Source: a virus
Length of the DNA stretch: 41,222 nucleotides
Direction: 5' to 3' (one strand)
Virus record (IMG/VR): IMGVR_UViG_3300032249_000988
Coordinates: 1-41,222 of that record
The notes under the pieces were generated by a model. It worked only from the letters and a program-made list of their open reading frames with translations, ran no database searches and was not told where the DNA came from. Shown here piece after piece: positions 1-41,222 of the stretch. The number at the start of each line of letters is the position of its first letter. Within the stretch, counting starts at the first letter, position 1. A program made the position numbers and the translations under genes.

Positions 1-123
1 GCGAACTGCCCTGGATTGTCTGGTTGCCCTCTAGGATGGTCGGATTCAACGAATGAAGCCATCTTCGTGACTTCGGTATCGTCCTTTTGTTCAGGTGCAA
101 TCGGTTTTGTCTCTGGGAGTTCA
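1..123. repeat. Terminal direct repeat, left copy (circular-genome overlap)
   Basis: The first 123 bases are identical to the last 123 (41100..41222). The same minus-strand reading frame continues through both copies, so this is the overlap left when a circular, or circularly permuted, genome is written as a line. It is probably not a biological terminal repeat, because it falls inside a coding region. The unique genome length is therefore about 41,099 bp. Confidence 0.95.
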
Positions 124-215
124 ACCATTTCGCGATGGCCTTTGGCCACTCGGCTAGCTTCCTCCGGGGTCAGGTACCATTCGCTTTTTTGGGACTCGGT
201 GGGATCGTTGGCCAT
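1..215 (-). CDS. Polyvalent-type head protein, N-terminal part (continues at 40472..41222)
   Basis: This is the 5' portion of a 280-residue protein cut by the ends of the window. Translation starts at the ATG at 215 (protein begins MANDPTESQK), preceded by GGAG eight bases upstream and 18 bases after the stop of the portal fusion gene. It runs off base 1 in frame and continues in the copy of the same sequence at the right end. The first 51 residues are hydrophilic and acidic, and no domain is recognised in them. They lead into a MASFVESDHPRG module that resembles two modules inside the upstream portal fusion. The tight spacing suggests translational coupling with the portal gene. Function is unknown; it is probably a virion or co-injected protein. 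Confidence 0.85.
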   Translation of the reverse strand, partial: MANDPTESQKSEWYLTPEEASRVAKGHREMVELPETKPIAPEQKDDTEVTKMASFVESDHPRGQPDNPGQF

Positions 216-233
216 TGCTTACTCCGATTAGGT

Positions 234-3200
234 TTAGGTTCCAAAGGATCGAAGAGACAATTTTAACTCGTCCATCATTGCGGACTTAACGGCTTCTTTC
301 TCTTTTTTGGTTTTCGCCAACAGAAGATCTGCCGCGTGCTTTTGGATCACTGCGTTTACTGGGCCCCGAAGATGAACTTCTCGATTGAAATCCTTGACGG
401 ATTGCTCTGCCGAATCGGATCGCTTAGCGTTTTCGTCGATCGCCAGTACGTTCCCAGCCTCCGATACCCGATTGTATCGGCGTTTGTTGGCCACGGCTCG
501 GTAGTCGTCGGCTTCCTGCTGAAGCATGCGGTTTGCAAACGATTCAAGTTCTACCTCCTGATCGAACGTCGATTTTTCATCTTCAAATGCACCGAACAAA
601 TCGAAGCCCGTTTGCGTTGCCTTTCCAGCGTTGGCCATCTTGCGTGCAGCCGTCTCGATTTCTCGCGTACTCCAGTCCTTGCCTTCGGTCTCTCGATCAG
701 CAAGTTTCTTGAACAATAGATCCTGAAGTGCTGGATCCTTGAGGTGCTTTGCGACGGCCAACGCGGTCGTTTCATCCAACCTCCCTTCGGTCACCTTCTG
801 GAATGCCTTATCGTTTAGGGCAGTAAGCGTCACCGCATCGGACGCCAGTTTCCCGGACATGCTGATCCCGGCTTCTCGCAGGTGGTCAAGGGTTTGCCCC
901 GAGTCTCGAAGGTACTTTGCGGCGTCGATGGCCGATCCTCGGCCTTCCGCGATATTCGCTAATGCCCCTCGAGCGCGAGCTTCCTTGGCGTTTGGCGCGT
1001 CGATGTATCTCGCATTGATGTGATCGGCATTGAGTCTGCTTGCCAATTCATGGCGATGGTGTCCGTTGATCACGTAGTCCTGCCCGTCGGATGGATCACG
1101 CCAAACCAATAGCGATCCGGCCAGTTCCGGGTTCCACTTGGAAACTCCCTTGAGTTCTCCAGTCACGCCATCCTCCCCGATGTCTTTCACTTTGTACTGA
1201 AATCGCTTTGGGTCAACTTTCAATGAAGACGTTGGGACCGTGTAGATGTCGCGGTTGTTGACTTGTTTTGGGGTGCCGTTTTCGTGAAACTTACTTGCTT
1301 GGCTGTCCGTTTGGCTTACCTTGCCGTGCAGCCGATCGGCGATCTTGGCGACCAATTGCGGTTTCGCTCCGCCTGCGCGGATACCGTGCTCCTTCTGCAT
1401 CTCCCGTAGCTGCTTGACAGTCAAGATCGAAAGGTGCTCTGTAACCGTCTTCAGAGAGCTGGGAGACCTTTGGCCGTTGAGCGCCTCATTGATCTTTTCC
1501 TTTGCAGCAGATGCCGCCTCGGGGCTGTTCTTGGCGATGAAACGTCCATTCGGCCCTCTGGGGTGATCGATGGCTGTCCATGCCATACGCTTGATGCCAT
1601 AGATTTTGTCAAACATTGCTTCAGCGTCATCGCCGTAGAGCGACGTAAGGATTTCCGCGATCGCTTCTGCCTGTTCATCGCCATTCTCTGGACGCTCGAT
1701 GACTTCGACGTCTCTGTCGTCATGGGGGACGGATAAGCCCATCGCTGTGAAGACTTCAAGCAACGAGAACTTGATAGGATCGGCCTGTCCGTGGCGTTTT
1801 TGTCGGTATGCGGTCATAAGCCCCGCGAAGGCTTCGGCCATGGACTCGGCTTCCGCGTTGGTTGGCCATAGGGAAGCTTCGCCAGACTCATCGGAGAGGC
1901 TAGAAAGATAGGTGTTTTTTCGGCCCTTGGTTTCCAGTTGCTTCTTTACGTGAACTTCAAAGCTTCGTGCGAAGCACTCAATAGAGCTATTCCAATAATC
2001 TCTTTTACCCTCGGATAGCTTTCCGTCTCTGATCATTTTCGATACCACGCCCCGTACCCGCCTCATAAAGGGCTTGGCCGCTTCTTGCCAAGAGGCCATG
2101 GCCCCTCTGATTTCTGGGTCTGGCAGTTCTTTTACCGTAAACTCATCATCACCCCGAGTTCGGTAGGCTTCGGCGGTGGCCGCATTGACTCGAAGAGGAT
2201 AGCCCCGCGTCTTGTGGGTAACTTCGTGGGTATGGGAAACGTCGACGTCGGACATATATTTTCCGCCGTCGCGGCCAATGCCAAAGCCACCGAGCATGTG
2301 ATCGAAGGCGTGGCCCCATTCGTGGGCGAAGGTTCCAACTCCGCTATTGCGGGTCATGTTGATCACTTGGTTTCCCGGCTCGTAGTGCGCGGCTGCCGTA
2401 CCGTGTCCACGAGCCCCGACGGCAAGTCCTAGTTTCCCATCAAGTGAAATATCTTTTGGGTGGAGCCCTGTGACATCCGCAAGGTCCGCTATGGCCTCAA
2501 CCATTCGGGCTGCATGGTGTTTCCGCTCTGAGTCCGTGACTGAATTGCCCCACTGAAAGCCCCTCAAACCATATTCGTCTATCAAATGGTCGACAGCTTT
2601 GTTTGGGTCCGAAGTTATCGACGCAAGATCCCTCCCGCCCATTCTTTCAGCCTTTTGACCGTACAGGTTCTTAAGCTCAAAATCCTTCCTTTTGACCCCG
2701 GTCTTGCTTTCTTTCCCGAAGGTCGCATTGATTGACTTCCCTTCAATGACATCCTTTGCGTGTTCCGCAGCCTTTTCCAACATGATCCGCTTGGACTCCA
2801 TGCCTTGCGGAGTGTTATCGGCGTTGAAAGCGTTTGTCCACTCGTCTCCGTACTTGGTTTTTAGCTCACTGGCAAACTCGTTCAGCTTGCCGTACGTGGT
2901 CGTCTTACTCGCATAGCGGCTGACCTCAAGAGAGTTTGCCAAGCCGACTAGGTTGTTAGCAAGGTTGTCAAAGCGATTTGCTTTTCTCCGCTCGTTGACA
3001 ATCCCCATGACGTGGCTTTGGAGTCTACGAATGGACTTTATCGAGTCTTTATCGTCATGAGTGGAAGCAATCTCTTCGGCCTTCGCCTTTACGCTTTGAT
3101 ATGCTGCCACGTAGTCACTGCGAAGCTCGGGCGTGTTCTTCGTGTTCTTCCCGTAAACTGGGTTTGGCGGAAAACCTCGCATGGCAAAGTGCATGGCCAA

Positions 3201-5510
3201 GGACGTCAACGGGGCCCGGTCTGCATGTTCCATCAAATTGTGAGGTTCAAGCTTCAAGAGCATGTCGCGATTGACAAGCTTCTCGGCTGTTCCGTCGGTT
3301 TCAGCGGATGCTAGCCCTTTCCAAGCGTTGACCTTGTGGCGAGCTGAATTCTTGAGGTCTTCGCCACGGTTGCCTACTTCGCTGTCGCGAGCGAATTCGT
3401 ACTCCTTCTTGGTTTCTTCTTGTTGGTCCGCAGCCTTTGCGGCCTCGCGTGGATCCGCCCCAGATTCCTCGGCTTTCGAAAATGCTTCCGTTGCTGCCGC
3501 TGGGGTTCCGTCGGCGTTGAAGACCTGCGTCGATCCGTCTGGATAGACGAACGGTTTCTTTTCCTTTGCCTTCAGTTCACCGGCTTTGGCTTCCGAGCTT
3601 TTGTCTGCCAAAGCAGTGTCGCTCGAGGCCTGAGGTTCTTCCTTGGAAGTTTCGGTTCCGGCGTCATCCTTGGGAGTACGTCTCCCTCGGTCCAGGCGAT
3701 CTGCGATCTTGTCTACGAGAGATTGCTTCGTCTTTCCTGCTGCCGAAACACCGTATTCCTGTTTCAGGTCGCGAAGTTGCTTGCCGTTCAGCAACGACAA
3801 ATGCTCAACCAGTTTTTTTGCACTCTCAGGTGTCTTGTTCGACTGTAGCGATTCCTTGACTGCATCCTTGGCCGCTGATACTGCCTCTGCGCTGTACTTG
3901 GGAATGAATCTCCCGTTTGGTCCTCGCGGATGGTCGATGGCGTTCCATGAAGCCATTTTTTGGACCTGCGAACCAAACATTTCGTCGAAGTGAGATTCCG
4001 CATCGTCTCCGTAGATGTGTTCGAGGATTTCCGCGATGGCTTCAGCGCGTTCCAGGGCTTCTTCGTCCGAGTCTTCGCCCTCGTCGGATTCTTTCAGCGA
4101 TAGCCGCAAGACACCATTATCCAAAGCTCTCCGAGCTGCTTCTACGATTGACGAAGCGGAAAGAACACCACGGCCAACCGCATCAACGGGGTCTAGGGTT
4201 CCCATGCGCTGCAGCATGCCTTGGTCCGCTGGATTCATAATGCCTGACGGGTCGCCATGCATCGCTTGGCCTTGATCGGTGCCAGCTTGCTTTTGTCCCT
4301 GTTGCTCCATCGCCGATTGTGCGAGTGGTTTATGGGTGATTTCGTATTCGACGTCGGTCCCAAAATTCATTCGGGCGATCGGGTCTAAAGTGCGGCGAAT
4401 GTCGCAAAGGATTTGCACCACCCACGAATCGAGACCGCTGTAGAACGCTGCGAGTGGAAGCGATTTGCCCTCCCAGGATCCAGCGCCGTCGTTGGAAATG
4501 GCACCGTCTGGGATCTCCATGCCTTGGCGTATTTCCGCATCAAGGTCTTTTGGATACTTCAAAATGTGTTCGGGATTCGAAGCTACTGTTGCCTCTGCGA
4601 TAATCCACTTCTCGTTGCCTTGATCGTCGCGCGTCGACGGATAGGTGAGAGTTCCACCCGCTTGGCGTTGCTCTACGATTTGCAGAGCAATATCCCTTGC
4701 TGGTACCGGGGTATCGTTCCCTTCTACAAAAACAGATTCCTCCGGGTATCCCACTTTCATCCCGCCGTATGCATCTTTGTGCATGTACAGGCGTCGAGTA
4801 TCGAGCGCACCGCCGTTGAGCCACTTGTCACACCATGGCGAATAGGCTCCGAGCAAAATTGGACAACTGTATCGCTCCCCGTCTTCAGGTCGGAAGTTTA
4901 TGAAGTAGCAGTACGGAAAGGGGAGTTGCACGACGCCCATGTTCTTCACGTTGTCGATTTGAACACCCCATGGAGTACCCGCATGCTCCCATTCCATGAG
5001 GCGGCAATCCCTAGCGTGGCGATGCAACAATTGATCGATTTCAATGAGATTCGAATCAGATAGCCGCAACGTTACTTCCCCTGCTGCCCAGCCCCATACT
5101 TGCGATCGCATGATCCCTGGTAGGTAATTATTCCATATCGTTTGGAGTTGTCGTAATACCCATGCCGCAACCACTGGATTCTTAGCTTTCACTCCAGGGA
5201 TCCAAGTAGGCTTCCCATCCTCGCCGATTCCATCTTGATAAGCGAACTCGACTGATTGAAGCGGGGCAGCTCGCATCGCGAGGCACAAGCGAACCTGCGG
5301 ATCTCGCAGCATGACCCGAATAGTCTCAAAGGTGAAGAGTGGAAGATCGCGATGCTGATTGAAATAAACGTAGTGAGGACCGCGATAGTGCTGCGTGCGA
5401 GGGTTTCCGCGTGGATTCTCCTTTGTCGGTACAGTCATGGCTTTTTCCGCATCGCCCGTCGGACGATTTCCCACCCCAACGTACGTCTCGAATTCCCATG
5501 ATTGACTCAT
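234..5510 (-). CDS. Portal protein fused to polyvalent cargo (LPD1 metallopeptidase-like and ParB-like domains)
   Basis: A 1758-residue protein; the ATG at 5510 overlaps the upstream stop as ATGA, which decides the start. Residues 1 to about 480 look like a Mu gp29-type portal, the ring through which DNA enters and leaves the capsid. Residues about 490-600 hold a module of YGDDAE, DHPRGPNGRF and a SAP-like helical segment, and about 1290-1390 repeat it. Between them is a charged linker, then an LPD1-type domain with GLRGFQWGN, GARGHGTAAAHYEP and HEWGHAFDH (around 1062), a zinc-metallopeptidase-like motif. Residues about 1420-1560 resemble a ParB-like domain (INGHHRHE), followed by a helical C-terminus. 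Known portals are about 400-600 residues, so the extra 1250 are exceptional. Polyvalent proteins are known phage and conjugative cargo modules; that this cargo is packaged and injected is inference. Confidence 0.85.
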   Translation of the reverse strand: MSQSWEFETYVGVGNRPTGDAEKAMTVPTKENPRGNPRTQHYRGPHYVYFNQHRDLPLFTFETIRVMLRDPQVRLCLAMRAAPLQSVEFAYQDGIGEDGKPTWIPGVKAKNPVVAAWVLRQLQTIWNNYLPGIMRSQVWGWAAGEVTLRLSDSNLIEIDQLLHRHARDCRLMEWEHAGTPWGVQIDNVKNMGVVQLPFPYCYFINFRPEDGERYSCPILLGAYSPWCDKWLNGGALDTRRLYMHKDAYGGMKVGYPEESVFVEGNDTPVPARDIALQIVEQRQAGGTLTYPSTRDDQGNEKWIIAEATVASNPEHILKYPKDLDAEIRQGMEIPDGAISNDGAGSWEGKSLPLAAFYSGLDSWVVQILCDIRRTLDPIARMNFGTDVEYEITHKPLAQSAMEQQGQKQAGTDQGQAMHGDPSGIMNPADQGMLQRMGTLDPVDAVGRGVLSASSIVEAARRALDNGVLRLSLKESDEGEDSDEEALERAEAIAEILEHIYGDDAESHFDEMFGSQVQKMASWNAIDHPRGPNGRFIPKYSAEAVSAAKDAVKESLQSNKTPESAKKLVEHLSLLNGKQLRDLKQEYGVSAAGKTKQSLVDKIADRLDRGRRTPKDDAGTETSKEEPQASSDTALADKSSEAKAGELKAKEKKPFVYPDGSTQVFNADGTPAAATEAFSKAEESGADPREAAKAADQQEETKKEYEFARDSEVGNRGEDLKNSARHKVNAWKGLASAETDGTAEKLVNRDMLLKLEPHNLMEHADRAPLTSLAMHFAMRGFPPNPVYGKNTKNTPELRSDYVAAYQSVKAKAEEIASTHDDKDSIKSIRRLQSHVMGIVNERRKANRFDNLANNLVGLANSLEVSRYASKTTTYGKLNEFASELKTKYGDEWTNAFNADNTPQGMESKRIMLEKAAEHAKDVIEGKSINATFGKESKTGVKRKDFELKNLYGQKAERMGGRDLASITSDPNKAVDHLIDEYGLRGFQWGNSVTDSERKHHAARMVEAIADLADVTGLHPKDISLDGKLGLAVGARGHGTAAAHYEPGNQVINMTRNSGVGTFAHEWGHAFDHMLGGFGIGRDGGKYMSDVDVSHTHEVTHKTRGYPLRVNAATAEAYRTRGDDEFTVKELPDPEIRGAMASWQEAAKPFMRRVRGVVSKMIRDGKLSEGKRDYWNSSIECFARSFEVHVKKQLETKGRKNTYLSSLSDESGEASLWPTNAEAESMAEAFAGLMTAYRQKRHGQADPIKFSLLEVFTAMGLSVPHDDRDVEVIERPENGDEQAEAIAEILTSLYGDDAEAMFDKIYGIKRMAWTAIDHPRGPNGRFIAKNSPEAASAAKEKINEALNGQRSPSSLKTVTEHLSILTVKQLREMQKEHGIRAGGAKPQLVAKIADRLHGKVSQTDSQASKFHENGTPKQVNNRDIYTVPTSSLKVDPKRFQYKVKDIGEDGVTGELKGVSKWNPELAGSLLVWRDPSDGQDYVINGHHRHELASRLNADHINARYIDAPNAKEARARGALANIAEGRGSAIDAAKYLRDSGQTLDHLREAGISMSGKLASDAVTLTALNDKAFQKVTEGRLDETTALAVAKHLKDPALQDLLFKKLADRETEGKDWSTREIETAARKMANAGKATQTGFDLFGAFEDEKSTFDQEVELESFANRMLQQEADDYRAVANKRRYNRVSEAGNVLAIDENAKRSDSAEQSVKDFNREVHLRGPVNAVIQKHAADLLLAKTKKEKEAVKSAMMDELKLSLRSFGT

Positions 5511-6007
5511 GCTCGTTGCCCTCGTTTTGCTTGCGAATCGACGAAGCGTTTGAAGGCTTCGGTTTTTAGTTTCTGCGAGTACGCTTCGTCCCCGGTCGCC
5601 AAGAGTGCTAAGTGATACACACCCTCGTAATCGGTTGGAGAATAGTCGCCGGTCGCTAACCGTTGCTTTGCTCGGTTGCGCACGATGTTGCTTTCTAGAC
5701 CCAGCTTTGTCTCCTCGGATAGCTGCGTTGGGTCGATGTGATATGCCCAAGCAATTTCGGAGTCTATTTCCATTGCTTGCGAGTAAGCGTCGATCGCTTC
5801 GGTAATCAGTTGCCAGAACTGCCAAGCCGCCGTTGTATCGCACTTTAATCCTTTGCTTTCTAGCAGCTCTGCCACTTGCTTCAAGAATGGCATGGTAGGA
5901 CGCATGTTCGCATTCCGAACTGGCAAGTTGCTGGCAAACTTCGTGATCTTCCTTGCCATTTCAAGCATTGAAACTTCAATAGTTTGGGATTCGTATTCGA
6001 TGATCAC
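5507..6007 (-). CDS. Tail-chaperone-like protein, paralogue of the 9141..9473 gene
   Basis: A 166-residue protein, coupled by ATGA overlaps to the distal tail gene upstream and the portal fusion downstream. Residues 40-80 (FLKQVAELLESKGLKCDTTAAWQFWQLI) match in pattern the C-terminal half of the 9141..9473 protein (FLKEYASALDHLGI, then CTSDTAFRFYNLI). The two are probably paralogues. Residues 80-166 add a helical, charged extension that the smaller protein lacks. Position after the distal tail gene and before the portal suggests an assembly role such as a chaperone or scaffold, but no specific function can be read from the sequence. Confidence 0.8.
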   Translation of the reverse strand: MIIEYESQTIEVSMLEMARKITKFASNLPVRNANMRPTMPFLKQVAELLESKGLKCDTTAAWQFWQLITEAIDAYSQAMEIDSEIAWAYHIDPTQLSEETKLGLESNIVRNRAKQRLATGDYSPTDYEGVYHLALLATGDEAYSQKLKTEAFKRFVDSQAKRGQRA

Positions 6008-7752
6008 TTGACGCCCTCTTGACCTTCTTTGGGATCGTTGTCGTTCGGGAAAGTGAGCAGTCTATACTCTTGGGCCCATGAAGCGGAGTACTTTGGAACT
6101 CCAAAATAGTCGCCATCGAACTTCATACCGAATGCACCCTTACCAACTGGAGTGTAGGCTCGTCCTCCGATGAAAATACGCCCGCCCGGTTTTGGTACAG
6201 GATAGCCGATACGCTCTGCATACCCTCGCACAACGATCGATTGAAAGCCTGCTTTGTCCTCAATGAACCGCTTGATTTGCTGCGACTCTACAGGCATTCC
6301 CGTATCTGGTCTCTGTGGATTGAATGGTCGATGCGTCGTTGCGTTCGGTGCAATCTGTACCGATGTGCTGACCCAGGGTTCGTCTTTTAACTCGATCGTG
6401 ACCGAAAATTGCAACCAACTGCTGAGGGGGGATGGCTGTTGATTCGAAAGCACGCTTCCCTCTTGCCATGGTGGAGGTGGTTGTTGTTGCCCTGGGGATC
6501 CTGGTTGAAGTGGGTTTTGCGGGAACGCTCCTGGAGATGATCCCGGCGTAAAGCCGAAGGGGGTTTGGTTGCAAAGGTCGATAATTCGCTCATTGCCCAA
6601 TTCATGCCTCAAGCCCGCCGCCGCCCGGTCGCCGCCCGTTCCTAAGTGTGGCGTGATTCCTTGCAGGGACGAAGCCCAAGCAAGCCATGGATTAGGACCT
6701 TGCAACAAGGGTTGGAATAGCCCGGTCCCCGAAAACATGTTGACCATATTGGAGGGGTCGAGGTAATAGAAGACTATTTGAAAGCTCGCCTTGTTGGAAT
6801 AGATTTCCTCCGCTATGTCAATCGATTCGATAAAAATAGCCGCGCCCGTGGCTCCTAGCGCATTGAGGTATGCGATACGCAACAAAAAAAGATCTCTGAA
6901 AATCAACCATGTACGAACCTTTGGTTCGATCGGCGATAGCTCAATCGTCGCGCTTAGTGTTTGAGATACCCTTGCCAGTGAATTGCGGTTGCGGTTTACT
7001 CTGTGCGTGGCTTGAATCCCAACAACTCCAGGAGGCCACGCGTTGGGGCTTTGTATTTCCGAGTCAACGATGAGGAACGTTGCGCTTTTTTTGTCCGGGT
7101 TGATGCTCCACTCGGATTGCCGTTGGAAGTTTGTCGGCTTACCAAATGTGATTTGACTTTTCCACCTATCAACCGAATCCGTAAGCCAATTTGAAGTTTG
7201 TGTTAGGCGTGTTAAAGCGATTTCGACCACCCCCGATATTCTTCGCGTTGTGTATCCCTTTTCGTCGATAGAGAAGGATACGGCATAGCTGAATTGAGCA
7301 ATTCCGGACAACGCTGGCGGTCGAGTTCCATCGCATATGGCAATCTCAAATTCGCATTCCCATTCGACTTCCGCCGCGTTGGTATGTCCGATTGGATCCC
7401 AACGCAAAAAACGGGGTTTCGGTCCCCAAGAAATGTCTTGGAGTGTATAGCCATTGATTTCCCACCATGGCCCTAAACCATCATGCTTGATGTCTAGTAT
7501 CCCTGCTGGTTTGGAAAGCAATTGCCGAGCGTTGTGGACGTTCAAACCGGCAAACGTTGTTGCATCTTCCGTACCTGGAGTGTAGGACGCTCCCGCATTC
7601 CCCGTGATGATTGTCTTTACGTTCAGCGTAAAGCGAACCGCCTTTACAGTCCTTTCAGAATCGTCGTAGACATATTGCTCAACAACTCCGTACGTTGACC
7701 GATCGTTGAATTGATAGCCGTTGTATCTGATCGAGGACATACCCACTATCAT
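6004..7752 (-). CDS. Distal tail / baseplate structural protein
   Basis: A 582-residue protein directly after the tape measure gene and joined to it by an ATGA overlap. The N-terminus (SIRYNGYQFNDRSTYGVVEQY) and the alternating beta-strand pattern fit a tail-tip or distal tail protein. A proline/glutamine-rich linker lies around residues 395-435 (PGSPGQQQPPPPW). The C-terminal part contains GGRIFIGGRAYTPVG and ends in a charged tail. No enzymatic motif is seen. In siphophages the gene after the tape measure usually encodes the distal tail protein, so the call rests largely on position and on absence of other motifs. Confidence 0.6.
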   Translation of the reverse strand: MIVGMSSIRYNGYQFNDRSTYGVVEQYVYDDSERTVKAVRFTLNVKTIITGNAGASYTPGTEDATTFAGLNVHNARQLLSKPAGILDIKHDGLGPWWEINGYTLQDISWGPKPRFLRWDPIGHTNAAEVEWECEFEIAICDGTRPPALSGIAQFSYAVSFSIDEKGYTTRRISGVVEIALTRLTQTSNWLTDSVDRWKSQITFGKPTNFQRQSEWSINPDKKSATFLIVDSEIQSPNAWPPGVVGIQATHRVNRNRNSLARVSQTLSATIELSPIEPKVRTWLIFRDLFLLRIAYLNALGATGAAIFIESIDIAEEIYSNKASFQIVFYYLDPSNMVNMFSGTGLFQPLLQGPNPWLAWASSLQGITPHLGTGGDRAAAGLRHELGNERIIDLCNQTPFGFTPGSSPGAFPQNPLQPGSPGQQQPPPPWQEGSVLSNQQPSPLSSWLQFSVTIELKDEPWVSTSVQIAPNATTHRPFNPQRPDTGMPVESQQIKRFIEDKAGFQSIVVRGYAERIGYPVPKPGGRIFIGGRAYTPVGKGAFGMKFDGDYFGVPKYSASWAQEYRLLTFPNDNDPKEGQEGVK

Positions 7753-9134
7753 GGCCCTCCGAATTTGGAGTTCATAATTTGCAGCAACATTGGATCAATC
7801 TGTTGCTGATTCTGCTGCGCGTTGCCTTGAAGGTTCAACCAGGCTTCATTCAATTTGAGGGCTAGATCTGCCATGCGGTCTGCGAAGTCTTTTTCCGCTT
7901 TTGCGTTTCGTGCCGCCGCAGCAGCGTCGTCCGCAGCATCCAGGGGGGTCAGCAAAGCTTTGTACGCTTCAATTTCACCCAGTATCCGCTCGATCACAGC
8001 AACCATAGCGCGAATACTAATGACAATCGCTTCCGCTGTATTGATTCCGGCGCTCAACTGTGGCTGAAACTTAGACACTAGATCAAGCAGGTCCGTAAGA
8101 AGCTTTTCTACCTGGTTCCCCAGAGCGCCCTTGGCCGCTTCGAGTCGTCCCGATGCTGGACCGATGCGTTGGGCTCGATCAAGTAGGTTTAATTCTGTGT
8201 TTGCTCGGCTGCGTGCCCTAGCAAGGGAAACATCAGGGGAGAATTTTTCGATGTCGTCCGCCGCATCGTTGAACGCTTTCACTAACACGCCACTAGCAAT
8301 TGCAACCGCTGCTAAGCCGGCTACTACGGCTCCCACCGCGACTCCAACACCCCCAATCGCCGCTGCCCCGGCACTTGCAGCTGCTGGAGCTGTAGCTCCT
8401 GTCGCTGCCGTGGCTGTCGCTGCCGTGGCTGTTGTTACCGCTGGCGCTGCAGTTGCCGCCGTTGCCGCTGTTGTTGCCGTGCTTGCAGCTCCTACTCCAA
8501 ACCTCGCAGCGACTTTAGACGAGACACTTGTTACTGCCTTGCCAAATCGAGTTTTGCCAACGCTGGTTGCAAGCGTTCTGGCACTCTTTGTGAATCGTTG
8601 CCCCACTGCCTTTCCGAGTCGAAAACCGGTTCGGATTGTCCGCGCCGTTGGTGATCGCTTTTCGACACTGTCTAAAAACCGACGTCCCGTCTCTCGCAAC
8701 TTGCCGAAAGTACTTCGAGGGTTACTTTCTGGTTGCGAGGTCGAATTGCTGTCTTGCCTATTTGGTTCCGACTCGGTTGCCCCCGATCGTTGGCTTTCTT
8801 TCTTTTGATACTCCGAAAGGAAGCGATCGAGGTTACGAGAGAAATCCTCTACGGGTCGCTCGAATAGCTCTGGCTTGAGCTTATCGTTGAGAACTTGGAT
8901 TGTCTCTCTCAGGTCAGAGACAGCTCCCTCGAGGGAATGGCGTTCCAGCCCCGTGCCATCCGACTGATGTCCGGATTCCGGTCGAGTTGTTGCAGTCGTC
9001 TCGGATGCGTTTGGGTTTGCGCGCGGATAGTCCTGCACGCCCGGATCCCTTGGGACGGACGTACTGATAGCCTCGCTTTCCTCCGGCGTGCTATCACCAA
9101 GCAGACGTATAACCAATTCTGCATCAGATGCCAT
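7749..9134 (-). CDS. Tape measure protein (short)
   Basis: A 461-residue protein with the expected build of a tape measure. It has a hydrophilic N-terminal third, a basic region rich in Arg/Lys (around 135-205), then a long Ala/Thr/Val low-complexity hydrophobic stretch (about 215-290, with a plausible membrane segment), and a helical C-terminal half. It ends with a Gln-rich tail. It lies between the chaperone-like gene and the distal tail gene, which is the usual place. Tape measure length scales tail length at roughly 0.15 nm per residue, so about 460 residues predicts a short tail of around 70 nm. The codon-level repeats around 8395-8480 encode the Ala/Val/Thr tract. Confidence 0.75.
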   Translation of the reverse strand: MASDAELVIRLLGDSTPEESEAISTSVPRDPGVQDYPRANPNASETTATTRPESGHQSDGTGLERHSLEGAVSDLRETIQVLNDKLKPELFERPVEDFSRNLDRFLSEYQKKESQRSGATESEPNRQDSNSTSQPESNPRSTFGKLRETGRRFLDSVEKRSPTARTIRTGFRLGKAVGQRFTKSARTLATSVGKTRFGKAVTSVSSKVAARFGVGAASTATTAATAATAAPAVTTATAATATAATGATAPAAASAGAAAIGGVGVAVGAVVAGLAAVAIASGVLVKAFNDAADDIEKFSPDVSLARARSRANTELNLLDRAQRIGPASGRLEAAKGALGNQVEKLLTDLLDLVSKFQPQLSAGINTAEAIVISIRAMVAVIERILGEIEAYKALLTPLDAADDAAAAARNAKAEKDFADRMADLALKLNEAWLNLQGNAQQNQQQIDPMLLQIMNSKFGGP

Positions 9135-9140
9135 GCCATA

Positions 9141-9473
9141 CTATCCCTTAGCCATGCTTTCGCATTGCGATTGAAGTTCGTTAGTCATCAATACGAATTG
9201 CGTTCCGATCAAGTTGTAGAACCGGAAAGCCGTGTCGCTTGTGCATCCTGGAATCCCAAGATGATCTAGGGCAGAGGCATACTCTTTTAGGAAAGCTATC
9301 GTTGGTCCGGAAACCTTGTTGGTGTCAGGCTTGCGCATCCCATGCTTGATTTCCAGTTCCTCAGCCAAAAGCTTCATTTCGACGACGTCATAGGAAAAGG
9401 TAGAGACCTCCCCCGCTCGCTCGACCTCGATCGACTTTCGGCCCGTGTGAATCCTCCAGGTCTTTTGTATCAT
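9141..9473 (-). CDS. Tail assembly chaperone-like protein
   Basis: A 110-residue protein placed between the tube candidate (stop 3 bases upstream of its start) and the tape measure, the standard position of a tail assembly chaperone. It begins with a short beta-rich region (TWRIHTGRKSIEVERAG) and continues as a helical domain with FLKEYASALDHLGI and TAFRFYNLIGTQFVLM. No slippery sequence was identified that would produce a frameshifted longer form. It shares its C-terminal pattern with the 166-residue protein at 5507..6007. Function is inferred from position and helix content. Confidence 0.65.
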   Translation of the reverse strand: MIQKTWRIHTGRKSIEVERAGEVSTFSYDVVEMKLLAEELEIKHGMRKPDTNKVSGPTIAFLKEYASALDHLGIPGCTSDTAFRFYNLIGTQFVLMTNELQSQCESMAKG

Positions 9474-9476
9474 CGG

Positions 9477-10013
9477 CTAGGTTTCCGTGCCGAATTCCCC
9501 GCCGCCCGTTCCGGTCGACTGGGTATGTGGCGTTGGGTAGTGTCGCATCCGAAGAGGGACGTCGCGCAGGTTGGTTCCGAGTAACTCTCGGATCGGGAAG
9601 TTTTCTGCGAGAGCCGTACGTGGTAGAGTTCTCGTCAAAGGTAACACGGCCGTCGCTCCGGTACCGCCGTTGGCGTTGATGACCGCAGCCGTGAGAAGCG
9701 AAGTGAGGACCAGAGACTTGGCAACCCCGTGCTGCCGATCCAGGATGCCAACAACGCCGTTGACGAATGCCGATCCCCCCGCTGCATTGTATGGACGAAT
9801 TATATCGTTGAGCGCCGCCGCGTCCGCCTCAATGAACGTGACATTGCTCAAGAGGTCGACGCCAAGATACATCCCATCCTGTGCCGCTTGGCCCATCCAA
9901 TCGCCCGTGATGAGACGCTTGTAAATTTGCCTTTCGAAGACGATTCCATCTTGCGATTGCCCGCAGACTTTCGCGTTGTACCCCATCAAATATGCACCGG
10001 CGACGAAGCCCAT
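9477..10013 (-). CDS. Tail tube protein candidate
   Basis: A 178-residue protein starting MGFVAGAYLMGYNAKVCGQS. It sits after the small connector genes and before the chaperone and tape measure, where siphophages encode the tail tube. The sequence is balanced, with predicted beta strands and a Gly/Thr-rich C-terminus (TQSTGTGGGEFGTET). No diagnostic motif is visible. An alternative is another connector or minor tail protein. Confidence 0.5.
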   Translation of the reverse strand: MGFVAGAYLMGYNAKVCGQSQDGIVFERQIYKRLITGDWMGQAAQDGMYLGVDLLSNVTFIEADAAALNDIIRPYNAAGGSAFVNGVVGILDRQHGVAKSLVLTSLLTAAVINANGGTGATAVLPLTRTLPRTALAENFPIRELLGTNLRDVPLRMRHYPTPHTQSTGTGGGEFGTET

Positions 10014-10023
10014 GGTATGCCCC

Positions 10024-10530
10024 TTAGTAGTGGATTGAAAATCCGGTTCGGTAGTTTTGTGGCACTTCGACCAAGCAGTCCAAGCAGTTAGCCGTCGCTC
10101 GATCAGAAGTCGCTAATTCGTGGTTGTAAATGGTTGAAATAACGTGCCGCTTGTTCTCGACGTCGCATCCAATGCGATAACGCAATCCACCTTGCCCGAC
10201 GATATGGCCCATCGGGTCCCTTACGAGCAAGTGAGTTTTGGCTAGGATCCCAACCATCGGAGCTTGGCAAGCGCCGCACTTTGGGCAGGGAACCAGGTCG
10301 TTTTGGATTTCAAACCGGAATTCCATTCCATGCTCTGAGCATTCTGGGTTCGAGCAAAAGGCGAAATTGCGTTGCCGGGTTGTTCTTTCGTCAGGGATGA
10401 CGATACCCGCGTCCGATGTCGCCATCGGTAATGGCTTGATCGCTGCGAGAATCGCCGCAACCGGGTCATTCGGATTCGACTCCGACCGGAATGCAGGATT
10501 GTTTGATACGCTTGGATTCTTCCAGTTCAT
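10024..10530 (-). CDS. Zinc-ribbon phage structural/assembly protein of unknown function
   Basis: A 168-residue protein coupled to the upstream gene by ATGA. Residues about 57-92 contain two Cys pairs (FCSNPEC and CPKCGACQ), consistent with a zinc ribbon, followed by a beta-rich region with GQGGLRYRIG. Two more cysteines (CLDC) lie near residue 150. Its place between the terminator-like gene and the tube candidate suggests a structural or assembly role. It is not a family I can name. Confidence 0.6.
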   Translation of the reverse strand: MNWKNPSVSNNPAFRSESNPNDPVAAILAAIKPLPMATSDAGIVIPDERTTRQRNFAFCSNPECSEHGMEFRFEIQNDLVPCPKCGACQAPMVGILAKTHLLVRDPMGHIVGQGGLRYRIGCDVENKRHVISTIYNHELATSDRATANCLDCLVEVPQNYRTGFSIHY

Positions 10531-11105
10531 ATTCTCGCCGCCTTATTCAGTTGCCCGACGGTTTGGATGCGACGCAAGCCACCGAAATAGATCGATCGCG
10601 CCATTGCGACGAATGGTGTTGTCCCTTTGCCTCCTGGGTTCATGCCTGCGAATAGGTCCGAGTTGACCATTCTCGGCTTGGCGTCGACGCGTTCGTATCT
10701 GAGCATTTCGATAAAAGGCTGAGCGCTCGGGCTGTCTCGAAACAACAATGCGTTAATGTAACTCAAAAGGTCATGTTGCCAATCGAGCGCAGCAAAAACC
10801 CGTCCGAGGTCCGCATTGAGCCCATGCAAGCGATTCAAATAGATGGAACGCCTTTGATCCCTTGCGGTGAACGATCGCTGTATCACGAGGACCTGAACGG
10901 AATGGATGACATCACGAACTCCACCGCTTGGCCGATGTGTGGGGCCGGGTGCGATGCCTGCCCCGATGACGGCAAAATAGACGTCCGATGCAATCGACGG
11001 CACTTGGTCGTCGAACTCACAATCGCATTGCCCATCAGACAAGCTGAGCTTGCGCCGTAAGACGTCCCGTACCCCTTCAAGTACGCATACTTCGCCTTCG
11101 ATCAT
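10527..11105 (-). CDS. Tail completion/terminator-type protein
   Basis: A 192-residue protein. The ATG at 11105 overlaps the gpG-like stop (ATGA) and is preferred over an in-frame start 25 codons upstream that would lie deep in that gene. The fold appears mixed alpha/beta, with VYFAVIGAG and HSVQVLVIQRSF near the middle. Position directly after gp36-like and gpG-like connectors and before the tube candidate fits a tail terminator or joining protein. No catalytic motif is present. Confidence 0.55.
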   Translation of the reverse strand: MIEGEVCVLEGVRDVLRRKLSLSDGQCDCEFDDQVPSIASDVYFAVIGAGIAPGPTHRPSGGVRDVIHSVQVLVIQRSFTARDQRRSIYLNRLHGLNADLGRVFAALDWQHDLLSYINALLFRDSPSAQPFIEMLRYERVDAKPRMVNSDLFAGMNPGGKGTTPFVAMARSIYFGGLRRIQTVGQLNKAARI

Positions 11106-11959
11106 GCTGCCTCCCCGAATGCTTGCCGCATGCCGTTTCCGATCGCTTGAAGGCCCACGCCTGCCCATCGCCGTGCCCATACCGCTGGGATGCGTTCCGG
11201 GAAGATCTGACGCTTGGGGACTCCCTTTCCTTTGTTGTGCGCCCCCGCGTATGCGACTGTTGTTCCAATGACGATGCCGTCCTGCAAGGCGCGGAATACT
11301 TGTTTGTCCCCTCCGTCCCCTGCTGGTGCGGTGTATTCATTCCCATCGAGGTATCCAGGCGATATTGAGTTGAAGAGGACGCCCGTGTCCCTCAGGATGT
11401 CGACAACGCGATTACCGTAGACTTCTAGCTTGGTTTTGGCCCCTTCGGACTTAAGCACATTCCATGCGTGGCTAGCCGCGATCGCTTTGGCTTGCTTTTC
11501 CCCGAACCTCGCCATGGCCCATGCAAAGGTTTGAGCAAAGACGGTTTTCCATCGTTTCTGTTGGGCCGCGGTAAGCAGTCCCGTGTTCCCGCCGAATACA
11601 GGTTGGAGTAGATCATCTTCCCACCGACTTCCCACAACGCGATTTCCACCGACTCCTCGATTGTGACCTTTGCCAAGCCCCGCAGCTTGTTTGAGCGCAG
11701 CTTGTTCCCCAGGTCCGAAGCGACGGCCGTAAGCCAGATACTTCTTTGAAAGCTTCGGCCAACTGATTCCAGCCTCATCCGTCCCCCCTCGCGATTTGAC
11801 TATGAAGGCCTCTTGGACGTCGGACAGTGCCGCGAGTCCGATCGCATGAAAAACCCCACGGGCAATCCCCTGCGAATCTGGGGCTCGCCCAACAAGCTGT
11901 GCAACCACGCCGCGAATGAGTGCGATTGCTTCGTCTCGGTTTCCGTTAAAGTCAACCAT
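11102..11959 (-). CDS. Mu gpG-like virion morphogenesis protein
   Basis: A 285-residue protein; the ATG at 11959 overlaps the preceding stop by eight bases and is preferred to a start 35 codons upstream inside that gene. The C-terminal part has the gpG-type pattern: GVLFNSIS, then VAYAGAHNKG, PKRQIFPERIP and a terminal helix. Mu gpG-family proteins act at head-tail joining or tail completion. The N-terminal 150 residues add a Gly-rich region (GLGKGHNRGVGGNR) and a helical stretch, making it longer than typical family members (about 150-190 residues). Confidence 0.65.
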   Translation of the reverse strand: MVDFNGNRDEAIALIRGVVAQLVGRAPDSQGIARGVFHAIGLAALSDVQEAFIVKSRGGTDEAGISWPKLSKKYLAYGRRFGPGEQAALKQAAGLGKGHNRGVGGNRVVGSRWEDDLLQPVFGGNTGLLTAAQQKRWKTVFAQTFAWAMARFGEKQAKAIAASHAWNVLKSEGAKTKLEVYGNRVVDILRDTGVLFNSISPGYLDGNEYTAPAGDGGDKQVFRALQDGIVIGTTVAYAGAHNKGKGVPKRQIFPERIPAVWARRWAGVGLQAIGNGMRQAFGEAA

Positions 11960-12470
11960 TGAAGAATCCCCCGTTCTGTCCGATGTCTCGAGGTAGCGCG
12001 CTGTCGACGGGTCGCGTAGTCTGCCGTACAACCCGCACCGACTTGTTCGGATACCGTCGATCAATCCGTAAGTTGCTCATCACAGGTGCCGAGGATGGCT
12101 TTCCGATGATGATGCTGCCGTTGGCGTCAACAAGAGCAATGATCCCGGTAAATACTTGGGTTAGGAATCCCGACCGAGGGTCGATGATTTCCTGGTATCG
12201 CATTTCCAGCGAATCTGGAATAGGGTTTCCTCGCCTGGTGCAAAGCGTTCTCGCCGCGATAACCGTAGTCCATTCTCGGAGAATTGGAGCGTTTACCAAA
12301 ACCGTTGGCGAGTACATTGCTGCGAGACGTCCCTTGACGTATGCGATCGCGAATGCGATGCATTCGTCTGCCGAGCTGCCGTCCGAGCCCCCCTCGTCTT
12401 GCTCCGAAAATGAAATGACGCCTTGGGCGGTAATCAACCGCGTCAAGGCGTCAAGGTCGGTTAAATTCAT
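11952..12470 (-). CDS. Mu gp36-like (DUF1320) head-tail connector
   Basis: A 172-residue protein starting with the short helix MNLTDLDALTRLI, followed by an acidic DEG region and helices with YVKGRLAAMYSP and the family-like LREWTTVIAARTLCTRRGNPIP segment. This matches the DUF1320/gp36 pattern of small helical connectors encoded after the major capsid gene in Mu-like heads. It starts 15 bases after the capsid gene stop. The C-terminal 50 residues are basic and lack a recognised domain. Confidence 0.75.
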   Translation of the reverse strand: MNLTDLDALTRLITAQGVISFSEQDEGGSDGSSADECIAFAIAYVKGRLAAMYSPTVLVNAPILREWTTVIAARTLCTRRGNPIPDSLEMRYQEIIDPRSGFLTQVFTGIIALVDANGSIIIGKPSSAPVMSNLRIDRRYPNKSVRVVRQTTRPVDSALPRDIGQNGGFFNG

Positions 12471-12485
12471 GGCAACCGCCTATCC

Positions 12486-13628
12486 TTAGAACTGGACAGT
12501 ACCAAAAGCCATAGCCGATGGGACGTGGTTTGCAATCATGGCGTTGTCGAGGACATACAACTCAGTTGCCGTTGGATTGGAACGCGCTACGGACCAGGAA
12601 CTCAAACCCGTCTTGACGTTCATCGGCCCGCCGTCATATTCCGCAATCGGTTCCGAGCCTTCGTACATCCCGACCACGTCATCGCCCGGTGTGAATCCGA
12701 TGAAAGCTGCATTGTTGGCCGGAATGATCTTCTGATACGTTTCAGACCCGGGTAAGCCGATTTCTAGCCCTTCGTCGGTGATGTAGAAGATCGTTTGCGG
12801 CATGAAGTTCAATCTTGCCATGTAAACGTTCTTCATCGTCTTCGCAACCGTTTCTTCCCCCATCCAATCGATACTCACAAATGGAGCGCTCGAGGTCCCG
12901 TGGAGGGCTTGTACGAAAGCGTTGCCAATGATGTTGTTCCACTGTTGCCAGTTGGTGATAACTGCACCCAGGAACCCGCCGCATAGTTGTTGGAACGCCG
13001 CGTTGATGTTGCCAAAAACCAGGGGAATATCGGTCGAATCGGAGGCAAACGAGCCCGTGATGATGTTGCCCGCGCCAAGCATGTTCAACTGCCCTTGATT
13101 GCCAGACGGCATACGGAAATTCACCCGTTCGCCTGTGATCCCCGGATCCGTCAACGAGAAGTACTCATCGTCGCCGTTTCTCGCGACGTAGAGCGAATCG
13201 CGAAGCATTCCCATCAACTGCACCTTGCGCCAGTTGGCCGCAAGTTGCCCGAGGGTTGTGGTTTGTCGAGAAACCATATCCTTGCCTGCTACGTCTCGTA
13301 CCGCTGGATCGTCGATTTTCGACAAGTTGTGAAGTTGTTCCGCAACAAGCGAGACCGAATCATGCATTCGTGGATACGAAAACATTACCTTTCCCATCGG
13401 TTGCGGTGCACGTCGTGCAGCCGCTGATCCAGGTGTTCGACCCCTGGCAACTTTCCGAGTGTTGTTATAGACATGGAATGCGCCTTCGCGTCCATGTCCC
13501 TGGTTGATCATGTTCTTGCCGCCCGGCTGGACGCCAAACAAAGCCGCAAGCCAATCGGAACTCGCTGCCACTTGGCTAACGGTTCGCGTGAGAACCTGTG
13601 GGTTCAACAAGGTTTGTAGAGCTGGCAT
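12486..13628 (-). CDS. Major capsid protein
   Basis: A 380-residue protein downstream of protease/scaffold and decoration genes, the canonical position. It begins MPALQTLLNPQVLTRTVSQV and is rich in small and polar residues. Segments such as FGNINAAFQQLCGGFLGAV, QTIFYITDEGLEIGLPG and PFVSIDWMGEETVAKTM fit an HK97-fold or lambda-E-like shell protein. The upstream intergenic region holds a tandem 13-mer and a hairpin, with an AGGA ribosome site 11 bases before the ATG. No transmembrane segments or enzymatic motifs are seen. The assignment rests on order, size and composition. Confidence 0.8.
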   Translation of the reverse strand: MPALQTLLNPQVLTRTVSQVAASSDWLAALFGVQPGGKNMINQGHGREGAFHVYNNTRKVARGRTPGSAAARRAPQPMGKVMFSYPRMHDSVSLVAEQLHNLSKIDDPAVRDVAGKDMVSRQTTTLGQLAANWRKVQLMGMLRDSLYVARNGDDEYFSLTDPGITGERVNFRMPSGNQGQLNMLGAGNIITGSFASDSTDIPLVFGNINAAFQQLCGGFLGAVITNWQQWNNIIGNAFVQALHGTSSAPFVSIDWMGEETVAKTMKNVYMARLNFMPQTIFYITDEGLEIGLPGSETYQKIIPANNAAFIGFTPGDDVVGMYEGSEPIAEYDGGPMNVKTGLSSWSVARSNPTATELYVLDNAMIANHVPSAMAFGTVQF

Positions 13629-13659
13629 GAAAAAAACGTCCTGTTAAAAGGTAAGAATC

Positions 13660-13697
13660 TGTGAGCTAGTCGTGTGAGCTAGTCGCCGTGTCGACTA
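13660..13697 (-). repeat. Tandem 13-mer and hairpin between decoration and capsid genes
   Basis: In the 69-base gap between the decoration and capsid genes, TGTGAGCTAGTCG occurs twice in tandem (13660..13672 and 13673..13685). The second copy ends in TAGTCG, which pairs with CGACTA across the loop CCGTGT. No T-tract follows, so it is not an obvious intrinsic terminator. It may be an RNA-stabilising or processing element for capsid mRNA; that is inference. Confidence 0.5.
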
Positions 13698-14537
13698 CTA
13701 GGTTGCCAAGGTTTGAGTAAGGAACGCGCCCGTGCTGAATGGGACCGGTACGATTTCCGCAAGCCACTTGAGAGTTGGCGTCGCTCCTACGTATTCACAC
13801 GAGACCCGAATCCGTGCCCCAATCTTGTTCGCGGCTGTCGAGTAAGTGATCGAGTCTGCGGACAAGTCATTGCCAACGATGATGTTGTCACCTTCGGCGG
13901 AAGTGACGACAAGGTTATGGTCAGACACTCTCATGAACTCGAAACTTAATCCAGCTCGGATGGCTGGAAGCGTGAAGTTCGCATTAGCCGTATCAGCGAA
14001 GAACCTTGTACCGTTGTCCGCCGCAACAACCGTGTAATCGGTGATCTTTGTCGATGATCGTGCTACAACGCCCGCCCTGTACCCGTTCACGTCATCGTCG
14101 AGAACGCAACCCATTTGATGGAGGCGACGACGGGCTGTGTATTCGTGGATGCTGCCAACGAGTGGCGAGCCGAGCACAATCAACGAGGATGCTTTCAAGG
14201 GTGCTACGACAACGATAGGCACTGCGTTCCTCTTCGCGGCCCCCATTCCGTCTTGTGTGATCAACTCGAATTGCAAGACGCCGTCCAGTTCCTGGGAACC
14301 GTCGGTTGCAAGTGGGTTCCATTGCGCATGCTGGTCGGATGCGGTAATCTTGCCAAGCAGCATTCCTTTTCGGATTTGCCACGTTGGAGTAGCGCCCGCA
14401 TCAACCGTCGCGCTTGATACCATCCCCGGCTTTGTCAGCACGAGAATCCGCGAGGCGTCGCCACCCCAAAACAGTTCAGAATCGACCGTTTCGGCGAGTA
14501 CTGTAAAACCAGGTGTTCCAAATTGTCCGTAGTTCAT
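13698..14537 (-). CDS. Head decoration protein, extended
   Basis: A 279-residue protein between protease/scaffold and the major capsid gene. Residues 1-125 (FTVLAETVDSELFWGGD, GMLLGKITASDQHAQW) look like a lambda gpD-type decoration protein, including the usual K.GTVLGKITA-type motif. Residues about 160-279 form an additional beta-rich domain (TKITDYTVVAADNGTRFFADT...) of the type found in tail appendages and surface proteins. Fused surface domains on decoration proteins are known in tailed phages and may bind host or environment; that role here is inference. Confidence 0.75.
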   Translation of the reverse strand: MNYGQFGTPGFTVLAETVDSELFWGGDASRILVLTKPGMVSSATVDAGATPTWQIRKGMLLGKITASDQHAQWNPLATDGSQELDGVLQFELITQDGMGAAKRNAVPIVVVAPLKASSLIVLGSPLVGSIHEYTARRRLHQMGCVLDDDVNGYRAGVVARSSTKITDYTVVAADNGTRFFADTANANFTLPAIRAGLSFEFMRVSDHNLVVTSAEGDNIIVGNDLSADSITYSTAANKIGARIRVSCEYVGATPTLKWLAEIVPVPFSTGAFLTQTLAT

Positions 14538-14552
14538 TCCGGCAGTTCCTTG

Positions 14553-15821
14553 TTACTTGTTGCGAGCGGTCAAAGCTGCGACAGCTTCGTCCTCTTCACG
14601 TTTCGAGATAGAGCCTTTGGTGTCATAGCTCTGTGGAGCTTCGACGGGTTTGGTTCCGAGCTTGCTGACCTTCTGCGTAGCATCCCAACAAGCTCCGGTT
14701 GGCAATACTTCCCGCGATCGCAGCCACACGTCTAAATCACCGCTATGGACCGTGCAATCCGCTGCTACCGAAAGCTTTTGGACTTGAAGTAGTCGTGTCT
14801 TGTCATTGGCTTCGTGGGGGAAGCATCGCCCGGACGTGAGCAAAGCTTGGATTCGTTCCTTGAGCTTGACCCGTGTCGCTTCGATACGATCGGATTCGAG
14901 AGTCTCGATACGTTTCTTCAGCGCGCTCATGGCCGCAATTTGCGGTTGCTCCGACATGATCGGATTGTCTGGTTGTTGCTGGTTCTCTTCCGGTGGGAGA
15001 GTCGTCGCTGGTTGCTCAACCTCAGGTTGTTGCTTGGCCGCGATAGCCGTCAGCAATGCAGGCCGTAGGCGTTCCAAAAAGCTCGATGTTGTGGTGTCAG
15101 CAGGCAGTACGAGCCCCAGCTGCGCCAAGGCATCGAGCACGTCCGATACGCTGGTTCCGCCTGCTTGCGGGGGCGTTGTGTCCCTGGTGATTGCGTCGTC
15201 CGATCCTTCGGCTACCGGGTTAGATGTCGCGTCTGCTGCTGGTTCGCTGCCGAATGGTTCGGCGCTGCTTGGATCCTTTTCCGATGCCATCCTGAAAATC
15301 CTTGAGTTAGTGGCCATGCGAATTACGCAAGACATGAATTGAGGTTGGTCTTGAACGGGTTCAAAGGGGCCTTGCGACGCATCAACCGGGTAGTCAACGA
15401 AATCGACCGATCCAATGACGTCCTTATACACATTGCCACGTCCATCTTTCCATTCGGAGAAAAGAACAGGAGACACAAAGCAAGTGTTAGAACTCGCTGC
15501 CCGTGTTGCTTCTGGCGTGAGAGTTTCGAGTGTGATGTTGGCCGCTTGACCGTCTGATGAGACTTGAAAATCGACAATCTTTCCGACCGTGTTCCTGGCC
15601 GATCTTGTCTTGTTTTCATGGAGGGTATCCAGCCTGATGGGTTCTAGAAGCTCGATGTCGCTTGCATGATCCCAATGCATCGGCACTACATAGTTTGCTT
15701 CCTGTACTCGCTTGATTTCTTTTTCCCAATGTCGCAAGCGATCGGGAGTAACGACGACTTTGCCGTCGGGACTCGTGTAAGTCCCTACCCCCAACAACGC
15801 TTTACGATATTTGCCGCTCAT
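14553..15821 (-). CDS. Prohead protease/scaffold (Mu gpI-like)
   Basis: A 422-residue protein. Residues about 1-165 resemble the gpI-like prohead protease (TPDRLRHWEKEI, VPMHWDHASD, then VDFVDYPVD), and the His in WDH and a downstream Ser-Val segment (CFVSPV) fit a serine protease core. From about 180 on, the sequence is an acidic, Pro/Gln/Ala-rich scaffold-like tail with a coiled-coil segment (ALKKRIETLESDRIEATRVKLKER, about 305-330). Mu-type gpI cleaves itself to free the scaffold. It lies two genes upstream of the capsid gene. An internal start for a separate scaffold is possible but not resolved. Confidence 0.75.
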   Translation of the reverse strand: MSGKYRKALLGVGTYTSPDGKVVVTPDRLRHWEKEIKRVQEANYVVPMHWDHASDIELLEPIRLDTLHENKTRSARNTVGKIVDFQVSSDGQAANITLETLTPEATRAASSNTCFVSPVLFSEWKDGRGNVYKDVIGSVDFVDYPVDASQGPFEPVQDQPQFMSCVIRMATNSRIFRMASEKDPSSAEPFGSEPAADATSNPVAEGSDDAITRDTTPPQAGGTSVSDVLDALAQLGLVLPADTTTSSFLERLRPALLTAIAAKQQPEVEQPATTLPPEENQQQPDNPIMSEQPQIAAMSALKKRIETLESDRIEATRVKLKERIQALLTSGRCFPHEANDKTRLLQVQKLSVAADCTVHSGDLDVWLRSREVLPTGACWDATQKVSKLGTKPVEAPQSYDTKGSISKREEDEAVAALTARNK

Positions 15822-15901
15822 GTGTGGAAGTATGCCGATCCTGTCGATAGACCGCTAGCGCCGCATGCAACGGACGCAACAATCGCAACAATGACAACAA
15901 G

Positions 15902-17062
15902 TTATCCCGATGTTGTTATGGTCGTTGCATCCGCCGCGATGATGGTTGTAGTGATGGTCGCCGTCTTTCTTGGGTCTCTGACGGTTGCGTTTCGCTTGAG
16001 GCTCAATGACGTGATGGTTCGCGGTCTGACGTCGGATAGATCGAGCGTACCCGGACCAACAGTAACACTCGGAAGAGTATTCAAGGCCTGATAGACCAAT
16101 GTCCCGCCGTCGATTACTAAAGTTGTCGCCGCCGCTTGGAGGTAGGTTGTCCCGCCGTGTACTCGCAACGTTGTGACCGTGTTCGCCAAAAGTAGGCTTC
16201 CGGTGGAATCGATTGTTGTGTGCGTGACCCCTGCACCACAAATAACCGTTGCCCCTTCTGCGACATTCAACGACGTCAGAGAACAAACTTCGGTAGCTCG
16301 GCCCGCAAACGAGACCTGGCCCCCAAGAATGTATGCCGTCGCGTTGGATCCACCGATGATTTGCACTGGCCATTCGCCACCGAATTGCTGCCCAGTTTTC
16401 TCGATCACAATCGCAGTAGCAACGCTTCCGAGGTTCAGCTTGATCCTTGGAGACAATCGCCCGGTACCGCCGCCAATCGTCAATGCCGATGTGTTGATCG
16501 CCCAGTACTGCGCTCGATACTCAGGGTAGCCAGCCGCGTTTGTTTCTGGCAGTCCGATCGCTTCCGACATTTCCGCCTCGATGACCACGCTTGCCATCAA
16601 GCCCGTGATCGTCCCAAGTCCATAAAGCATAGGCGGACCACTCTCTATAGCGATGGTGTCCGTAACCACGGGAAGAGTCGCGCCACTCCAATTGGCCGCA
16701 ACGTCGACGAAGTTTGGACCTGTCGCCGCCGTTGTTGTTGCAATTGTGATCGTGCCAGAACCGGTTGTCACAACGCCCGATATTACGATCGGAACGCCCG
16801 CAACCTTTGCCGTCGCCGTTATGACGGATCCCGAAACTGAGTACGTAAACTCAGAGAACTCAGGTGGCACTCCGCTGGCGTTCAATGCGTCCGTGATTTG
16901 CGTTGCCGCTAGTGCCGTCGTAGCCCCAGTCATCACGATAGGGAGCGAAGCAAACCCTACCGTGAACGTCAACGTGTTACCGATGGCGATTGTTCCGCCG
17001 ATGGTGATTGTCGTTACTTGCTTGACCGCTGCCACTGTCCCCAACCATCTGCGTATTGCCAT
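15902..17062 (-). CDS. Beta-rich structural protein (MAIRRWLG family)
   Basis: A 386-residue protein beginning MAIRRWLGTVAAVKQV, a start typical of phage structural proteins found near capsid genes in planctomycete-type prophages. The middle and C-terminal parts consist of short repeated beta strands with Gly, Thr and Ser (for example GSNATAYILGG, LTSLNVAEGATVICG), like a beta-helix. It overlaps the upstream HTH gene by 86 bases, which is long for this genome. No enzymatic residues are evident. It may be a head fibre or other virion surface protein; this is inference from composition and position. Confidence 0.7.
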   Translation of the reverse strand: MAIRRWLGTVAAVKQVTTITIGGTIAIGNTLTFTVGFASLPIVMTGATTALAATQITDALNASGVPPEFSEFTYSVSGSVITATAKVAGVPIVISGVVTTGSGTITIATTTAATGPNFVDVAANWSGATLPVVTDTIAIESGPPMLYGLGTITGLMASVVIEAEMSEAIGLPETNAAGYPEYRAQYWAINTSALTIGGGTGRLSPRIKLNLGSVATAIVIEKTGQQFGGEWPVQIIGGSNATAYILGGQVSFAGRATEVCSLTSLNVAEGATVICGAGVTHTTIDSTGSLLLANTVTTLRVHGGTTYLQAAATTLVIDGGTLVYQALNTLPSVTVGPGTLDLSDVRPRTITSLSLKRNATVRDPRKTATITTTIIAADATTITTSG

Positions 17063-17408
17063 CGCTTACCAGCTCCTCAGTTTTGTTTGTTTCGTCGACC
17101 GGGTCGACCGTTACGGATTGCGAGACCTCTTCGTCCTCGATCCCTTCCAATGTTTCAATAACCGCTTTGTCGTCGCCCCATTTGGAAGAACGAACAAAAT
17201 TCAAAACGGTACTTTTGCGTACCTTTAGGATGCCCTTGGGATTTTTCACCGCAAGCATCGCACCGGTTTCGAGCCATCGGTGCACGGTACTCTTATGCAC
17301 TCCAAGAACCGACGCAACCGTCGCTTGGTTTAGAATCGGGTCAGTTGCATGCGTCTCCATGTCTCCAACGAGGTCCGCTTGGCTTTTTCCGTGTGGTGCG
17401 CTGCTCAT
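16977..17408 (-). CDS. Helix-turn-helix protein in the late operon
   Basis: A 143-residue protein (from the ATG at 17408; an in-frame ATG at 17441 inside the terminase end would add 11 residues). Residues about 25-55 form an excisionase/MerR-like helix-turn-helix (LNQATVASVLGVHKSTVHRWLETG), followed by an acidic tail with EDEE and a His/Arg-rich end. It lies between the terminase large subunit and structural genes. It could be a late regulator or a Nu1-like DNA-packaging protein. The sequence does not decide between them. Confidence 0.65.
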   Translation of the reverse strand: MSSAPHGKSQADLVGDMETHATDPILNQATVASVLGVHKSTVHRWLETGAMLAVKNPKGILKVRKSTVLNFVRSSKWGDDKAVIETLEGIEDEEVSQSVTVDPVDETNKTEELVSDGNTQMVGDSGSGQASNDNHHRRNNRHR

Positions 17409-17416
17409 TTTGGTTC

Positions 17417-18910
17417 TCACGTTTTGATCACTCCTCCCCATGCCGCGCTCGATCGCTTCGAGACGTATGCAGCATAAGAGGTCACGTCAATGTCGTCGTT
17501 TGGTTCGTCCGGCTTGCCAGTCCATCCTAGAAGTACTCGCAAGTACGCCTTAAGCCAATCGGATTGCTCGAGGGGTACGAATATCTTTCCATGCTCCCAT
17601 CGAGCGAGCATCTTGGAAGCAACCGCACGTTCTAGCTTGGCCCCTTCCCAGTTGTCTCCCATGCCTGGGATGCACGGGCCCACAAGCTCCACCTTGCACG
17701 CGGTTACCTCTTTTGCGAGTACCGGCCCGAAGTGAGCATTCTCGACGTATGCCTTTGGCACCTCCCATGCTGCAAGCGTATCGTCTACGCCAGCTACCAG
17801 CCTGCTCCAATCCACTTGCCCACGCCAAACGTATCGCAGGAACAGCAGCTCCGAGAGAATCACCTTTCGGTCCCCAACCGGCATGACCAAATGGGGCAGG
17901 TGATCCCATACCGCGCAGATACTCCAAGATGGTTGCTTGCCACGCGTTACCGCTGCCTTTTCCTTAGATGTTCCAGCCGTGTCGATCGTGGCAAAGCGTT
18001 GGCACTTGGCGAAAGGGATCCTGTAGAAGTGATCCTGAAAAGTGATGTTGAACTCAGCTTGGTTGCAAACGTATCTACGCACCCAAGCTGAATCGATTTG
18101 TGTTCCTTCGGCGACATTCCAGTTGCCGTCTAATAGTCTGGCTCGCTCTATTTTGGATTGGGCTTTCAAACGCCCTTTGTAGCCCGGATCCCGTTCAAGG
18201 AGTTTGGGGTTGTCATCGAGCGTCGCCCGGATGAACGTGACCGACATGATGTCGTTTTCGTCGATGTCATCGAATTCCTCGATCAATTCTTGCTTCGAGT
18301 CGGACCAATGTAGGATCCCTTCGGAGTCTCGATAGAAGTATCGAAGCTTCCCAATGCGATCTTGAATCGCGTAGCCGTCCTCGCCAATCCACCAAGCGAG
18401 GAAGTCAGCGACCCAGCCTGGCTTTGGGTTGCAAGTGCAACGCACGTAGGGGCGGATTCCGCATGTAGTCCGCAATCGAGACAACATGTAGAAAAACATG
18501 GTTTCGGTAAAGTGCGTCAACTCGTCGAACCCGACAAAAGCGTACTGCAAGCCCTGATGCGAATACTTGTCCTTCTCATGCTGCAAGTGCGACAGCTTGA
18601 TCCGTGCACCCGATTCGAATTCCGCGTCGAGGTGTGGAATGTCTCGCAGACTAGCGCCAAGCGCTCGATAGCTCGGTTGGCATTCGTCCCACAAGCCGCC
18701 CTGCCCTGTCAGCTCCGGATAGGTCCGTCGAAAGATGATTGCCCGGAATCCTGGCAAGTCCACGTATCGCAATGGATCGTGAACGATAGTCCAAGATTTG
18801 CCACCCCCGGCGCTGCCGCCATAAATGACAATATCGGCTTCCGATTCAAAGCAATCGGTCTGCGGTCCTGGGTTCGGTTCTAGGATCGTGTCGAGGTTAC
18901 TCGCTACCAT
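17417..18910 (-). CDS. terL: Terminase large subunit
   Basis: A 497-residue DNA-packaging motor ATPase/nuclease. Walker A is GGSAGGGKS at residues 31-39, Walker B is FVGFDEL with D129-E130, and the C-terminal RNase H-like nuclease has RFATIDTAG (D310) and NDDIDVTSYA near 471-480. It pumps DNA into the prohead and cuts concatemers. The gene overlaps the small subunit by 14 bases. Length is normal for this family. The short distance from residue 480 to the C-terminus is typical. Confidence 0.95.
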   Translation of the reverse strand: MVASNLDTILEPNPGPQTDCFESEADIVIYGGSAGGGKSWTIVHDPLRYVDLPGFRAIIFRRTYPELTGQGGLWDECQPSYRALGASLRDIPHLDAEFESGARIKLSHLQHEKDKYSHQGLQYAFVGFDELTHFTETMFFYMLSRLRTTCGIRPYVRCTCNPKPGWVADFLAWWIGEDGYAIQDRIGKLRYFYRDSEGILHWSDSKQELIEEFDDIDENDIMSVTFIRATLDDNPKLLERDPGYKGRLKAQSKIERARLLDGNWNVAEGTQIDSAWVRRYVCNQAEFNITFQDHFYRIPFAKCQRFATIDTAGTSKEKAAVTRGKQPSWSICAVWDHLPHLVMPVGDRKVILSELLFLRYVWRGQVDWSRLVAGVDDTLAAWEVPKAYVENAHFGPVLAKEVTACKVELVGPCIPGMGDNWEGAKLERAVASKMLARWEHGKIFVPLEQSDWLKAYLRVLLGWTGKPDEPNDDIDVTSYAAYVSKRSSAAWGGVIKT

Positions 18911-19298
18911 CGGCCTGAACCTCTTCAGTTGGCGGTCTCGGAGTCGATGGCAAGCGTCGATTATTGTCCGGTAACTTGATGATCAATCGACCGGTCATTT
19001 CGGTTTTTACGCGGACTTCTTTTCCGTACCCTCGATCCCGTCCTTTGCGATCGAGGTACCAACCCGCAACCTTTGCGTTTATCCTGATCGCCCTTTGGAT
19101 GGTCTGCTCCGCATCGTCAAGCGCTTTGGCCTCAACTTCGTCAAACGCATCGCCAACCCATTCGACTTCTTTGCGATACTTTGCCACGGTCTTGCGATTG
19201 ACACCTAGTTCCTTGGCAATGGCCGTGACCATCCCAGCGTTCTTTGCGATCGCGTTCAACCATCGTTCTTTGTCCGAATCTATGTCGATTTTGTTCAC
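18897..19298 (-). CDS. terS: Terminase small subunit (HTH)
   Basis: A 133-residue protein with a GTG start at 19298. Residues 15-45 carry a helix-turn-helix (IAKNAGMVTAIAKELGVNRKTVAKYRKEV), followed by a helical segment (AEQTIQRAIRINAKVAGWYL) and a charged Pro-rich tail. It directly precedes terL with a 14-base overlap. Small terminase subunits recognise the packaging site and regulate the large subunit. Size and position fit well. A conserved Mu-like gp27/gp28 relation was considered but cannot be shown from the sequence alone. Confidence 0.75.
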   Translation of the reverse strand: MNKIDIDSDKERWLNAIAKNAGMVTAIAKELGVNRKTVAKYRKEVEWVGDAFDEVEAKALDDAEQTIQRAIRINAKVAGWYLDRKGRDRGYGKEVRVKTEMTGRLIIKLPDNNRRLPSTPRPPTEEVQADGSE

Positions 19299-19352
19299 TG
19301 GATAAATTTCGCGTTTTGCGTTTGTTGGGATAAGTTTTGAAACCTGTGAGTA

Positions 19353-21158
19353 TCATTGACTCAAAAGACAAACAACGTACACCGAGTTTGCTGCCGGTGT
19401 GATTGCTCCTCCTGTCACATTTCTTAGTGTGATTGATACAGTATTTGGCGAGCTTACCCACGCTTGCTTGACAAGGATTCCCGCGTCGAGGGCGTTCAGC
19501 CATCCGACATGGACGCAAAAGCCGTTTGATGTTCCGTTCCCTTGTGAAACCCCGCTGACGGTCACCGTGAACGTGGTTTCGCTGTTGGCCGATATGCTTG
19601 TGAACGTCGGAGTGCTCCGTGCGGTGTATGGGCCAACACCTATACTTAGTCCTGTCGCAGCGTCTCTGTAAAACTGCTTATTCGAATTTATCCAATCCAC
19701 TACTCCTGTCGTTTGGCTAGTGTAGGGGCTGGTCGGATTCCCGTACGGATTGTTGGGTCGGTAAACCTGTTCGGGAAACTGATTTGGATTGACGAGTTGG
19801 TTAACACTGAACCGGCCCCATAATGTACCGTCCTTTGCCTTCAAATTTAGGTCTCGCTTCCATGCGATGTCCGCTCCAACACCAAAGATGGTGTCTGCGG
19901 TAATGACAAGGGGAGCATCGGGAAAAGCTCGCCCCATACTCAGGATGTCCGTGGTCGTCTTGTCGTTCCAGACATCGGCTGTGAGTTTGTCGAAAATTGT
20001 CGTTAGACTTAGATGTTTTATTAGAATAGACGCACAGTACGCGTACGATCGAGCATCATGGTGTATCGCGTCTCCTTGCCATCCTAATGCGGCGAGCCTA
20101 GCCCATGGTCCAACGGCTTCCATGCAGTCGAAGAACCCTATGTTGTCGGAGTCGACTTTGGCACGCAAGTAGTCCGCAACCTCTCGCATTTTTACGTCGC
20201 CATCCGGTAGCCTCGGTCCGTTTGCTATGAACAGCACTGACCTATTGTTATTACCAGCTCTGGCAAATGCCATTAGCTTTGTCCAGTTGTTTTCAAACTC
20301 GAACAATGGGTCGTCAAAATGAAATGTAATAAGGGCTGGATTCAGGTCTGTTATAATTGGCAAGTAAATATCGCTTGCACACTGGCAAAACTGAGTTGGA
20401 TTTATCCCGCCCTGGTAGGCGTGGCTTCCGTCGAATCCTGCTACACTCGTCGCGTAGCCTGTGTAGGCTCCAATGATCTTGACTCTGCCGCTGGTGACTC
20501 GTGCTCTTATATGGACCCTTGCTTCAGTCCAGGTCCGCTTGGCAATTGCTCCAATCGTCGTGCCGTTATTGGCATTGATGCTAGCCCCTTGCTGAGTCCA
20601 GGTCGTGTTGTCTAAGGAAGTTTCGATGACAAAACTAGCGGCTCCTGGTTCAGCAATGTAGTAGACTTTTACTTCGGCACACGGCACACTTGTGCTCGTT
20701 GTCCATCGTATACTCCCTCCAGGTCCAACGCTGTAGTAAGTTCCGCTTGGCCAAAATGCGAAATCTCCTGAAATGCTGGTGGCATCGCCGTTTAGACCAT
20801 GGAAGGGGCCTCCTGGCACAGGAAAAGAAACCGGATCGGTCACCAATGTTCCCTGTCCGATAAAACCTCCATCTTTTCCAGCTCCACCATACGCTCGCTG
20901 GAAGTGCCATCCGATCCAACCTCCCACCTTTGCTGCTAAAGAATCACCACAATTCATAATGTGCAAACGCTTGTTTGCGTTAGCAGTCGTGGACGCAGTT
21001 GCAATGTTAAATTGCCTCGAAAACCATTCATGCATGTGTCCAACTCCTTCATTCTGGACGCCTTGAGGTCCTTGAGGTCCTTGTGGTCCGGTCTGTTGGG
21101 CGAAGTGGATCGAATATCGCGTTCGCGCTGAGGAATAGTTTATTGCATACTTGGTCAT
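19353..21158 (-). CDS. Tail protein with SGNH hydrolase domain and collagen-like repeat
   Basis: A 601-residue protein, coupled to the upstream gene by ATGA. Residues about 23-33 are a short collagen-like repeat (GPQGPQGPQG) coded by a 9-base tandem repeat around 21061-21090. Residues about 66-400 resemble an SGNH/GDSL esterase: HIMNCGDSL supplies the Ser block and GDAIHHDAR, near 385, the Asp-x-x-His block. The C-terminal 150 residues (ETTFTVTVSGVSQGNGTS) form a beta domain. Such proteins deacetylate or cut host surface glycans. The likely role is a tail-tip or receptor-binding enzyme acting on the cell surface. Confidence 0.75.
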   Translation of the reverse strand: MTKYAINYSSARTRYSIHFAQQTGPQGPQGPQGVQNEGVGHMHEWFSRQFNIATASTTANANKRLHIMNCGDSLAAKVGGWIGWHFQRAYGGAGKDGGFIGQGTLVTDPVSFPVPGGPFHGLNGDATSISGDFAFWPSGTYYSVGPGGSIRWTTSTSVPCAEVKVYYIAEPGAASFVIETSLDNTTWTQQGASINANNGTTIGAIAKRTWTEARVHIRARVTSGRVKIIGAYTGYATSVAGFDGSHAYQGGINPTQFCQCASDIYLPIITDLNPALITFHFDDPLFEFENNWTKLMAFARAGNNNRSVLFIANGPRLPDGDVKMREVADYLRAKVDSDNIGFFDCMEAVGPWARLAALGWQGDAIHHDARSYAYCASILIKHLSLTTIFDKLTADVWNDKTTTDILSMGRAFPDAPLVITADTIFGVGADIAWKRDLNLKAKDGTLWGRFSVNQLVNPNQFPEQVYRPNNPYGNPTSPYTSQTTGVVDWINSNKQFYRDAATGLSIGVGPYTARSTPTFTSISANSETTFTVTVSGVSQGNGTSNGFCVHVGWLNALDAGILVKQAWVSSPNTVSITLRNVTGGAITPAANSVYVVCLLSQ

Positions 21159-21505
21159 GTACTTACCGTTCTTTCCAGCGTGACACGTCCTTTTAAGATT
21201 TTCGTCCGCCTGCCTATAGAATCAATGATCGCGACGTCATAGAAGTACTGCGCGTCTGCTGGCTCGTTTGAAAGATCGATTGCCGCGGTCACGCCGGAAC
21301 TTACTGACATGGTGACCTCGGTTTGAGTTTTAACAAATTCAAAAGCAAACAGTAAATCCGAGGAAACGTCTTGACCCTTTCGCACTTTGCCAACCAGAGA
21401 GTAATCCTCCAGCGTTATGGCAACATCATCTACACGAATGTCGAATGTCTCGGACCAATCGATGTTTTGGTGTATTGTCAGGTTTCGAATAGCTGGCATT
21501 GGCAT
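21155..21505 (-). CDS. Small baseplate / tail-fibre adaptor protein
   Basis: A 116-residue protein one base after the upstream gene's stop and overlapping the next by ATGA. The pattern NLTIHQNIDWSETFDIRVDD, then TLEDYSLVGKVRKGQ, then YDVAIID and ILKGRVTLERTV matches the small beta-sandwich proteins encoded next to receptor-binding proteins in many phages (BppU N-terminus-like). It likely links the hydrolase-bearing tail protein to the tail tip. Length is normal for this class. Confidence 0.6.
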   Translation of the reverse strand: MPMPAIRNLTIHQNIDWSETFDIRVDDVAITLEDYSLVGKVRKGQDVSSDLLFAFEFVKTQTEVTMSVSSGVTAAIDLSNEPADAQYFYDVAIIDSIGRRTKILKGRVTLERTVST

Positions 21506-21506
21506 G

Positions 21507-24074
21507 CTATGCCTGAGCCTCCGTCCAGGACAATCGAGCTTGCACGGTTAACGATCCTCCCGTGTTATTTATCGCGACGAGAGTGACAACGTCAGGCCCG
21601 TCTGGGTAGAGATTTGCGGGTGTAGTTGGGACGGCTAGAACTGTGCCGCCTCCCAGGATGCTGTTTCCAAGGTCCCGAACTTTATCGAGGTCCTGTTGTG
21701 TGACGGCGTTCGTATTCGTGAAACATGAGAAAGCCGCTTCGCCCCCTGCGATGGTGGTTGCCGCAGTATGGAAGCAAATTTGGGAAAGCGATGACCCCCC
21801 GACCGCTTGGAAGTTGCCCGACGACACCCGACCATTGAGTATCAACGCAAGCCGCAAGGTGCCGCTTGCAATCGCATCAAGTTGGGCAAGCTTCAATTGC
21901 ATGCGGTTGATAATTTCACGAACGCCAAGCAATCCAGTTACGCCCGAATCGACACTCGGTCCCAATCGAATCGACATGAGTGCATTTGTCGCGCCTGCTG
22001 CGACTGTCAAAGCCGATGGCATGCCCTGGTTAAAGATTAAGCTTGAATCTGCATCGTAACGCCCGTCCATGATGACGGACGAACCCCAGTGCGAGATAGC
22101 TGGCGATGATTGCGACACCGCGTACTCGACCGCTATTTGGGACGTTGCGGAAAAATTAAAAGCGCTGGCGGTTTGTCCCCCCGTGACGCCTCTTGTGCAA
22201 CCCAAAAACGCGGTCGAAGACTTTCCCGTGTAACTAATCATTTCGATATTGCCGCTTGTCCCGTTGTCTGAAATGCGGATCGTGCCCGCAGATGGGAATG
22301 CCTCAGTACTCACCACGTTGATCGTCCCATCGGTAGCAGCAACGCTTGATGTCAAGGTTGTCAATGGGCCAATGGCCATACTGTCATACCGTGCTGGCAA
22401 GTTGCCCGACCGCATGTACGCTTCCGTGTTGACATTGTTGTTCTGAGCCTTATGAACGTACGTCTTGTTGCCGTTTTCCCCCCGAAACCCCCAACGAATG
22501 AACCCGGCTCCGTACCAAGAGTAGTCGATGTACAGCATCTGCATTTTGCCAATATTGATCGCGGTTTTGCTGATGCCGTTCCCGTCGAATCGATCGATGT
22601 TCCAATCGACTTGGGCAACCCGCGTATCGATCGTCCTAGATACGATAGTGTTGGACGATGTCACTCCGCGATACTCAGGTGCGATGACCAACGCGGTTTG
22701 CGATTGGATTTGGAGTACTCGATAGGACATGCCACGGATAACGATGTACCCTCCAACAGTCAATTGATCGTTAAATCTGGTATTGGTTCCGGTTACGGCC
22801 GAACTGCCGCTTGTAACCGCAACAACGCCCGATAGCTGCGCCGTTGAAGACCGTCGGACACAAAACAGGGTTTGCCCGTCGAACTCGAAGAACGCACCGT
22901 TCTGCGAATCGAACAAGCCGACACGGAACGTGTTTCCATACCAGCTTGTTGGGGTGACGTTAATCGGAAAGCCCGTGGCCGTTGATCGAGTCGGAACGCT
23001 TGCCGCGATGTAGGTGAACGTGGTATCGGAAGGAACGGACGCGACGGGGAATGTCCCGTTGTATGCCGCTTCATTCGCCGAATCGACGCGTACCGTGGCG
23101 TTGATCGTGAGCCCGTGTGGAAACCGTGTCGTGACGGTCACAGTGGTCCCCGAGCTTGTCAAAGAGTCAACCGAGAGCGCCGGCGTAAAAATGGTCCCCG
23201 TGCTGAACTCGATACCTTTGCCCGATTGATACCTGAAGTACCGACGGGTTTGTCGAACTAGCTGTGAATTAGGGGATCCCGATCCCGCCGAGAACGCAAC
23301 ACCGCCGTCGAATGCCCGGTGAATCGAGTAGCCCCCAGATCGCCCGTAAATTGTTGCATTTGCTCCGCCCGTTGCCGTGATTGCTCCGACGGGTGCTGTG
23401 ACGACAACAAACGTAAAACTGTTTGCCGTGGGGACACTGGCTACAACCCAGGAACCGTTTGGGGGATTTGATGTCGCCGCCGTGGTTCCGGTGACGTAGA
23501 TCAAGTCGCCGACGTGCAATCCATGCTGGGCGACCGTAGTGGCCGTTACGGTCGTTCCGCTGTTTGTGAACGCCGCTCCTGCCCCCGTTGCGACTTGGAT
23601 CGCTGCCCCCGAGTAGAAACTGCCTGCAAAGAGCAAAGTGCGGTTAGAGTCGAATTGCGAACCGTTTGCTACGTTGGCTTTTGCGGAATAGGTGAAGTTG
23701 GTTCCCGCCGAAACGGTTTCGACCAGATACCATCCGTTGGCATTCTGATCGTTTGCCCCTTGAATGAAAACTGGAGTTCCGACGCTCGGTGGAGTACTTG
23801 TGAGCACGGTCACAACCCGAGTCGAGCCCGTCCCAGATAGATTCGTGACGTTGATGACCGGAGCCGTGGGATCGTAAAAAGCTGACGGACGATTGTTCGT
23901 GAGCGGTAGCAGTTCCCACTTGGTGGGTTGCAATCCATACTCGAAATCCGTGTCGATAAGCGATTGTGGTTGCGATACCCGCTGACGGTTTACCGGATCT
24001 TGGAACTCCTCGATCGGTACGACTGCTTGTTCTGGCCCGCGTGATTTCAGATAGTAGTATGGTCGCATGGTCAT
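21507..24074 (-). CDS. Large structural protein with repeated beta modules
   Basis: An 855-residue protein. The N-terminus contains SLIDTDFEYGLQPTKWE, a segment seen in large structural proteins of marine and freshwater tailed phages. Three similar modules follow, each with a TTVTV/VVTV strand, a xHGLxxGD-type turn or equivalent, an NGxxxVxSV strand and a TxFTY strand (about 75-130, 170-230 and 300-360). These resemble FCCH-like beta repeats. The C-terminal half lacks repeats and has GNIEMISYTGKSSTAFLGCTRG, a common phage tail-fibre motif. It is likely a tail-tip or fibre protein; no enzymatic residues are recognised. An ATG six bases further in (24068) is an equally possible start. Confidence 0.7.
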   Translation of the reverse strand: MTMRPYYYLKSRGPEQAVVPIEEFQDPVNRQRVSQPQSLIDTDFEYGLQPTKWELLPLTNNRPSAFYDPTAPVINVTNLSGTGSTRVVTVLTSTPPSVGTPVFIQGANDQNANGWYLVETVSAGTNFTYSAKANVANGSQFDSNRTLLFAGSFYSGAAIQVATGAGAAFTNSGTTVTATTVAQHGLHVGDLIYVTGTTAATSNPPNGSWVVASVPTANSFTFVVVTAPVGAITATGGANATIYGRSGGYSIHRAFDGGVAFSAGSGSPNSQLVRQTRRYFRYQSGKGIEFSTGTIFTPALSVDSLTSSGTTVTVTTRFPHGLTINATVRVDSANEAAYNGTFPVASVPSDTTFTYIAASVPTRSTATGFPINVTPTSWYGNTFRVGLFDSQNGAFFEFDGQTLFCVRRSSTAQLSGVVAVTSGSSAVTGTNTRFNDQLTVGGYIVIRGMSYRVLQIQSQTALVIAPEYRGVTSSNTIVSRTIDTRVAQVDWNIDRFDGNGISKTAINIGKMQMLYIDYSWYGAGFIRWGFRGENGNKTYVHKAQNNNVNTEAYMRSGNLPARYDSMAIGPLTTLTSSVAATDGTINVVSTEAFPSAGTIRISDNGTSGNIEMISYTGKSSTAFLGCTRGVTGGQTASAFNFSATSQIAVEYAVSQSSPAISHWGSSVIMDGRYDADSSLIFNQGMPSALTVAAGATNALMSIRLGPSVDSGVTGLLGVREIINRMQLKLAQLDAIASGTLRLALILNGRVSSGNFQAVGGSSLSQICFHTAATTIAGGEAAFSCFTNTNAVTQQDLDKVRDLGNSILGGGTVLAVPTTPANLYPDGPDVVTLVAINNTGGSLTVQARLSWTEAQA

Positions 24075-24079
24075 CCCAG

Positions 24080-24382
24080 TTAATTTGAAAGCTCGTTAAC
24101 CGACGGTTCAACAGACTTGTCCGATGGCCAACCGACAACCGACTCTCGAGCCAGCACACCAGTCAAATGCGATGGATCAACAACGCCATTAGCAATCCAA
24201 TGGTCAAACATCGCTTTGCAATGCAAAACGGCTTCCTCGTTATCCTCGAAGTCAGCTAAGGCAACACGAACGGAATTCGTGAATTGGCTTCGATCCCGTC
24301 CTCCTGCGCATTCAAAGGCTTGGCAAGCGATGCGATGGCGGTCAACGTCGGTAGCAGAATGTAGCATATCGCGCGAGTCCAT
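24080..24382 (-). CDS. Small acidic protein of unknown function
   Basis: A 100-residue protein, charged and helical (FTNSVRVALADFEDNEEAVLHCKAMFDHWI), that ends five bases before the structural protein gene. No Shine-Dalgarno sequence is clear before the ATG at 24382; an internal ATG six codons on is possible. No domain is recognised. Its place upstream of the large tail protein suggests an accessory or chaperone role, but this is only positional. Confidence 0.5.
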   Translation of the reverse strand: MDSRDMLHSATDVDRHRIACQAFECAGGRDRSQFTNSVRVALADFEDNEEAVLHCKAMFDHWIANGVVDPSHLTGVLARESVVGWPSDKSVEPSVNELSN

Positions 24383-24462
24383 TTTGGGGTTGATGTTGGT
24401 GTGATCAGGTCCACCGCAATGGTAACCTCATCCGCCACAACTCACTGTCCAAGTTTCGACGC

Positions 24463-24498
24463 TGTCCGTTAGTGGCCGGTTTTGTCCGCTTATTTCCA
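24463..24498. repeat. Imperfect 36-bp direct repeat, copy 1
   Basis: This 36-base segment matches 28242..28277 with three mismatches, in the same orientation. The second copy covers the last codons and stop of the HTH gene at 28248, so this copy looks like a remnant of such a gene end. The two copies bound 3.75 kb holding the accessory/lysis-type cassette. The intergenic 24383..24532 contains nothing else I can name. Confidence 0.8.
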
Positions 24499-24532
24499 AT
24501 GTTGGAATAATCCAGTCCAAAATGTCCTGGCA

Positions 24533-25072
24533 CTACGTTTGGTGATTTGCTCTCGGCGGAATCCAAAAACAGGCAAGTACAAAAATCTCGAGCACCCTCC
24601 AGAAGTAGATTGCATCAAGCACTGGATTGAGAATCGGAGTCATCACGCAATACCGAACATGAAACGGATTCCTATGATGCTCCGAGTGATGTTTTGGGCT
24701 CTGGAAAATGTACAGACGCTGCATCATCACAACCAACCATCCGTTCCGACTTTTTCTGTGCGCGAGGGCGTGAATTTGGTTTGCCTGTGACAAAAAAAGC
24801 ATAGTCAGCCATCCGTCGCGCAATGGCTCGAAAGCCAAGCAGAATAGCATTGCAGCAAGGCTCGGGACAATCGTTGTGTAGTTTCGCTCCCAGTACGATC
24901 CCTTAAGAAACGCATATTGATTAGCATGATGCAACTGGTTCGGCCCACCAATCAGCCGACCGATAAACGAGTCGCTTTGGGTGAGGTAGGTATCCTCCCA
25001 CCAGTGAAAAAAGCCTGCGATGAAATCTGCAGCCAGCCACGACAGGCAAATAAAAACAAACCAGTTAGTCAT
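24533..25072 (-). CDS. CarF/TMEM189-like lipid desaturase (plasmanylethanolamine desaturase family)
   Basis: A 179-residue membrane protein with the His-rich pattern of the TMEM189/CarF (lipid desaturase) family. It shows FFHWWEDTY (H23, D27), PNQLHHAN (H48, H49), NQIHALAHRKSRN (H101, H105) and SPKHHSEHHRNPFHVRYCV (H128-H138), then LDAIYFWRVLE (D153). In known members these histidines bind a di-metal centre that introduces the vinyl-ether bond of plasmalogens. Hydrophobic segments lie at about 1-20, 65-100 and 155-172. The length is close to bacterial CarF-type core domains. It is first in the accessory cassette. The host substrate is unknown, and a phage-borne member is unexpected. Confidence 0.85.
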   Translation of the reverse strand: MTNWFVFICLSWLAADFIAGFFHWWEDTYLTQSDSFIGRLIGGPNQLHHANQYAFLKGSYWERNYTTIVPSLAAMLFCLAFEPLRDGWLTMLFLSQANQIHALAHRKSRNGWLVVMMQRLYIFQSPKHHSEHHRNPFHVRYCVMTPILNPVLDAIYFWRVLEIFVLACFWIPPRANHQT

Positions 25073-25098
25073 AGGGAAATCGCAGTCCTTAAATGGAT

Positions 25099-25437
25099 TT
25101 AGCCGTTTGGTTTTTCTGAATGATTCGCGTGGCCGTGGCCAAACAGTTGCTTAGGGCATTGCTGGGTATTGGCCTTGATCGAAGCAACGTCTCTGCGGGT
25201 TTCCGACAGCTCCTCGCAAACGCGATCCATTGTCTGCCCGAGTTTTTGCTGCGTAATGTTTGATTTTTCAAGGTTTTCCGTTTGCCCTTGAAAGTAAGCT
25301 ATCGCTGCGTCTTTCATCGGGACCAGAACTAACTGCATAAAGGCTTTCCCGCCCCTGTGAGCCCCGAGAAAGATTGCGCCAATGATTGCCACAGCGAGGC
25401 CGTTGTTGAATAGCCACTTGACTGTTTCTTCCGTCAT
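25099..25437 (-). CDS. Small membrane protein with coiled coil
   Basis: A 112-residue protein with one N-terminal transmembrane segment (LAVAIIGAIFLGA), then a basic stretch, then a helical coiled-coil-like segment (QTENLEKSNITQQKLGQTMDRVCEELSETRRDVASIK, about 55-90) and a His-rich tail. This build resembles small phage membrane proteins of lysis regions such as XhlA-type or holin-associated proteins. No specific family can be named. ATGA overlap couples it to the thioredoxin-like gene. Confidence 0.6.
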   Translation of the reverse strand: MTEETVKWLFNNGLAVAIIGAIFLGAHRGGKAFMQLVLVPMKDAAIAYFQGQTENLEKSNITQQKLGQTMDRVCEELSETRRDVASIKANTQQCPKQLFGHGHANHSEKPNG

Positions 25438-25892
25438 CGCCTCAACTCGCTTTCTAGTCGCTCAACGCTCATGTAGCCAGAAACTTCAAACGTCTTTGTG
25501 CCGTCAATGACAATGAAATGCGGCAGCCGAGAAACGGTTTTCTCATCTCCATATGCGAAGCTGTACCCCATCTTTCGAAACTTTTCTTGCTCGAATTGTT
25601 TCCATCGCTTGCATGGGTCGCACCAGTCCGCAGAAAAGACGATGATCTCTTTCTTGGCGGGCTCCGCCTTTGGCGTGTGGTCCGATACCGGCCTGTCAGG
25701 GTGATAGGGTTCCTTTTCGTCGAGGAAAAAATCCTTCAGCTTCTCGGTTGCTCCGTCCGTTTTTGCGTCAAGTTCTGCTTGCGTCTCTTGGTACGACTGC
25801 CAAAGCTCAACCGCCCTTGGTCCGCACAAAAGCAATGCAGTTCCAACCACAAGCATGGCTATTGTCTTGATGTCCGGTTTTTTGCTTTCCAT
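25434..25892 (-). CDS. Membrane-anchored thioredoxin-like protein
   Basis: A 152-residue protein with an N-terminal membrane anchor (residues about 9-25, IKTIAMLVVGTALLLCG) and a thioredoxin fold in the C-terminal half. The active site is SADWCDPCKRW (C91-x-x-C94), and the cis-proline region is RLPHFIVIDG (P124). This predicts a disulfide-exchange enzyme facing the periplasm or the outer side of the cytoplasmic membrane. It has an ATGA overlap with the next gene and a GAGG ribosome site upstream. Phage-encoded thioredoxins are known, but membrane-anchored versions in an accessory cassette are less usual. The substrate is not evident. Confidence 0.8.
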   Translation of the reverse strand: MESKKPDIKTIAMLVVGTALLLCGPRAVELWQSYQETQAELDAKTDGATEKLKDFFLDEKEPYHPDRPVSDHTPKAEPAKKEIIVFSADWCDPCKRWKQFEQEKFRKMGYSFAYGDEKTVSRLPHFIVIDGTKTFEVSGYMSVERLESELRR

Positions 25893-25909
25893 GGAGTGCC
25901 TCGCTATCG

Positions 25910-26737
25910 TTAAGCTGCGTTGGAGGTAATAGCGCGAGGAGCGACTGCATTGGTTGGCAAGGCTTTGTCTCCTCGCAGCACGGCCGTACCGTTCTCGCCC
26001 CAGTTCTTCCAGGAGTTCAAGATGCGAACTCCAAAAGATCCTGGTTCAACTTCCTCCAGGTCCATCGAGCAAACCGAGTGCCCCCACCAGAAGAAGTCGG
26101 TTGCGACGGGAATTCGATTGAGCAAGCAGGTAGCAAACTGGTCGAAGGTCATCTTGCGATCGTAGACCGGCGAAGACAACTCGACCCATCCTGAAGTGAT
26201 TTTGTGTTTTGCTGCGTTCTGCCAGGTCGCCTCAGTGTCATTTGATCGAGACATGGATTTCTCTTTCCAGAACTCGACGGATGGAACGCCGTTCTTCGCG
26301 ACGTACTCCATACTGAGCGCCGCCCAGCCGCCCTGATCTGCGTAATTCTTTACTTTGCACCCAACAGCATGGGCGGACAGTCGCACGTAAGGCAGGCCCA
26401 TCGAGGCTCGCCAAAGCATGATGGAATGAACCGTTGAATAGACCCAGCAATACCCTTGACCGTTTTGGTCGAGATTTTCAAACGGCTTGCCCTTATCGGC
26501 AATGTTTCTCAAATCGCTAATGCGGGACTTGGTACGCTTCATTTCCTTGATGCGATCCGACCACTCCGATCGCGGAATGATTTGCAGTTGATTCAGGTCC
26601 CACTCGGGGGCCCCATAGGAGCCAACCGGATACTGCTTGGGATCGCGGTATACAAGACCAAAGGTGTTGCCTTGGGTTTCCTTTCCGCCCTGGATGAAGT
26701 CTCGATAGTTGTCGTCATCAATGATGAACTCTGCCAT
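25910..26737 (-). CDS. Papain-like cysteine peptidase (C1)
   Basis: A 275-residue protein; the ATG at 26737 is chosen because GGAGG lies seven bases upstream and it avoids a 106-base overlap with the upstream gene. Papain-type catalytic signatures are in order: Q91 (oxyanion) in DQNGQGYCWVY with C97, GGWAALSMEYVAKNG, H220 in WWGHSVC, and N241-S-W in ILNSWKNWGENG. The first 80 residues resemble a propeptide or N-terminal extension. No signal peptide or membrane segment is seen. It could act on host proteins, on virion proteins, or in lysis; no canonical endolysin is evident elsewhere in the window. Confidence 0.85.
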   Translation of the reverse strand: MAEFIIDDDNYRDFIQGGKETQGNTFGLVYRDPKQYPVGSYGAPEWDLNQLQIIPRSEWSDRIKEMKRTKSRISDLRNIADKGKPFENLDQNGQGYCWVYSTVHSIMLWRASMGLPYVRLSAHAVGCKVKNYADQGGWAALSMEYVAKNGVPSVEFWKEKSMSRSNDTEATWQNAAKHKITSGWVELSSPVYDRKMTFDQFATCLLNRIPVATDFFWWGHSVCSMDLEEVEPGSFGVRILNSWKNWGENGTAVLRGDKALPTNAVAPRAITSNAA

Positions 26738-26739
26738 CG

Positions 26740-27168
26740 TTATCCTCCGGTGTGTTTCTTCAAGAGCGACAGTGTTTTTTCGATAGTTTTTGGCATCTTG
26801 CCCTCGTATCCGCCCTTGGTTTTGCCAGAAGAAATCATCAGCCAAGGATTGTCTTTTCTGGGGCGTTCAAAGGCTTCTCTCCAATACGCTTCGTCTTGAG
26901 ACATATCTGCCTTGTTCGAGACGATTCGATAATCCTTAGCAGCCTCGCCAAGATACTTGCGGATGTCGCTGGAGAAAATCACCGACTTCTCAGACTCGGG
27001 CATCAAGGACAGCTTCGAGTCGTCGTAAACAAGCATCACGCGAAATCCTTCCGCGTTGATAGGGCGAACTCCTGGCGACAGGAAGTCGAAGTTCAGCGAC
27101 TCGCCTCCCCCAAGAAAGAGAAGTAAGCCGCCAATCAACATCAATATTGCTGGCGCTTTTGACTTCAT
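26740..27168 (-). CDS. Membrane-anchored protein with degenerate thioredoxin-like fold
   Basis: A 142-residue protein with an N-terminal anchor (PAILMLIGGLLLFLGGG), then a domain FRVMLVYDDSK ... NPWLMISSGKTKGGYEGKMP ... LSLLKKH. The strand-turn order and the Pro before a hydrophobic strand resemble the C-terminal half of thioredoxins, as in the neighbouring 25434 protein, but there is no CxxC. GGAG lies eight bases upstream of the ATG. It is likely exported and membrane-bound. The fold call is tentative. Confidence 0.55.
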   Translation of the reverse strand: MKSKAPAILMLIGGLLLFLGGGESLNFDFLSPGVRPINAEGFRVMLVYDDSKLSLMPESEKSVIFSSDIRKYLGEAAKDYRIVSNKADMSQDEAYWREAFERPRKDNPWLMISSGKTKGGYEGKMPKTIEKTLSLLKKHTGG

Positions 27169-27173
27169 GTCGC

Positions 27174-27449
27174 TTACTCCTTCGGGGCGTAGATACTGCC
27201 GATTGCGGTTCTCATGCAGTCAGCCCCGGTCTTGTTGTCCTGGGACTCAAAGTACTGCATCAGAGCTTCGCAATGAGCGACGGCCTCGACGCGAGAGCCA
27301 ATAGGCTGGCTGGATTCCGTTCCAGCCGGTCTATCAGTCTTGGGCTCGTCGCCTTGATCCAAAAGCGACACCGTCTTGAGAGCAGGACCGTAAAGGGCCC
27401 ACGCTGCTCCGCCAAGCATCAGCAGAAGTCCGATCCATTGAAGATTCAT
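27174..27449 (-). CDS. Small membrane-anchored protein
   Basis: A 91-residue protein with an N-terminal hydrophobic segment (LQWIGLLLMLGGAAWALYG, about 3-22) and a soluble C-terminal part with two cysteines (HCEAL, DCMR). This is a small, possibly exported protein of the cassette. The stop is five bases upstream of the next start, and its start overlaps the 27446 gene by ATGA. Function is not recognised. Confidence 0.5.
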   Translation of the reverse strand: MNLQWIGLLLMLGGAAWALYGPALKTVSLLDQGDEPKTDRPAGTESSQPIGSRVEAVAHCEALMQYFESQDNKTGADCMRTAIGSIYAPKE

Positions 27450-27760
27450 TGCTCGTCAGCCTCCGTGATTCCGCAGCCTTCGCAGGCCTCTAAAAATCCT
27501 TTGTCTTCGGTCAGCCACTTGTAACCCACATCGCGAGGGACTTTGCTTAGGAAGCCCTGATCTTTGAGCCACAACCAAAATCGGATGATTGAAATAATCA
27601 GCATTGCAATCGTGGCCGGATCCATGCCGTATTTTTCGGCTCGGGCCTCGAACAAGCCTTTAGCTACGTTATGGTCTCCGCTTGCAGCCTCATACGACTC
27701 GATCGCAAACTTTCGAACCTTGCGACGACTGAAAAATCGAGGGAGTCGTCTTTTCGCCAT
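27446..27760 (-). CDS. Small basic membrane protein
   Basis: A 104-residue protein with a basic N-terminus (MAKRRLPRFFSRRKVRKF), a helical middle and a hydrophobic segment (IAMLIISIIRFWLWL, about 52-66). The C-terminus is Cys/Glu-rich (EACEGCGITEADEQ). A role near a holin is possible. It overlaps the 27174 gene by ATGA. No family is recognised. Confidence 0.45.
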   Translation of the reverse strand: MAKRRLPRFFSRRKVRKFAIESYEAASGDHNVAKGLFEARAEKYGMDPATIAMLIISIIRFWLWLKDQGFLSKVPRDVGYKWLTEDKGFLEACEGCGITEADEQ

Positions 27761-27771
27761 ATCTTGATTCC

Positions 27772-28134
27772 TTACGGTGTGTTTGGAGAGATATGCGGTC
27801 TAATTGCATATCCGGCCAAAAGAGTTTGGACGAGAGTCAATAGTTGCTGGATGGTGTCAGGAGTGATCGGAAGGTTAAGCCTGTCCTTGAGCACTGCATT
27901 TGCAATGGCTGCGGTAAGAGCCCAGAATCTTGGGCTCTGAACAAGCTGCATCCATCCCTTTGTCGCCCCCGCGGATTCCCCGATGATCCACAGCACGAGC
28001 GAATTGGTGATGGTCTGCGAGGTCTCTTCGTCGATCGGTAAGCCAAGCTTGTCTCGCAGTAACACAAACACCAGTGCGATTGCGGCGGTGAGAAACGATC
28101 GGCGGCTTTTGGCCCATTCAACAATTTGGTTCAT
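27772..28134 (-). CDS. Holin-like protein with internal duplication
   Basis: A 120-residue protein with two similar halves: RSFLTAAIALVFVLLRDKLGLPIDEETSQTI (about 12-42) and PRFWALTAAIANAVLKDRLNLPITPDTIQQL (about 68-98). Each is a hydrophobic helix followed by a charged turn, a LxLPI motif and an amphipathic helix. This build resembles small phage holins with one such unit, here duplicated. It is the first gene of the cassette, after a 113-base gap that holds a GGTCTT/AAGACC palindrome (28212..28224). Holin function is inferred and not shown. Confidence 0.6.
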   Translation of the reverse strand: MNQIVEWAKSRRSFLTAAIALVFVLLRDKLGLPIDEETSQTITNSLVLWIIGESAGATKGWMQLVQSPRFWALTAAIANAVLKDRLNLPITPDTIQQLLTLVQTLLAGYAIRPHISPNTP

Positions 28135-28211
28135 GACAGATCTTTTTCGGTTGTGCCGGTAGCATCGAAATTGCTTACGAGTCGCTTGAGCGAAATCAGA
28201 CTAGCACACAC

Positions 28212-28224
28212 GGTCTTCAAGACC
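28212..28224. promoter_or_regulatory. Small palindrome upstream of the holin-like gene
   Basis: GGTCTTCAAGACC is a perfect inverted repeat with 6-base arms around one central base. It lies in the 113-base gap 28135..28247, between the excisionase-type HTH gene and the holin-like gene. It may be an operator. No strong promoter is visible around it. Confidence 0.35.
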
Positions 28225-28241
28225 ATATCGGTTGGGCTACA

Positions 28242-28277
28242 TGTCCGTTAGTGGCCGGATTTGTCCGCTTTTTGCCA
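28242..28277. repeat. Imperfect 36-bp direct repeat, copy 2
   Basis: Matches 24463..24498 in the same orientation with three mismatches. It covers the 3' end of the HTH gene at 28248, including its stop codon, plus a few bases beyond. The two copies flank the accessory cassette. The pattern fits a duplicated gene end left by a past insertion or recombination. Confidence 0.8.
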
Positions 28278-28472
28278 GGACTCGATTTGCAATACCGACC
28301 AATGATTTTCGATCAATGGCTTGGGGAGTAGCTTGTTGGAACGCCATCGCCTGATGGTCCGATCCGACACTCCGAGCAGCAGAGCGAGCTGCTTGACGTT
28401 CAGCAAACGGAGATCGCTGCTGGATCGATTCGGACGTTCCGTTGGTCTGTTGGTGGCGGTATCGGTGGACAT
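28248..28472 (-). CDS. AlpA/excisionase-type helix-turn-helix protein
   Basis: A 74-residue protein with a MerR/AlpA-like helix-turn-helix at residues about 24-60 (RLLNVKQLALLLGVSDRTIRRWRSNKLLPKP). This fold is used by excisionases and small regulators. It overlaps the upstream replication-type gene by 73 bases. It may serve as an excisionase for the integrase or as a local regulator; the sequence does not distinguish these. Its 3' end is duplicated at 24463..24498. Confidence 0.75.
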   Translation of the reverse strand: MSTDTATNRPTERPNRSSSDLRLLNVKQLALLLGVSDRTIRRWRSNKLLPKPLIENHWSVLQIESWQKADKSGH

Positions 28473-29278
28473 AGCTCCAGCGTCACTTGATTGAATGAAA
28501 CGCCATGGAATTCCAACATCTTGCGGACAATCGTTGCGAGATAGCTCGATGGTTTATCGATTGAATTTTCGAGGATCCGATCGCACGCATCGAGAAAGCC
28601 TCCAGGGTCGCAGTTTGCCGCGATCCACGAGTATCGCCAAAATAGTTCACGCTCATATTTTAACCGCTTTCGATCAGCCAAACGCACGAGCTTGTTCGCG
28701 ATTTCACACGCCCTCGTGGTTTTTAACTCACAAGTACATTCCCCACCAACAACCGAACAACCAAACCAGCCATGGGCGGCTTGGTGTGGTTGGGCTTGGT
28801 ATGGCTTGGCTTGGTTTGGCTTGGTAGCGGGTGGCTTAGCCCCCCCCTTAGCACCCTCCTTAGCCACCCCCTTAGCACCATCCTTAGCACCCTCCTTAGC
28901 ATCCTCCTCAGAGACCTGCTTAGCGACGTCCGATTCGAATTCAGGCACCGACGCGAAGGGCTTTTTAGAGCTGGCTAGATTGCCCTTCACCCAAGTTGGG
29001 CAATGCTCGTGCCAATCGTGCACCACGAGTCTGTGGTCTTCCGATTTATCGAGCCAACCACAGTCGACGAGCGCATCAATGAGCTTGTCGGGATCACCTT
29101 CCCAATCGCAGATGACGGCAATATCGATGTTCTCAAAACGACCAATATCGCCTTGCGGGCAGTTTTTCGCAGTCCCGGCCCAGAGCAGTTCCAGAAGTCC
29201 AACTGTGCCTCGCTGCGACTCGGACAAGCTACGCTGGAGCCGCTTGAACTTGATAAGATCGACCGTGCCAACCTTCAT
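28400..29278 (-). CDS. Replisome-organiser-like protein
   Basis: A 292-residue protein with GAGGA six bases before its ATG. The N-terminal 90 residues (VDLIKFKRLQRSL ... LVDCGWLDKSEDHRLVVHDWHEHCPTWVKGNLA) resemble the N-terminal domain of phage replisome-organiser or DnaD-like initiators. Residues about 120-165 are low-complexity (KEGAKDGAKGVAKEGAKGGAK) coded by a 12-base tandem repeat. The C-terminal part has ACEIANKLVRLADRKRLKYERELFWRY and the helical FLDACDRILENSID segment typical of such proteins. It probably directs origin opening or helicase loading, as no primase or helicase gene is otherwise seen. Confidence 0.65.
   Translation of the reverse strand: MKVGTVDLIKFKRLQRSLSESQRGTVGLLELLWAGTAKNCPQGDIGRFENIDIAVICDWEGDPDKLIDALVDCGWLDKSEDHRLVVHDWHEHCPTWVKGNLASSKKPFASVPEFESDVAKQVSEEDAKEGAKDGAKGVAKEGAKGGAKPPATKPNQAKPYQAQPHQAAHGWFGCSVVGGECTCELKTTRACEIANKLVRLADRKRLKYERELFWRYSWIAANCDPGGFLDACDRILENSIDKPSSYLATIVRKMLEFHGVSFNQVTLELCPPIPPPTDQRNVRIDPAAISVC
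28837..28908. repeat. Six tandem 12-bp units encoding (AKxG)n
   Basis: Six in-frame units related to TAGCACCCTCCT run without interruption, and the coded tetrapeptide on the minus strand is AKEG/AKDG-like. The unit length keeps the frame, so copy-number change would lengthen or shorten the linker of the replisome-organiser-like protein by four residues. An adjacent stretch around 28783-28830 is also repetitive (GGCTTGGTATGGCTTGGCTT). Confidence 0.8.
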
Positions 29279-29280
29279 GG

Positions 29281-29772
29281 TTATTCCTCTCGCCCGTCTA
29301 TGTCCTTGGCCATTCGGTGCAGCAATGCTGCCGAGCCTACTTCGATCATCAGGGTCAGTTCCGGATACGGTCTTGCTACTTCGTTGAGGATTTCCTCAAG
29401 CCGTGCTGGGTCATATCGCAGAAAATCTTCGCTAACCAACATGTCGGAAAGCATCTCTTCTAAGTGTTCGATCACCTCAGCAGGGCCTGCACCCTCTGAC
29501 GCTGCCCAGTCACCCAGTTCTGTGTCTTGACTCATTAAGTCAATCGAAATAACCAGGAATCCGATATGCGACACATCGAAGAGATAACTATGGTTCACAC
29601 AGGTCTTTACCATCGGCCTGAAATGCCTACCAGCAAGCCAATGAAGAATGCTTGGCAGTAGCGGATTTTTACGCGATTCTTCTAACAGCTTCGCTCTATG
29701 CCGATCCTCGATCGAACTCGCTGTTCCCCTCAGACGCTTGAACCTGTCTAGTTTTTCGTCTTTTTCGTCCAT
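29281..29772 (-). CDS. Early-region protein of unknown function
   Basis: A 163-residue protein; the ATG at 29772 has GAGG six bases upstream and is preferred to a TTG start four codons earlier. It is highly charged at the N-terminus (MDEKDEKLDRFKRLRG), with a central hydrophobic stretch (IGFLVISIDL) and acidic helices (PAEVIEHLEEMLSDML, RLEEILNEVARPYPELTLM). No family is recognised. It ends two bases before the replisome-organiser-like start. Confidence 0.6.
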   Translation of the reverse strand: MDEKDEKLDRFKRLRGTASSIEDRHRAKLLEESRKNPLLPSILHWLAGRHFRPMVKTCVNHSYLFDVSHIGFLVISIDLMSQDTELGDWAASEGAGPAEVIEHLEEMLSDMLVSEDFLRYDPARLEEILNEVARPYPELTLMIEVGSAALLHRMAKDIDGREE

Positions 29773-29838
29773 CGCGTGCCTCAAGAACTAACCAATGAAC
29801 CAGCGAGTGTAGCTCCGATGCCAACACAACAGTGCCGT

Positions 29839-30141
29839 TTAGTCAACAAAGGCAAACATTCCTTGCCGCAGCTTTGGTATGTTGCTTACGACGACCGTGG
29901 CTGGCTTGCCGTACTGCGTGGTACGCTTGTCGGCTGATGTCCTGACGAGCCCCTTTTCTTCAAGCTCACTGATTCGGCCACAAACTGTGGAAAGCGGCAT
30001 GTTGCAAACTTCCGCGATTTCATGCCGAGTCAGTCCACCATTTTCCAATGCTTTCAAAATTGATCTTTGTGCCCGGGAGCAATCCTCCATGGCAAGATCA
30101 AAATACACAGCATCCCGATTTGCTTGACTGTTGATGCTCAT
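29839..30141 (-). CDS. Winged-helix regulatory protein (MarR-like)
   Basis: A 100-residue protein coupled by ATGA to the small membrane protein upstream. Residues about 20-75 form a winged helix: CSRAQRSILKALENGGLTRHEIAEV, then LSTVCGRISELEEKGLVRTSADK and a beta wing (RTTQYGKPATVVVSN). This is the MarR/ArsR-type build, in a small early-region protein that may bind phage DNA. No metal-binding or ligand residues are evident. Its promoter or operators are not identified. Confidence 0.7.
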   Translation of the reverse strand: MSINSQANRDAVYFDLAMEDCSRAQRSILKALENGGLTRHEIAEVCNMPLSTVCGRISELEEKGLVRTSADKRTTQYGKPATVVVSNIPKLRQGMFAFVD

Positions 30142-30257
30142 TCCTCGAACACCTCACACGCGAACCATTCAATCGCTCTGCCGATCCCGTAAACGACCGA
30201 GACTGCCGTGACCGAGAAGAACAAGCACCAAGCCATTTCCGTCGCCATAACGATCAT
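30138..30257 (-). CDS. Small single-span membrane protein
   Basis: A 39-residue protein. AAGGAG lies six bases before the ATG at 30257, which decides the start; a longer in-frame reading from a GTG at 30353 would overlap the cloverleaf-like element. A hydrophobic stretch (MAWCLFFSVTAVSVVYGIG) spans residues 8-26, followed by AIEWFACEVFEE. It likely inserts in the cytoplasmic membrane. ATGA overlap joins it to the winged-helix gene. It is too short to classify. Confidence 0.65.
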   Translation of the reverse strand: MIVMATEMAWCLFFSVTAVSVVYGIGRAIEWFACEVFEE

Positions 30258-30279
30258 GTAACGCTCCTTGTTGAAAAAA

Positions 30280-30347
30280 GGAGTGGGATGGAATCGCACC
30301 ATCACCTTCCGGCTATACCGGTTGTTCACTATAAGAACTTCCACCCC
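30280..30347 (-). ncRNA. Cloverleaf-like RNA element B (tRNA-like)
   Basis: On the minus strand a 68-base segment folds as a tRNA-like cloverleaf. The acceptor GGGGTGG pairs with CCACTCC (one G-T wobble), the D-arm is GTTC/GAAC, the middle hairpin is CCGG-TATAG-CCGG and the T-arm is GATGG-TGCGATT-CCATC. It is followed by T6. Compared with real tRNAs it lacks U8, the D-loop GG and T55 (G instead), and its anticodon loop has 5 bases. No CCA is encoded. It could be a degenerate tRNA, a mimic, or another structured RNA. Confidence 0.5.
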
Positions 30348-30393
30348 TGACACACTTTGTTTGAGTGGCTGGTGTCATGCCCCTCGTACCTAA

Positions 30394-30476
30394 AGGATCG
30401 CGCGGGAATTCCACCCGCTACGGCCGTCTTACCGATCGCGGCCTGCTCTCGTGCCTTTCGTCACCGAGCCGATCCT
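30394..30476 (-). ncRNA. Cloverleaf-like RNA element A (tRNA-like)
   Basis: On the minus strand an 83-base segment has four paired arms in tRNA order. The ends AGGATCG and CGATCCT pair over 7 bases. The second arm is CTCG/CGAG with a 13-base loop, the third is GGCCG/CGGCC with a 12-base loop, and the T-arm is GCGGG-TGGAATT-CCCGC. The T-loop again has G in place of T55, as in element B. One extra base separates the T-arm from the acceptor strand, so this is not a canonical tRNA. Confidence 0.4.
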
Positions 30477-30489
30477 GTTTCAACAGCCG

Positions 30490-30813
30490 CTACTTCTTGA
30501 CCGCCTCCTTCACGCGTATGCAGGGGACCGTCTTGTTTTGGAAGCTCGTCTCGGAACGATAGAGAACGAGCTTCTTACCCTTCCATGAATCGGTTTGGGC
30601 TCCATGGATCGAAGCGATCATCCGCGAATTGGTCTTGTTCAGAACCAAGCCGCGATCGAACTCCTCGAACACGACAACCCCCTTTTTGACTTTCTCCTGG
30701 CCAACGTCCGCGATGTGGACGCCTTTGATCGTGACGGTACATTCGTCGCCGATCTTGTCTCCGACATCGAGGGCCTCTAGGTGTGGAGACGGACATAGTT
30801 CAGTAACTCGCAT
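30490..30813 (-). CDS. Conserved phage protein next to recombination nuclease
   Basis: A 107-residue protein of a small phage family recognisable by LCPSPHLEALDVGD, LVLNKTNSRMIASIHG, SWKGKKLVLYRSE and QNKTVPCIRVKEA. Members are typically found beside RecE/RecT-like or single-strand annealing genes. The beta-rich pattern suggests an OB-like or similar small fold. GGAGG lies 11 bases before the ATG. A role in DNA metabolism is inferred from context. Confidence 0.65.
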   Translation of the reverse strand: MRVTELCPSPHLEALDVGDKIGDECTVTIKGVHIADVGQEKVKKGVVVFEEFDRGLVLNKTNSRMIASIHGAQTDSWKGKKLVLYRSETSFQNKTVPCIRVKEAVKK

Positions 30814-30819
30814 GGCTGC

Positions 30820-31752
30820 TTAAACCTCCAGCACTTCGCCGTCGATCATAAGCTCGACGGAATCCTCAGCTCGCTCGCCATACCACGCTGGTAAGGACCA
30901 AGCTTCCGGGCTGTCATAGCCCGGCCAACGATCATTTGTTGAACACTCGCGATACAGAGCAACTAGCTCTATGATTTCGCGGGAGCCAGTATCGAGCGAC
31001 TCGAAATCCAATGGAGCTGTCCGGATCCCATAGGGCTCAGTCTTTTCGATGGCCGTGAAGTAGAACTCATCGCCCCCACAGACTTTCTTGGTCGTGGCCC
31101 ACATGCCTCGCAAGTAGAAGGCCGCTTGACGGTGATAGCCCCAGTTCGCAATCGTTCGTTCGAATGATCGCGCGTCGACAGTGCTTTTGACGTCGAGGAT
31201 GTGTCTCGGGCCGTCTGACGAATTCTGGAACACGTCGAACCGAGCTTTACACCACACTCCTAGCTCCTCGTCCCACCAGAGAGCGGAAAGTTCCCTCTCG
31301 GCGTTGCGGATCAAGGATGCCGTCAACTCGTGTCGGTGATACGCACGAGACATACCAAGCACCTGATTGTAGAACTGCTCGGAGACAATCTCTTTGTCGT
31401 GGTGCAGCTTCGTGAACTCCTCCTCCTTGTTCTTTACAAAGGTTGTCGCTGACGAATAGGATCGACTGCCATCCTTCGTGGTGTTTTCAGGATGGTTCGC
31501 ATAGTTCGGCATGAAAACATACCGCTTGATAATTTCCAGAGGCTCCAGCAAAGCACAGTGCGCTAGGCTGCCCAGCTTCATGGCTTCGGTCGCAGGACCG
31601 AAACCGGATCTACAGTGAAGTGGCGATCGCCGCATTAGACTCAGCGTCGAGTTTGACAGAGCTGGCCATGCGCGATACTCCTCGAATGGAATGTCCGGAT
31701 GTAGACCAGCCGGGACCTCGTAGTCCCGATCATGTGTGAAGACAGTGCTCAC
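30820..31752 (-). CDS. RecE/Cas4-type PD-(D/E)XK exonuclease
   Basis: A 310-residue protein with a GTG start that overlaps the csrA stop (GTGA). The N-terminus PFEEYRAWPALSNSTLSLMRRSP and MKLGSLAHCALLEPLE match the exonuclease-VIII-like (DUF3799) family. The nuclease core has KARFDVFQ, then HILDVKST (the D-x-K pair near 190) and NWGYHRQAAFYLRGM. It probably resects phage DNA for recombination. No annealing protein such as RecT or Erf is identified next to it, so the 107-residue neighbour may fill that role. Confidence 0.8.
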   Translation of the reverse strand: MSTVFTHDRDYEVPAGLHPDIPFEEYRAWPALSNSTLSLMRRSPLHCRSGFGPATEAMKLGSLAHCALLEPLEIIKRYVFMPNYANHPENTTKDGSRSYSSATTFVKNKEEEFTKLHHDKEIVSEQFYNQVLGMSRAYHRHELTASLIRNAERELSALWWDEELGVWCKARFDVFQNSSDGPRHILDVKSTVDARSFERTIANWGYHRQAAFYLRGMWATTKKVCGGDEFYFTAIEKTEPYGIRTAPLDFESLDTGSREIIELVALYRECSTNDRWPGYDSPEAWSLPAWYGERAEDSVELMIDGEVLEV

Positions 31753-31958
31753 TTGTCACCCCCGTTCGTTTTGGGACGCGACTTGCGATTTGCTTCAACC
31801 CTAGATACCTCAAAAGTCTCTGGACCTTCGAAGAGTAGTTTGGCCTTGCGGCCAACAATTTGTGCGACAGTCAGGAGCAACGTTTGGCCCCCGAACACAA
31901 TACGAACCGACTCGGTTTGTCGTCTTGACAACAAAAGAGCCCCGGTTTTCACAGCCAT
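31749..31958 (-). CDS. csrA: CsrA-family translational regulator
   Basis: A 69-residue protein with the CsrA pattern: LLLSRRQTESVRI (aligning with LILTRRVGETLMI), then TLLLTVAQIVGRKAKLLFEGPETFEVSRVEA, including L-x-R-R and the strand-5 EVSR region. CsrA dimers bind GGA motifs in mRNA leaders and repress or activate translation. It is the first gene after the leftward operator-promoter at 32056..32084, so it would be made early. GGAG lies eight bases before the ATG. Two GGA motifs in its leader, one overlapping the ribosome site, allow autoregulation. The C-terminal tail is basic. Confidence 0.8.
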   Translation of the reverse strand: MAVKTGALLLSRRQTESVRIVFGGQTLLLTVAQIVGRKAKLLFEGPETFEVSRVEANRKSRPKTNGGDK

Positions 31959-31989
31959 GGAAAAATCTCCAGGTGAGAGAAACTGTGGC

Positions 31990-32004
31990 AGGGCACGATG
32001 CCCT
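31990..32004 (-). promoter_or_regulatory. Hairpin in the csrA leader
   Basis: The 90-base leader upstream of csrA contains a perfect 6-bp hairpin (AGGGCA-TCG-TGCCCT on the minus strand). Two GGA motifs lie elsewhere in the leader: GGGACC near the 5' end and CTGGAG at the ribosome site. CsrA usually binds GGA in or near hairpin loops, but here the GGA motifs are not in the loop, so the hairpin's role is unproven. Confidence 0.4.
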
Positions 32005-32055
32005 AGATGCCATTACCGAAGGCAGGGTGCTACGCCTGTGCCCCTCGGTCCCGGA

Positions 32056-32084
32056 AGTATATCACCCTGGTGATATTTCAGCAA
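32056..32084 (-). promoter_or_regulatory. Leftward early promoter with operator
   Basis: On the minus strand TTGCTG (-35), a 17-base spacer and TATACT (-10) form a sigma-70-type promoter. A perfect 8-bp dyad (plus strand ATATCACC-CT-GGTGATAT, 32059..32076) lies in the spacer and reaches into the -10. The same 20-mer TATCACCAGGGTGATATACT has a 16/20 counterpart at the rightward promoter (33730..33758). It drives csrA and probably the early genes downstream. A repressor binding here would block both. Confidence 0.75.
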
Positions 32085-32100
32085 GGCTACTCGACACTTT

Positions 32101-32125
32101 TTTTTGGAAAAGGTAGTTTGCTACC
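32101..32125 (-). terminator. Terminator-like hairpin after the HTH gene
   Basis: On the minus strand, GGTAG-CAAA-CTACC directly follows the stop of the 32126 HTH gene and is followed by TTTTCC. The 5-bp stem and short T-tract make a weak intrinsic terminator. It would separate the HTH transcript from the leftward early promoter just downstream. Confidence 0.5.
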
Positions 32126-32335
32126 CTACGATTTTGGCCGAACTCCGCGTGGCCTACCTGTTTTGTAGGGCTTTTTGGCTATTTCCGCGACGTGTTTTTT
32201 TTCGACAAGCCACAAGCGTTCCGTAATTTTGCCTCCGCGCAGCTTCCCTTGAGTCAACAACAGTCGCACATGGTTTTTGGTGCAACCAATCATTTCCGCC
32301 GCTTCGGAGACAGTGCAGTAGTTCTTGTCGATCAT
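32126..32335 (-). CDS. HTH regulator/excisionase, paralogue 2
   Basis: A 69-residue protein starting at the ATG at 32335 (MIDKNYCTV), aligned with the equivalent start of its paralogue; an in-frame TTG two codons upstream is less likely. The helix-turn-helix is SEAAEMIGCTKNHVRLLLTQGKLRGGKI, followed by a wing (RLWLVEKKHV) and a basic tail (GRPRGVRPKS). It is closely related to the neighbour at 32423..32641 (shared NHVR, GRPRG). Candidate roles are repressor, Cro-like antagonist or excisionase. Confidence 0.75.
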   Translation of the reverse strand: MIDKNYCTVSEAAEMIGCTKNHVRLLLTQGKLRGGKITERLWLVEKKHVAEIAKKPYKTGRPRGVRPKS

Positions 32336-32422
32336 GGGCAATCTGCTGGGGGATTAACTTGACGAAGGAATCACGCCCGCAACGAGGCAGTTGTTTGAGG
32401 CAACGCTTCAACCGCTACCAAA

Positions 32423-32641
32423 TCACTTCTTTTTTTTATCCCCACGAGGCCGACCCACGGATGACGGCCGCTTAGCAACCTGATCGACATGTCGCTTGTC
32501 GCAAAGCCACAGGTTGCCGCTGACCTTTTCGCCACGAAGCAGCCCACGCTTGAGCATGAGTCGAACGTGATTCTGCGTGCAACCTATCCTGTCTGCTGCT
32601 TGAAGGGTCGTGATCAGATTTTTGTCTAGCATTTGAATCAT
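32423..32641 (-). CDS. HTH regulator, paralogue 1 (possible leaderless repressor)
   Basis: A 72-residue protein with the same build as the 32126 protein: LQAADRIGCTQNHVRLMLKRGLLRGEKV, then NLWLCDKRHVDQVAKRP and GRPRGDKKKK. The promoter at 32648..32676 would start transcription near 32641, exactly at an ATG (MIQMLDKN), so the mRNA may be leaderless. A second ATG at 32632 aligns better with the paralogue's start. Leaderless expression is known for phage repressors such as lambda CI. An in-frame reading further upstream (to 32719) would run through the terminator hairpin and is rejected. Confidence 0.75.
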   Translation of the reverse strand: MIQMLDKNLITTLQAADRIGCTQNHVRLMLKRGLLRGEKVSGNLWLCDKRHVDQVAKRPSSVGRPRGDKKKK

Positions 32642-32647
32642 GCTCCA

Positions 32648-32676
32648 ATTATCGTCCAAGGCATAAAAATTTTCAA
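32648..32676 (-). promoter_or_regulatory. Promoter for the HTH regulator
   Basis: On the minus strand TTGAAA, 17 bases, then GATAAT match the sigma-70 consensus well. The predicted start of transcription is at or within a few bases of the ATG at 32641. No operator related to the early-promoter 20-mer is visible here. Confidence 0.65.
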
Positions 32677-32690
32677 GGCTTCGCCGACTT

Positions 32691-32751
32691 GAGAAAAATT
32701 CGAAAACGCGGGGTAGCACGTTCCAATGGCCGGAACACCCACGTTTTCGAA
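32691..32751 (-). terminator. Strong intrinsic terminator beside attP
   Basis: On the minus strand, a 10-bp stem (TTCGAAAACG with CGTTTTCGAA), inner pairs GGG/CCC and GTTCC/GGAAC, then TTTTTCTC form an intrinsic terminator. It lies just after the end of the tRNA-Ser fragment. After integration it would terminate the restored tRNA transcript and shield the phage switch region. Confidence 0.75.
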
Positions 32752-32753
32752 AG

Positions 32754-32815
32754 CGGAGAGGACAGGATTCGAACCTGCGGTAAGGAGTTAACCCTACGCC
32801 GAATTAGCAATCCCG
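32754..32815 (-). other. attP: 3' part of a tRNA-Ser(GCU) gene
   Basis: The minus strand reads as a tRNA-Ser from the anticodon arm to the 3' end. It has a TTGCTAA loop (32804..32810, anticodon GCT), a long variable arm (GTAGGG-TTAA-CTCCTTACC), a T-arm with GGTTCGAATCC and CCTCTCC-G. The matching 5' acceptor GGAGAGG is absent, and the sequence upstream is not tRNA-like. This is the classical phage core that restores the tRNA on integration. The anticodon stem has a G-G mismatch, suggesting the crossover lies nearby. Integrase starts about 40 bases away. Confidence 0.85.
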
Positions 32816-32854
32816 TACTCATGAGCTAGATTTCGGCGAAAGGCAGGTTTTATC

Positions 32855-33706
32855 ATGCGAATTGCTCAAATTGTTGATGCAATCGCAATGGAGTGCGATC
32901 TGCGCGAAGTCACCTTGGACCAATATTACCGAGTTTGCGGAAAGTTCGGAATGTTCCTTGGACGCGACGCGAACGGCGAGGATCTTAGCTACGAAAATGT
33001 CAACGGTTTTCTCCGATCTATGAAGGACAAAGCTTCGACCACGGTCGCGAACTACCGACTGGCATTGCTTCGAGTCTGGGGTTTCGGAGCTGATAGAGGC
33101 TGGGCTTGTGATGTCCATCCTCGGCGAGTTTTTCGGCCAAAAATCCCTCAGAGGCTTGTCAAAAGCTGGTCGCTGTCACAGGTGAAAATGTTGCTCGATG
33201 CCTGTGAAGGGATCCCAGGTACTCTTCGAATTGGCATACCGATCGCCAAATTTGTGCAAGCGATGGTCCGCACTGGATACGACACAGGTCTACGCCCGAG
33301 CGATCTGCGGAGGCTGGAGTGGTGCAATCTCGACTCCGGATCCGTCACAGTGGTCCAAAGCAAGACGCAAGCCTTGCATCGTGCGAAGATTTCACCTGCC
33401 ACATTTGAGGCCTTGGAAGCGATCCGAAATCCGAAACGCGACTTGATTTTTCCCCTGAGCAAGTCCGGAATGAGACGTATTGAGCTGCTCGCCTTCGCCC
33501 AAGCTCGTGCGATCGGATTCAATCGACTACGCGGGCAAGGCATTGGAACATTACGCAAGACACATGCCACAGAGCTGTACCGGACAGAGGGAGCGGTTGT
33601 CGCCGCCGAAAGCTTAGGCCATCGCTCCGGGCCCAGAGTAGCAATGCAGCACTACATCGAGTCGTCGAGCTTGCGACAAGGCACGCTGCCGCCGAAAGTT
33701 GGATGA
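32855..33706 (+). CDS. int: Tyrosine integrase
   Basis: A 283-residue tyrosine recombinase. Residues 1-95 form the core-binding SAM-like domain. The catalytic domain has R147 in TGLRPSDLRRLEW, K170 in QSKTQ, R234 in GTLRKTHAT, H256 in ESLGHRSG and the nucleophile Y267 in QHYIES. The first His of the usual HxxR box II is replaced by Gly (G231). It lies directly beside attP, typical of a tRNA-integrating temperate phage. Its stop codon is just upstream of the rightward promoter. A separate promoter for int is not resolved. Confidence 0.9.
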   Translation: MRIAQIVDAIAMECDLREVTLDQYYRVCGKFGMFLGRDANGEDLSYENVNGFLRSMKDKASTTVANYRLALLRVWGFGADRGWACDVHPRRVFRPKIPQRLVKSWSLSQVKMLLDACEGIPGTLRIGIPIAKFVQAMVRTGYDTGLRPSDLRRLEWCNLDSGSVTVVQSKTQALHRAKISPATFEALEAIRNPKRDLIFPLSKSGMRRIELLAFAQARAIGFNRLRGQGIGTLRKTHATELYRTEGAVVAAESLGHRSGPRVAMQHYIESSSLRQGTLPPKVG

Positions 33707-33729
33707 ATCAAAAATTTATGCGATGCCTC

Positions 33730-33758
33730 TTTACGGTTTATCATGCAGGTGATATACT
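33730..33758 (+). promoter_or_regulatory. Rightward early promoter with operator
   Basis: TTTACG (-35), 17 bases and TATACT (-10) form a promoter with predicted start near 33765. The 20-mer TATCATGCAGGTGATATACT (33739..33758) overlaps the spacer and the -10 and matches the operator at the leftward promoter in 16 of 20 positions. The left half-site of the dyad is degenerate (TATCATG in place of TATCACC). GGAG follows close to the start of the first gene. Confidence 0.75.
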
Positions 33759-33777
33759 GGGAGCTAGGAGACAAACT

Positions 33778-34101
33778 ATGACTGACGCGAACGAACTGCA
33801 AGGAACAAACAAAATGAACAATGATGTTCGGCGCATCACACGCACGGTCGGAGGGCATCCGGTCGAGTATGTCAAAACTGTCCAGAACAAGTTCGGCACA
33901 CGCCATCTGTTCGTAAGCGACGCATTCATCAATAACGACACTCCTACTCAAGCGTTTTGGTACAACGACGATGGACTGCTGCTATCGAACTGTGACCATT
34001 CAGTTTCGAACGTCCCCTGTTTGCATCTTGAAGTATGCAAAGATCCCATGCTGCTCCAAGAATGCGTTGCTTTGGTGTATCTGGAAATGGAGGAAGCATG
34101 A
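33778..34101 (+). CDS. First gene of the rightward operon, unknown function
   Basis: A 107-residue protein; the ATG at 33778 has GGAG seven bases upstream and follows the promoter, so it is preferred over an in-frame ATG at 33703 that overlaps the int stop. The N-terminal region is beta-rich (ITRTVGGHPVEYVKTVQNKFGTRHLFVSD) and the rest contains NNDTPTQAFWYNDDGLLL and two cysteines. It ends in the acidic LEMEEA. No family is recognised. It is coupled by ATGA to the next gene. Confidence 0.65.
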   Translation: MTDANELQGTNKMNNDVRRITRTVGGHPVEYVKTVQNKFGTRHLFVSDAFINNDTPTQAFWYNDDGLLLSNCDHSVSNVPCLHLEVCKDPMLLQECVALVYLEMEEA

Positions 34102-34367
34102 GTGCGTTACGCAGGCGAACAGCGACTTTGATCAACAAGATTTTGGAGAGCCTGGGTCCTCGGTATGAGATTCGTTTTGTTCAGATTGACTCGGACAACG
34201 CAAAAGTGCTTGTTGACATAGGGCCCCAGCGTGTAGTTGCTCATGTAACAAGTGGCGAGGAACGCGTCTGGTTTAGCCGAAGCGTTCCAGCTATCTCCGA
34301 AGCCGAATTCCAATTCCTGTTTCACTTGAATCTCACTGCGAATTGCAAACGCTCCATTGGGAAATAG
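34098..34367 (+). CDS. Small early protein, unknown function
   Basis: An 89-residue protein (MSALRRRTATLINKI...) starting at the ATGA overlap; GGAGG precedes it. A basic helix is followed by a beta-rich region (YEIRFVQIDSDNAKVLVDIGPQRVVAHV) and a short helical end. The fold resembles small phage-encoded inhibitors in size but no family is recognised. It is the second gene of the rightward operon. Confidence 0.6.
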   Translation: MSALRRRTATLINKILESLGPRYEIRFVQIDSDNAKVLVDIGPQRVVAHVTSGEERVWFSRSVPAISEAEFQFLFHLNLTANCKRSIGK

Positions 34368-34429
34368 AAGACTGGGAAGATCACGAAGATTCACAATTTA
34401 CTAGGCCGAAAGGAAAACGAGGTTATTCG

Positions 34430-34696
34430 ATGGATGCTTATTTGATCGCGGTGGGTTGCGTTGCAATTGGCTTCGCAATTGGCTGCCCATTTGGTGTTGG
34501 GGCGGCAATGTGGGGCATGATGGACTGGGACAACGGAAGGCGCGAGCGGATAGCGAAAGAGGCGATGCAGGGCATCTTGGCGAATCCAGATGTTCGGCGG
34601 GAGGTGGGTACATCGCCTAAGTTGCTTGCTGGTATGGCGACCGAATATACGGACGCCCTAATCGACCAACTACAAAAGAAAGGCGCGCAAGGATGA
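34430..34696 (+). CDS. Single-span membrane protein
   Basis: An 88-residue protein (start at the ATG at 34430, GAGG eight bases upstream). The N-terminal hydrophobic segment is YLIAVGCVAIGFAIGCPFGVGAAM, about residues 4-26, then a charged cytoplasmic-type part (NGRRERIAKEAMQGILANPDVRREVG). An earlier in-frame ATG at 34343 would add 29 residues overlapping the previous gene and is less likely. It may act at the membrane in early infection; this is inference. ATGA joins it to the next gene. Confidence 0.6.
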   Translation: MDAYLIAVGCVAIGFAIGCPFGVGAAMWGMMDWDNGRRERIAKEAMQGILANPDVRREVGTSPKLLAGMATEYTDALIDQLQKKGAQG

Positions 34697-34899
34697 GCAG
34701 GCAGCAAGCAGTGGAAGTCGCTATGGCTGGGGTGTTGATTGCGTTCATTGTCGTCCTGCTGGCGGCCATAACGCAAGAAATCTTGAGTCCCCGATACGGG
34801 GAGCAAGACGAACAGCCCGTATCAGCAGACTCGACGGATTTGATGAAACAATTGCAGTCGGTTCAATTCGAGCCTACCACAAGAGAAAATGACGAGTAG
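34693..34899 (+). CDS. Small single-span membrane protein
   Basis: A 68-residue protein with an N-terminal membrane segment (VAMAGVLIAFIVVLLAAI, residues 9-26) and an acidic hydrophilic tail. The start overlaps the previous gene as ATGA. A hairpin directly follows the stop. No family is recognised. Confidence 0.6.
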   Translation: MSRQQAVEVAMAGVLIAFIVVLLAAITQEILSPRYGEQDEQPVSADSTDLMKQLQSVQFEPTTRENDE

Positions 34900-34920
34900 C
34901 CACTGACGCGGTGTCAGTGG
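34900..34920 (+). terminator. Hairpin directly after a stop codon
   Basis: A perfect 8-bp stem (CCACTGAC with GTCAGTGG) around GCGGT follows the stop at 34897-34899 with no gap. No T-tract follows, so it is not a classical intrinsic terminator; it may be a Rho-type or mRNA-end hairpin that protects the upstream transcript. Confidence 0.5.
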
Positions 34921-34985
34921 AAAGTACGTGCGAAATCGCTGTAACCATTGCAGCAAACTAGGCCTAAATCAAAACGACGTTAATC

Positions 34986-35264
34986 ATGAGCAGATTTGGT
35001 GAAAGCTACGAAGATCGACGAGAACGAGAGCGCGAGGAGCGCAGGGACTTTGAAGGGGACGTAACCTATGAAGTCTGGCGAAGTGGAGGCAACGTGGATC
35101 GAATCGATCGCGATCGAGTTGAAGATCATTACCATCAAGGTATGGACTCGGATCAGGCAGCGAGAATGGAAGTCAGAGCGCAGCAGCCGAGGATAGATGA
35201 GCCCGATATTGATGAAGAAAGCTACTACGAGCGACCGGAGGAGCGAAACAGTGAAGCGATTTGA
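34986..35264 (+). CDS. Small highly charged protein
   Basis: A 92-residue protein, strongly charged (MSRFGESYEDRREREREERRDFEGDVTYEVWRSGG, then NVDRIDRDRVEDHYHQGMDSDQAARMEVR). It shows Arg/Glu alternation and an RDRVEDHY-type helix that is reminiscent of short repeats in other phage proteins, but no named family. No clear Shine-Dalgarno sequence precedes the ATG. It may bind nucleic acid or protein; this is inference from composition. Confidence 0.55.
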   Translation: MSRFGESYEDRREREREERRDFEGDVTYEVWRSGGNVDRIDRDRVEDHYHQGMDSDQAARMEVRAQQPRIDEPDIDEESYYERPEERNSEAI

Positions 35265-35391
35265 TTGGTCTCGTGATTGGTTCGATTTGTCCGCGATTTG
35301 CTACCTCGCACTGCTCTGGTGGCTCTGGCTTGAGGCATCGAGGATGCCTGAGCATGTAATTAAAAATCAGCAAGTGAGCGAGCAAAAATGA
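35251..35391 (+). CDS. Very small single-span membrane protein
   Basis: A 46-residue protein starting at the GTG at 35251, with GGAGG upstream inside the previous gene. Trp/Leu-rich span: DLSAICYLALLWWLWLEA. It overlaps the previous gene by 14 bases and the next by ATGA. An in-frame ATG at 35197 would give 18 more residues inside the previous gene and is rejected. Confidence 0.55.
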   Translation: MKRFDWSRDWFDLSAICYLALLWWLWLEASRMPEHVIKNQQVSEQK

Positions 35392-35825
35392 CACAACCAA
35401 TTCGTGTATGGTCGATCCACGACGATCCGCAAGGGCATCATTCCCAATGGCCCGAAGATCGAACATGGCTTGCGATCGCGGCAGAGACCGAGGAGCAAGC
35501 AAAGGCGATAGCGGTATCGCACTACGACGGCGACATTCCTCGAAATGACTGGGATTGGAGAGCCGCGTTTGTGGCCATTCAGGTCGACACTTCCAATTGG
35601 CCGGATGGCTTGAAACCTCGATTCCCGCGACGCATTACTTGTCTGGAGACATTAAGGCTCATGGGATGGCACGAGGAAGGTGAATCGGAATGCGATTGCT
35701 GCGGACTGGCGGCGATGGGGATACGAGCTTACAAGATTCGCGATTGTTGCGATTGCTGCCCAAAATGCTGCGATTGTGGCAACGACGAAGATGTTGAAGA
35801 CGACGACGACGAGATCCCTTTTTAG
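35388..35825 (+). CDS. Cysteine-rich protein ending in an SSB-like C-terminal tail
   Basis: A 145-residue protein, last gene of the rightward operon. The N-terminal part is mixed (WLAIAAETEEQAKAIAVSHY). The region at about 100-130 is rich in cysteines (ECDCCG, then CCDCCPKCCDCG), likely zinc-binding. The C-terminus is EDDDDEIPF, nearly the conserved SSB tail (DDDIPF), the peptide that binds RecO, PriA, ExoI, RecQ and other partners. There is no OB fold, so it is not itself an SSB. It probably displaces or captures SSB partners of the host, or tethers the protein to them. Zinc binding and function are inference. Confidence 0.75.
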   Translation: MTQPIRVWSIHDDPQGHHSQWPEDRTWLAIAAETEEQAKAIAVSHYDGDIPRNDWDWRAAFVAIQVDTSNWPDGLKPRFPRRITCLETLRLMGWHEEGESECDCCGLAAMGIRAYKIRDCCDCCPKCCDCGNDEDVEDDDDEIPF

Positions 35826-35828
35826 CCG

Positions 35829-36977
35829 TCAGCTAGCCACCATAGTACGCTGGGTCCGAATGTAGTCCTTGATCAACGCCAACCGATTGGACGCGCTAGA
35901 AAAGTGAACAATATAGGCGTCTTGCAGCCCCTCGACAAAGTCTGAGTACCAGTATTGCCAGTTCCATCGGAGGTCAAGATGTCCCAGCGAGGCCCCGATC
36001 GCTACCAAATCGTCAATCTGCTTTCCGACCCACACTTGCTCCGCGCAGTGCATCGTGCCGATGTCAACTTCTGGTCGCTTCCAAATGTCACTGGCCGACC
36101 GTCGACACAAGACCACGCCCGAGTTGACCGAATGCTCAGTGTGCCTAATCTTGACTTTTGAACGAGACTCGACCAACTTTCGCTCTTTTATCATCCAATC
36201 TCGGTGTCGGCGATCAAACTTGCTGGATTCGTCGCAAATGCCGATCGATTCGAGGTGCTCGTCGAAAATCGACGGCGATTGCTCTCGCACCACGCAATCG
36301 GCATCTAGGAATAGCGTTTCGTCATACTGGCTTGCAAAATGTCCCGTCCGAAACTTTTCGAGCCCCCACCAGTCCTCGGTGTCGTTATCGAGCCCAATGA
36401 AGTCAGCTCCGCACCGATCGGCGTAAGCCTGCATGAGCGGCCACGTCTCCTTGGCTATCTCTATCATCTCGAGACCCACGGCTACAGACACAATGCAACG
36501 AGTCTTGCTTGTGCATGGCCTGCGGTTGCGCCAGAGTACGTAGGCTCGCTCCATCGGAACGGCAGGCTTTGGGGTACTCAAGCCTGCATTCACTGCGTTG
36601 TGGAACTCCACGGTCCACTCGAACCATTCTTCGGGCGATCCGTACCTCGGCGGGAGTCGGCTCAAAATCGCACCAACCTTTTTGCGGCACTCGCAGCCGG
36701 CTGGCATGTACTTCTTCCACTTCTCGAAAGCTTCGGGAGTCCCCAGTTCAATTCGGTGCAGCTTAGACCACGCTCTCCGCCCTTCGATAGATTTTCTGGC
36801 TTCGCGATCGAGGATCAAATTGCTACCGATCGTTCTTACCGTAACGGTCGTCAGCCAGCCACGCTTACCAAGCACCGCACCACACGTACACACGTATGGT
36901 CGAATGTCATTTGAGCAAGCTTTATCGCAATGCGGACAGCTACACACCACTGCAATCCCTTCTTGAGCAACAGTCAT
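35829..36977 (-). CDS. GT8-like glycosyltransferase with zinc-ribbon and HNxVN segment
   Basis: A 382-residue protein. Residues about 10-35 have CPHCDKACSNDIRPYVCTCG (zinc ribbon). Residues about 90-140 have AGCECRKKVG ... WFEWTVEFHNAVNAGLSTPKP, similar to the HNxVN helix of Erv/ALR sulfhydryl oxidases. The C-terminal part is a GT-A glycosyltransferase: CIVSVAVGLEMIEIAKETWP, DETLFLDADCVV (DxD-type, near 225), NSGVVLCRRS, and LRWNWQYWYSDF. It lies at the end of the late block, convergent with the rightward operon with three bases between stops, and overlaps the upstream gene by 38 bases. It may glycosylate virion proteins or host surface structures. Confidence 0.7.
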   Translation of the reverse strand: MTVAQEGIAVVCSCPHCDKACSNDIRPYVCTCGAVLGKRGWLTTVTVRTIGSNLILDREARKSIEGRRAWSKLHRIELGTPEAFEKWKKYMPAGCECRKKVGAILSRLPPRYGSPEEWFEWTVEFHNAVNAGLSTPKPAVPMERAYVLWRNRRPCTSKTRCIVSVAVGLEMIEIAKETWPLMQAYADRCGADFIGLDNDTEDWWGLEKFRTGHFASQYDETLFLDADCVVREQSPSIFDEHLESIGICDESSKFDRRHRDWMIKERKLVESRSKVKIRHTEHSVNSGVVLCRRSASDIWKRPEVDIGTMHCAEQVWVGKQIDDLVAIGASLGHLDLRWNWQYWYSDFVEGLQDAYIVHFSSASNRLALIKDYIRTQRTMVAS

Positions 36978-38169
36978 CGGAACTCACCGTAACGTAGTAA
37001 CCACACGAACCAGTCCCGAAAATAGTGTCGCGACAAAGGCAAGCAAAATCCAGTTCGGTAATTACGTAAGGACCGAAAAGGAAGCACGACTCTCCAGTTT
37101 CGCTTGCGCATCTGTATTCGATCGGATTTCGCGTGCTTGGTCCTTCGCCTGTCTGAGTGCAACCGCCCATGTTTGCCAGGACATACTTGTTGATTCCAGG
37201 CTCGGCAGTGCAAGCAAACTCGACGATAAACTGACCGCAGCACTGCTGCTCATCATGATTCCATGCGTTGTCGACCCGATCGTATTCGATCTGGAAGCAA
37301 CAAGGCTCAAGGTTTATCAGGCGAGCGCAGTCCTCTGGGTCTGGCCAAATGCAAACGTTCAGTACTGCGGGCAGTTCGATTTGGTTATCGGTTCCTTCCG
37401 CTGTGTTGTCGTCACAAAGGCACAATCCGCATCGCGGACAATTAAGGTCCCTGGTTTCAGGTGGATTGCTGTTGTAGTGCCGATAGAACTCAAAGTTGTC
37501 GGCGAGCATGTCTTGTTCGCTCATCCCGAACCCGCTGTACCATCCGTTTACAAACAGCCCTGGAGATTCCATCGACACGGAACCAAGTATGGAATTGTCG
37601 ACCCCGGCGCAAAAGCTGTCCTCGTCGATCGTCGCCCAGAAACGCCTTGAGTCACCCGTTTCGGAAAACACTTGGAGTTGCTTCAAAATCGACTCGCTGC
37701 CCCCGCTGCCAACCCCAAGCCGAATCCAGCTCCGATCGGCGGGATCCGAAGACCCTCCAGCAGCTCCACCAAGCCTCTCGTACTCGGCGAAGTAGTACGA
37801 TGTCGCCTCGCATTCCTCCGGATCGCCCGAGACCGTCCTGGCGACGTTCAGGTAGAGTCGCCACTTCTGTCCATCAGAGTACTCCGAACCAGCTCGGTTC
37901 TGTTCCTCTTGCGTGATCAGAGAGACGTACATCGAGCCAACTTCGTCAGGGTGCTTTACGTTGCAGATCGCTTTCGCGTCTGGGATTTCGCACCTGGCTC
38001 TCCACGTTGGGGTATCCACGATGTAGTAGTCCCCAGGGGTATCGCACCATCCCTGGCCCGAGAACGGTGCTGAGACTCGATTACCCAACGGAGTTCCGGT
38101 CTCTCCTCTCGTGAAGTCGTCGGAAAAAATAAGGCATTCGATGCAGCAACAAGTACCGATCCTGGCCAC
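36940..38169 (-). CDS. Cysteine-rich LamG-like structural protein
   Basis: A 409-residue protein starting at a GTG whose first base is the last base of the upstream stop (TAGTG), with GGAGG seven bases upstream. The N-terminus MARIGTCCCIECLIFSDDFTRGETG leads into a LamG/concanavalin-like beta domain (SDDF...W...RARCEIPD...), common in planctomycete virion and surface proteins. The C-terminal half is very Cys-rich (CPRCGLCLCDD, EPCCFQIEY, QQCCGQFIVEFACT, ACLCRD), like metal-binding or disulfide-stabilised repeats. It is likely a tail-tip or fibre component that binds host glycans. Confidence 0.7.
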   Translation of the reverse strand: MARIGTCCCIECLIFSDDFTRGETGTPLGNRVSAPFSGQGWCDTPGDYYIVDTPTWRARCEIPDAKAICNVKHPDEVGSMYVSLITQEEQNRAGSEYSDGQKWRLYLNVARTVSGDPEECEATSYYFAEYERLGGAAGGSSDPADRSWIRLGVGSGGSESILKQLQVFSETGDSRRFWATIDEDSFCAGVDNSILGSVSMESPGLFVNGWYSGFGMSEQDMLADNFEFYRHYNSNPPETRDLNCPRCGLCLCDDNTAEGTDNQIELPAVLNVCIWPDPEDCARLINLEPCCFQIEYDRVDNAWNHDEQQCCGQFIVEFACTAEPGINKYVLANMGGCTQTGEGPSTRNPIEYRCASETGESCFLFGPYVITELDFACLCRDTIFGTGSCGYYVTVSSDDCCSRRDCSGV

Positions 38170-39455
38170 TAGCACACCTCCACAACGCACCAACGGTCAT
38201 CCATGGGAAATAGTATCACCCGCTTGTCCGTTGCGATCGCAGGCCCACGGTTGTAGACAAACTGCACCTTGCTCGATGTCGTCCACATACCGCCCGATAC
38301 CGGATCGTCAACAAATACTTCGCCGGTGGAATCCGCCGCGATAGTGTTGAATGTCTTGCCCCACAATGGCGTTGGAGCTGGCGGTTCGGTGCGGTCTGGC
38401 CAAGGCATAGGCGGCGAATACTGCTTTACCCGCGTGCAATGCCCTTGTGCGTTGTCGCCAACGTACCAAGTGACTCGTGTTATCCCTGGACCTGGCACTA
38501 CGTCCAATAGACCGTAGAAGGTGTCGTCGTAATCGTTCCGTTCGGCCTGGTGCCATGCGTTCGCAACGGTTTGAATGGCGGTCAGTCGGGCAGAGAGAAC
38601 ACCCGCGTTTTTGTCTGATAGTTCGTGATCGAGAAGGATGATTTCTTTTGCGTCGCCTCCACTTCCGATCGCGGTCGAACTGGATTTTGGGTGATAGGGA
38701 TAATACTTCGTTGGCCATACCGTAACCTTGCCGTGAAGCACTGGGTTTCCTTCTATCGTCCCGATAAGCTTTTCAGTTCGCGCTGCTGTGATCTTAGGTG
38801 GGACCGTCACGTTGCTGACGTCTACATAGGACGCTGTACCGTCCCGGCTAATCGTTAGGGCGTAGCCAAGCGATGCAAGGATTCCATCGAGAGCCGCAGC
38901 GGTCGATCCTGTGCTTTTCAGGTTTCTTGGAATGCCGGATCCACCCGCTGGAAGTGATGGCGCTGTAATTGGTCCGAGCAGCTCCGTCACGATGTGCTGA
39001 TACGTGTACGGAACGCCGCTATTCAAATGCAGGGGCTCGTAGGTGATTGTTTCGGCAAGGGATGCCGTAAATGTCACGTATCGTACTTCGTTCCAGATCT
39101 TCGCCGTTTCCGCTCTGTCGAGTTTGTGACGCACGTCTCGCAGAATGACGAGCGAATAGCCTCGTTGATTTTCTTCCGCAATTTCAACCGGAATGTACTT
39201 TTTCCAGCTCATCGAATCGGCTTGTTGCCATATCGTTAAACCGTCATTTTCTCGGGTAAAGATGTTGGCAACGATGTCAACAGAAGACTGCTGCAATACC
39301 TTTTCTGCGTCATCCGTTCGTAGGTAGAATTGAGCAAATCCAGAGACGGCCCCTCGCGGCATATCAAGAAACTGCTTTTGGGGGTTGGTCGATGGTTCAG
39401 GGCACTCTACATCAAAGCCTCCAACCTTCCATTTGTAAGCATAAACCTTCGTCAT
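38169..39455 (-). CDS. Tail hub / baseplate protein candidate
   Basis: A 428-residue protein starting at the ATGA overlap with the MuF stop; an earlier in-frame start inside MuF is rejected. The sequence has a beta-rich N-terminus (YAYKWKVGGFDVECPEPS), a middle region with YTYQHIVTELLGPITAPSLPAGG and LDGILASLGYALTISRDGTASYVDV that resembles hub proteins, and a beta-rich C-terminus. No enzymatic motif is present. Placement after portal/MuF is unusual for a hub, and a minor head protein is an alternative. Confidence 0.5.
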   Translation of the reverse strand: MTKVYAYKWKVGGFDVECPEPSTNPQKQFLDMPRGAVSGFAQFYLRTDDAEKVLQQSSVDIVANIFTRENDGLTIWQQADSMSWKKYIPVEIAEENQRGYSLVILRDVRHKLDRAETAKIWNEVRYVTFTASLAETITYEPLHLNSGVPYTYQHIVTELLGPITAPSLPAGGSGIPRNLKSTGSTAAALDGILASLGYALTISRDGTASYVDVSNVTVPPKITAARTEKLIGTIEGNPVLHGKVTVWPTKYYPYHPKSSSTAIGSGGDAKEIILLDHELSDKNAGVLSARLTAIQTVANAWHQAERNDYDDTFYGLLDVVPGPGITRVTWYVGDNAQGHCTRVKQYSPPMPWPDRTEPPAPTPLWGKTFNTIAADSTGEVFVDDPVSGGMWTTSSKVQFVYNRGPAIATDKRVILFPMDDRWCVVEVC

Positions 39456-40468
39456 GCTGCCACCCTTCCACGGCTTCCAAATCCTGGCTTCGCAGCAAAT
39501 GGGATGTCTTGATACCGCCATTCCGGTCGCATCGGCGCGACGCCGGTATCGAGCCACTCGATTGCTTCCTTGACGCCCAACTTAGCCGCCTGGGAGATGG
39601 TCAGCATGCGTACGCCGCAACGGCACTGGTAATCCCAAGGGGGCGTGAACATATCCCAGAACGGATCGTCTCGGCGATAGACCGCCGTCTCGTTGAGACC
39701 CAGCTTCTCGAGTTCCTTGTGCTGGTGCCTGGTTCTCGCATCATGCTGGGCGAGGTACTGCTGATAGGGGAAGATCCCAGCGACAACCGGATGGCTGGCC
39801 AACGTCTCACGTCCATCGCGGAATGCGGCTTGGACGTTGGTGCGATAAATATTCTCCACTCTGGCCGGGCCGATGGCAGAACGGTTCAGAACGTCGCTGA
39901 CTCGGTCCCGAAACGTGAGAAGCGACGTGCCGTCGGATAAATCGTTGACAAGCTCATCCCGGACCTTTGCGATTGTGTCCCGAGTGATGTCGCCGGTGAT
40001 GAAGAACGCTCGCTCCTGCGCGGACCGCGTTGCCGCATCCCAGTCGCTGCGGGTCATGATGTTGCGATCGGCGAGTTTCTCTGCTGCCTTCTCGATCAAT
40101 GGGAATCGCAGTTTAGGCTCGTCGCCAAACATGTCAAAGAGAGAAAATCGAGGACGGTCCGGGGGAAAATGGCCAAAACGTCCATCAATAAAGTCGCCGA
40201 GTAGCCACTTTGGGAGCTGCTTGGCCAACGTATCCATACCACCCGTCCAGCTAGCCATCTCGGTATCCGTCAGATGGTCGACAATGACAGGAACTGAATC
40301 GTTCATCACTTTCCAGATTGCCGAAAGCAAGTTCGATTGCGGTGCGTAGATTGGTCCGGTAGCAGCATCGCCAATCCGTCCGCGAATTTCTGCAAACAAA
40401 GCCTCAGCCCCGATGAGGGCCATGCCTGCTATGCGATCAAGCGGTTCTATGGGGGTTAGGCTAGCCAT
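39452..40468 (-). CDS. MuF-like minor head protein
   Basis: A 338-residue protein matching the Mu gpF family. It has a helical N-terminus, then ARVENIYRTNVQAAFRDGRE, FPYQQYLAQHDARTRHQHKELEKLGLN, YRRDDPFWDMFTPPWDYQCRCGVRMLTISQA and GVKEAIEWLDTG. The Cys-Arg-Cys segment is characteristic. gpF-type proteins sit in the head near the portal and are often fused to toxin or polyvalent domains; here the polyvalent domains are on the portal instead. It starts four bases after the preceding stop. Confidence 0.9.
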   Translation of the reverse strand: MASLTPIEPLDRIAGMALIGAEALFAEIRGRIGDAATGPIYAPQSNLLSAIWKVMNDSVPVIVDHLTDTEMASWTGGMDTLAKQLPKWLLGDFIDGRFGHFPPDRPRFSLFDMFGDEPKLRFPLIEKAAEKLADRNIMTRSDWDAATRSAQERAFFITGDITRDTIAKVRDELVNDLSDGTSLLTFRDRVSDVLNRSAIGPARVENIYRTNVQAAFRDGRETLASHPVVAGIFPYQQYLAQHDARTRHQHKELEKLGLNETAVYRRDDPFWDMFTPPWDYQCRCGVRMLTISQAAKLGVKEAIEWLDTGVAPMRPEWRYQDIPFAAKPGFGSRGRVAA

Positions 40469-40471
40469 TTG

Positions 40472-41222
40472 TTACTTGAGGTTAGCGTCCATCTCCTCGA
40501 CTGCCCGGATTGCATCATCCTCCAGTGAGGTGTTCACTTGCTGACCATCGGTCGCCCATGAAAATCCACCCTCGTTGGAGGCGTGCTTGCGCTCAGCAGT
40601 CTCTGGTACATCGTGGTCCGAGATGCGCAGGCGATTACCGTTTTTAGTGTAGTACAGACTTCCGGATGTCGTCATCGATTCGGGTTTCCAACCAAGCTCA
40701 ACGGCGCGAGTGTGAGCTTCAGCCATGCGCAGCTTCGCTTCCTGTCGACCGACAAACCTTACGTCAACCAAATCGCGTCCAAAATCAGTTTTAGCGATCG
40801 CAATTGCCTTTTCTGCGGAAGTTCTCATTTTGTCGACAGCAGTGTTTATCTCCTCTGGCTCTTTGATGGTCGTTGGCGTTGATTCGGACTGCTGCGAATC
40901 TTGTTCCGTAAAATCGCTGTCATCGCTGGATTCTGTTTCGAAAAGCTCCTCGTGATCTACATACTGTTTTGGAAGCATATTCCGACGTTCGATTTCCTTT
41001 TTCACTGCCCAGTAGGTGTCTTCGCCGTGCTGCTTTCGAACTTGCCCGCGCGACATTTTTCCGGTTTGGACAGCGTCCGCTAATTCGGAGTGCTTCGAAG
41101 CGAACTGCCCTGGATTGTCTGGTTGCCCTCTAGGATGGTCGGATTCAACGAATGAAGCCATCTTCGTGACTTCGGTATCGTCCTTTTGTTCAGGTGCAAT
41201 CGGTTTTGTCTCTGGGAGTTCA
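40472..41222 (-). CDS. Polyvalent-type head protein, C-terminal part (starts at 215 across the junction)
   Basis: This is the larger part of the 280-residue protein that begins at the ATG at 215 of the circular genome. It contains MASFVESDHPRGQPDNPGQF, like the DHPRGPNGRF modules of the portal fusion, and a helical segment with RGQVRKQHGEDTYWAVKKEIERR. An acidic Ser/Thr-rich linker follows (about 105-155). The C-terminal domain has DVRFVGRQEAKLRMAEAHTRAVELGW and SLYYTKNGNRLRISDHDVPETAERK. This LRISDHDVP-type motif occurs in polyvalent and mobile-element proteins. Its stop lies four bases before MuF. A virion or injected-effector role is likely but not demonstrated. Confidence 0.85.
   Translation of the reverse strand, partial: ELPETKPIAPEQKDDTEVTKMASFVESDHPRGQPDNPGQFASKHSELADAVQTGKMSRGQVRKQHGEDTYWAVKKEIERRNMLPKQYVDHEELFETESSDDSDFTEQDSQQSESTPTTIKEPEEINTAVDKMRTSAEKAIAIAKTDFGRDLVDVRFVGRQEAKLRMAEAHTRAVELGWKPESMTTSGSLYYTKNGNRLRISDHDVPETAERKHASNEGGFSWATDGQQVNTSLEDDAIRAVEEMDANLK
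41100..41222. repeat. Terminal direct repeat, right copy (circular-genome overlap)
   Basis: The last 123 bases equal bases 1..123. See the left copy: the overlap shows the genome is circular or circularly permuted, and the gene running through it should be read once. Confidence 0.95.

Follow-up and report, generated by a model that had tools for sequence, protein, structure and literature searches.

The window is a stretch of 41,222 nucleotides (positions 1 to 41,222 of IMG/VR virus record IMGVR_UViG_3300032249_000988). Its ends are joined by a 123-bp direct terminal repeat, which makes a closed genome of about 41.1 kb probable, and the presence of an integrase gene (PF00589) suggests that the phage may be temperate. 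On the minus strand lies a single gene in which a portal domain is followed by a long cargo arm. Its parts are as follows, with domain names based on profile matches:

234..5510, minus strand: portal-cargo fusion gene, 1758 codons, 194.5 kDa (ATG at 5510, stop at 234-236)
4281..5510, minus strand: portal domain, residues 1-410 (PF06074, AlphaFold2, Foldseek against the PDB, family of 47 loci)
4101..4280, minus strand: Q/G/P-rich linker and conserved portal C-terminal helix, residues 411-470 (helix 437-466 at 4113-4202)
3666..4100, minus strand: module A copy 1, residues 471-615, with a helical part, DHPRGPNGRF (3906-3935) and a SAP-like part
2694..3665, minus strand: cargo region without assigned function, residues 616-939 (dN/dS 0.137)
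1791..2693, minus strand: predicted zincin-like metallopeptidase and LPD1, residues 940-1240 (HEWGHAFDH at 2298-2324, LPD1 at 1800-2006)
1641..1790, minus strand: cassette-exchange zone, residues 1241-1290, a short linker in the window and a 2H phosphoesterase (Acb1-like) in relatives L002-L006
1329..1721, minus strand: module A copy 2, residues 1264-1394, with the second DHPRGPNGRF (1539-1568) and a SAP-like part at residues 1363-1392
261..1262, minus strand: ParB-like domain (probably DdrB-type), residues ~1417-1750, with a GHHRHE motif at residues 1483-1488

The first-pass annotation had described one unbroken frame of 1758 codons opening at an ATGA overlap. Translation bore this out, with no internal stops and with the ATG overlapping the TGA stop of the upstream gene (5507-6007); the strand had to be corrected to minus. 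Shine-Dalgarno-like matches at internal starts near the junctions were only weak, so there is no clear signal for separate translation of the cargo. The complete fusion is also present in five other IMG/VR contigs (L002-L006) at about 95% identity, and partially in L007, and the overall dN/dS of the gene is 0.115 when the window is compared with L095, which is the same contig as L006. These five contigs and the low dN/dS exclude chance or a sequencing fault. The window is a metagenomic contig without an isolate, which might raise the suspicion that assembly or annotation had joined two genes. However, the identical fusion in the five other contigs, analogous fusions in most of 25 portal clusters and selection constraining the sequence on either side of the junction leave this explanation with next to no probability.

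The N-terminal part had been called a gp29-like portal joined to polyvalent domains, a description that held up through PF06074, the portal fold, LPD1 and the ParB-like domain. Residues 1-480 alone matched Portal_Mu (PF06074) at 24.2 bits, marginally above the curated cut-off of 23.9; the portal match was not visible when the whole fusion protein was the query. Among relatives, the same model scored 25.0 bits in L090 (above the cut-off) and 21.4 in L048 (below it). Residues 1-480 also matched phrog_113 'portal' (E 4.5e-4). An AlphaFold2 model of residues 25-415, computed from an alignment of 29 sequences, reached a pLDDT of 78.9, while an earlier alignment of eight sequences had given a poor model (pLDDT 50). 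A search of the PDB with Foldseek returned 104 matches at E<=1e-3, and the best 50 of these 104 were all portals or portal/neck complexes, led by the G20C portal (E 4e-13) and including the Mu neck portal (E 3.5e-8). The portal fold, on which the earlier proposal had been made to depend, is therefore found in the N-terminal part. By hhalign, the family portal alignment matched three Mu-like portals only weakly (best E 0.047, other window proteins no better than 0.12), so we base the portal assignment on Pfam and fold and not on this comparison. BLASTP gave no match to the MMP7 portal. We rejected phrog_21, also labelled 'portal', as portal evidence, since its match is confined to profile positions 951-1351 and falls on the ParB-like part.

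The helix at residues 437-466 recurs in most family portals and, weakly, in the bare portals L111 and L117 (short portals of 442-489 aa). We had considered it as a cargo-specific release element and dropped this idea, as it occurs in bare portals as well. By sequence it is probably the native portal C-terminus. The cargo therefore starts near residue 470 and spans about 1290 residues; the claim of a large cargo stands, with its length of about 1250 residues corrected. The arm has a mass of 142 kDa, and 12 copies would total 1.7 MDa.

Next to the portal, across the circular join, lie two further genes of interest:

1..215, minus strand: 5' part of a third cargo-carrier gene (280 aa, crossing the circular join), with a conserved N-terminal peptide SEWYLTPEEASRVAKGHREM
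40472..41222, minus strand: 3' part of the third cargo-carrier gene, with a HPRGQPDNPGQF motif
39452..40468, minus strand: MuF minor head protein, without cargo in the window (PF04233, 40.1 bits)

MuF thus adjoins the portal with one small gene between them, and it comes after the portal in most loci that reach far enough. The setting predicted for head-carried cargo, a Mu-type portal with polyvalent domains and a MuF gene close by, was recovered. The order terminase-portal-MuF was not found in the window: the terminase gene occupies 17417-18910, and the portal comes after tail genes. The distance of about 12 kb between the terminase gene and portal/MuF, which come after apparent tail genes, is an unusual arrangement. 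The genes preceding the portal are common to relatives in conserved order. The third carrier protein varies in length: it has 280 aa in the window, 56 aa in L002-L004, L095 and L096, and 865 aa in L123, whose N-terminal peptide is less close. MuF itself is extended in L102 (at least 1957 aa) and L106.

The fusion gene places unrelated activities on one polypeptide (portal, zincin/LPD1, SAP-like and ParB-like) and sits among virion genes: MuF is close by, and the order of the virion-region genes ahead of the portal is conserved. The two copies of module A are 53-54% identical to each other, their SAP-like match lies below the Pfam cut-off, and the module is single-copy in most ParB-bearing relatives. 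Residues 616-939 had no family match in a Pfam-type domain scan. The first-pass annotation had placed HEWGHAFDH within an LPD1-type domain. LPD1 is indeed present (PF18796, residues 1169-1237, E 9e-12), and HEWGHAFDH (residues 1063-1071) lies N-terminal to it, in a zincin-like region; the zincin/LPD1 region as a whole matched phrog_616 (E 3e-32). The HEXXH of HEWGHAFD at residue 1063 is followed three residues downstream by an Asp, a feature of phage-type polyvalent zincins (PMC5512222). Both HEWGHAFDH and a downstream E in LPD1 are conserved in L008, whose similarity begins at cargo residue 677. L008 is another phage, in which an open frame of 3549 aa (8870-19519, plus strand), preceded by a frame of 502 aa, shows 47% identity to cargo residues 677-1251. 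The ParB-like domain is backed by profile and sequence matches: residues 1349-1755 match phrog_21 profile positions 951-1351 (E 5e-97), and the domain shares 31% identity with a protein of about 2570 aa that Prochlorococcus T7-like phages encode in their virion-gene region. Pfam models of ParB gave no match in this part.

Relatives of the portal could be reached by family alignment only. Residues 1-480 found nothing by tblastn among 50,697 phage records, even at E 10, and a single-sequence portal query found nothing in genome contigs. An alignment of eight family portals (A2) retrieved 47 viral loci at 40-100% identity and matched two planctomycete assemblies (Planctomycetaceae, Pirellulaceae). 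Family portals were present in 12 of 398 genomes of the class of one planctomycete relative. Since portal relatives occur in planctomycete assemblies, the host of the window phage is, by this sequence relationship, probably a planctomycete. One planctomycete contig (G132:C9, 300-370 kb; L147, L157, L159) holds several family portal genes with differing arms.

The family portal ORFs are between 442 aa (bare) and 2952 aa long, with at least 600 aa in 21 of 26 portal variants; several arm lengths are lower bounds set by contig ends. The suggested search for other portals with LPD1 fusions had a divided outcome: zincin/LPD1 arms were found only in near-identical relatives, while other polyvalent arms are common in the family. 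Judged by Pfam matches, the cargo domains are of effector types: Zeta toxin, 2H/Acb1, ADP-ribosyltransferase, SNF2 helicase and topoisomerase IB. Zeta toxin arms are found in L075, L089 and L090 as well as in L134; the arm of L120 carries an ADP-ribosyltransferase and a 2H domain, that of L116 a 2H domain and that of L107 a topoisomerase IB.

Among close relatives, cargo is exchanged, gained or lost on a portal that does not change, as seen in groups whose portals link at 90% identity or more. Linked portals carry ParB in L126 (1220 aa) and an SNF2 helicase with a weak methylase match in L128 (2351 aa); L131 (2358 aa) is linked to L134 (2952 aa, with Zeta toxin). Between L112 (ParB, at least 975 aa) and both L113 (560 aa) and L114 (538 aa), cargo is absent between partly kept ends. 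The window provides a further example. Its genome is 94-98% identical to that of L095 over the compared stretches, and a 2H phosphoesterase follows LPD1 in L002-L006 without a counterpart in the window, the only contig in which the variant lacking 2H was seen. In L006 this domain scored 42.3 bits against PF13563 and 32.7 bits against Acb1 (PF23474, cut-off 27), and its translation has two HxT motifs (SHVTLLYG, PHVTIAYM). Nucleotide differences between the window and L095 peak at residues 1231-1320, around the 2H insertion point, and dS is raised in the second module A (0.37, against about 0.07-0.08 in the portal and ParB parts). Together, these sequence patterns are consistent with recombination.

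The SAP-like and ParB-like parts could act on DNA within the head instead of in a host, and the arm might hold or order DNA around the portal like an internal core and never be injected. These parts may bind DNA, by their sequence; module A occurs twice, and no other cargo is as widespread in the family as the ParB-like part. Set against this, arms are optional (442-aa portals) and differ or are absent within near-identical phages (L113, L114), and Zeta toxin, ADP-ribosyltransferase, 2H phosphoesterase and topoisomerase have no obvious use in a packed head. We therefore regard a purely internal role as unlikely.

We considered, too, that early termination, proteolysis or mixed expression might leave most of the 12 subunits as bare portals and only a few full-length. 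A single head would be heavily loaded by twelve arms of up to about 2500 aa (L134), and this steric load speaks for fewer arms. Near locus position 10070, L126 and L127 are identical over about 1.6 kb but for one base, which in L127 creates a stop at the end of the portal domain and leaves a 391-aa portal and a separate cargo frame; this is either a natural variant or a sequencing error. A single stop codon can thus yield a bare portal from an otherwise identical gene, but L127 is one variant, perhaps an error, the frame is intact in relatives, and a scan of the larger window proteins recognised no second portal gene. A minority of armed subunits seems to us improbable.

Selection acts on every part of the protein. 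In the comparison of the window with L095, dN/dS was 0.026 for the portal, 0.020 for zincin/LPD1 and 0.051 for the ParB-like domain, with values of 0.12-0.25 in linkers and modules. Purifying selection on the cargo enzymes equals that on the portal. Portal interiors contact scaffolds in other phages, and the arm might accordingly help in assembly or scaffolding and then be removed and degraded before the head matures. The cargo, however, includes an enzyme with a conserved active-site motif and a dN/dS as low as that of the portal, it varies freely between close relatives, and bare portals exist, which makes such a role very unlikely.

We consider it likely that the gene encodes a true portal whose C-terminus carries interchangeable effector modules, which would be loaded into the head, freed, ejected with the DNA and active in the host. 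This suggests that the portal ring serves as a platform for loading proteins delivered with DNA. Portal C-termini face the capsid interior, so interior loading is in line with expectation, and portal assembly would put up to 12 arms into the procapsid before DNA packaging. The portal stays in the virion, and ejection of the arm would therefore need cleavage. In the window phage, the arm would most likely be freed from the ring by its own HEWGH zincin; alternatively, another head protease may cut the Q/G/P-rich linker or the HPRG..GRF junctions. Self-release by a zincin cannot be general, as most family arms have no zincin match. The gpI-like protease that had been proposed for this step was not supported: for the candidate at 14553-15821, neither Pfam nor PHROGs nor NCBIfam gave a convincing match, and BLASTP showed no significant similarity to Mu gpI or to the I-like protein of MMP7. 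The freed arm would exit through the tail together with the DNA, and its predicted enzymes, a ParB-type nuclease/NTPase and a metallopeptidase, would act in the newly infected cell; in sister phages, the arm may also bring a cyclic-nucleotide phosphodiesterase.

A motif from the arm, [WF]xExxHPRGx[DN]G[KR]F, recurs in unrelated phages where a portal or a MuF protein meets its cargo. The HPRG motif of module A, written as a degenerate DNA pattern, matched 81 IMG/VR stretches (L016-L092 and L002-L004), and each of the 86 protein-level matches examined falls within an open frame of 103 codons or more. Of 56 distinct sequences, 52 have W or F four residues ahead of the motif and 36 have E two residues ahead of it, although neither position was required by the search pattern. 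Outside the portal family of the window, the motif is preceded by a Pfam portal of another type in nine of 30 proteins and by MuF in seven of 30. It is followed by an ADP-ribosyltransferase in seven of 43 and by NUDIX in three of 43, and also by InPase, PBECR1, PBECR3 and 2H. In the planctomycete contig, the portal copies of L157 and L159 match around the junction and diverge directly after HPREKTGRFAKKGSG (HPREKTGRF motif). With carriers before it and effectors after it in unrelated phages, the HPRG..GRF motif, on these profile matches, marks carrier-cargo junctions. Cleavage or docking are obvious candidates for its role. More tentatively, it could be a general load-and-release signal in unrelated phages, such that an effector after it would be carried in the head and cut free, and the portal would be the docking hub of a modular, exchangeable delivery system; the carrier may be a portal, a MuF protein or a short targeting peptide. 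We hold this broader reading to be rather doubtful. Among the papers listed by a literature search, HPRG had only unrelated uses, and no paper was found that names a 'GRF motif' with MuF or phage portals. Jamet 2017 (PMC5576092) does not contain the words 'motif', 'linker' or 'cleav' and does not mention the junction motif. A second recurring linker, roughly APxGYTxxxPLxIxGxxYxGGxFIP, is placed at portal-cargo and MuF-cargo junctions in L084, L115, L126, L128 and the MuF gene of L090.

Portal fusions to PBECR, 2H, InPase, Nudix and ART have been published, and their injection proposed (Iyer 2017, PMC5512222; 2022, PMC9503650). The window fusion is therefore an unusually large and modular variant and not the first of its type. 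It shares with those fusions a portal domain followed by effector domains, but belongs to a divergent Mu-type portal lineage of phages with planctomycete relatives, with arms of up to about 2500 aa that carry ParB-like, zincin/LPD1, Zeta toxin, helicase or topoisomerase domains, and it adds cargo exchange between near-identical portals and a shared junction motif. As far as our searches go, what is new is this lineage with its long arms and several additional types of cargo, together with the documented swaps and the junction motif. P1 DdrB, which is processed and packaged in the head (PMC5512222), combines a DdrB-like ParB with a C-terminal zincin; by this description the combination is common to both, whereas in the window both domains are fused to a portal and the zincin comes before the ParB-like part. 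MuF polymorphic toxins (Jamet 2017, PMC5576092) also have a constant head-protein N-terminus and a variable effector C-terminus, encoded near the portal, but here the carrier is the portal itself and MuF is separate and bare. The fold, the weak sequence match and the nearby MuF are shared with the Mu gp29-type portal (PF06074), from which the window protein differs by its roughly 1290 extra residues and by the position of its gene, after tail genes and about 12 kb from the terminase. A further Foldseek match, A0A6J5NR05 (BFVD, 619 aa), has the fold of a portal and is named for an Acb1-like domain, which invites comparison with the 2H insert of L002-L006; its portal sequence is different (11% identity) and the protein is much shorter.

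Portals are usually regarded as conserved packaging motors. In the window lineage, the portal seems to act as an effector carrier that changes quickly, much as polymorphic toxins do, and the domains attached to it resemble anti-CBASS, Zeta toxin, ADP-ribosyltransferase and helicase factors. Near-identical phages that are naturally bare or loaded (L112, L113 and L114; the window and L095) make a role as head cargo directly testable, and the HPRG..GRF motif offers a sequence handle for further head-carried effectors in metagenomes.

Among the other genes of the window, 25910-26845 (minus strand) has a weak match to papain-family (C1) peptidases, below the cut-off. A 382-aa protein at 35829-36977 (minus strand) has a weak Erv1/Alr-like stretch (25.1 bits, cut-off 27.6) and, after it, what by eye resembles a glycosyltransferase-type region. 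Finally, 24533-25072 (minus strand) encodes a lipid desaturase domain protein (PF10520, 119 bits), from the plasmanylethanolamine desaturase family; such a gene is unusual in a phage.

Follow-up and report, generated by a model that had tools for sequence, protein, structure and literature searches.

Phages carry an N-type branch of the PF10520 lipid desaturase family

Lipid desaturases of the family PF10520, to which CarF, TMEM189/PEDS1 and plant FAD4 all belong, are di-iron enzymes that use O2 and an input of electrons to act on membrane lipid chains. Peroxiredoxin Q is a thioredoxin-fold protein, and the desaturases of cyanophages and other phages are members of the classical fatty-acid desaturase superfamily (PF00487) rather than of PF10520. 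In mouse PEDS1, activity needs eight histidines and one aspartate (H96, D100, H121, H122, H187, H191, H215, H218 and H219), and the mutants F118A and H131A show about 6 and 7% activity, respectively (PMC8960569). PEDS1 H131 corresponds to H113 of CarF, which is needed for activity (PMC8960569, PMC9131029), and F118 is conserved in both FAD4 and PEDS1 according to a published alignment (PMC8960569). FAD4 is enhanced by peroxiredoxin Q, which was required for reconstitution in yeast (PMC12456178). Phage fatty-acid/acyl-CoA desaturases are known in cyanophages (Roitman et al., 2018, as cited in PMC11480375), and Baikal Nitrospirota phages encode desaturases that are also found with phage redox proteins (PMC7678222). 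No literature on PF10520 in phage was found among open-licence papers.

The window, meaning the whole stretch of DNA that was analysed, is a viral record 41,222 bases long. An earlier note, made from its letters, had placed a CarF/TMEM189-like desaturase making plasmalogens at 24533-25072. These coordinates proved exact, enclosing a single reading frame of 179 amino acids on the minus strand (25072..24533), and the plus strand across the same interval is broken by stop codons. An AAGGA element lies about 13 nt upstream of the ATG, and comparison with close relatives gave a dN/dS of 0.03-0.17, the differences being mostly silent. The product matched Pfam PF10520 (Lipid_desat) with an E-value of 2.7e-34 and 119.1 bits against a curated cut-off of 26.4, and gave a sub-threshold match to PF04116 (FA_hydroxylase; E 5e-4, 20.9 bits, curated cut-off 31); a PHROGs search of the reading frame matched no family. 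The ORF is a genuine gene, and its product is a membrane enzyme belonging to the lipid desaturases. The histidine motifs listed in the earlier note are present, namely HWWED (H23-D27), HH (48-49), NQIHALAH (H101, H105), KHHSEHH (H128/H129, H132/H133) and NPFH (H138). Residues H23, D27, H48, H49, H101, H105, H129, H132 and H133 are the counterparts, in that order, of the nine PEDS1 residues listed above. The constellation H-x3-D-x20-HH...H-x3-H...H-xx-HH occurred in none of 200,000 protein shuffles and once in the six-frame translation of the window, and is not a product of chance.

An alignment, which the earlier note had proposed as a check on itself, recovered the conserved histidine set, all eight together with D100, at the spacing of PEDS1 (in PEDS1 numbering, H96-D100 4, H96-H121 25, H187-H191 4, H191-H215 24 and H215-H218 3). 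Since distances inside both blocks are the same as in PEDS1, the residue correspondences are unambiguous: N45 of the phage protein replaces F118, and G58 replaces H131. Of 151 unique homologues, 150 or all 151 kept each of the eight histidines and the D100 position; the exceptions were one Asn and two truncated sequences. The Asn belongs to a phage copy (L009, 6001-6537) in which H129 is replaced, so that its third box reads KHNAVHH; this copy is possibly inactive. At the F118 position, by contrast with the ligands, the homologues divide into those with N (100 of 151, here N-type) and those with F (48, F-type), and one member of the phage clade (L136) has Ala. His stands at the H131 place in 39 of the 48 F-type sequences and in 3 of the 100 N-type sequences, all three of them close phage relatives (L037-L039).

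A maximum-likelihood tree of 85 representatives from this alignment, which included no animal or plant sequences, divided the N-type and F-type sequences cleanly (UFBoot 95). The comparison with bacterial CarF homologues from which a donor had been expected set the N-type apart from the myxobacterial CarF-like proteins. N-type phage and prophage copies, with one Pirellulaceae gene (L125), formed a clade of 32 tips (UFBoot 100), outside which the Planctomycetota and alphaproteobacterial chromosomal genes fell. In addition, the window's protein scored 67.9 bits against the NCBIfam CarF equivalog NF045946, whose cut-off is 500; F-type core fragments, which are not full length, also fell below it at 192 and 230. 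The CarF/TMEM189 assignment held for the PF10520 superfamily, the membrane build and the phage location and was not supported for plasmalogen synthesis, which was rejected as the default function on the F118 and H131 positions together with the tree. All phage copies fall in the N-type clade save one in the 595-kb uncultured phage LR756511. That copy (LR756511.1; L044:5001-5456) is F-type with the eight histidines, D100, F118 and H131 all present, and its sequence would make it a far stronger candidate than the window's gene for a plasmalogen desaturase encoded by a phage; an exact-peptide search of IMG/VR found no relatives of it. The best explanation of these results is that the N-type is a distinct branch of PF10520 long carried by phages.

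The AlphaFold2 model of the desaturase, built with 53 homologues, had a pLDDT of 94.3 and a pTM of 0.89. The nearest solved structure was the di-metal hydroxylase Scs7p, a middling match (VIA Z 6.9 over 145 residues; Foldseek E 0.8). Foldseek gave no match to the PDB at E 0.001 or better, which does not imply a new fold, and the PDB held no relative by sequence or by profile. In the Foldseek viral library the model matched the lipid desaturase of the giant virus Harvfovirus (A0A3G5A308) with a probability of 1.00 and a TM score of 0.67.

The genetic context of the desaturase is that of a phage, the surrounding genes of the record including terminase, portal and structural ones. Downstream lie a 100-aa ORF matching nothing (24080..24382, minus strand) and an 855-aa virion structural protein (21507..24074, minus strand; phrog_5838, E 7e-247), which puts the desaturase among the structural genes; the terminase large subunit is at 17417..18910 (minus strand; phrog_979, E 6e-98). 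Virion genes flank the desaturase and it recurs in independent viral contigs, which argues for a phage gene rather than host contamination. At 234-5843 (minus strand) the window also holds an unusual large fusion, a 1869-aa ORF with a portal-protein match in its C-terminal part only and other matches mid-protein. Upstream of the desaturase is a 112-aa protein (25099..25437, minus strand) whose single transmembrane segment is N-terminal and whose tail is charged and coiled-coil-like, a build resembling that of a holin or spanin; small membrane proteins related to it, or built like it, precede the desaturase in several relatives. Next comes a membrane-anchored 152-aa protein of the thioredoxin fold (25434..25892, minus strand), whose 3′ end is overlapped by 4 nt by the start of the following gene. 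Pfam Thioredoxin_2 matched it slightly below cut-off (E 1.8e-5), an alignment showed invariant C91 and C94 (CxxC), W97 and P124, and its AlphaFold2 domain model was mostly above pLDDT 90 with thioredoxins as top Foldseek matches. Of 60 loci examined, 27 had a member of this family no more than two genes away from the desaturase, all of them in the window's sub-clade; the family was not found beside the desaturase in sister phage clades, nor in the phage branch of L062. The charges leave the membrane orientation of the protein ambiguous, and its domain could face the periplasm. Further upstream, a 311-aa ORF (25910..26845, minus strand) has weak similarity to papain-like cysteine peptidases (PF00112, E 0.0086, below cut-off), and the papain-like protein of another phage scores over the cut-off. 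Elsewhere in the clade the desaturase is preceded by a papain-like or subtilisin-like ORF. A subtilisin-like protease ORF was recognised by eye four genes upstream of the desaturase in L062 (7480-8409), and sister phage clades carry upstream a trypsin-like protein whose membrane helix is C-terminal, as in L090.

To see how widely the gene is spread, IMG/VR was searched in several ways. There were 41 close relatives; a wider query gave 115, of which 80 were kept; and a DNA pattern for the histidine spacing gave 21 + 81 contigs, a few of them lacking a desaturase and the set overlapping the others. In all, about 100 viral contigs encode relatives, and homologues are 24-96% identical to the window's protein. 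Of 50,697 deposited phages only two carry a relative: LR756511 (28% identity) and Erythrobacter phage vB_EliS-L02 (37%), in which the gene lies between phoH and portal and is annotated as a hypothetical protein. The earlier remark that such an enzyme is unexpected in a phage was half right: the N-type proved frequent among uncultured phages, and phages were already known to encode fatty-acid desaturases from a different superfamily. Applied to 84,980 genomes, the histidine-spacing pattern gave 14 stretches. Four are prophages of Sphingomonadales, of which three match IMG/VR proviruses letter for letter (L145, L154 and L171 versus L117, L115 and L118), and a named strain, Novosphingobium naphthalenivorans NBRC 102051, with the N-type gene in a prophage, is among these letter-identical contigs. 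Others are N-type phage-like contigs binned in independent Pirellula and Planctomycetota MAGs (L114, L116, L121, L126 and L123), two Pirellula bins each containing two such contigs, which hints at planctomycete hosts for the sister phage clade. The rest comprise CarF-like genes from two MAGs, one of Myxococcales and one labelled Klebsiella, together with one Pirellulaceae gene, one Planctomycetota gene, and a haloarchaeal stretch (L120) that was set aside as a chance match to the pattern. The Pirellulaceae contig, with sulfatase-like and M56-like reading frames recognised by eye, has the desaturase alone in common with the viral loci. Chromosomal N-type genes neighbour CTP synthase, EVE-domain and regulator genes, neighbourhoods that gave no functional lead. 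Matches to PF10520 above the cut-off occurred in 5 of 385 alphaproteobacterial genomes, in 76 of 282 from the phylum to which a Myxococcales MAG belongs and in 30 of 294 from that of a Planctomycetota MAG. A donor search with peptide patterns in genomes found no relative, and a search of plasmids found none. The window's terminase does not decide the host, since its best relatives share 47-48% identity and come from one of 392 Planctomycetota genomes as well as from two of 220 alphaproteobacterial ones.

Given these data, we consider it probable that the gene encodes a membrane-embedded, histidine-ligated di-metal desaturase of the N-type that alters host phospholipid chains. The metal site would be di-iron by homology. 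Judging from its place in the gene order, the enzyme would be made together with the structural and other late genes and would insert into the host inner membrane, where it would consume O2 and electrons, the latter perhaps supplied by the neighbouring membrane-anchored thioredoxin-fold protein, and introduce a double bond (or a hydroxyl) into these chains, so adjusting the membrane towards the end of infection. Any benefit to the phage may come through membrane fluidity, lysis timing or exclusion. Both marker residues of the ether-lipid desaturases are gone, and alphaproteobacterial homologues without CarF H113 failed to complement carF (PMC9131029); on these grounds acyl chains, as for plant FAD4, are the most likely substrate, ahead of plasmalogen synthesis. 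A true plasmanylethanolamine desaturase, forming vinyl-ether lipids from host ether lipids, is accordingly quite unlikely in our view. It would be in keeping with the shared superfamily and the complete set of eight histidines and D100, with the residual activities of the PEDS1 F118A and H131A mutants, according to which a single loss is not fully disabling, and with the His at the H131 place in L037-L039; against it stand the absence of H131 from 97 of the 100 N-type sequences, the clean separation from the CarF-like F-type, the low equivalog score and the failed complementation. The dependence of FAD4 on peroxiredoxin Q makes a role of the thioredoxin-like protein as redox partner reasonable but unproven. 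Several findings weigh against our preferred reading: N45 gives the N-type no closer link to FAD4, as FAD4 keeps F118; sister phage clades showed no thioredoxin-like gene next to the desaturase; the CarF histidines are cytoplasmic, whereas the thioredoxin-like domain could be periplasmic; and one phage copy (L009) lacks a ligand. To our knowledge, no N-type protein has a demonstrated activity.

The same fold might instead serve a lipid hydroxylase or another di-iron oxidase with no desaturase activity, which we regard as unlikely. Scs7p, the best solved match, is a sphingolipid alpha-hydroxylase, the PF04116 match points the same way, and an F to N exchange adjoining the metal site could alter the chemistry; yet the PF04116 score is far below that of PF10520, the structural match is middling, and we know of no PF10520 member that acts as a hydroxylase. 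Somewhat more room must be given to the idea that the desaturase is a component of a lysis or envelope module, in which the lipid change would serve lysis or a block to superinfection together with the peptidase, the thioredoxin-like protein and the small membrane proteins, rather than metabolism. Its neighbours are by their build exported or membrane proteins and the upstream peptidase recurs in three different folds, but the scans identified no recognised lysis gene, and the neighbours differ among phage clades, the desaturase lying by head-tail genes in L090. This idea, a tentative one, overlaps our preferred reading, which leaves the benefit open. A non-functional passenger gene is very improbable: one of about 100 copies lacks a metal ligand, whereas the dN/dS indicates strong purifying selection and the ligands are near-universal among homologues however divergent. 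More speculatively, the N-type may form a separate enzyme class in which the active-site Phe-to-Asn exchange leads to a new lipid product, made with a dedicated, membrane-anchored thioredoxin electron donor as the host membrane is rebuilt in infection; we hold this to be possible, if rather doubtful.

Viral remodelling of bacterial membrane lipids is poorly charted, and here a conserved, selected clade of phage enzymes has no PHROG match. A phage-wide N-type PF10520 clade is not described in the open-licence papers searched, while phage desaturases and giant-virus PF10520-like proteins were already known. The culturable carrier vB_EliS-L02, which grows on Erythrobacter litoralis DSM 8509, makes the function directly testable. 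For annotation, the histidine set in PF10520 does not by itself mean plasmalogens, and F118/H131 provide a simple sorting rule for proteins of this family.

In comparison with known systems, the phage protein shares with CarF/TMEM189 (PEDS1) the PF10520 family, the eight histidines and D100, equal spacing within blocks and the membrane build, but it lacks F118 (N45) and H131 (G58), has 179 residues against about 270 and lies on the separate N-type branch. With plant FAD4, a trans-delta3 phosphatidylglycerol acyl desaturase, it has in common PF10520, the eight histidines and the lack of H131. FAD4 works with peroxiredoxin Q, and the phage gene has a thioredoxin-fold candidate partner nearby (in the 27 loci); FAD4 differs in retaining F118 and in being a plastid enzyme. 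The cyanophage and Baikal phage desaturases are likewise phage-encoded membrane desaturases and follow the same auxiliary metabolic gene logic. Scs7p, a fatty-acid 2-hydroxylase (PDB 4zr0/4zr1), offers the nearest solved fold and a di-metal histidine site, but at 12% identity and Z 6.9, and it hydroxylates sphingolipid acyl chains. Finally, Harvfovirus A0A3G5A308 has a viral PF10520-like fold as well, in a giant virus of eukaryotes and at 23% identity.

Follow-up and report, generated by a model that had tools for sequence, protein, structure and literature searches.

What is new here is an obligate gene pair. In 40 of 40 non-redundant loci, a papain-like peptidase (papain-A) is preceded on the same strand by a gene for a thioredoxin-like protein (TRXL), which we recognized by HMM in 38 loci and by eye in 2 (L087, 13923-14399; L124, 10859-11815). 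From the genes in and around the pair, we read the locus as a putative phage envelope-attack cassette, most likely serving lysis, that is built on a protease, and we place the probability of this reading at a little under one half (about 0.48).

The window, by which we mean the whole stretch of DNA that was analysed, is a 41,222-base IMG/VR virus record with a tyrosine integrase at 32855-33706, so that the virus is probably temperate. The cassette lies between two blocks, with replication and regulatory genes to its right and packaging and structural genes to its left (Table 1), and its genes nearly abut, with 2 nt between TRXL and the peptidase, 17 nt between the peptidase and the thioredoxin, and a 4-nt overlap between the thioredoxin gene and the next gene. 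Elsewhere in the window, the left end encodes a 1,869-aa, LPD1-containing protein of the polyvalent type (234-5843), and another thiol-related gene of the same phage (35829-36977) encodes a CxxC-rich N-terminus with weak matches to Erv1/Alr sulfhydryl oxidases (2.3e-5, below cut-off) and to glycosyltransferase-8.

Table 1. Genes of the cassette and its surroundings in the window, with the basis of each assignment.
Feature	Coordinates	Strand	Basis
Putative holin	27772..28134	-	phrog_9987 holin, E 2.1e-12
Small "DPI"-family protein, single hydrophobic helix	27446..27760	-	Homologue opens sister papain-C cassettes, E 2.8e-37
Small anchored protein, N-terminal TM	27174..27449	-	Sequence
TRXL: N-terminal membrane segment and Cys-free thioredoxin-fold domain	26740..27168	-	Predicted fold, pairing with the peptidase
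Papain-like peptidase of C1A fold (275 aa) with intact Q91/C97/H220/N241 and without a signal peptide	25910..26737	-	
Membrane-anchored thioredoxin, CDPC active site, 152 aa	25434..25892	-	Pfam Thioredoxin_2
Small protein with N-terminal TM and coiled coil, spanin/XhlA-like topology	25099..25437	-	Topology heuristic
Membrane lipid desaturase, CarF/PEDS-like	24533..25072	-	PF10520, E 2.7e-34

An obligate pair of a papain-like peptidase and a thioredoxin-like protein

The peptidase of the window is a predicted papain-fold enzyme with an intact Gln-Cys-His-Asn active site, as the original prediction of a complete C1 peptidase had it. Translation starts at the ATG at 26737, with GGAGG ahead of it, and the residue numbers used in that prediction agree with this ATG; an alternative TTG start at 26845 falls inside the upstream gene and was rejected. 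Alignment of 32 relatives showed Q91, C97, H220 and N241 unchanged throughout, a PDB profile search matched chymopapain (1.1e-10), and an AlphaFold2 model built from 32 sequences was confident (pLDDT 87) and matched papain-family structures (best Z 18.6, rmsd 2.8 over 195 residues; Foldseek 5.6e-8). Against PF00112, the window peptidase scores 16.6 bits for a gathering threshold of 20.7, which its relatives L023 (28.9) and L047 (28.2) pass. None of 40 peptidases had an export signal or strongly hydrophobic segment by a simple hydropathy rule (as distinct from a signal-peptide predictor), and the disulfide pairs of papains are not conserved, which together suggest an enzyme not obviously built for an oxidising compartment of the kind that the original prediction considered. 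Signal peptides are common in secreted papains; membership of the family does not need one.

TRXL is best described as a hydrophobic N-terminus followed by a small domain (residues 36-142) that is predicted at a pLDDT of about 95 with the secondary-structure order beta-alpha-beta-alpha-beta-beta-alpha. Its best structural match is Bacteroides fragilis TrxP (Z 8.9, rmsd 3.0 over 93 residues), and almost all of the remaining top matches are thioredoxins and PDI-type domains. Because Foldseek on its own was weak here (best 7e-3, none below 0.001), we base the fold call on the order of secondary structure together with the uniformity of the match list; at the level of sequence, searches of Pfam, PHROGs, NCBIfam and PDB turned up nothing notable for TRXL. 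The window protein contains zero cysteines, CxxC occurs in 0 of 34 relatives, and 10 of these 34 TRXL domains have no cysteine whatever. This bears out the earlier description of an anchored protein with a thioredoxin-like part and no CxxC, for which structure prediction had been proposed as the check. By the same hydropathy rule (again not a signal-peptide predictor), a strongly hydrophobic segment stands ahead of the domain in 37 of 39 proteins, which are thus exported or anchored, while the remainder differs between proteins: some have an Ig-like domain and a Pro-rich linker, some a TM segment together with a coiled coil, and some a TM segment only.

The peptidase loci comprise 38 in viral contigs, one in a metagenome-assembled bacterial contig and one more on a chromosome, with further diverged members among capsid relatives; by tblastn, neither the peptidase nor TRXL had a match among the known phages of INPHARED, nor had a relative one among the plasmids of PLSDB. 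The two genes mostly overlap or abut, with 4-nt or 1-nt overlaps as the commonest junctions. Searching in reverse from TRXL, using a model built from a subset of the 34 TRXL sequences, we found the peptidase adjoining in 11 of 11 loci with downstream sequence (L187 stops 7 bases past TRXL and is hence uncounted). Recurrence in every relative argues against chance. Once antisense shadow ORFs of the pair were excluded, no other neighbour cluster was common to more than 6 of 34 non-redundant loci, from which it follows that the pair moves between different phages. Scanned against PHROGs, 106 neighbour genes matched for the most part families of unknown function and HNH endonucleases, and none of the 25 PHROG families listed for these genes carried a lysis label; the small membrane proteins encoded around the pair are too diverged for sequence clustering.

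Two of the peptidase genes (L047:4795-6858 and L048:3915-5753) contain 337-aa in-frame insertions exactly before the catalytic Cys97, 64% identical to each other, with Cys as first residue, Asn as last and a weak LAGLIDADG match. A near-identical allele free of the insertion is found at L050:5014-5499, where TRXL is identical (188/188), and HNH endonuclease genes lie between TRXL and the peptidase in L020 and L048. These features would fit inteins and homing genes residing in a conserved gene, and the intein insertions right at Cys97, seen beside an intein-free allele, mark the gene as such.

Exchange of the pair as a unit, and the neighbouring CxxC thioredoxin

The phage-borne desaturase of the window, which resembles CarF/plasmanylethanolamine desaturases, has 41 relatives in viral contigs (62-96% identity) and recurs at the downstream end of the cassettes of sister phages as a conserved member. 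Most of these relatives with enough upstream sequence show one order, namely DPI protein, anchored helical protein, a second papain type (papain-C; xylellain match 5e-10), anchored thioredoxin with a CPPC or CEPC motif, a TM-coil protein in some contigs, and the desaturase. The window has this same order with TRXL and papain-A in place of the helical partner and papain-C, so that thioredoxin and lipid desaturase stay when the pair is swapped, and a homologue of the window's TM-coil protein, which itself had no family match above cut-off, occupies the same slot in the sister cassettes L209, L212, L213 and L215. Exchange of the pair as a unit with retention of the thioredoxin and desaturase suggests that TRXL is probably a cognate partner of the protease and not a reductase.

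A third type, papain-B (39 loci; xylellain match 1.6e-5), follows a gene for a helical partner, exported or anchored, in nearly all loci that extend far enough upstream and never follows TRXL, and most papain-B proteins bear an N-terminal TM of their own. About 33 viral loci of this family (L143-L179) have a mostly membrane-anchored peptidase and a helical exported partner. Partner type thus follows peptidase type across papain-A, -B and -C, which favours protein-protein interaction by TRXL (docking, folding, inhibition or activation) over redox chemistry. Some capsid-related phages carry other proteases, a subtilase (L103) or trypsin-like enzymes (L076, L090, L100), with a recognisable protease in just 20 of 80 capsid-related loci within the stretch examined. 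The subtilase (L103:12131-13971; S8, 6e-47), which is followed by an exported Ig-like protein with CxxC in a capsid-related phage without papain, is possibly a protease swap.

Directly 3' of the window's peptidase, the 25434 protein has one N-terminal hydrophobic segment and then WCDPC, in agreement with the anchored CxxC thioredoxin originally proposed; its Thioredoxin_2 match (1.8e-5) reaches 25.5 bits for a cut-off of 27, the proteins in the same slot of L034, L080 and L102 score above the Pfam thioredoxin cut-off, and both CxxC cysteines are unchanged in 7 aligned thioredoxins. An exported or anchored CxxC thioredoxin stands directly 3' of papain-A in the window group, L034, L080 and L102, a CIPC protein lies slightly farther downstream of the peptidase in L039, and a CxxC thioredoxin follows papain-C in about 24 sister contigs. 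More broadly, secreted Cys-rich ORFs, some of them thioredoxin-like, are enriched directly 3' of the peptidase (11 of 141 versus 7 of 1,613 elsewhere; Fisher p 1e-8, computed on a heuristic ORF set from the same loci that includes shadow ORFs). Small secreted Cys-rich proteins occur just 3' of the peptidase at L018:10814-11368, L030:10800-11738, L045:3098-3415 and L102:6891-7463, and in several of them a (L)PQSTL motif is repeated behind the signal segment. In most papain-A loci the pair has no CxxC thioredoxin beside it, and L196-L204 combine a thioredoxin-like gene and a desaturase with no peptidase within 3 kb, which makes the thioredoxin a common helper and not a fixed part. Of the original proposal that a thioredoxin assists the cysteine peptidase, the association of a CxxC thioredoxin with the peptidase thus stands for several groups; a simple redox trio is disfavoured, as the obligatory partner is the Cys-free TRXL and the CxxC thioredoxin is neither constant nor tied to a peptidase.

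Host envelope, lysis genes and candidate functions

Two assemblies that carry the pair, G001 and G195, contain 138 and 49 copies of PF07596, with 0 copies in 14 control genomes; since we take this family to be expanded in Planctomycetota, we read both as planctomycete genomes and infer that the window's own host is a planctomycete as well. By inspection, the G195 copy of the pair sits among phage genes with portal- and prohead-like neighbours. This phage-like region of a planctomycete chromosome (L058/L059; G195:C1:2742000-2781000) has an apparent trypsin-like protease gene right 3' of the pair. We found mraY in G195 and did not find it in G001, so that one of the two pair-carrying hosts may also make peptidoglycan; a search of both for YTV-type wall genes gave 0 matches with an approximate pattern, a result to which we attach no weight as evidence. 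Published work describes protein rich in proline and cysteine, held together by disulfides, in planctomycete walls (PMC3035269, PMC2754498), and counts the cysteine-rich YTV proteins among the components of the wall, with most Planctomycetales lacking peptidoglycan genes (PMC8567305). In P. limnophila a YTV protein is essential and most peptidoglycan genes are dispensable (PMC10632474), and peptidoglycan has been detected in planctomycetes (PMC4432640). With disulfide-bonded protein walls reported and mraY mixed, a protease-based lysis route would fit.

The original prediction also held that no standard endolysin is present, and this was upheld, as neither Pfam nor PHROGs identified a peptidoglycan hydrolase among the genes of the window. 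Amidase_2, GH24 and SLT, the three families searched, were each found in 0 of 29 records with the peptidase, all of these being fragmentary or completeness-unrated. Amidase_2 and GH24 were likewise found in 0 of 35 capsid-related records, nearly all of them without a papain-A peptidase, so the absence of peptidoglycan hydrolases is not specific to carriers of the pair, and we discarded mutual exclusion of pair and hydrolases as uninformative. The gene near the cassette called as a holin is so by annotation alone (Table 1), and TM-coil genes are enriched near the pair (Fisher p 0.0017). It is the holin-like gene close by, together with the failure to find a peptidoglycan hydrolase, that makes a proteolytic lysis cassette our best guess.

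Under this reading, TRXL, whose N-terminal export or anchor segment is seen in the sequence, should already be in position outside the cytoplasm. The peptidase, which has no export signal, would accumulate in the cytoplasm and be released once the holin-like protein opens the membrane, a step that leans on a holin assigned solely by PHROG similarity. The Cys-free TRXL domain might then act as a cognate docking, chaperone or activation partner of the peptidase and not as a reductase, as obligate pairing and replacement of the pair as a unit suggest, and the anchored CxxC thioredoxin may keep Cys97 reduced, open wall disulfides, or both. Finally, the peptidase would digest the kind of disulfide-bonded protein envelope reported for planctomycetes, in place of a peptidoglycan endolysin. 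More speculatively, planctomycete phages may swap the peptidoglycan endolysin for exchangeable proteases (papain A, B or C, subtilase, trypsin-like), with a cognate exported partner for each papain, and may use an anchored thioredoxin in addition, so that a redox-assisted lysis would reduce as well as digest a wall of disulfide-bonded protein; we advance this wider model tentatively.

An unlikely alternative is lysogeny or surface remodelling, in which the exported partner and the protease trim host surface proteins against superinfection, to alter attachment or to counter an envelope defence. The integrase of the window, a lipid desaturase whose presence in the cassette fits membrane remodelling, and the accessory-module-like movement of the pair between phages all favour this; yet the pair spans phages with different structural modules, is never seen without its partner and has a holin nearby, and the inteins and HNH genes in or beside the peptidase suggest a core, conserved gene. 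We consider it improbable that the peptidase belongs to the virion or serves entry, opening the envelope as infection begins, or that it acts in maturation. It is often encoded near tail or receptor-binding genes and has no export signal, but virion proteins do not cross the membrane as its partner does, prohead-type genes are separately present in the capsid-type groups, and no fusion to a tail protein was seen. Most improbable of all is a redox trio in which both thioredoxin-fold proteins are redox helpers keeping the peptidase active, which draws on the CxxC thioredoxins directly 3' in several separate groups and is opposed by a TRXL that lacks CxxC in 34 of 34 relatives and any cysteine in 10, by the absence of a CxxC thioredoxin beside the pair in most loci, and by the helical partner that replaces TRXL in papain-B and papain-C loci.

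Relation to known systems and significance

The phage peptidase shares its predicted fold (Z 17-18.6) and its Q/C/H/N residues with C1A papains such as xylellain (3ois), cathepsins, Der f 1 and Cwp84, the last being an S-layer-processing enzyme of C. difficile; it differs from them in being phage-borne, in lacking a signal peptide and conserved disulfide pairs, and in having an obligate thioredoxin-fold partner gene. The TRXL domain likewise has the predicted fold of CxxC-less thioredoxin folds (PDI b domains, ERp27, with TrxP as fold match), and such non-redox folds serve protein binding, as in ERp27, whereas TRXL has no sequence match of note and is tied to one peptidase family. The putative lysis cassette resembles the holin-endolysin-spanin cassettes of phages: it has a holin-like gene, a hydrolase of lytic type and a small TM-coil protein, its catalytic domains are exchangeable, and in the window it lies between regulatory and structural genes. 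It differs from them in that the hydrolase is a peptidase and not a peptidoglycan hydrolase.

PeiW and PeiP, the pseudomurein endoisopeptidases of archaeal viruses, belong to a different peptidase family. Like the enzyme proposed here they are viral peptidases acting on a non-murein wall, although the wall chemistry differs (PMC12596118, PMC4456609), and a review of archaeal virus egress describes S-layer-degrading egress enzymes as unknown (PMC4456609). The papain and TRXL module would be a candidate, from bacterial viruses, for an enzyme of this type. We know of no account of how phages exit from bacteria with a largely or partly protein wall, and for decades there has been disagreement over whether planctomycete envelopes rely on protein or on peptidoglycan. 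A papain paired with a Cys-free thioredoxin fold would be a new way of protease control, and both the phage-exit and the envelope questions could be tested directly with a conserved protease cassette whose exported partner is fixed.
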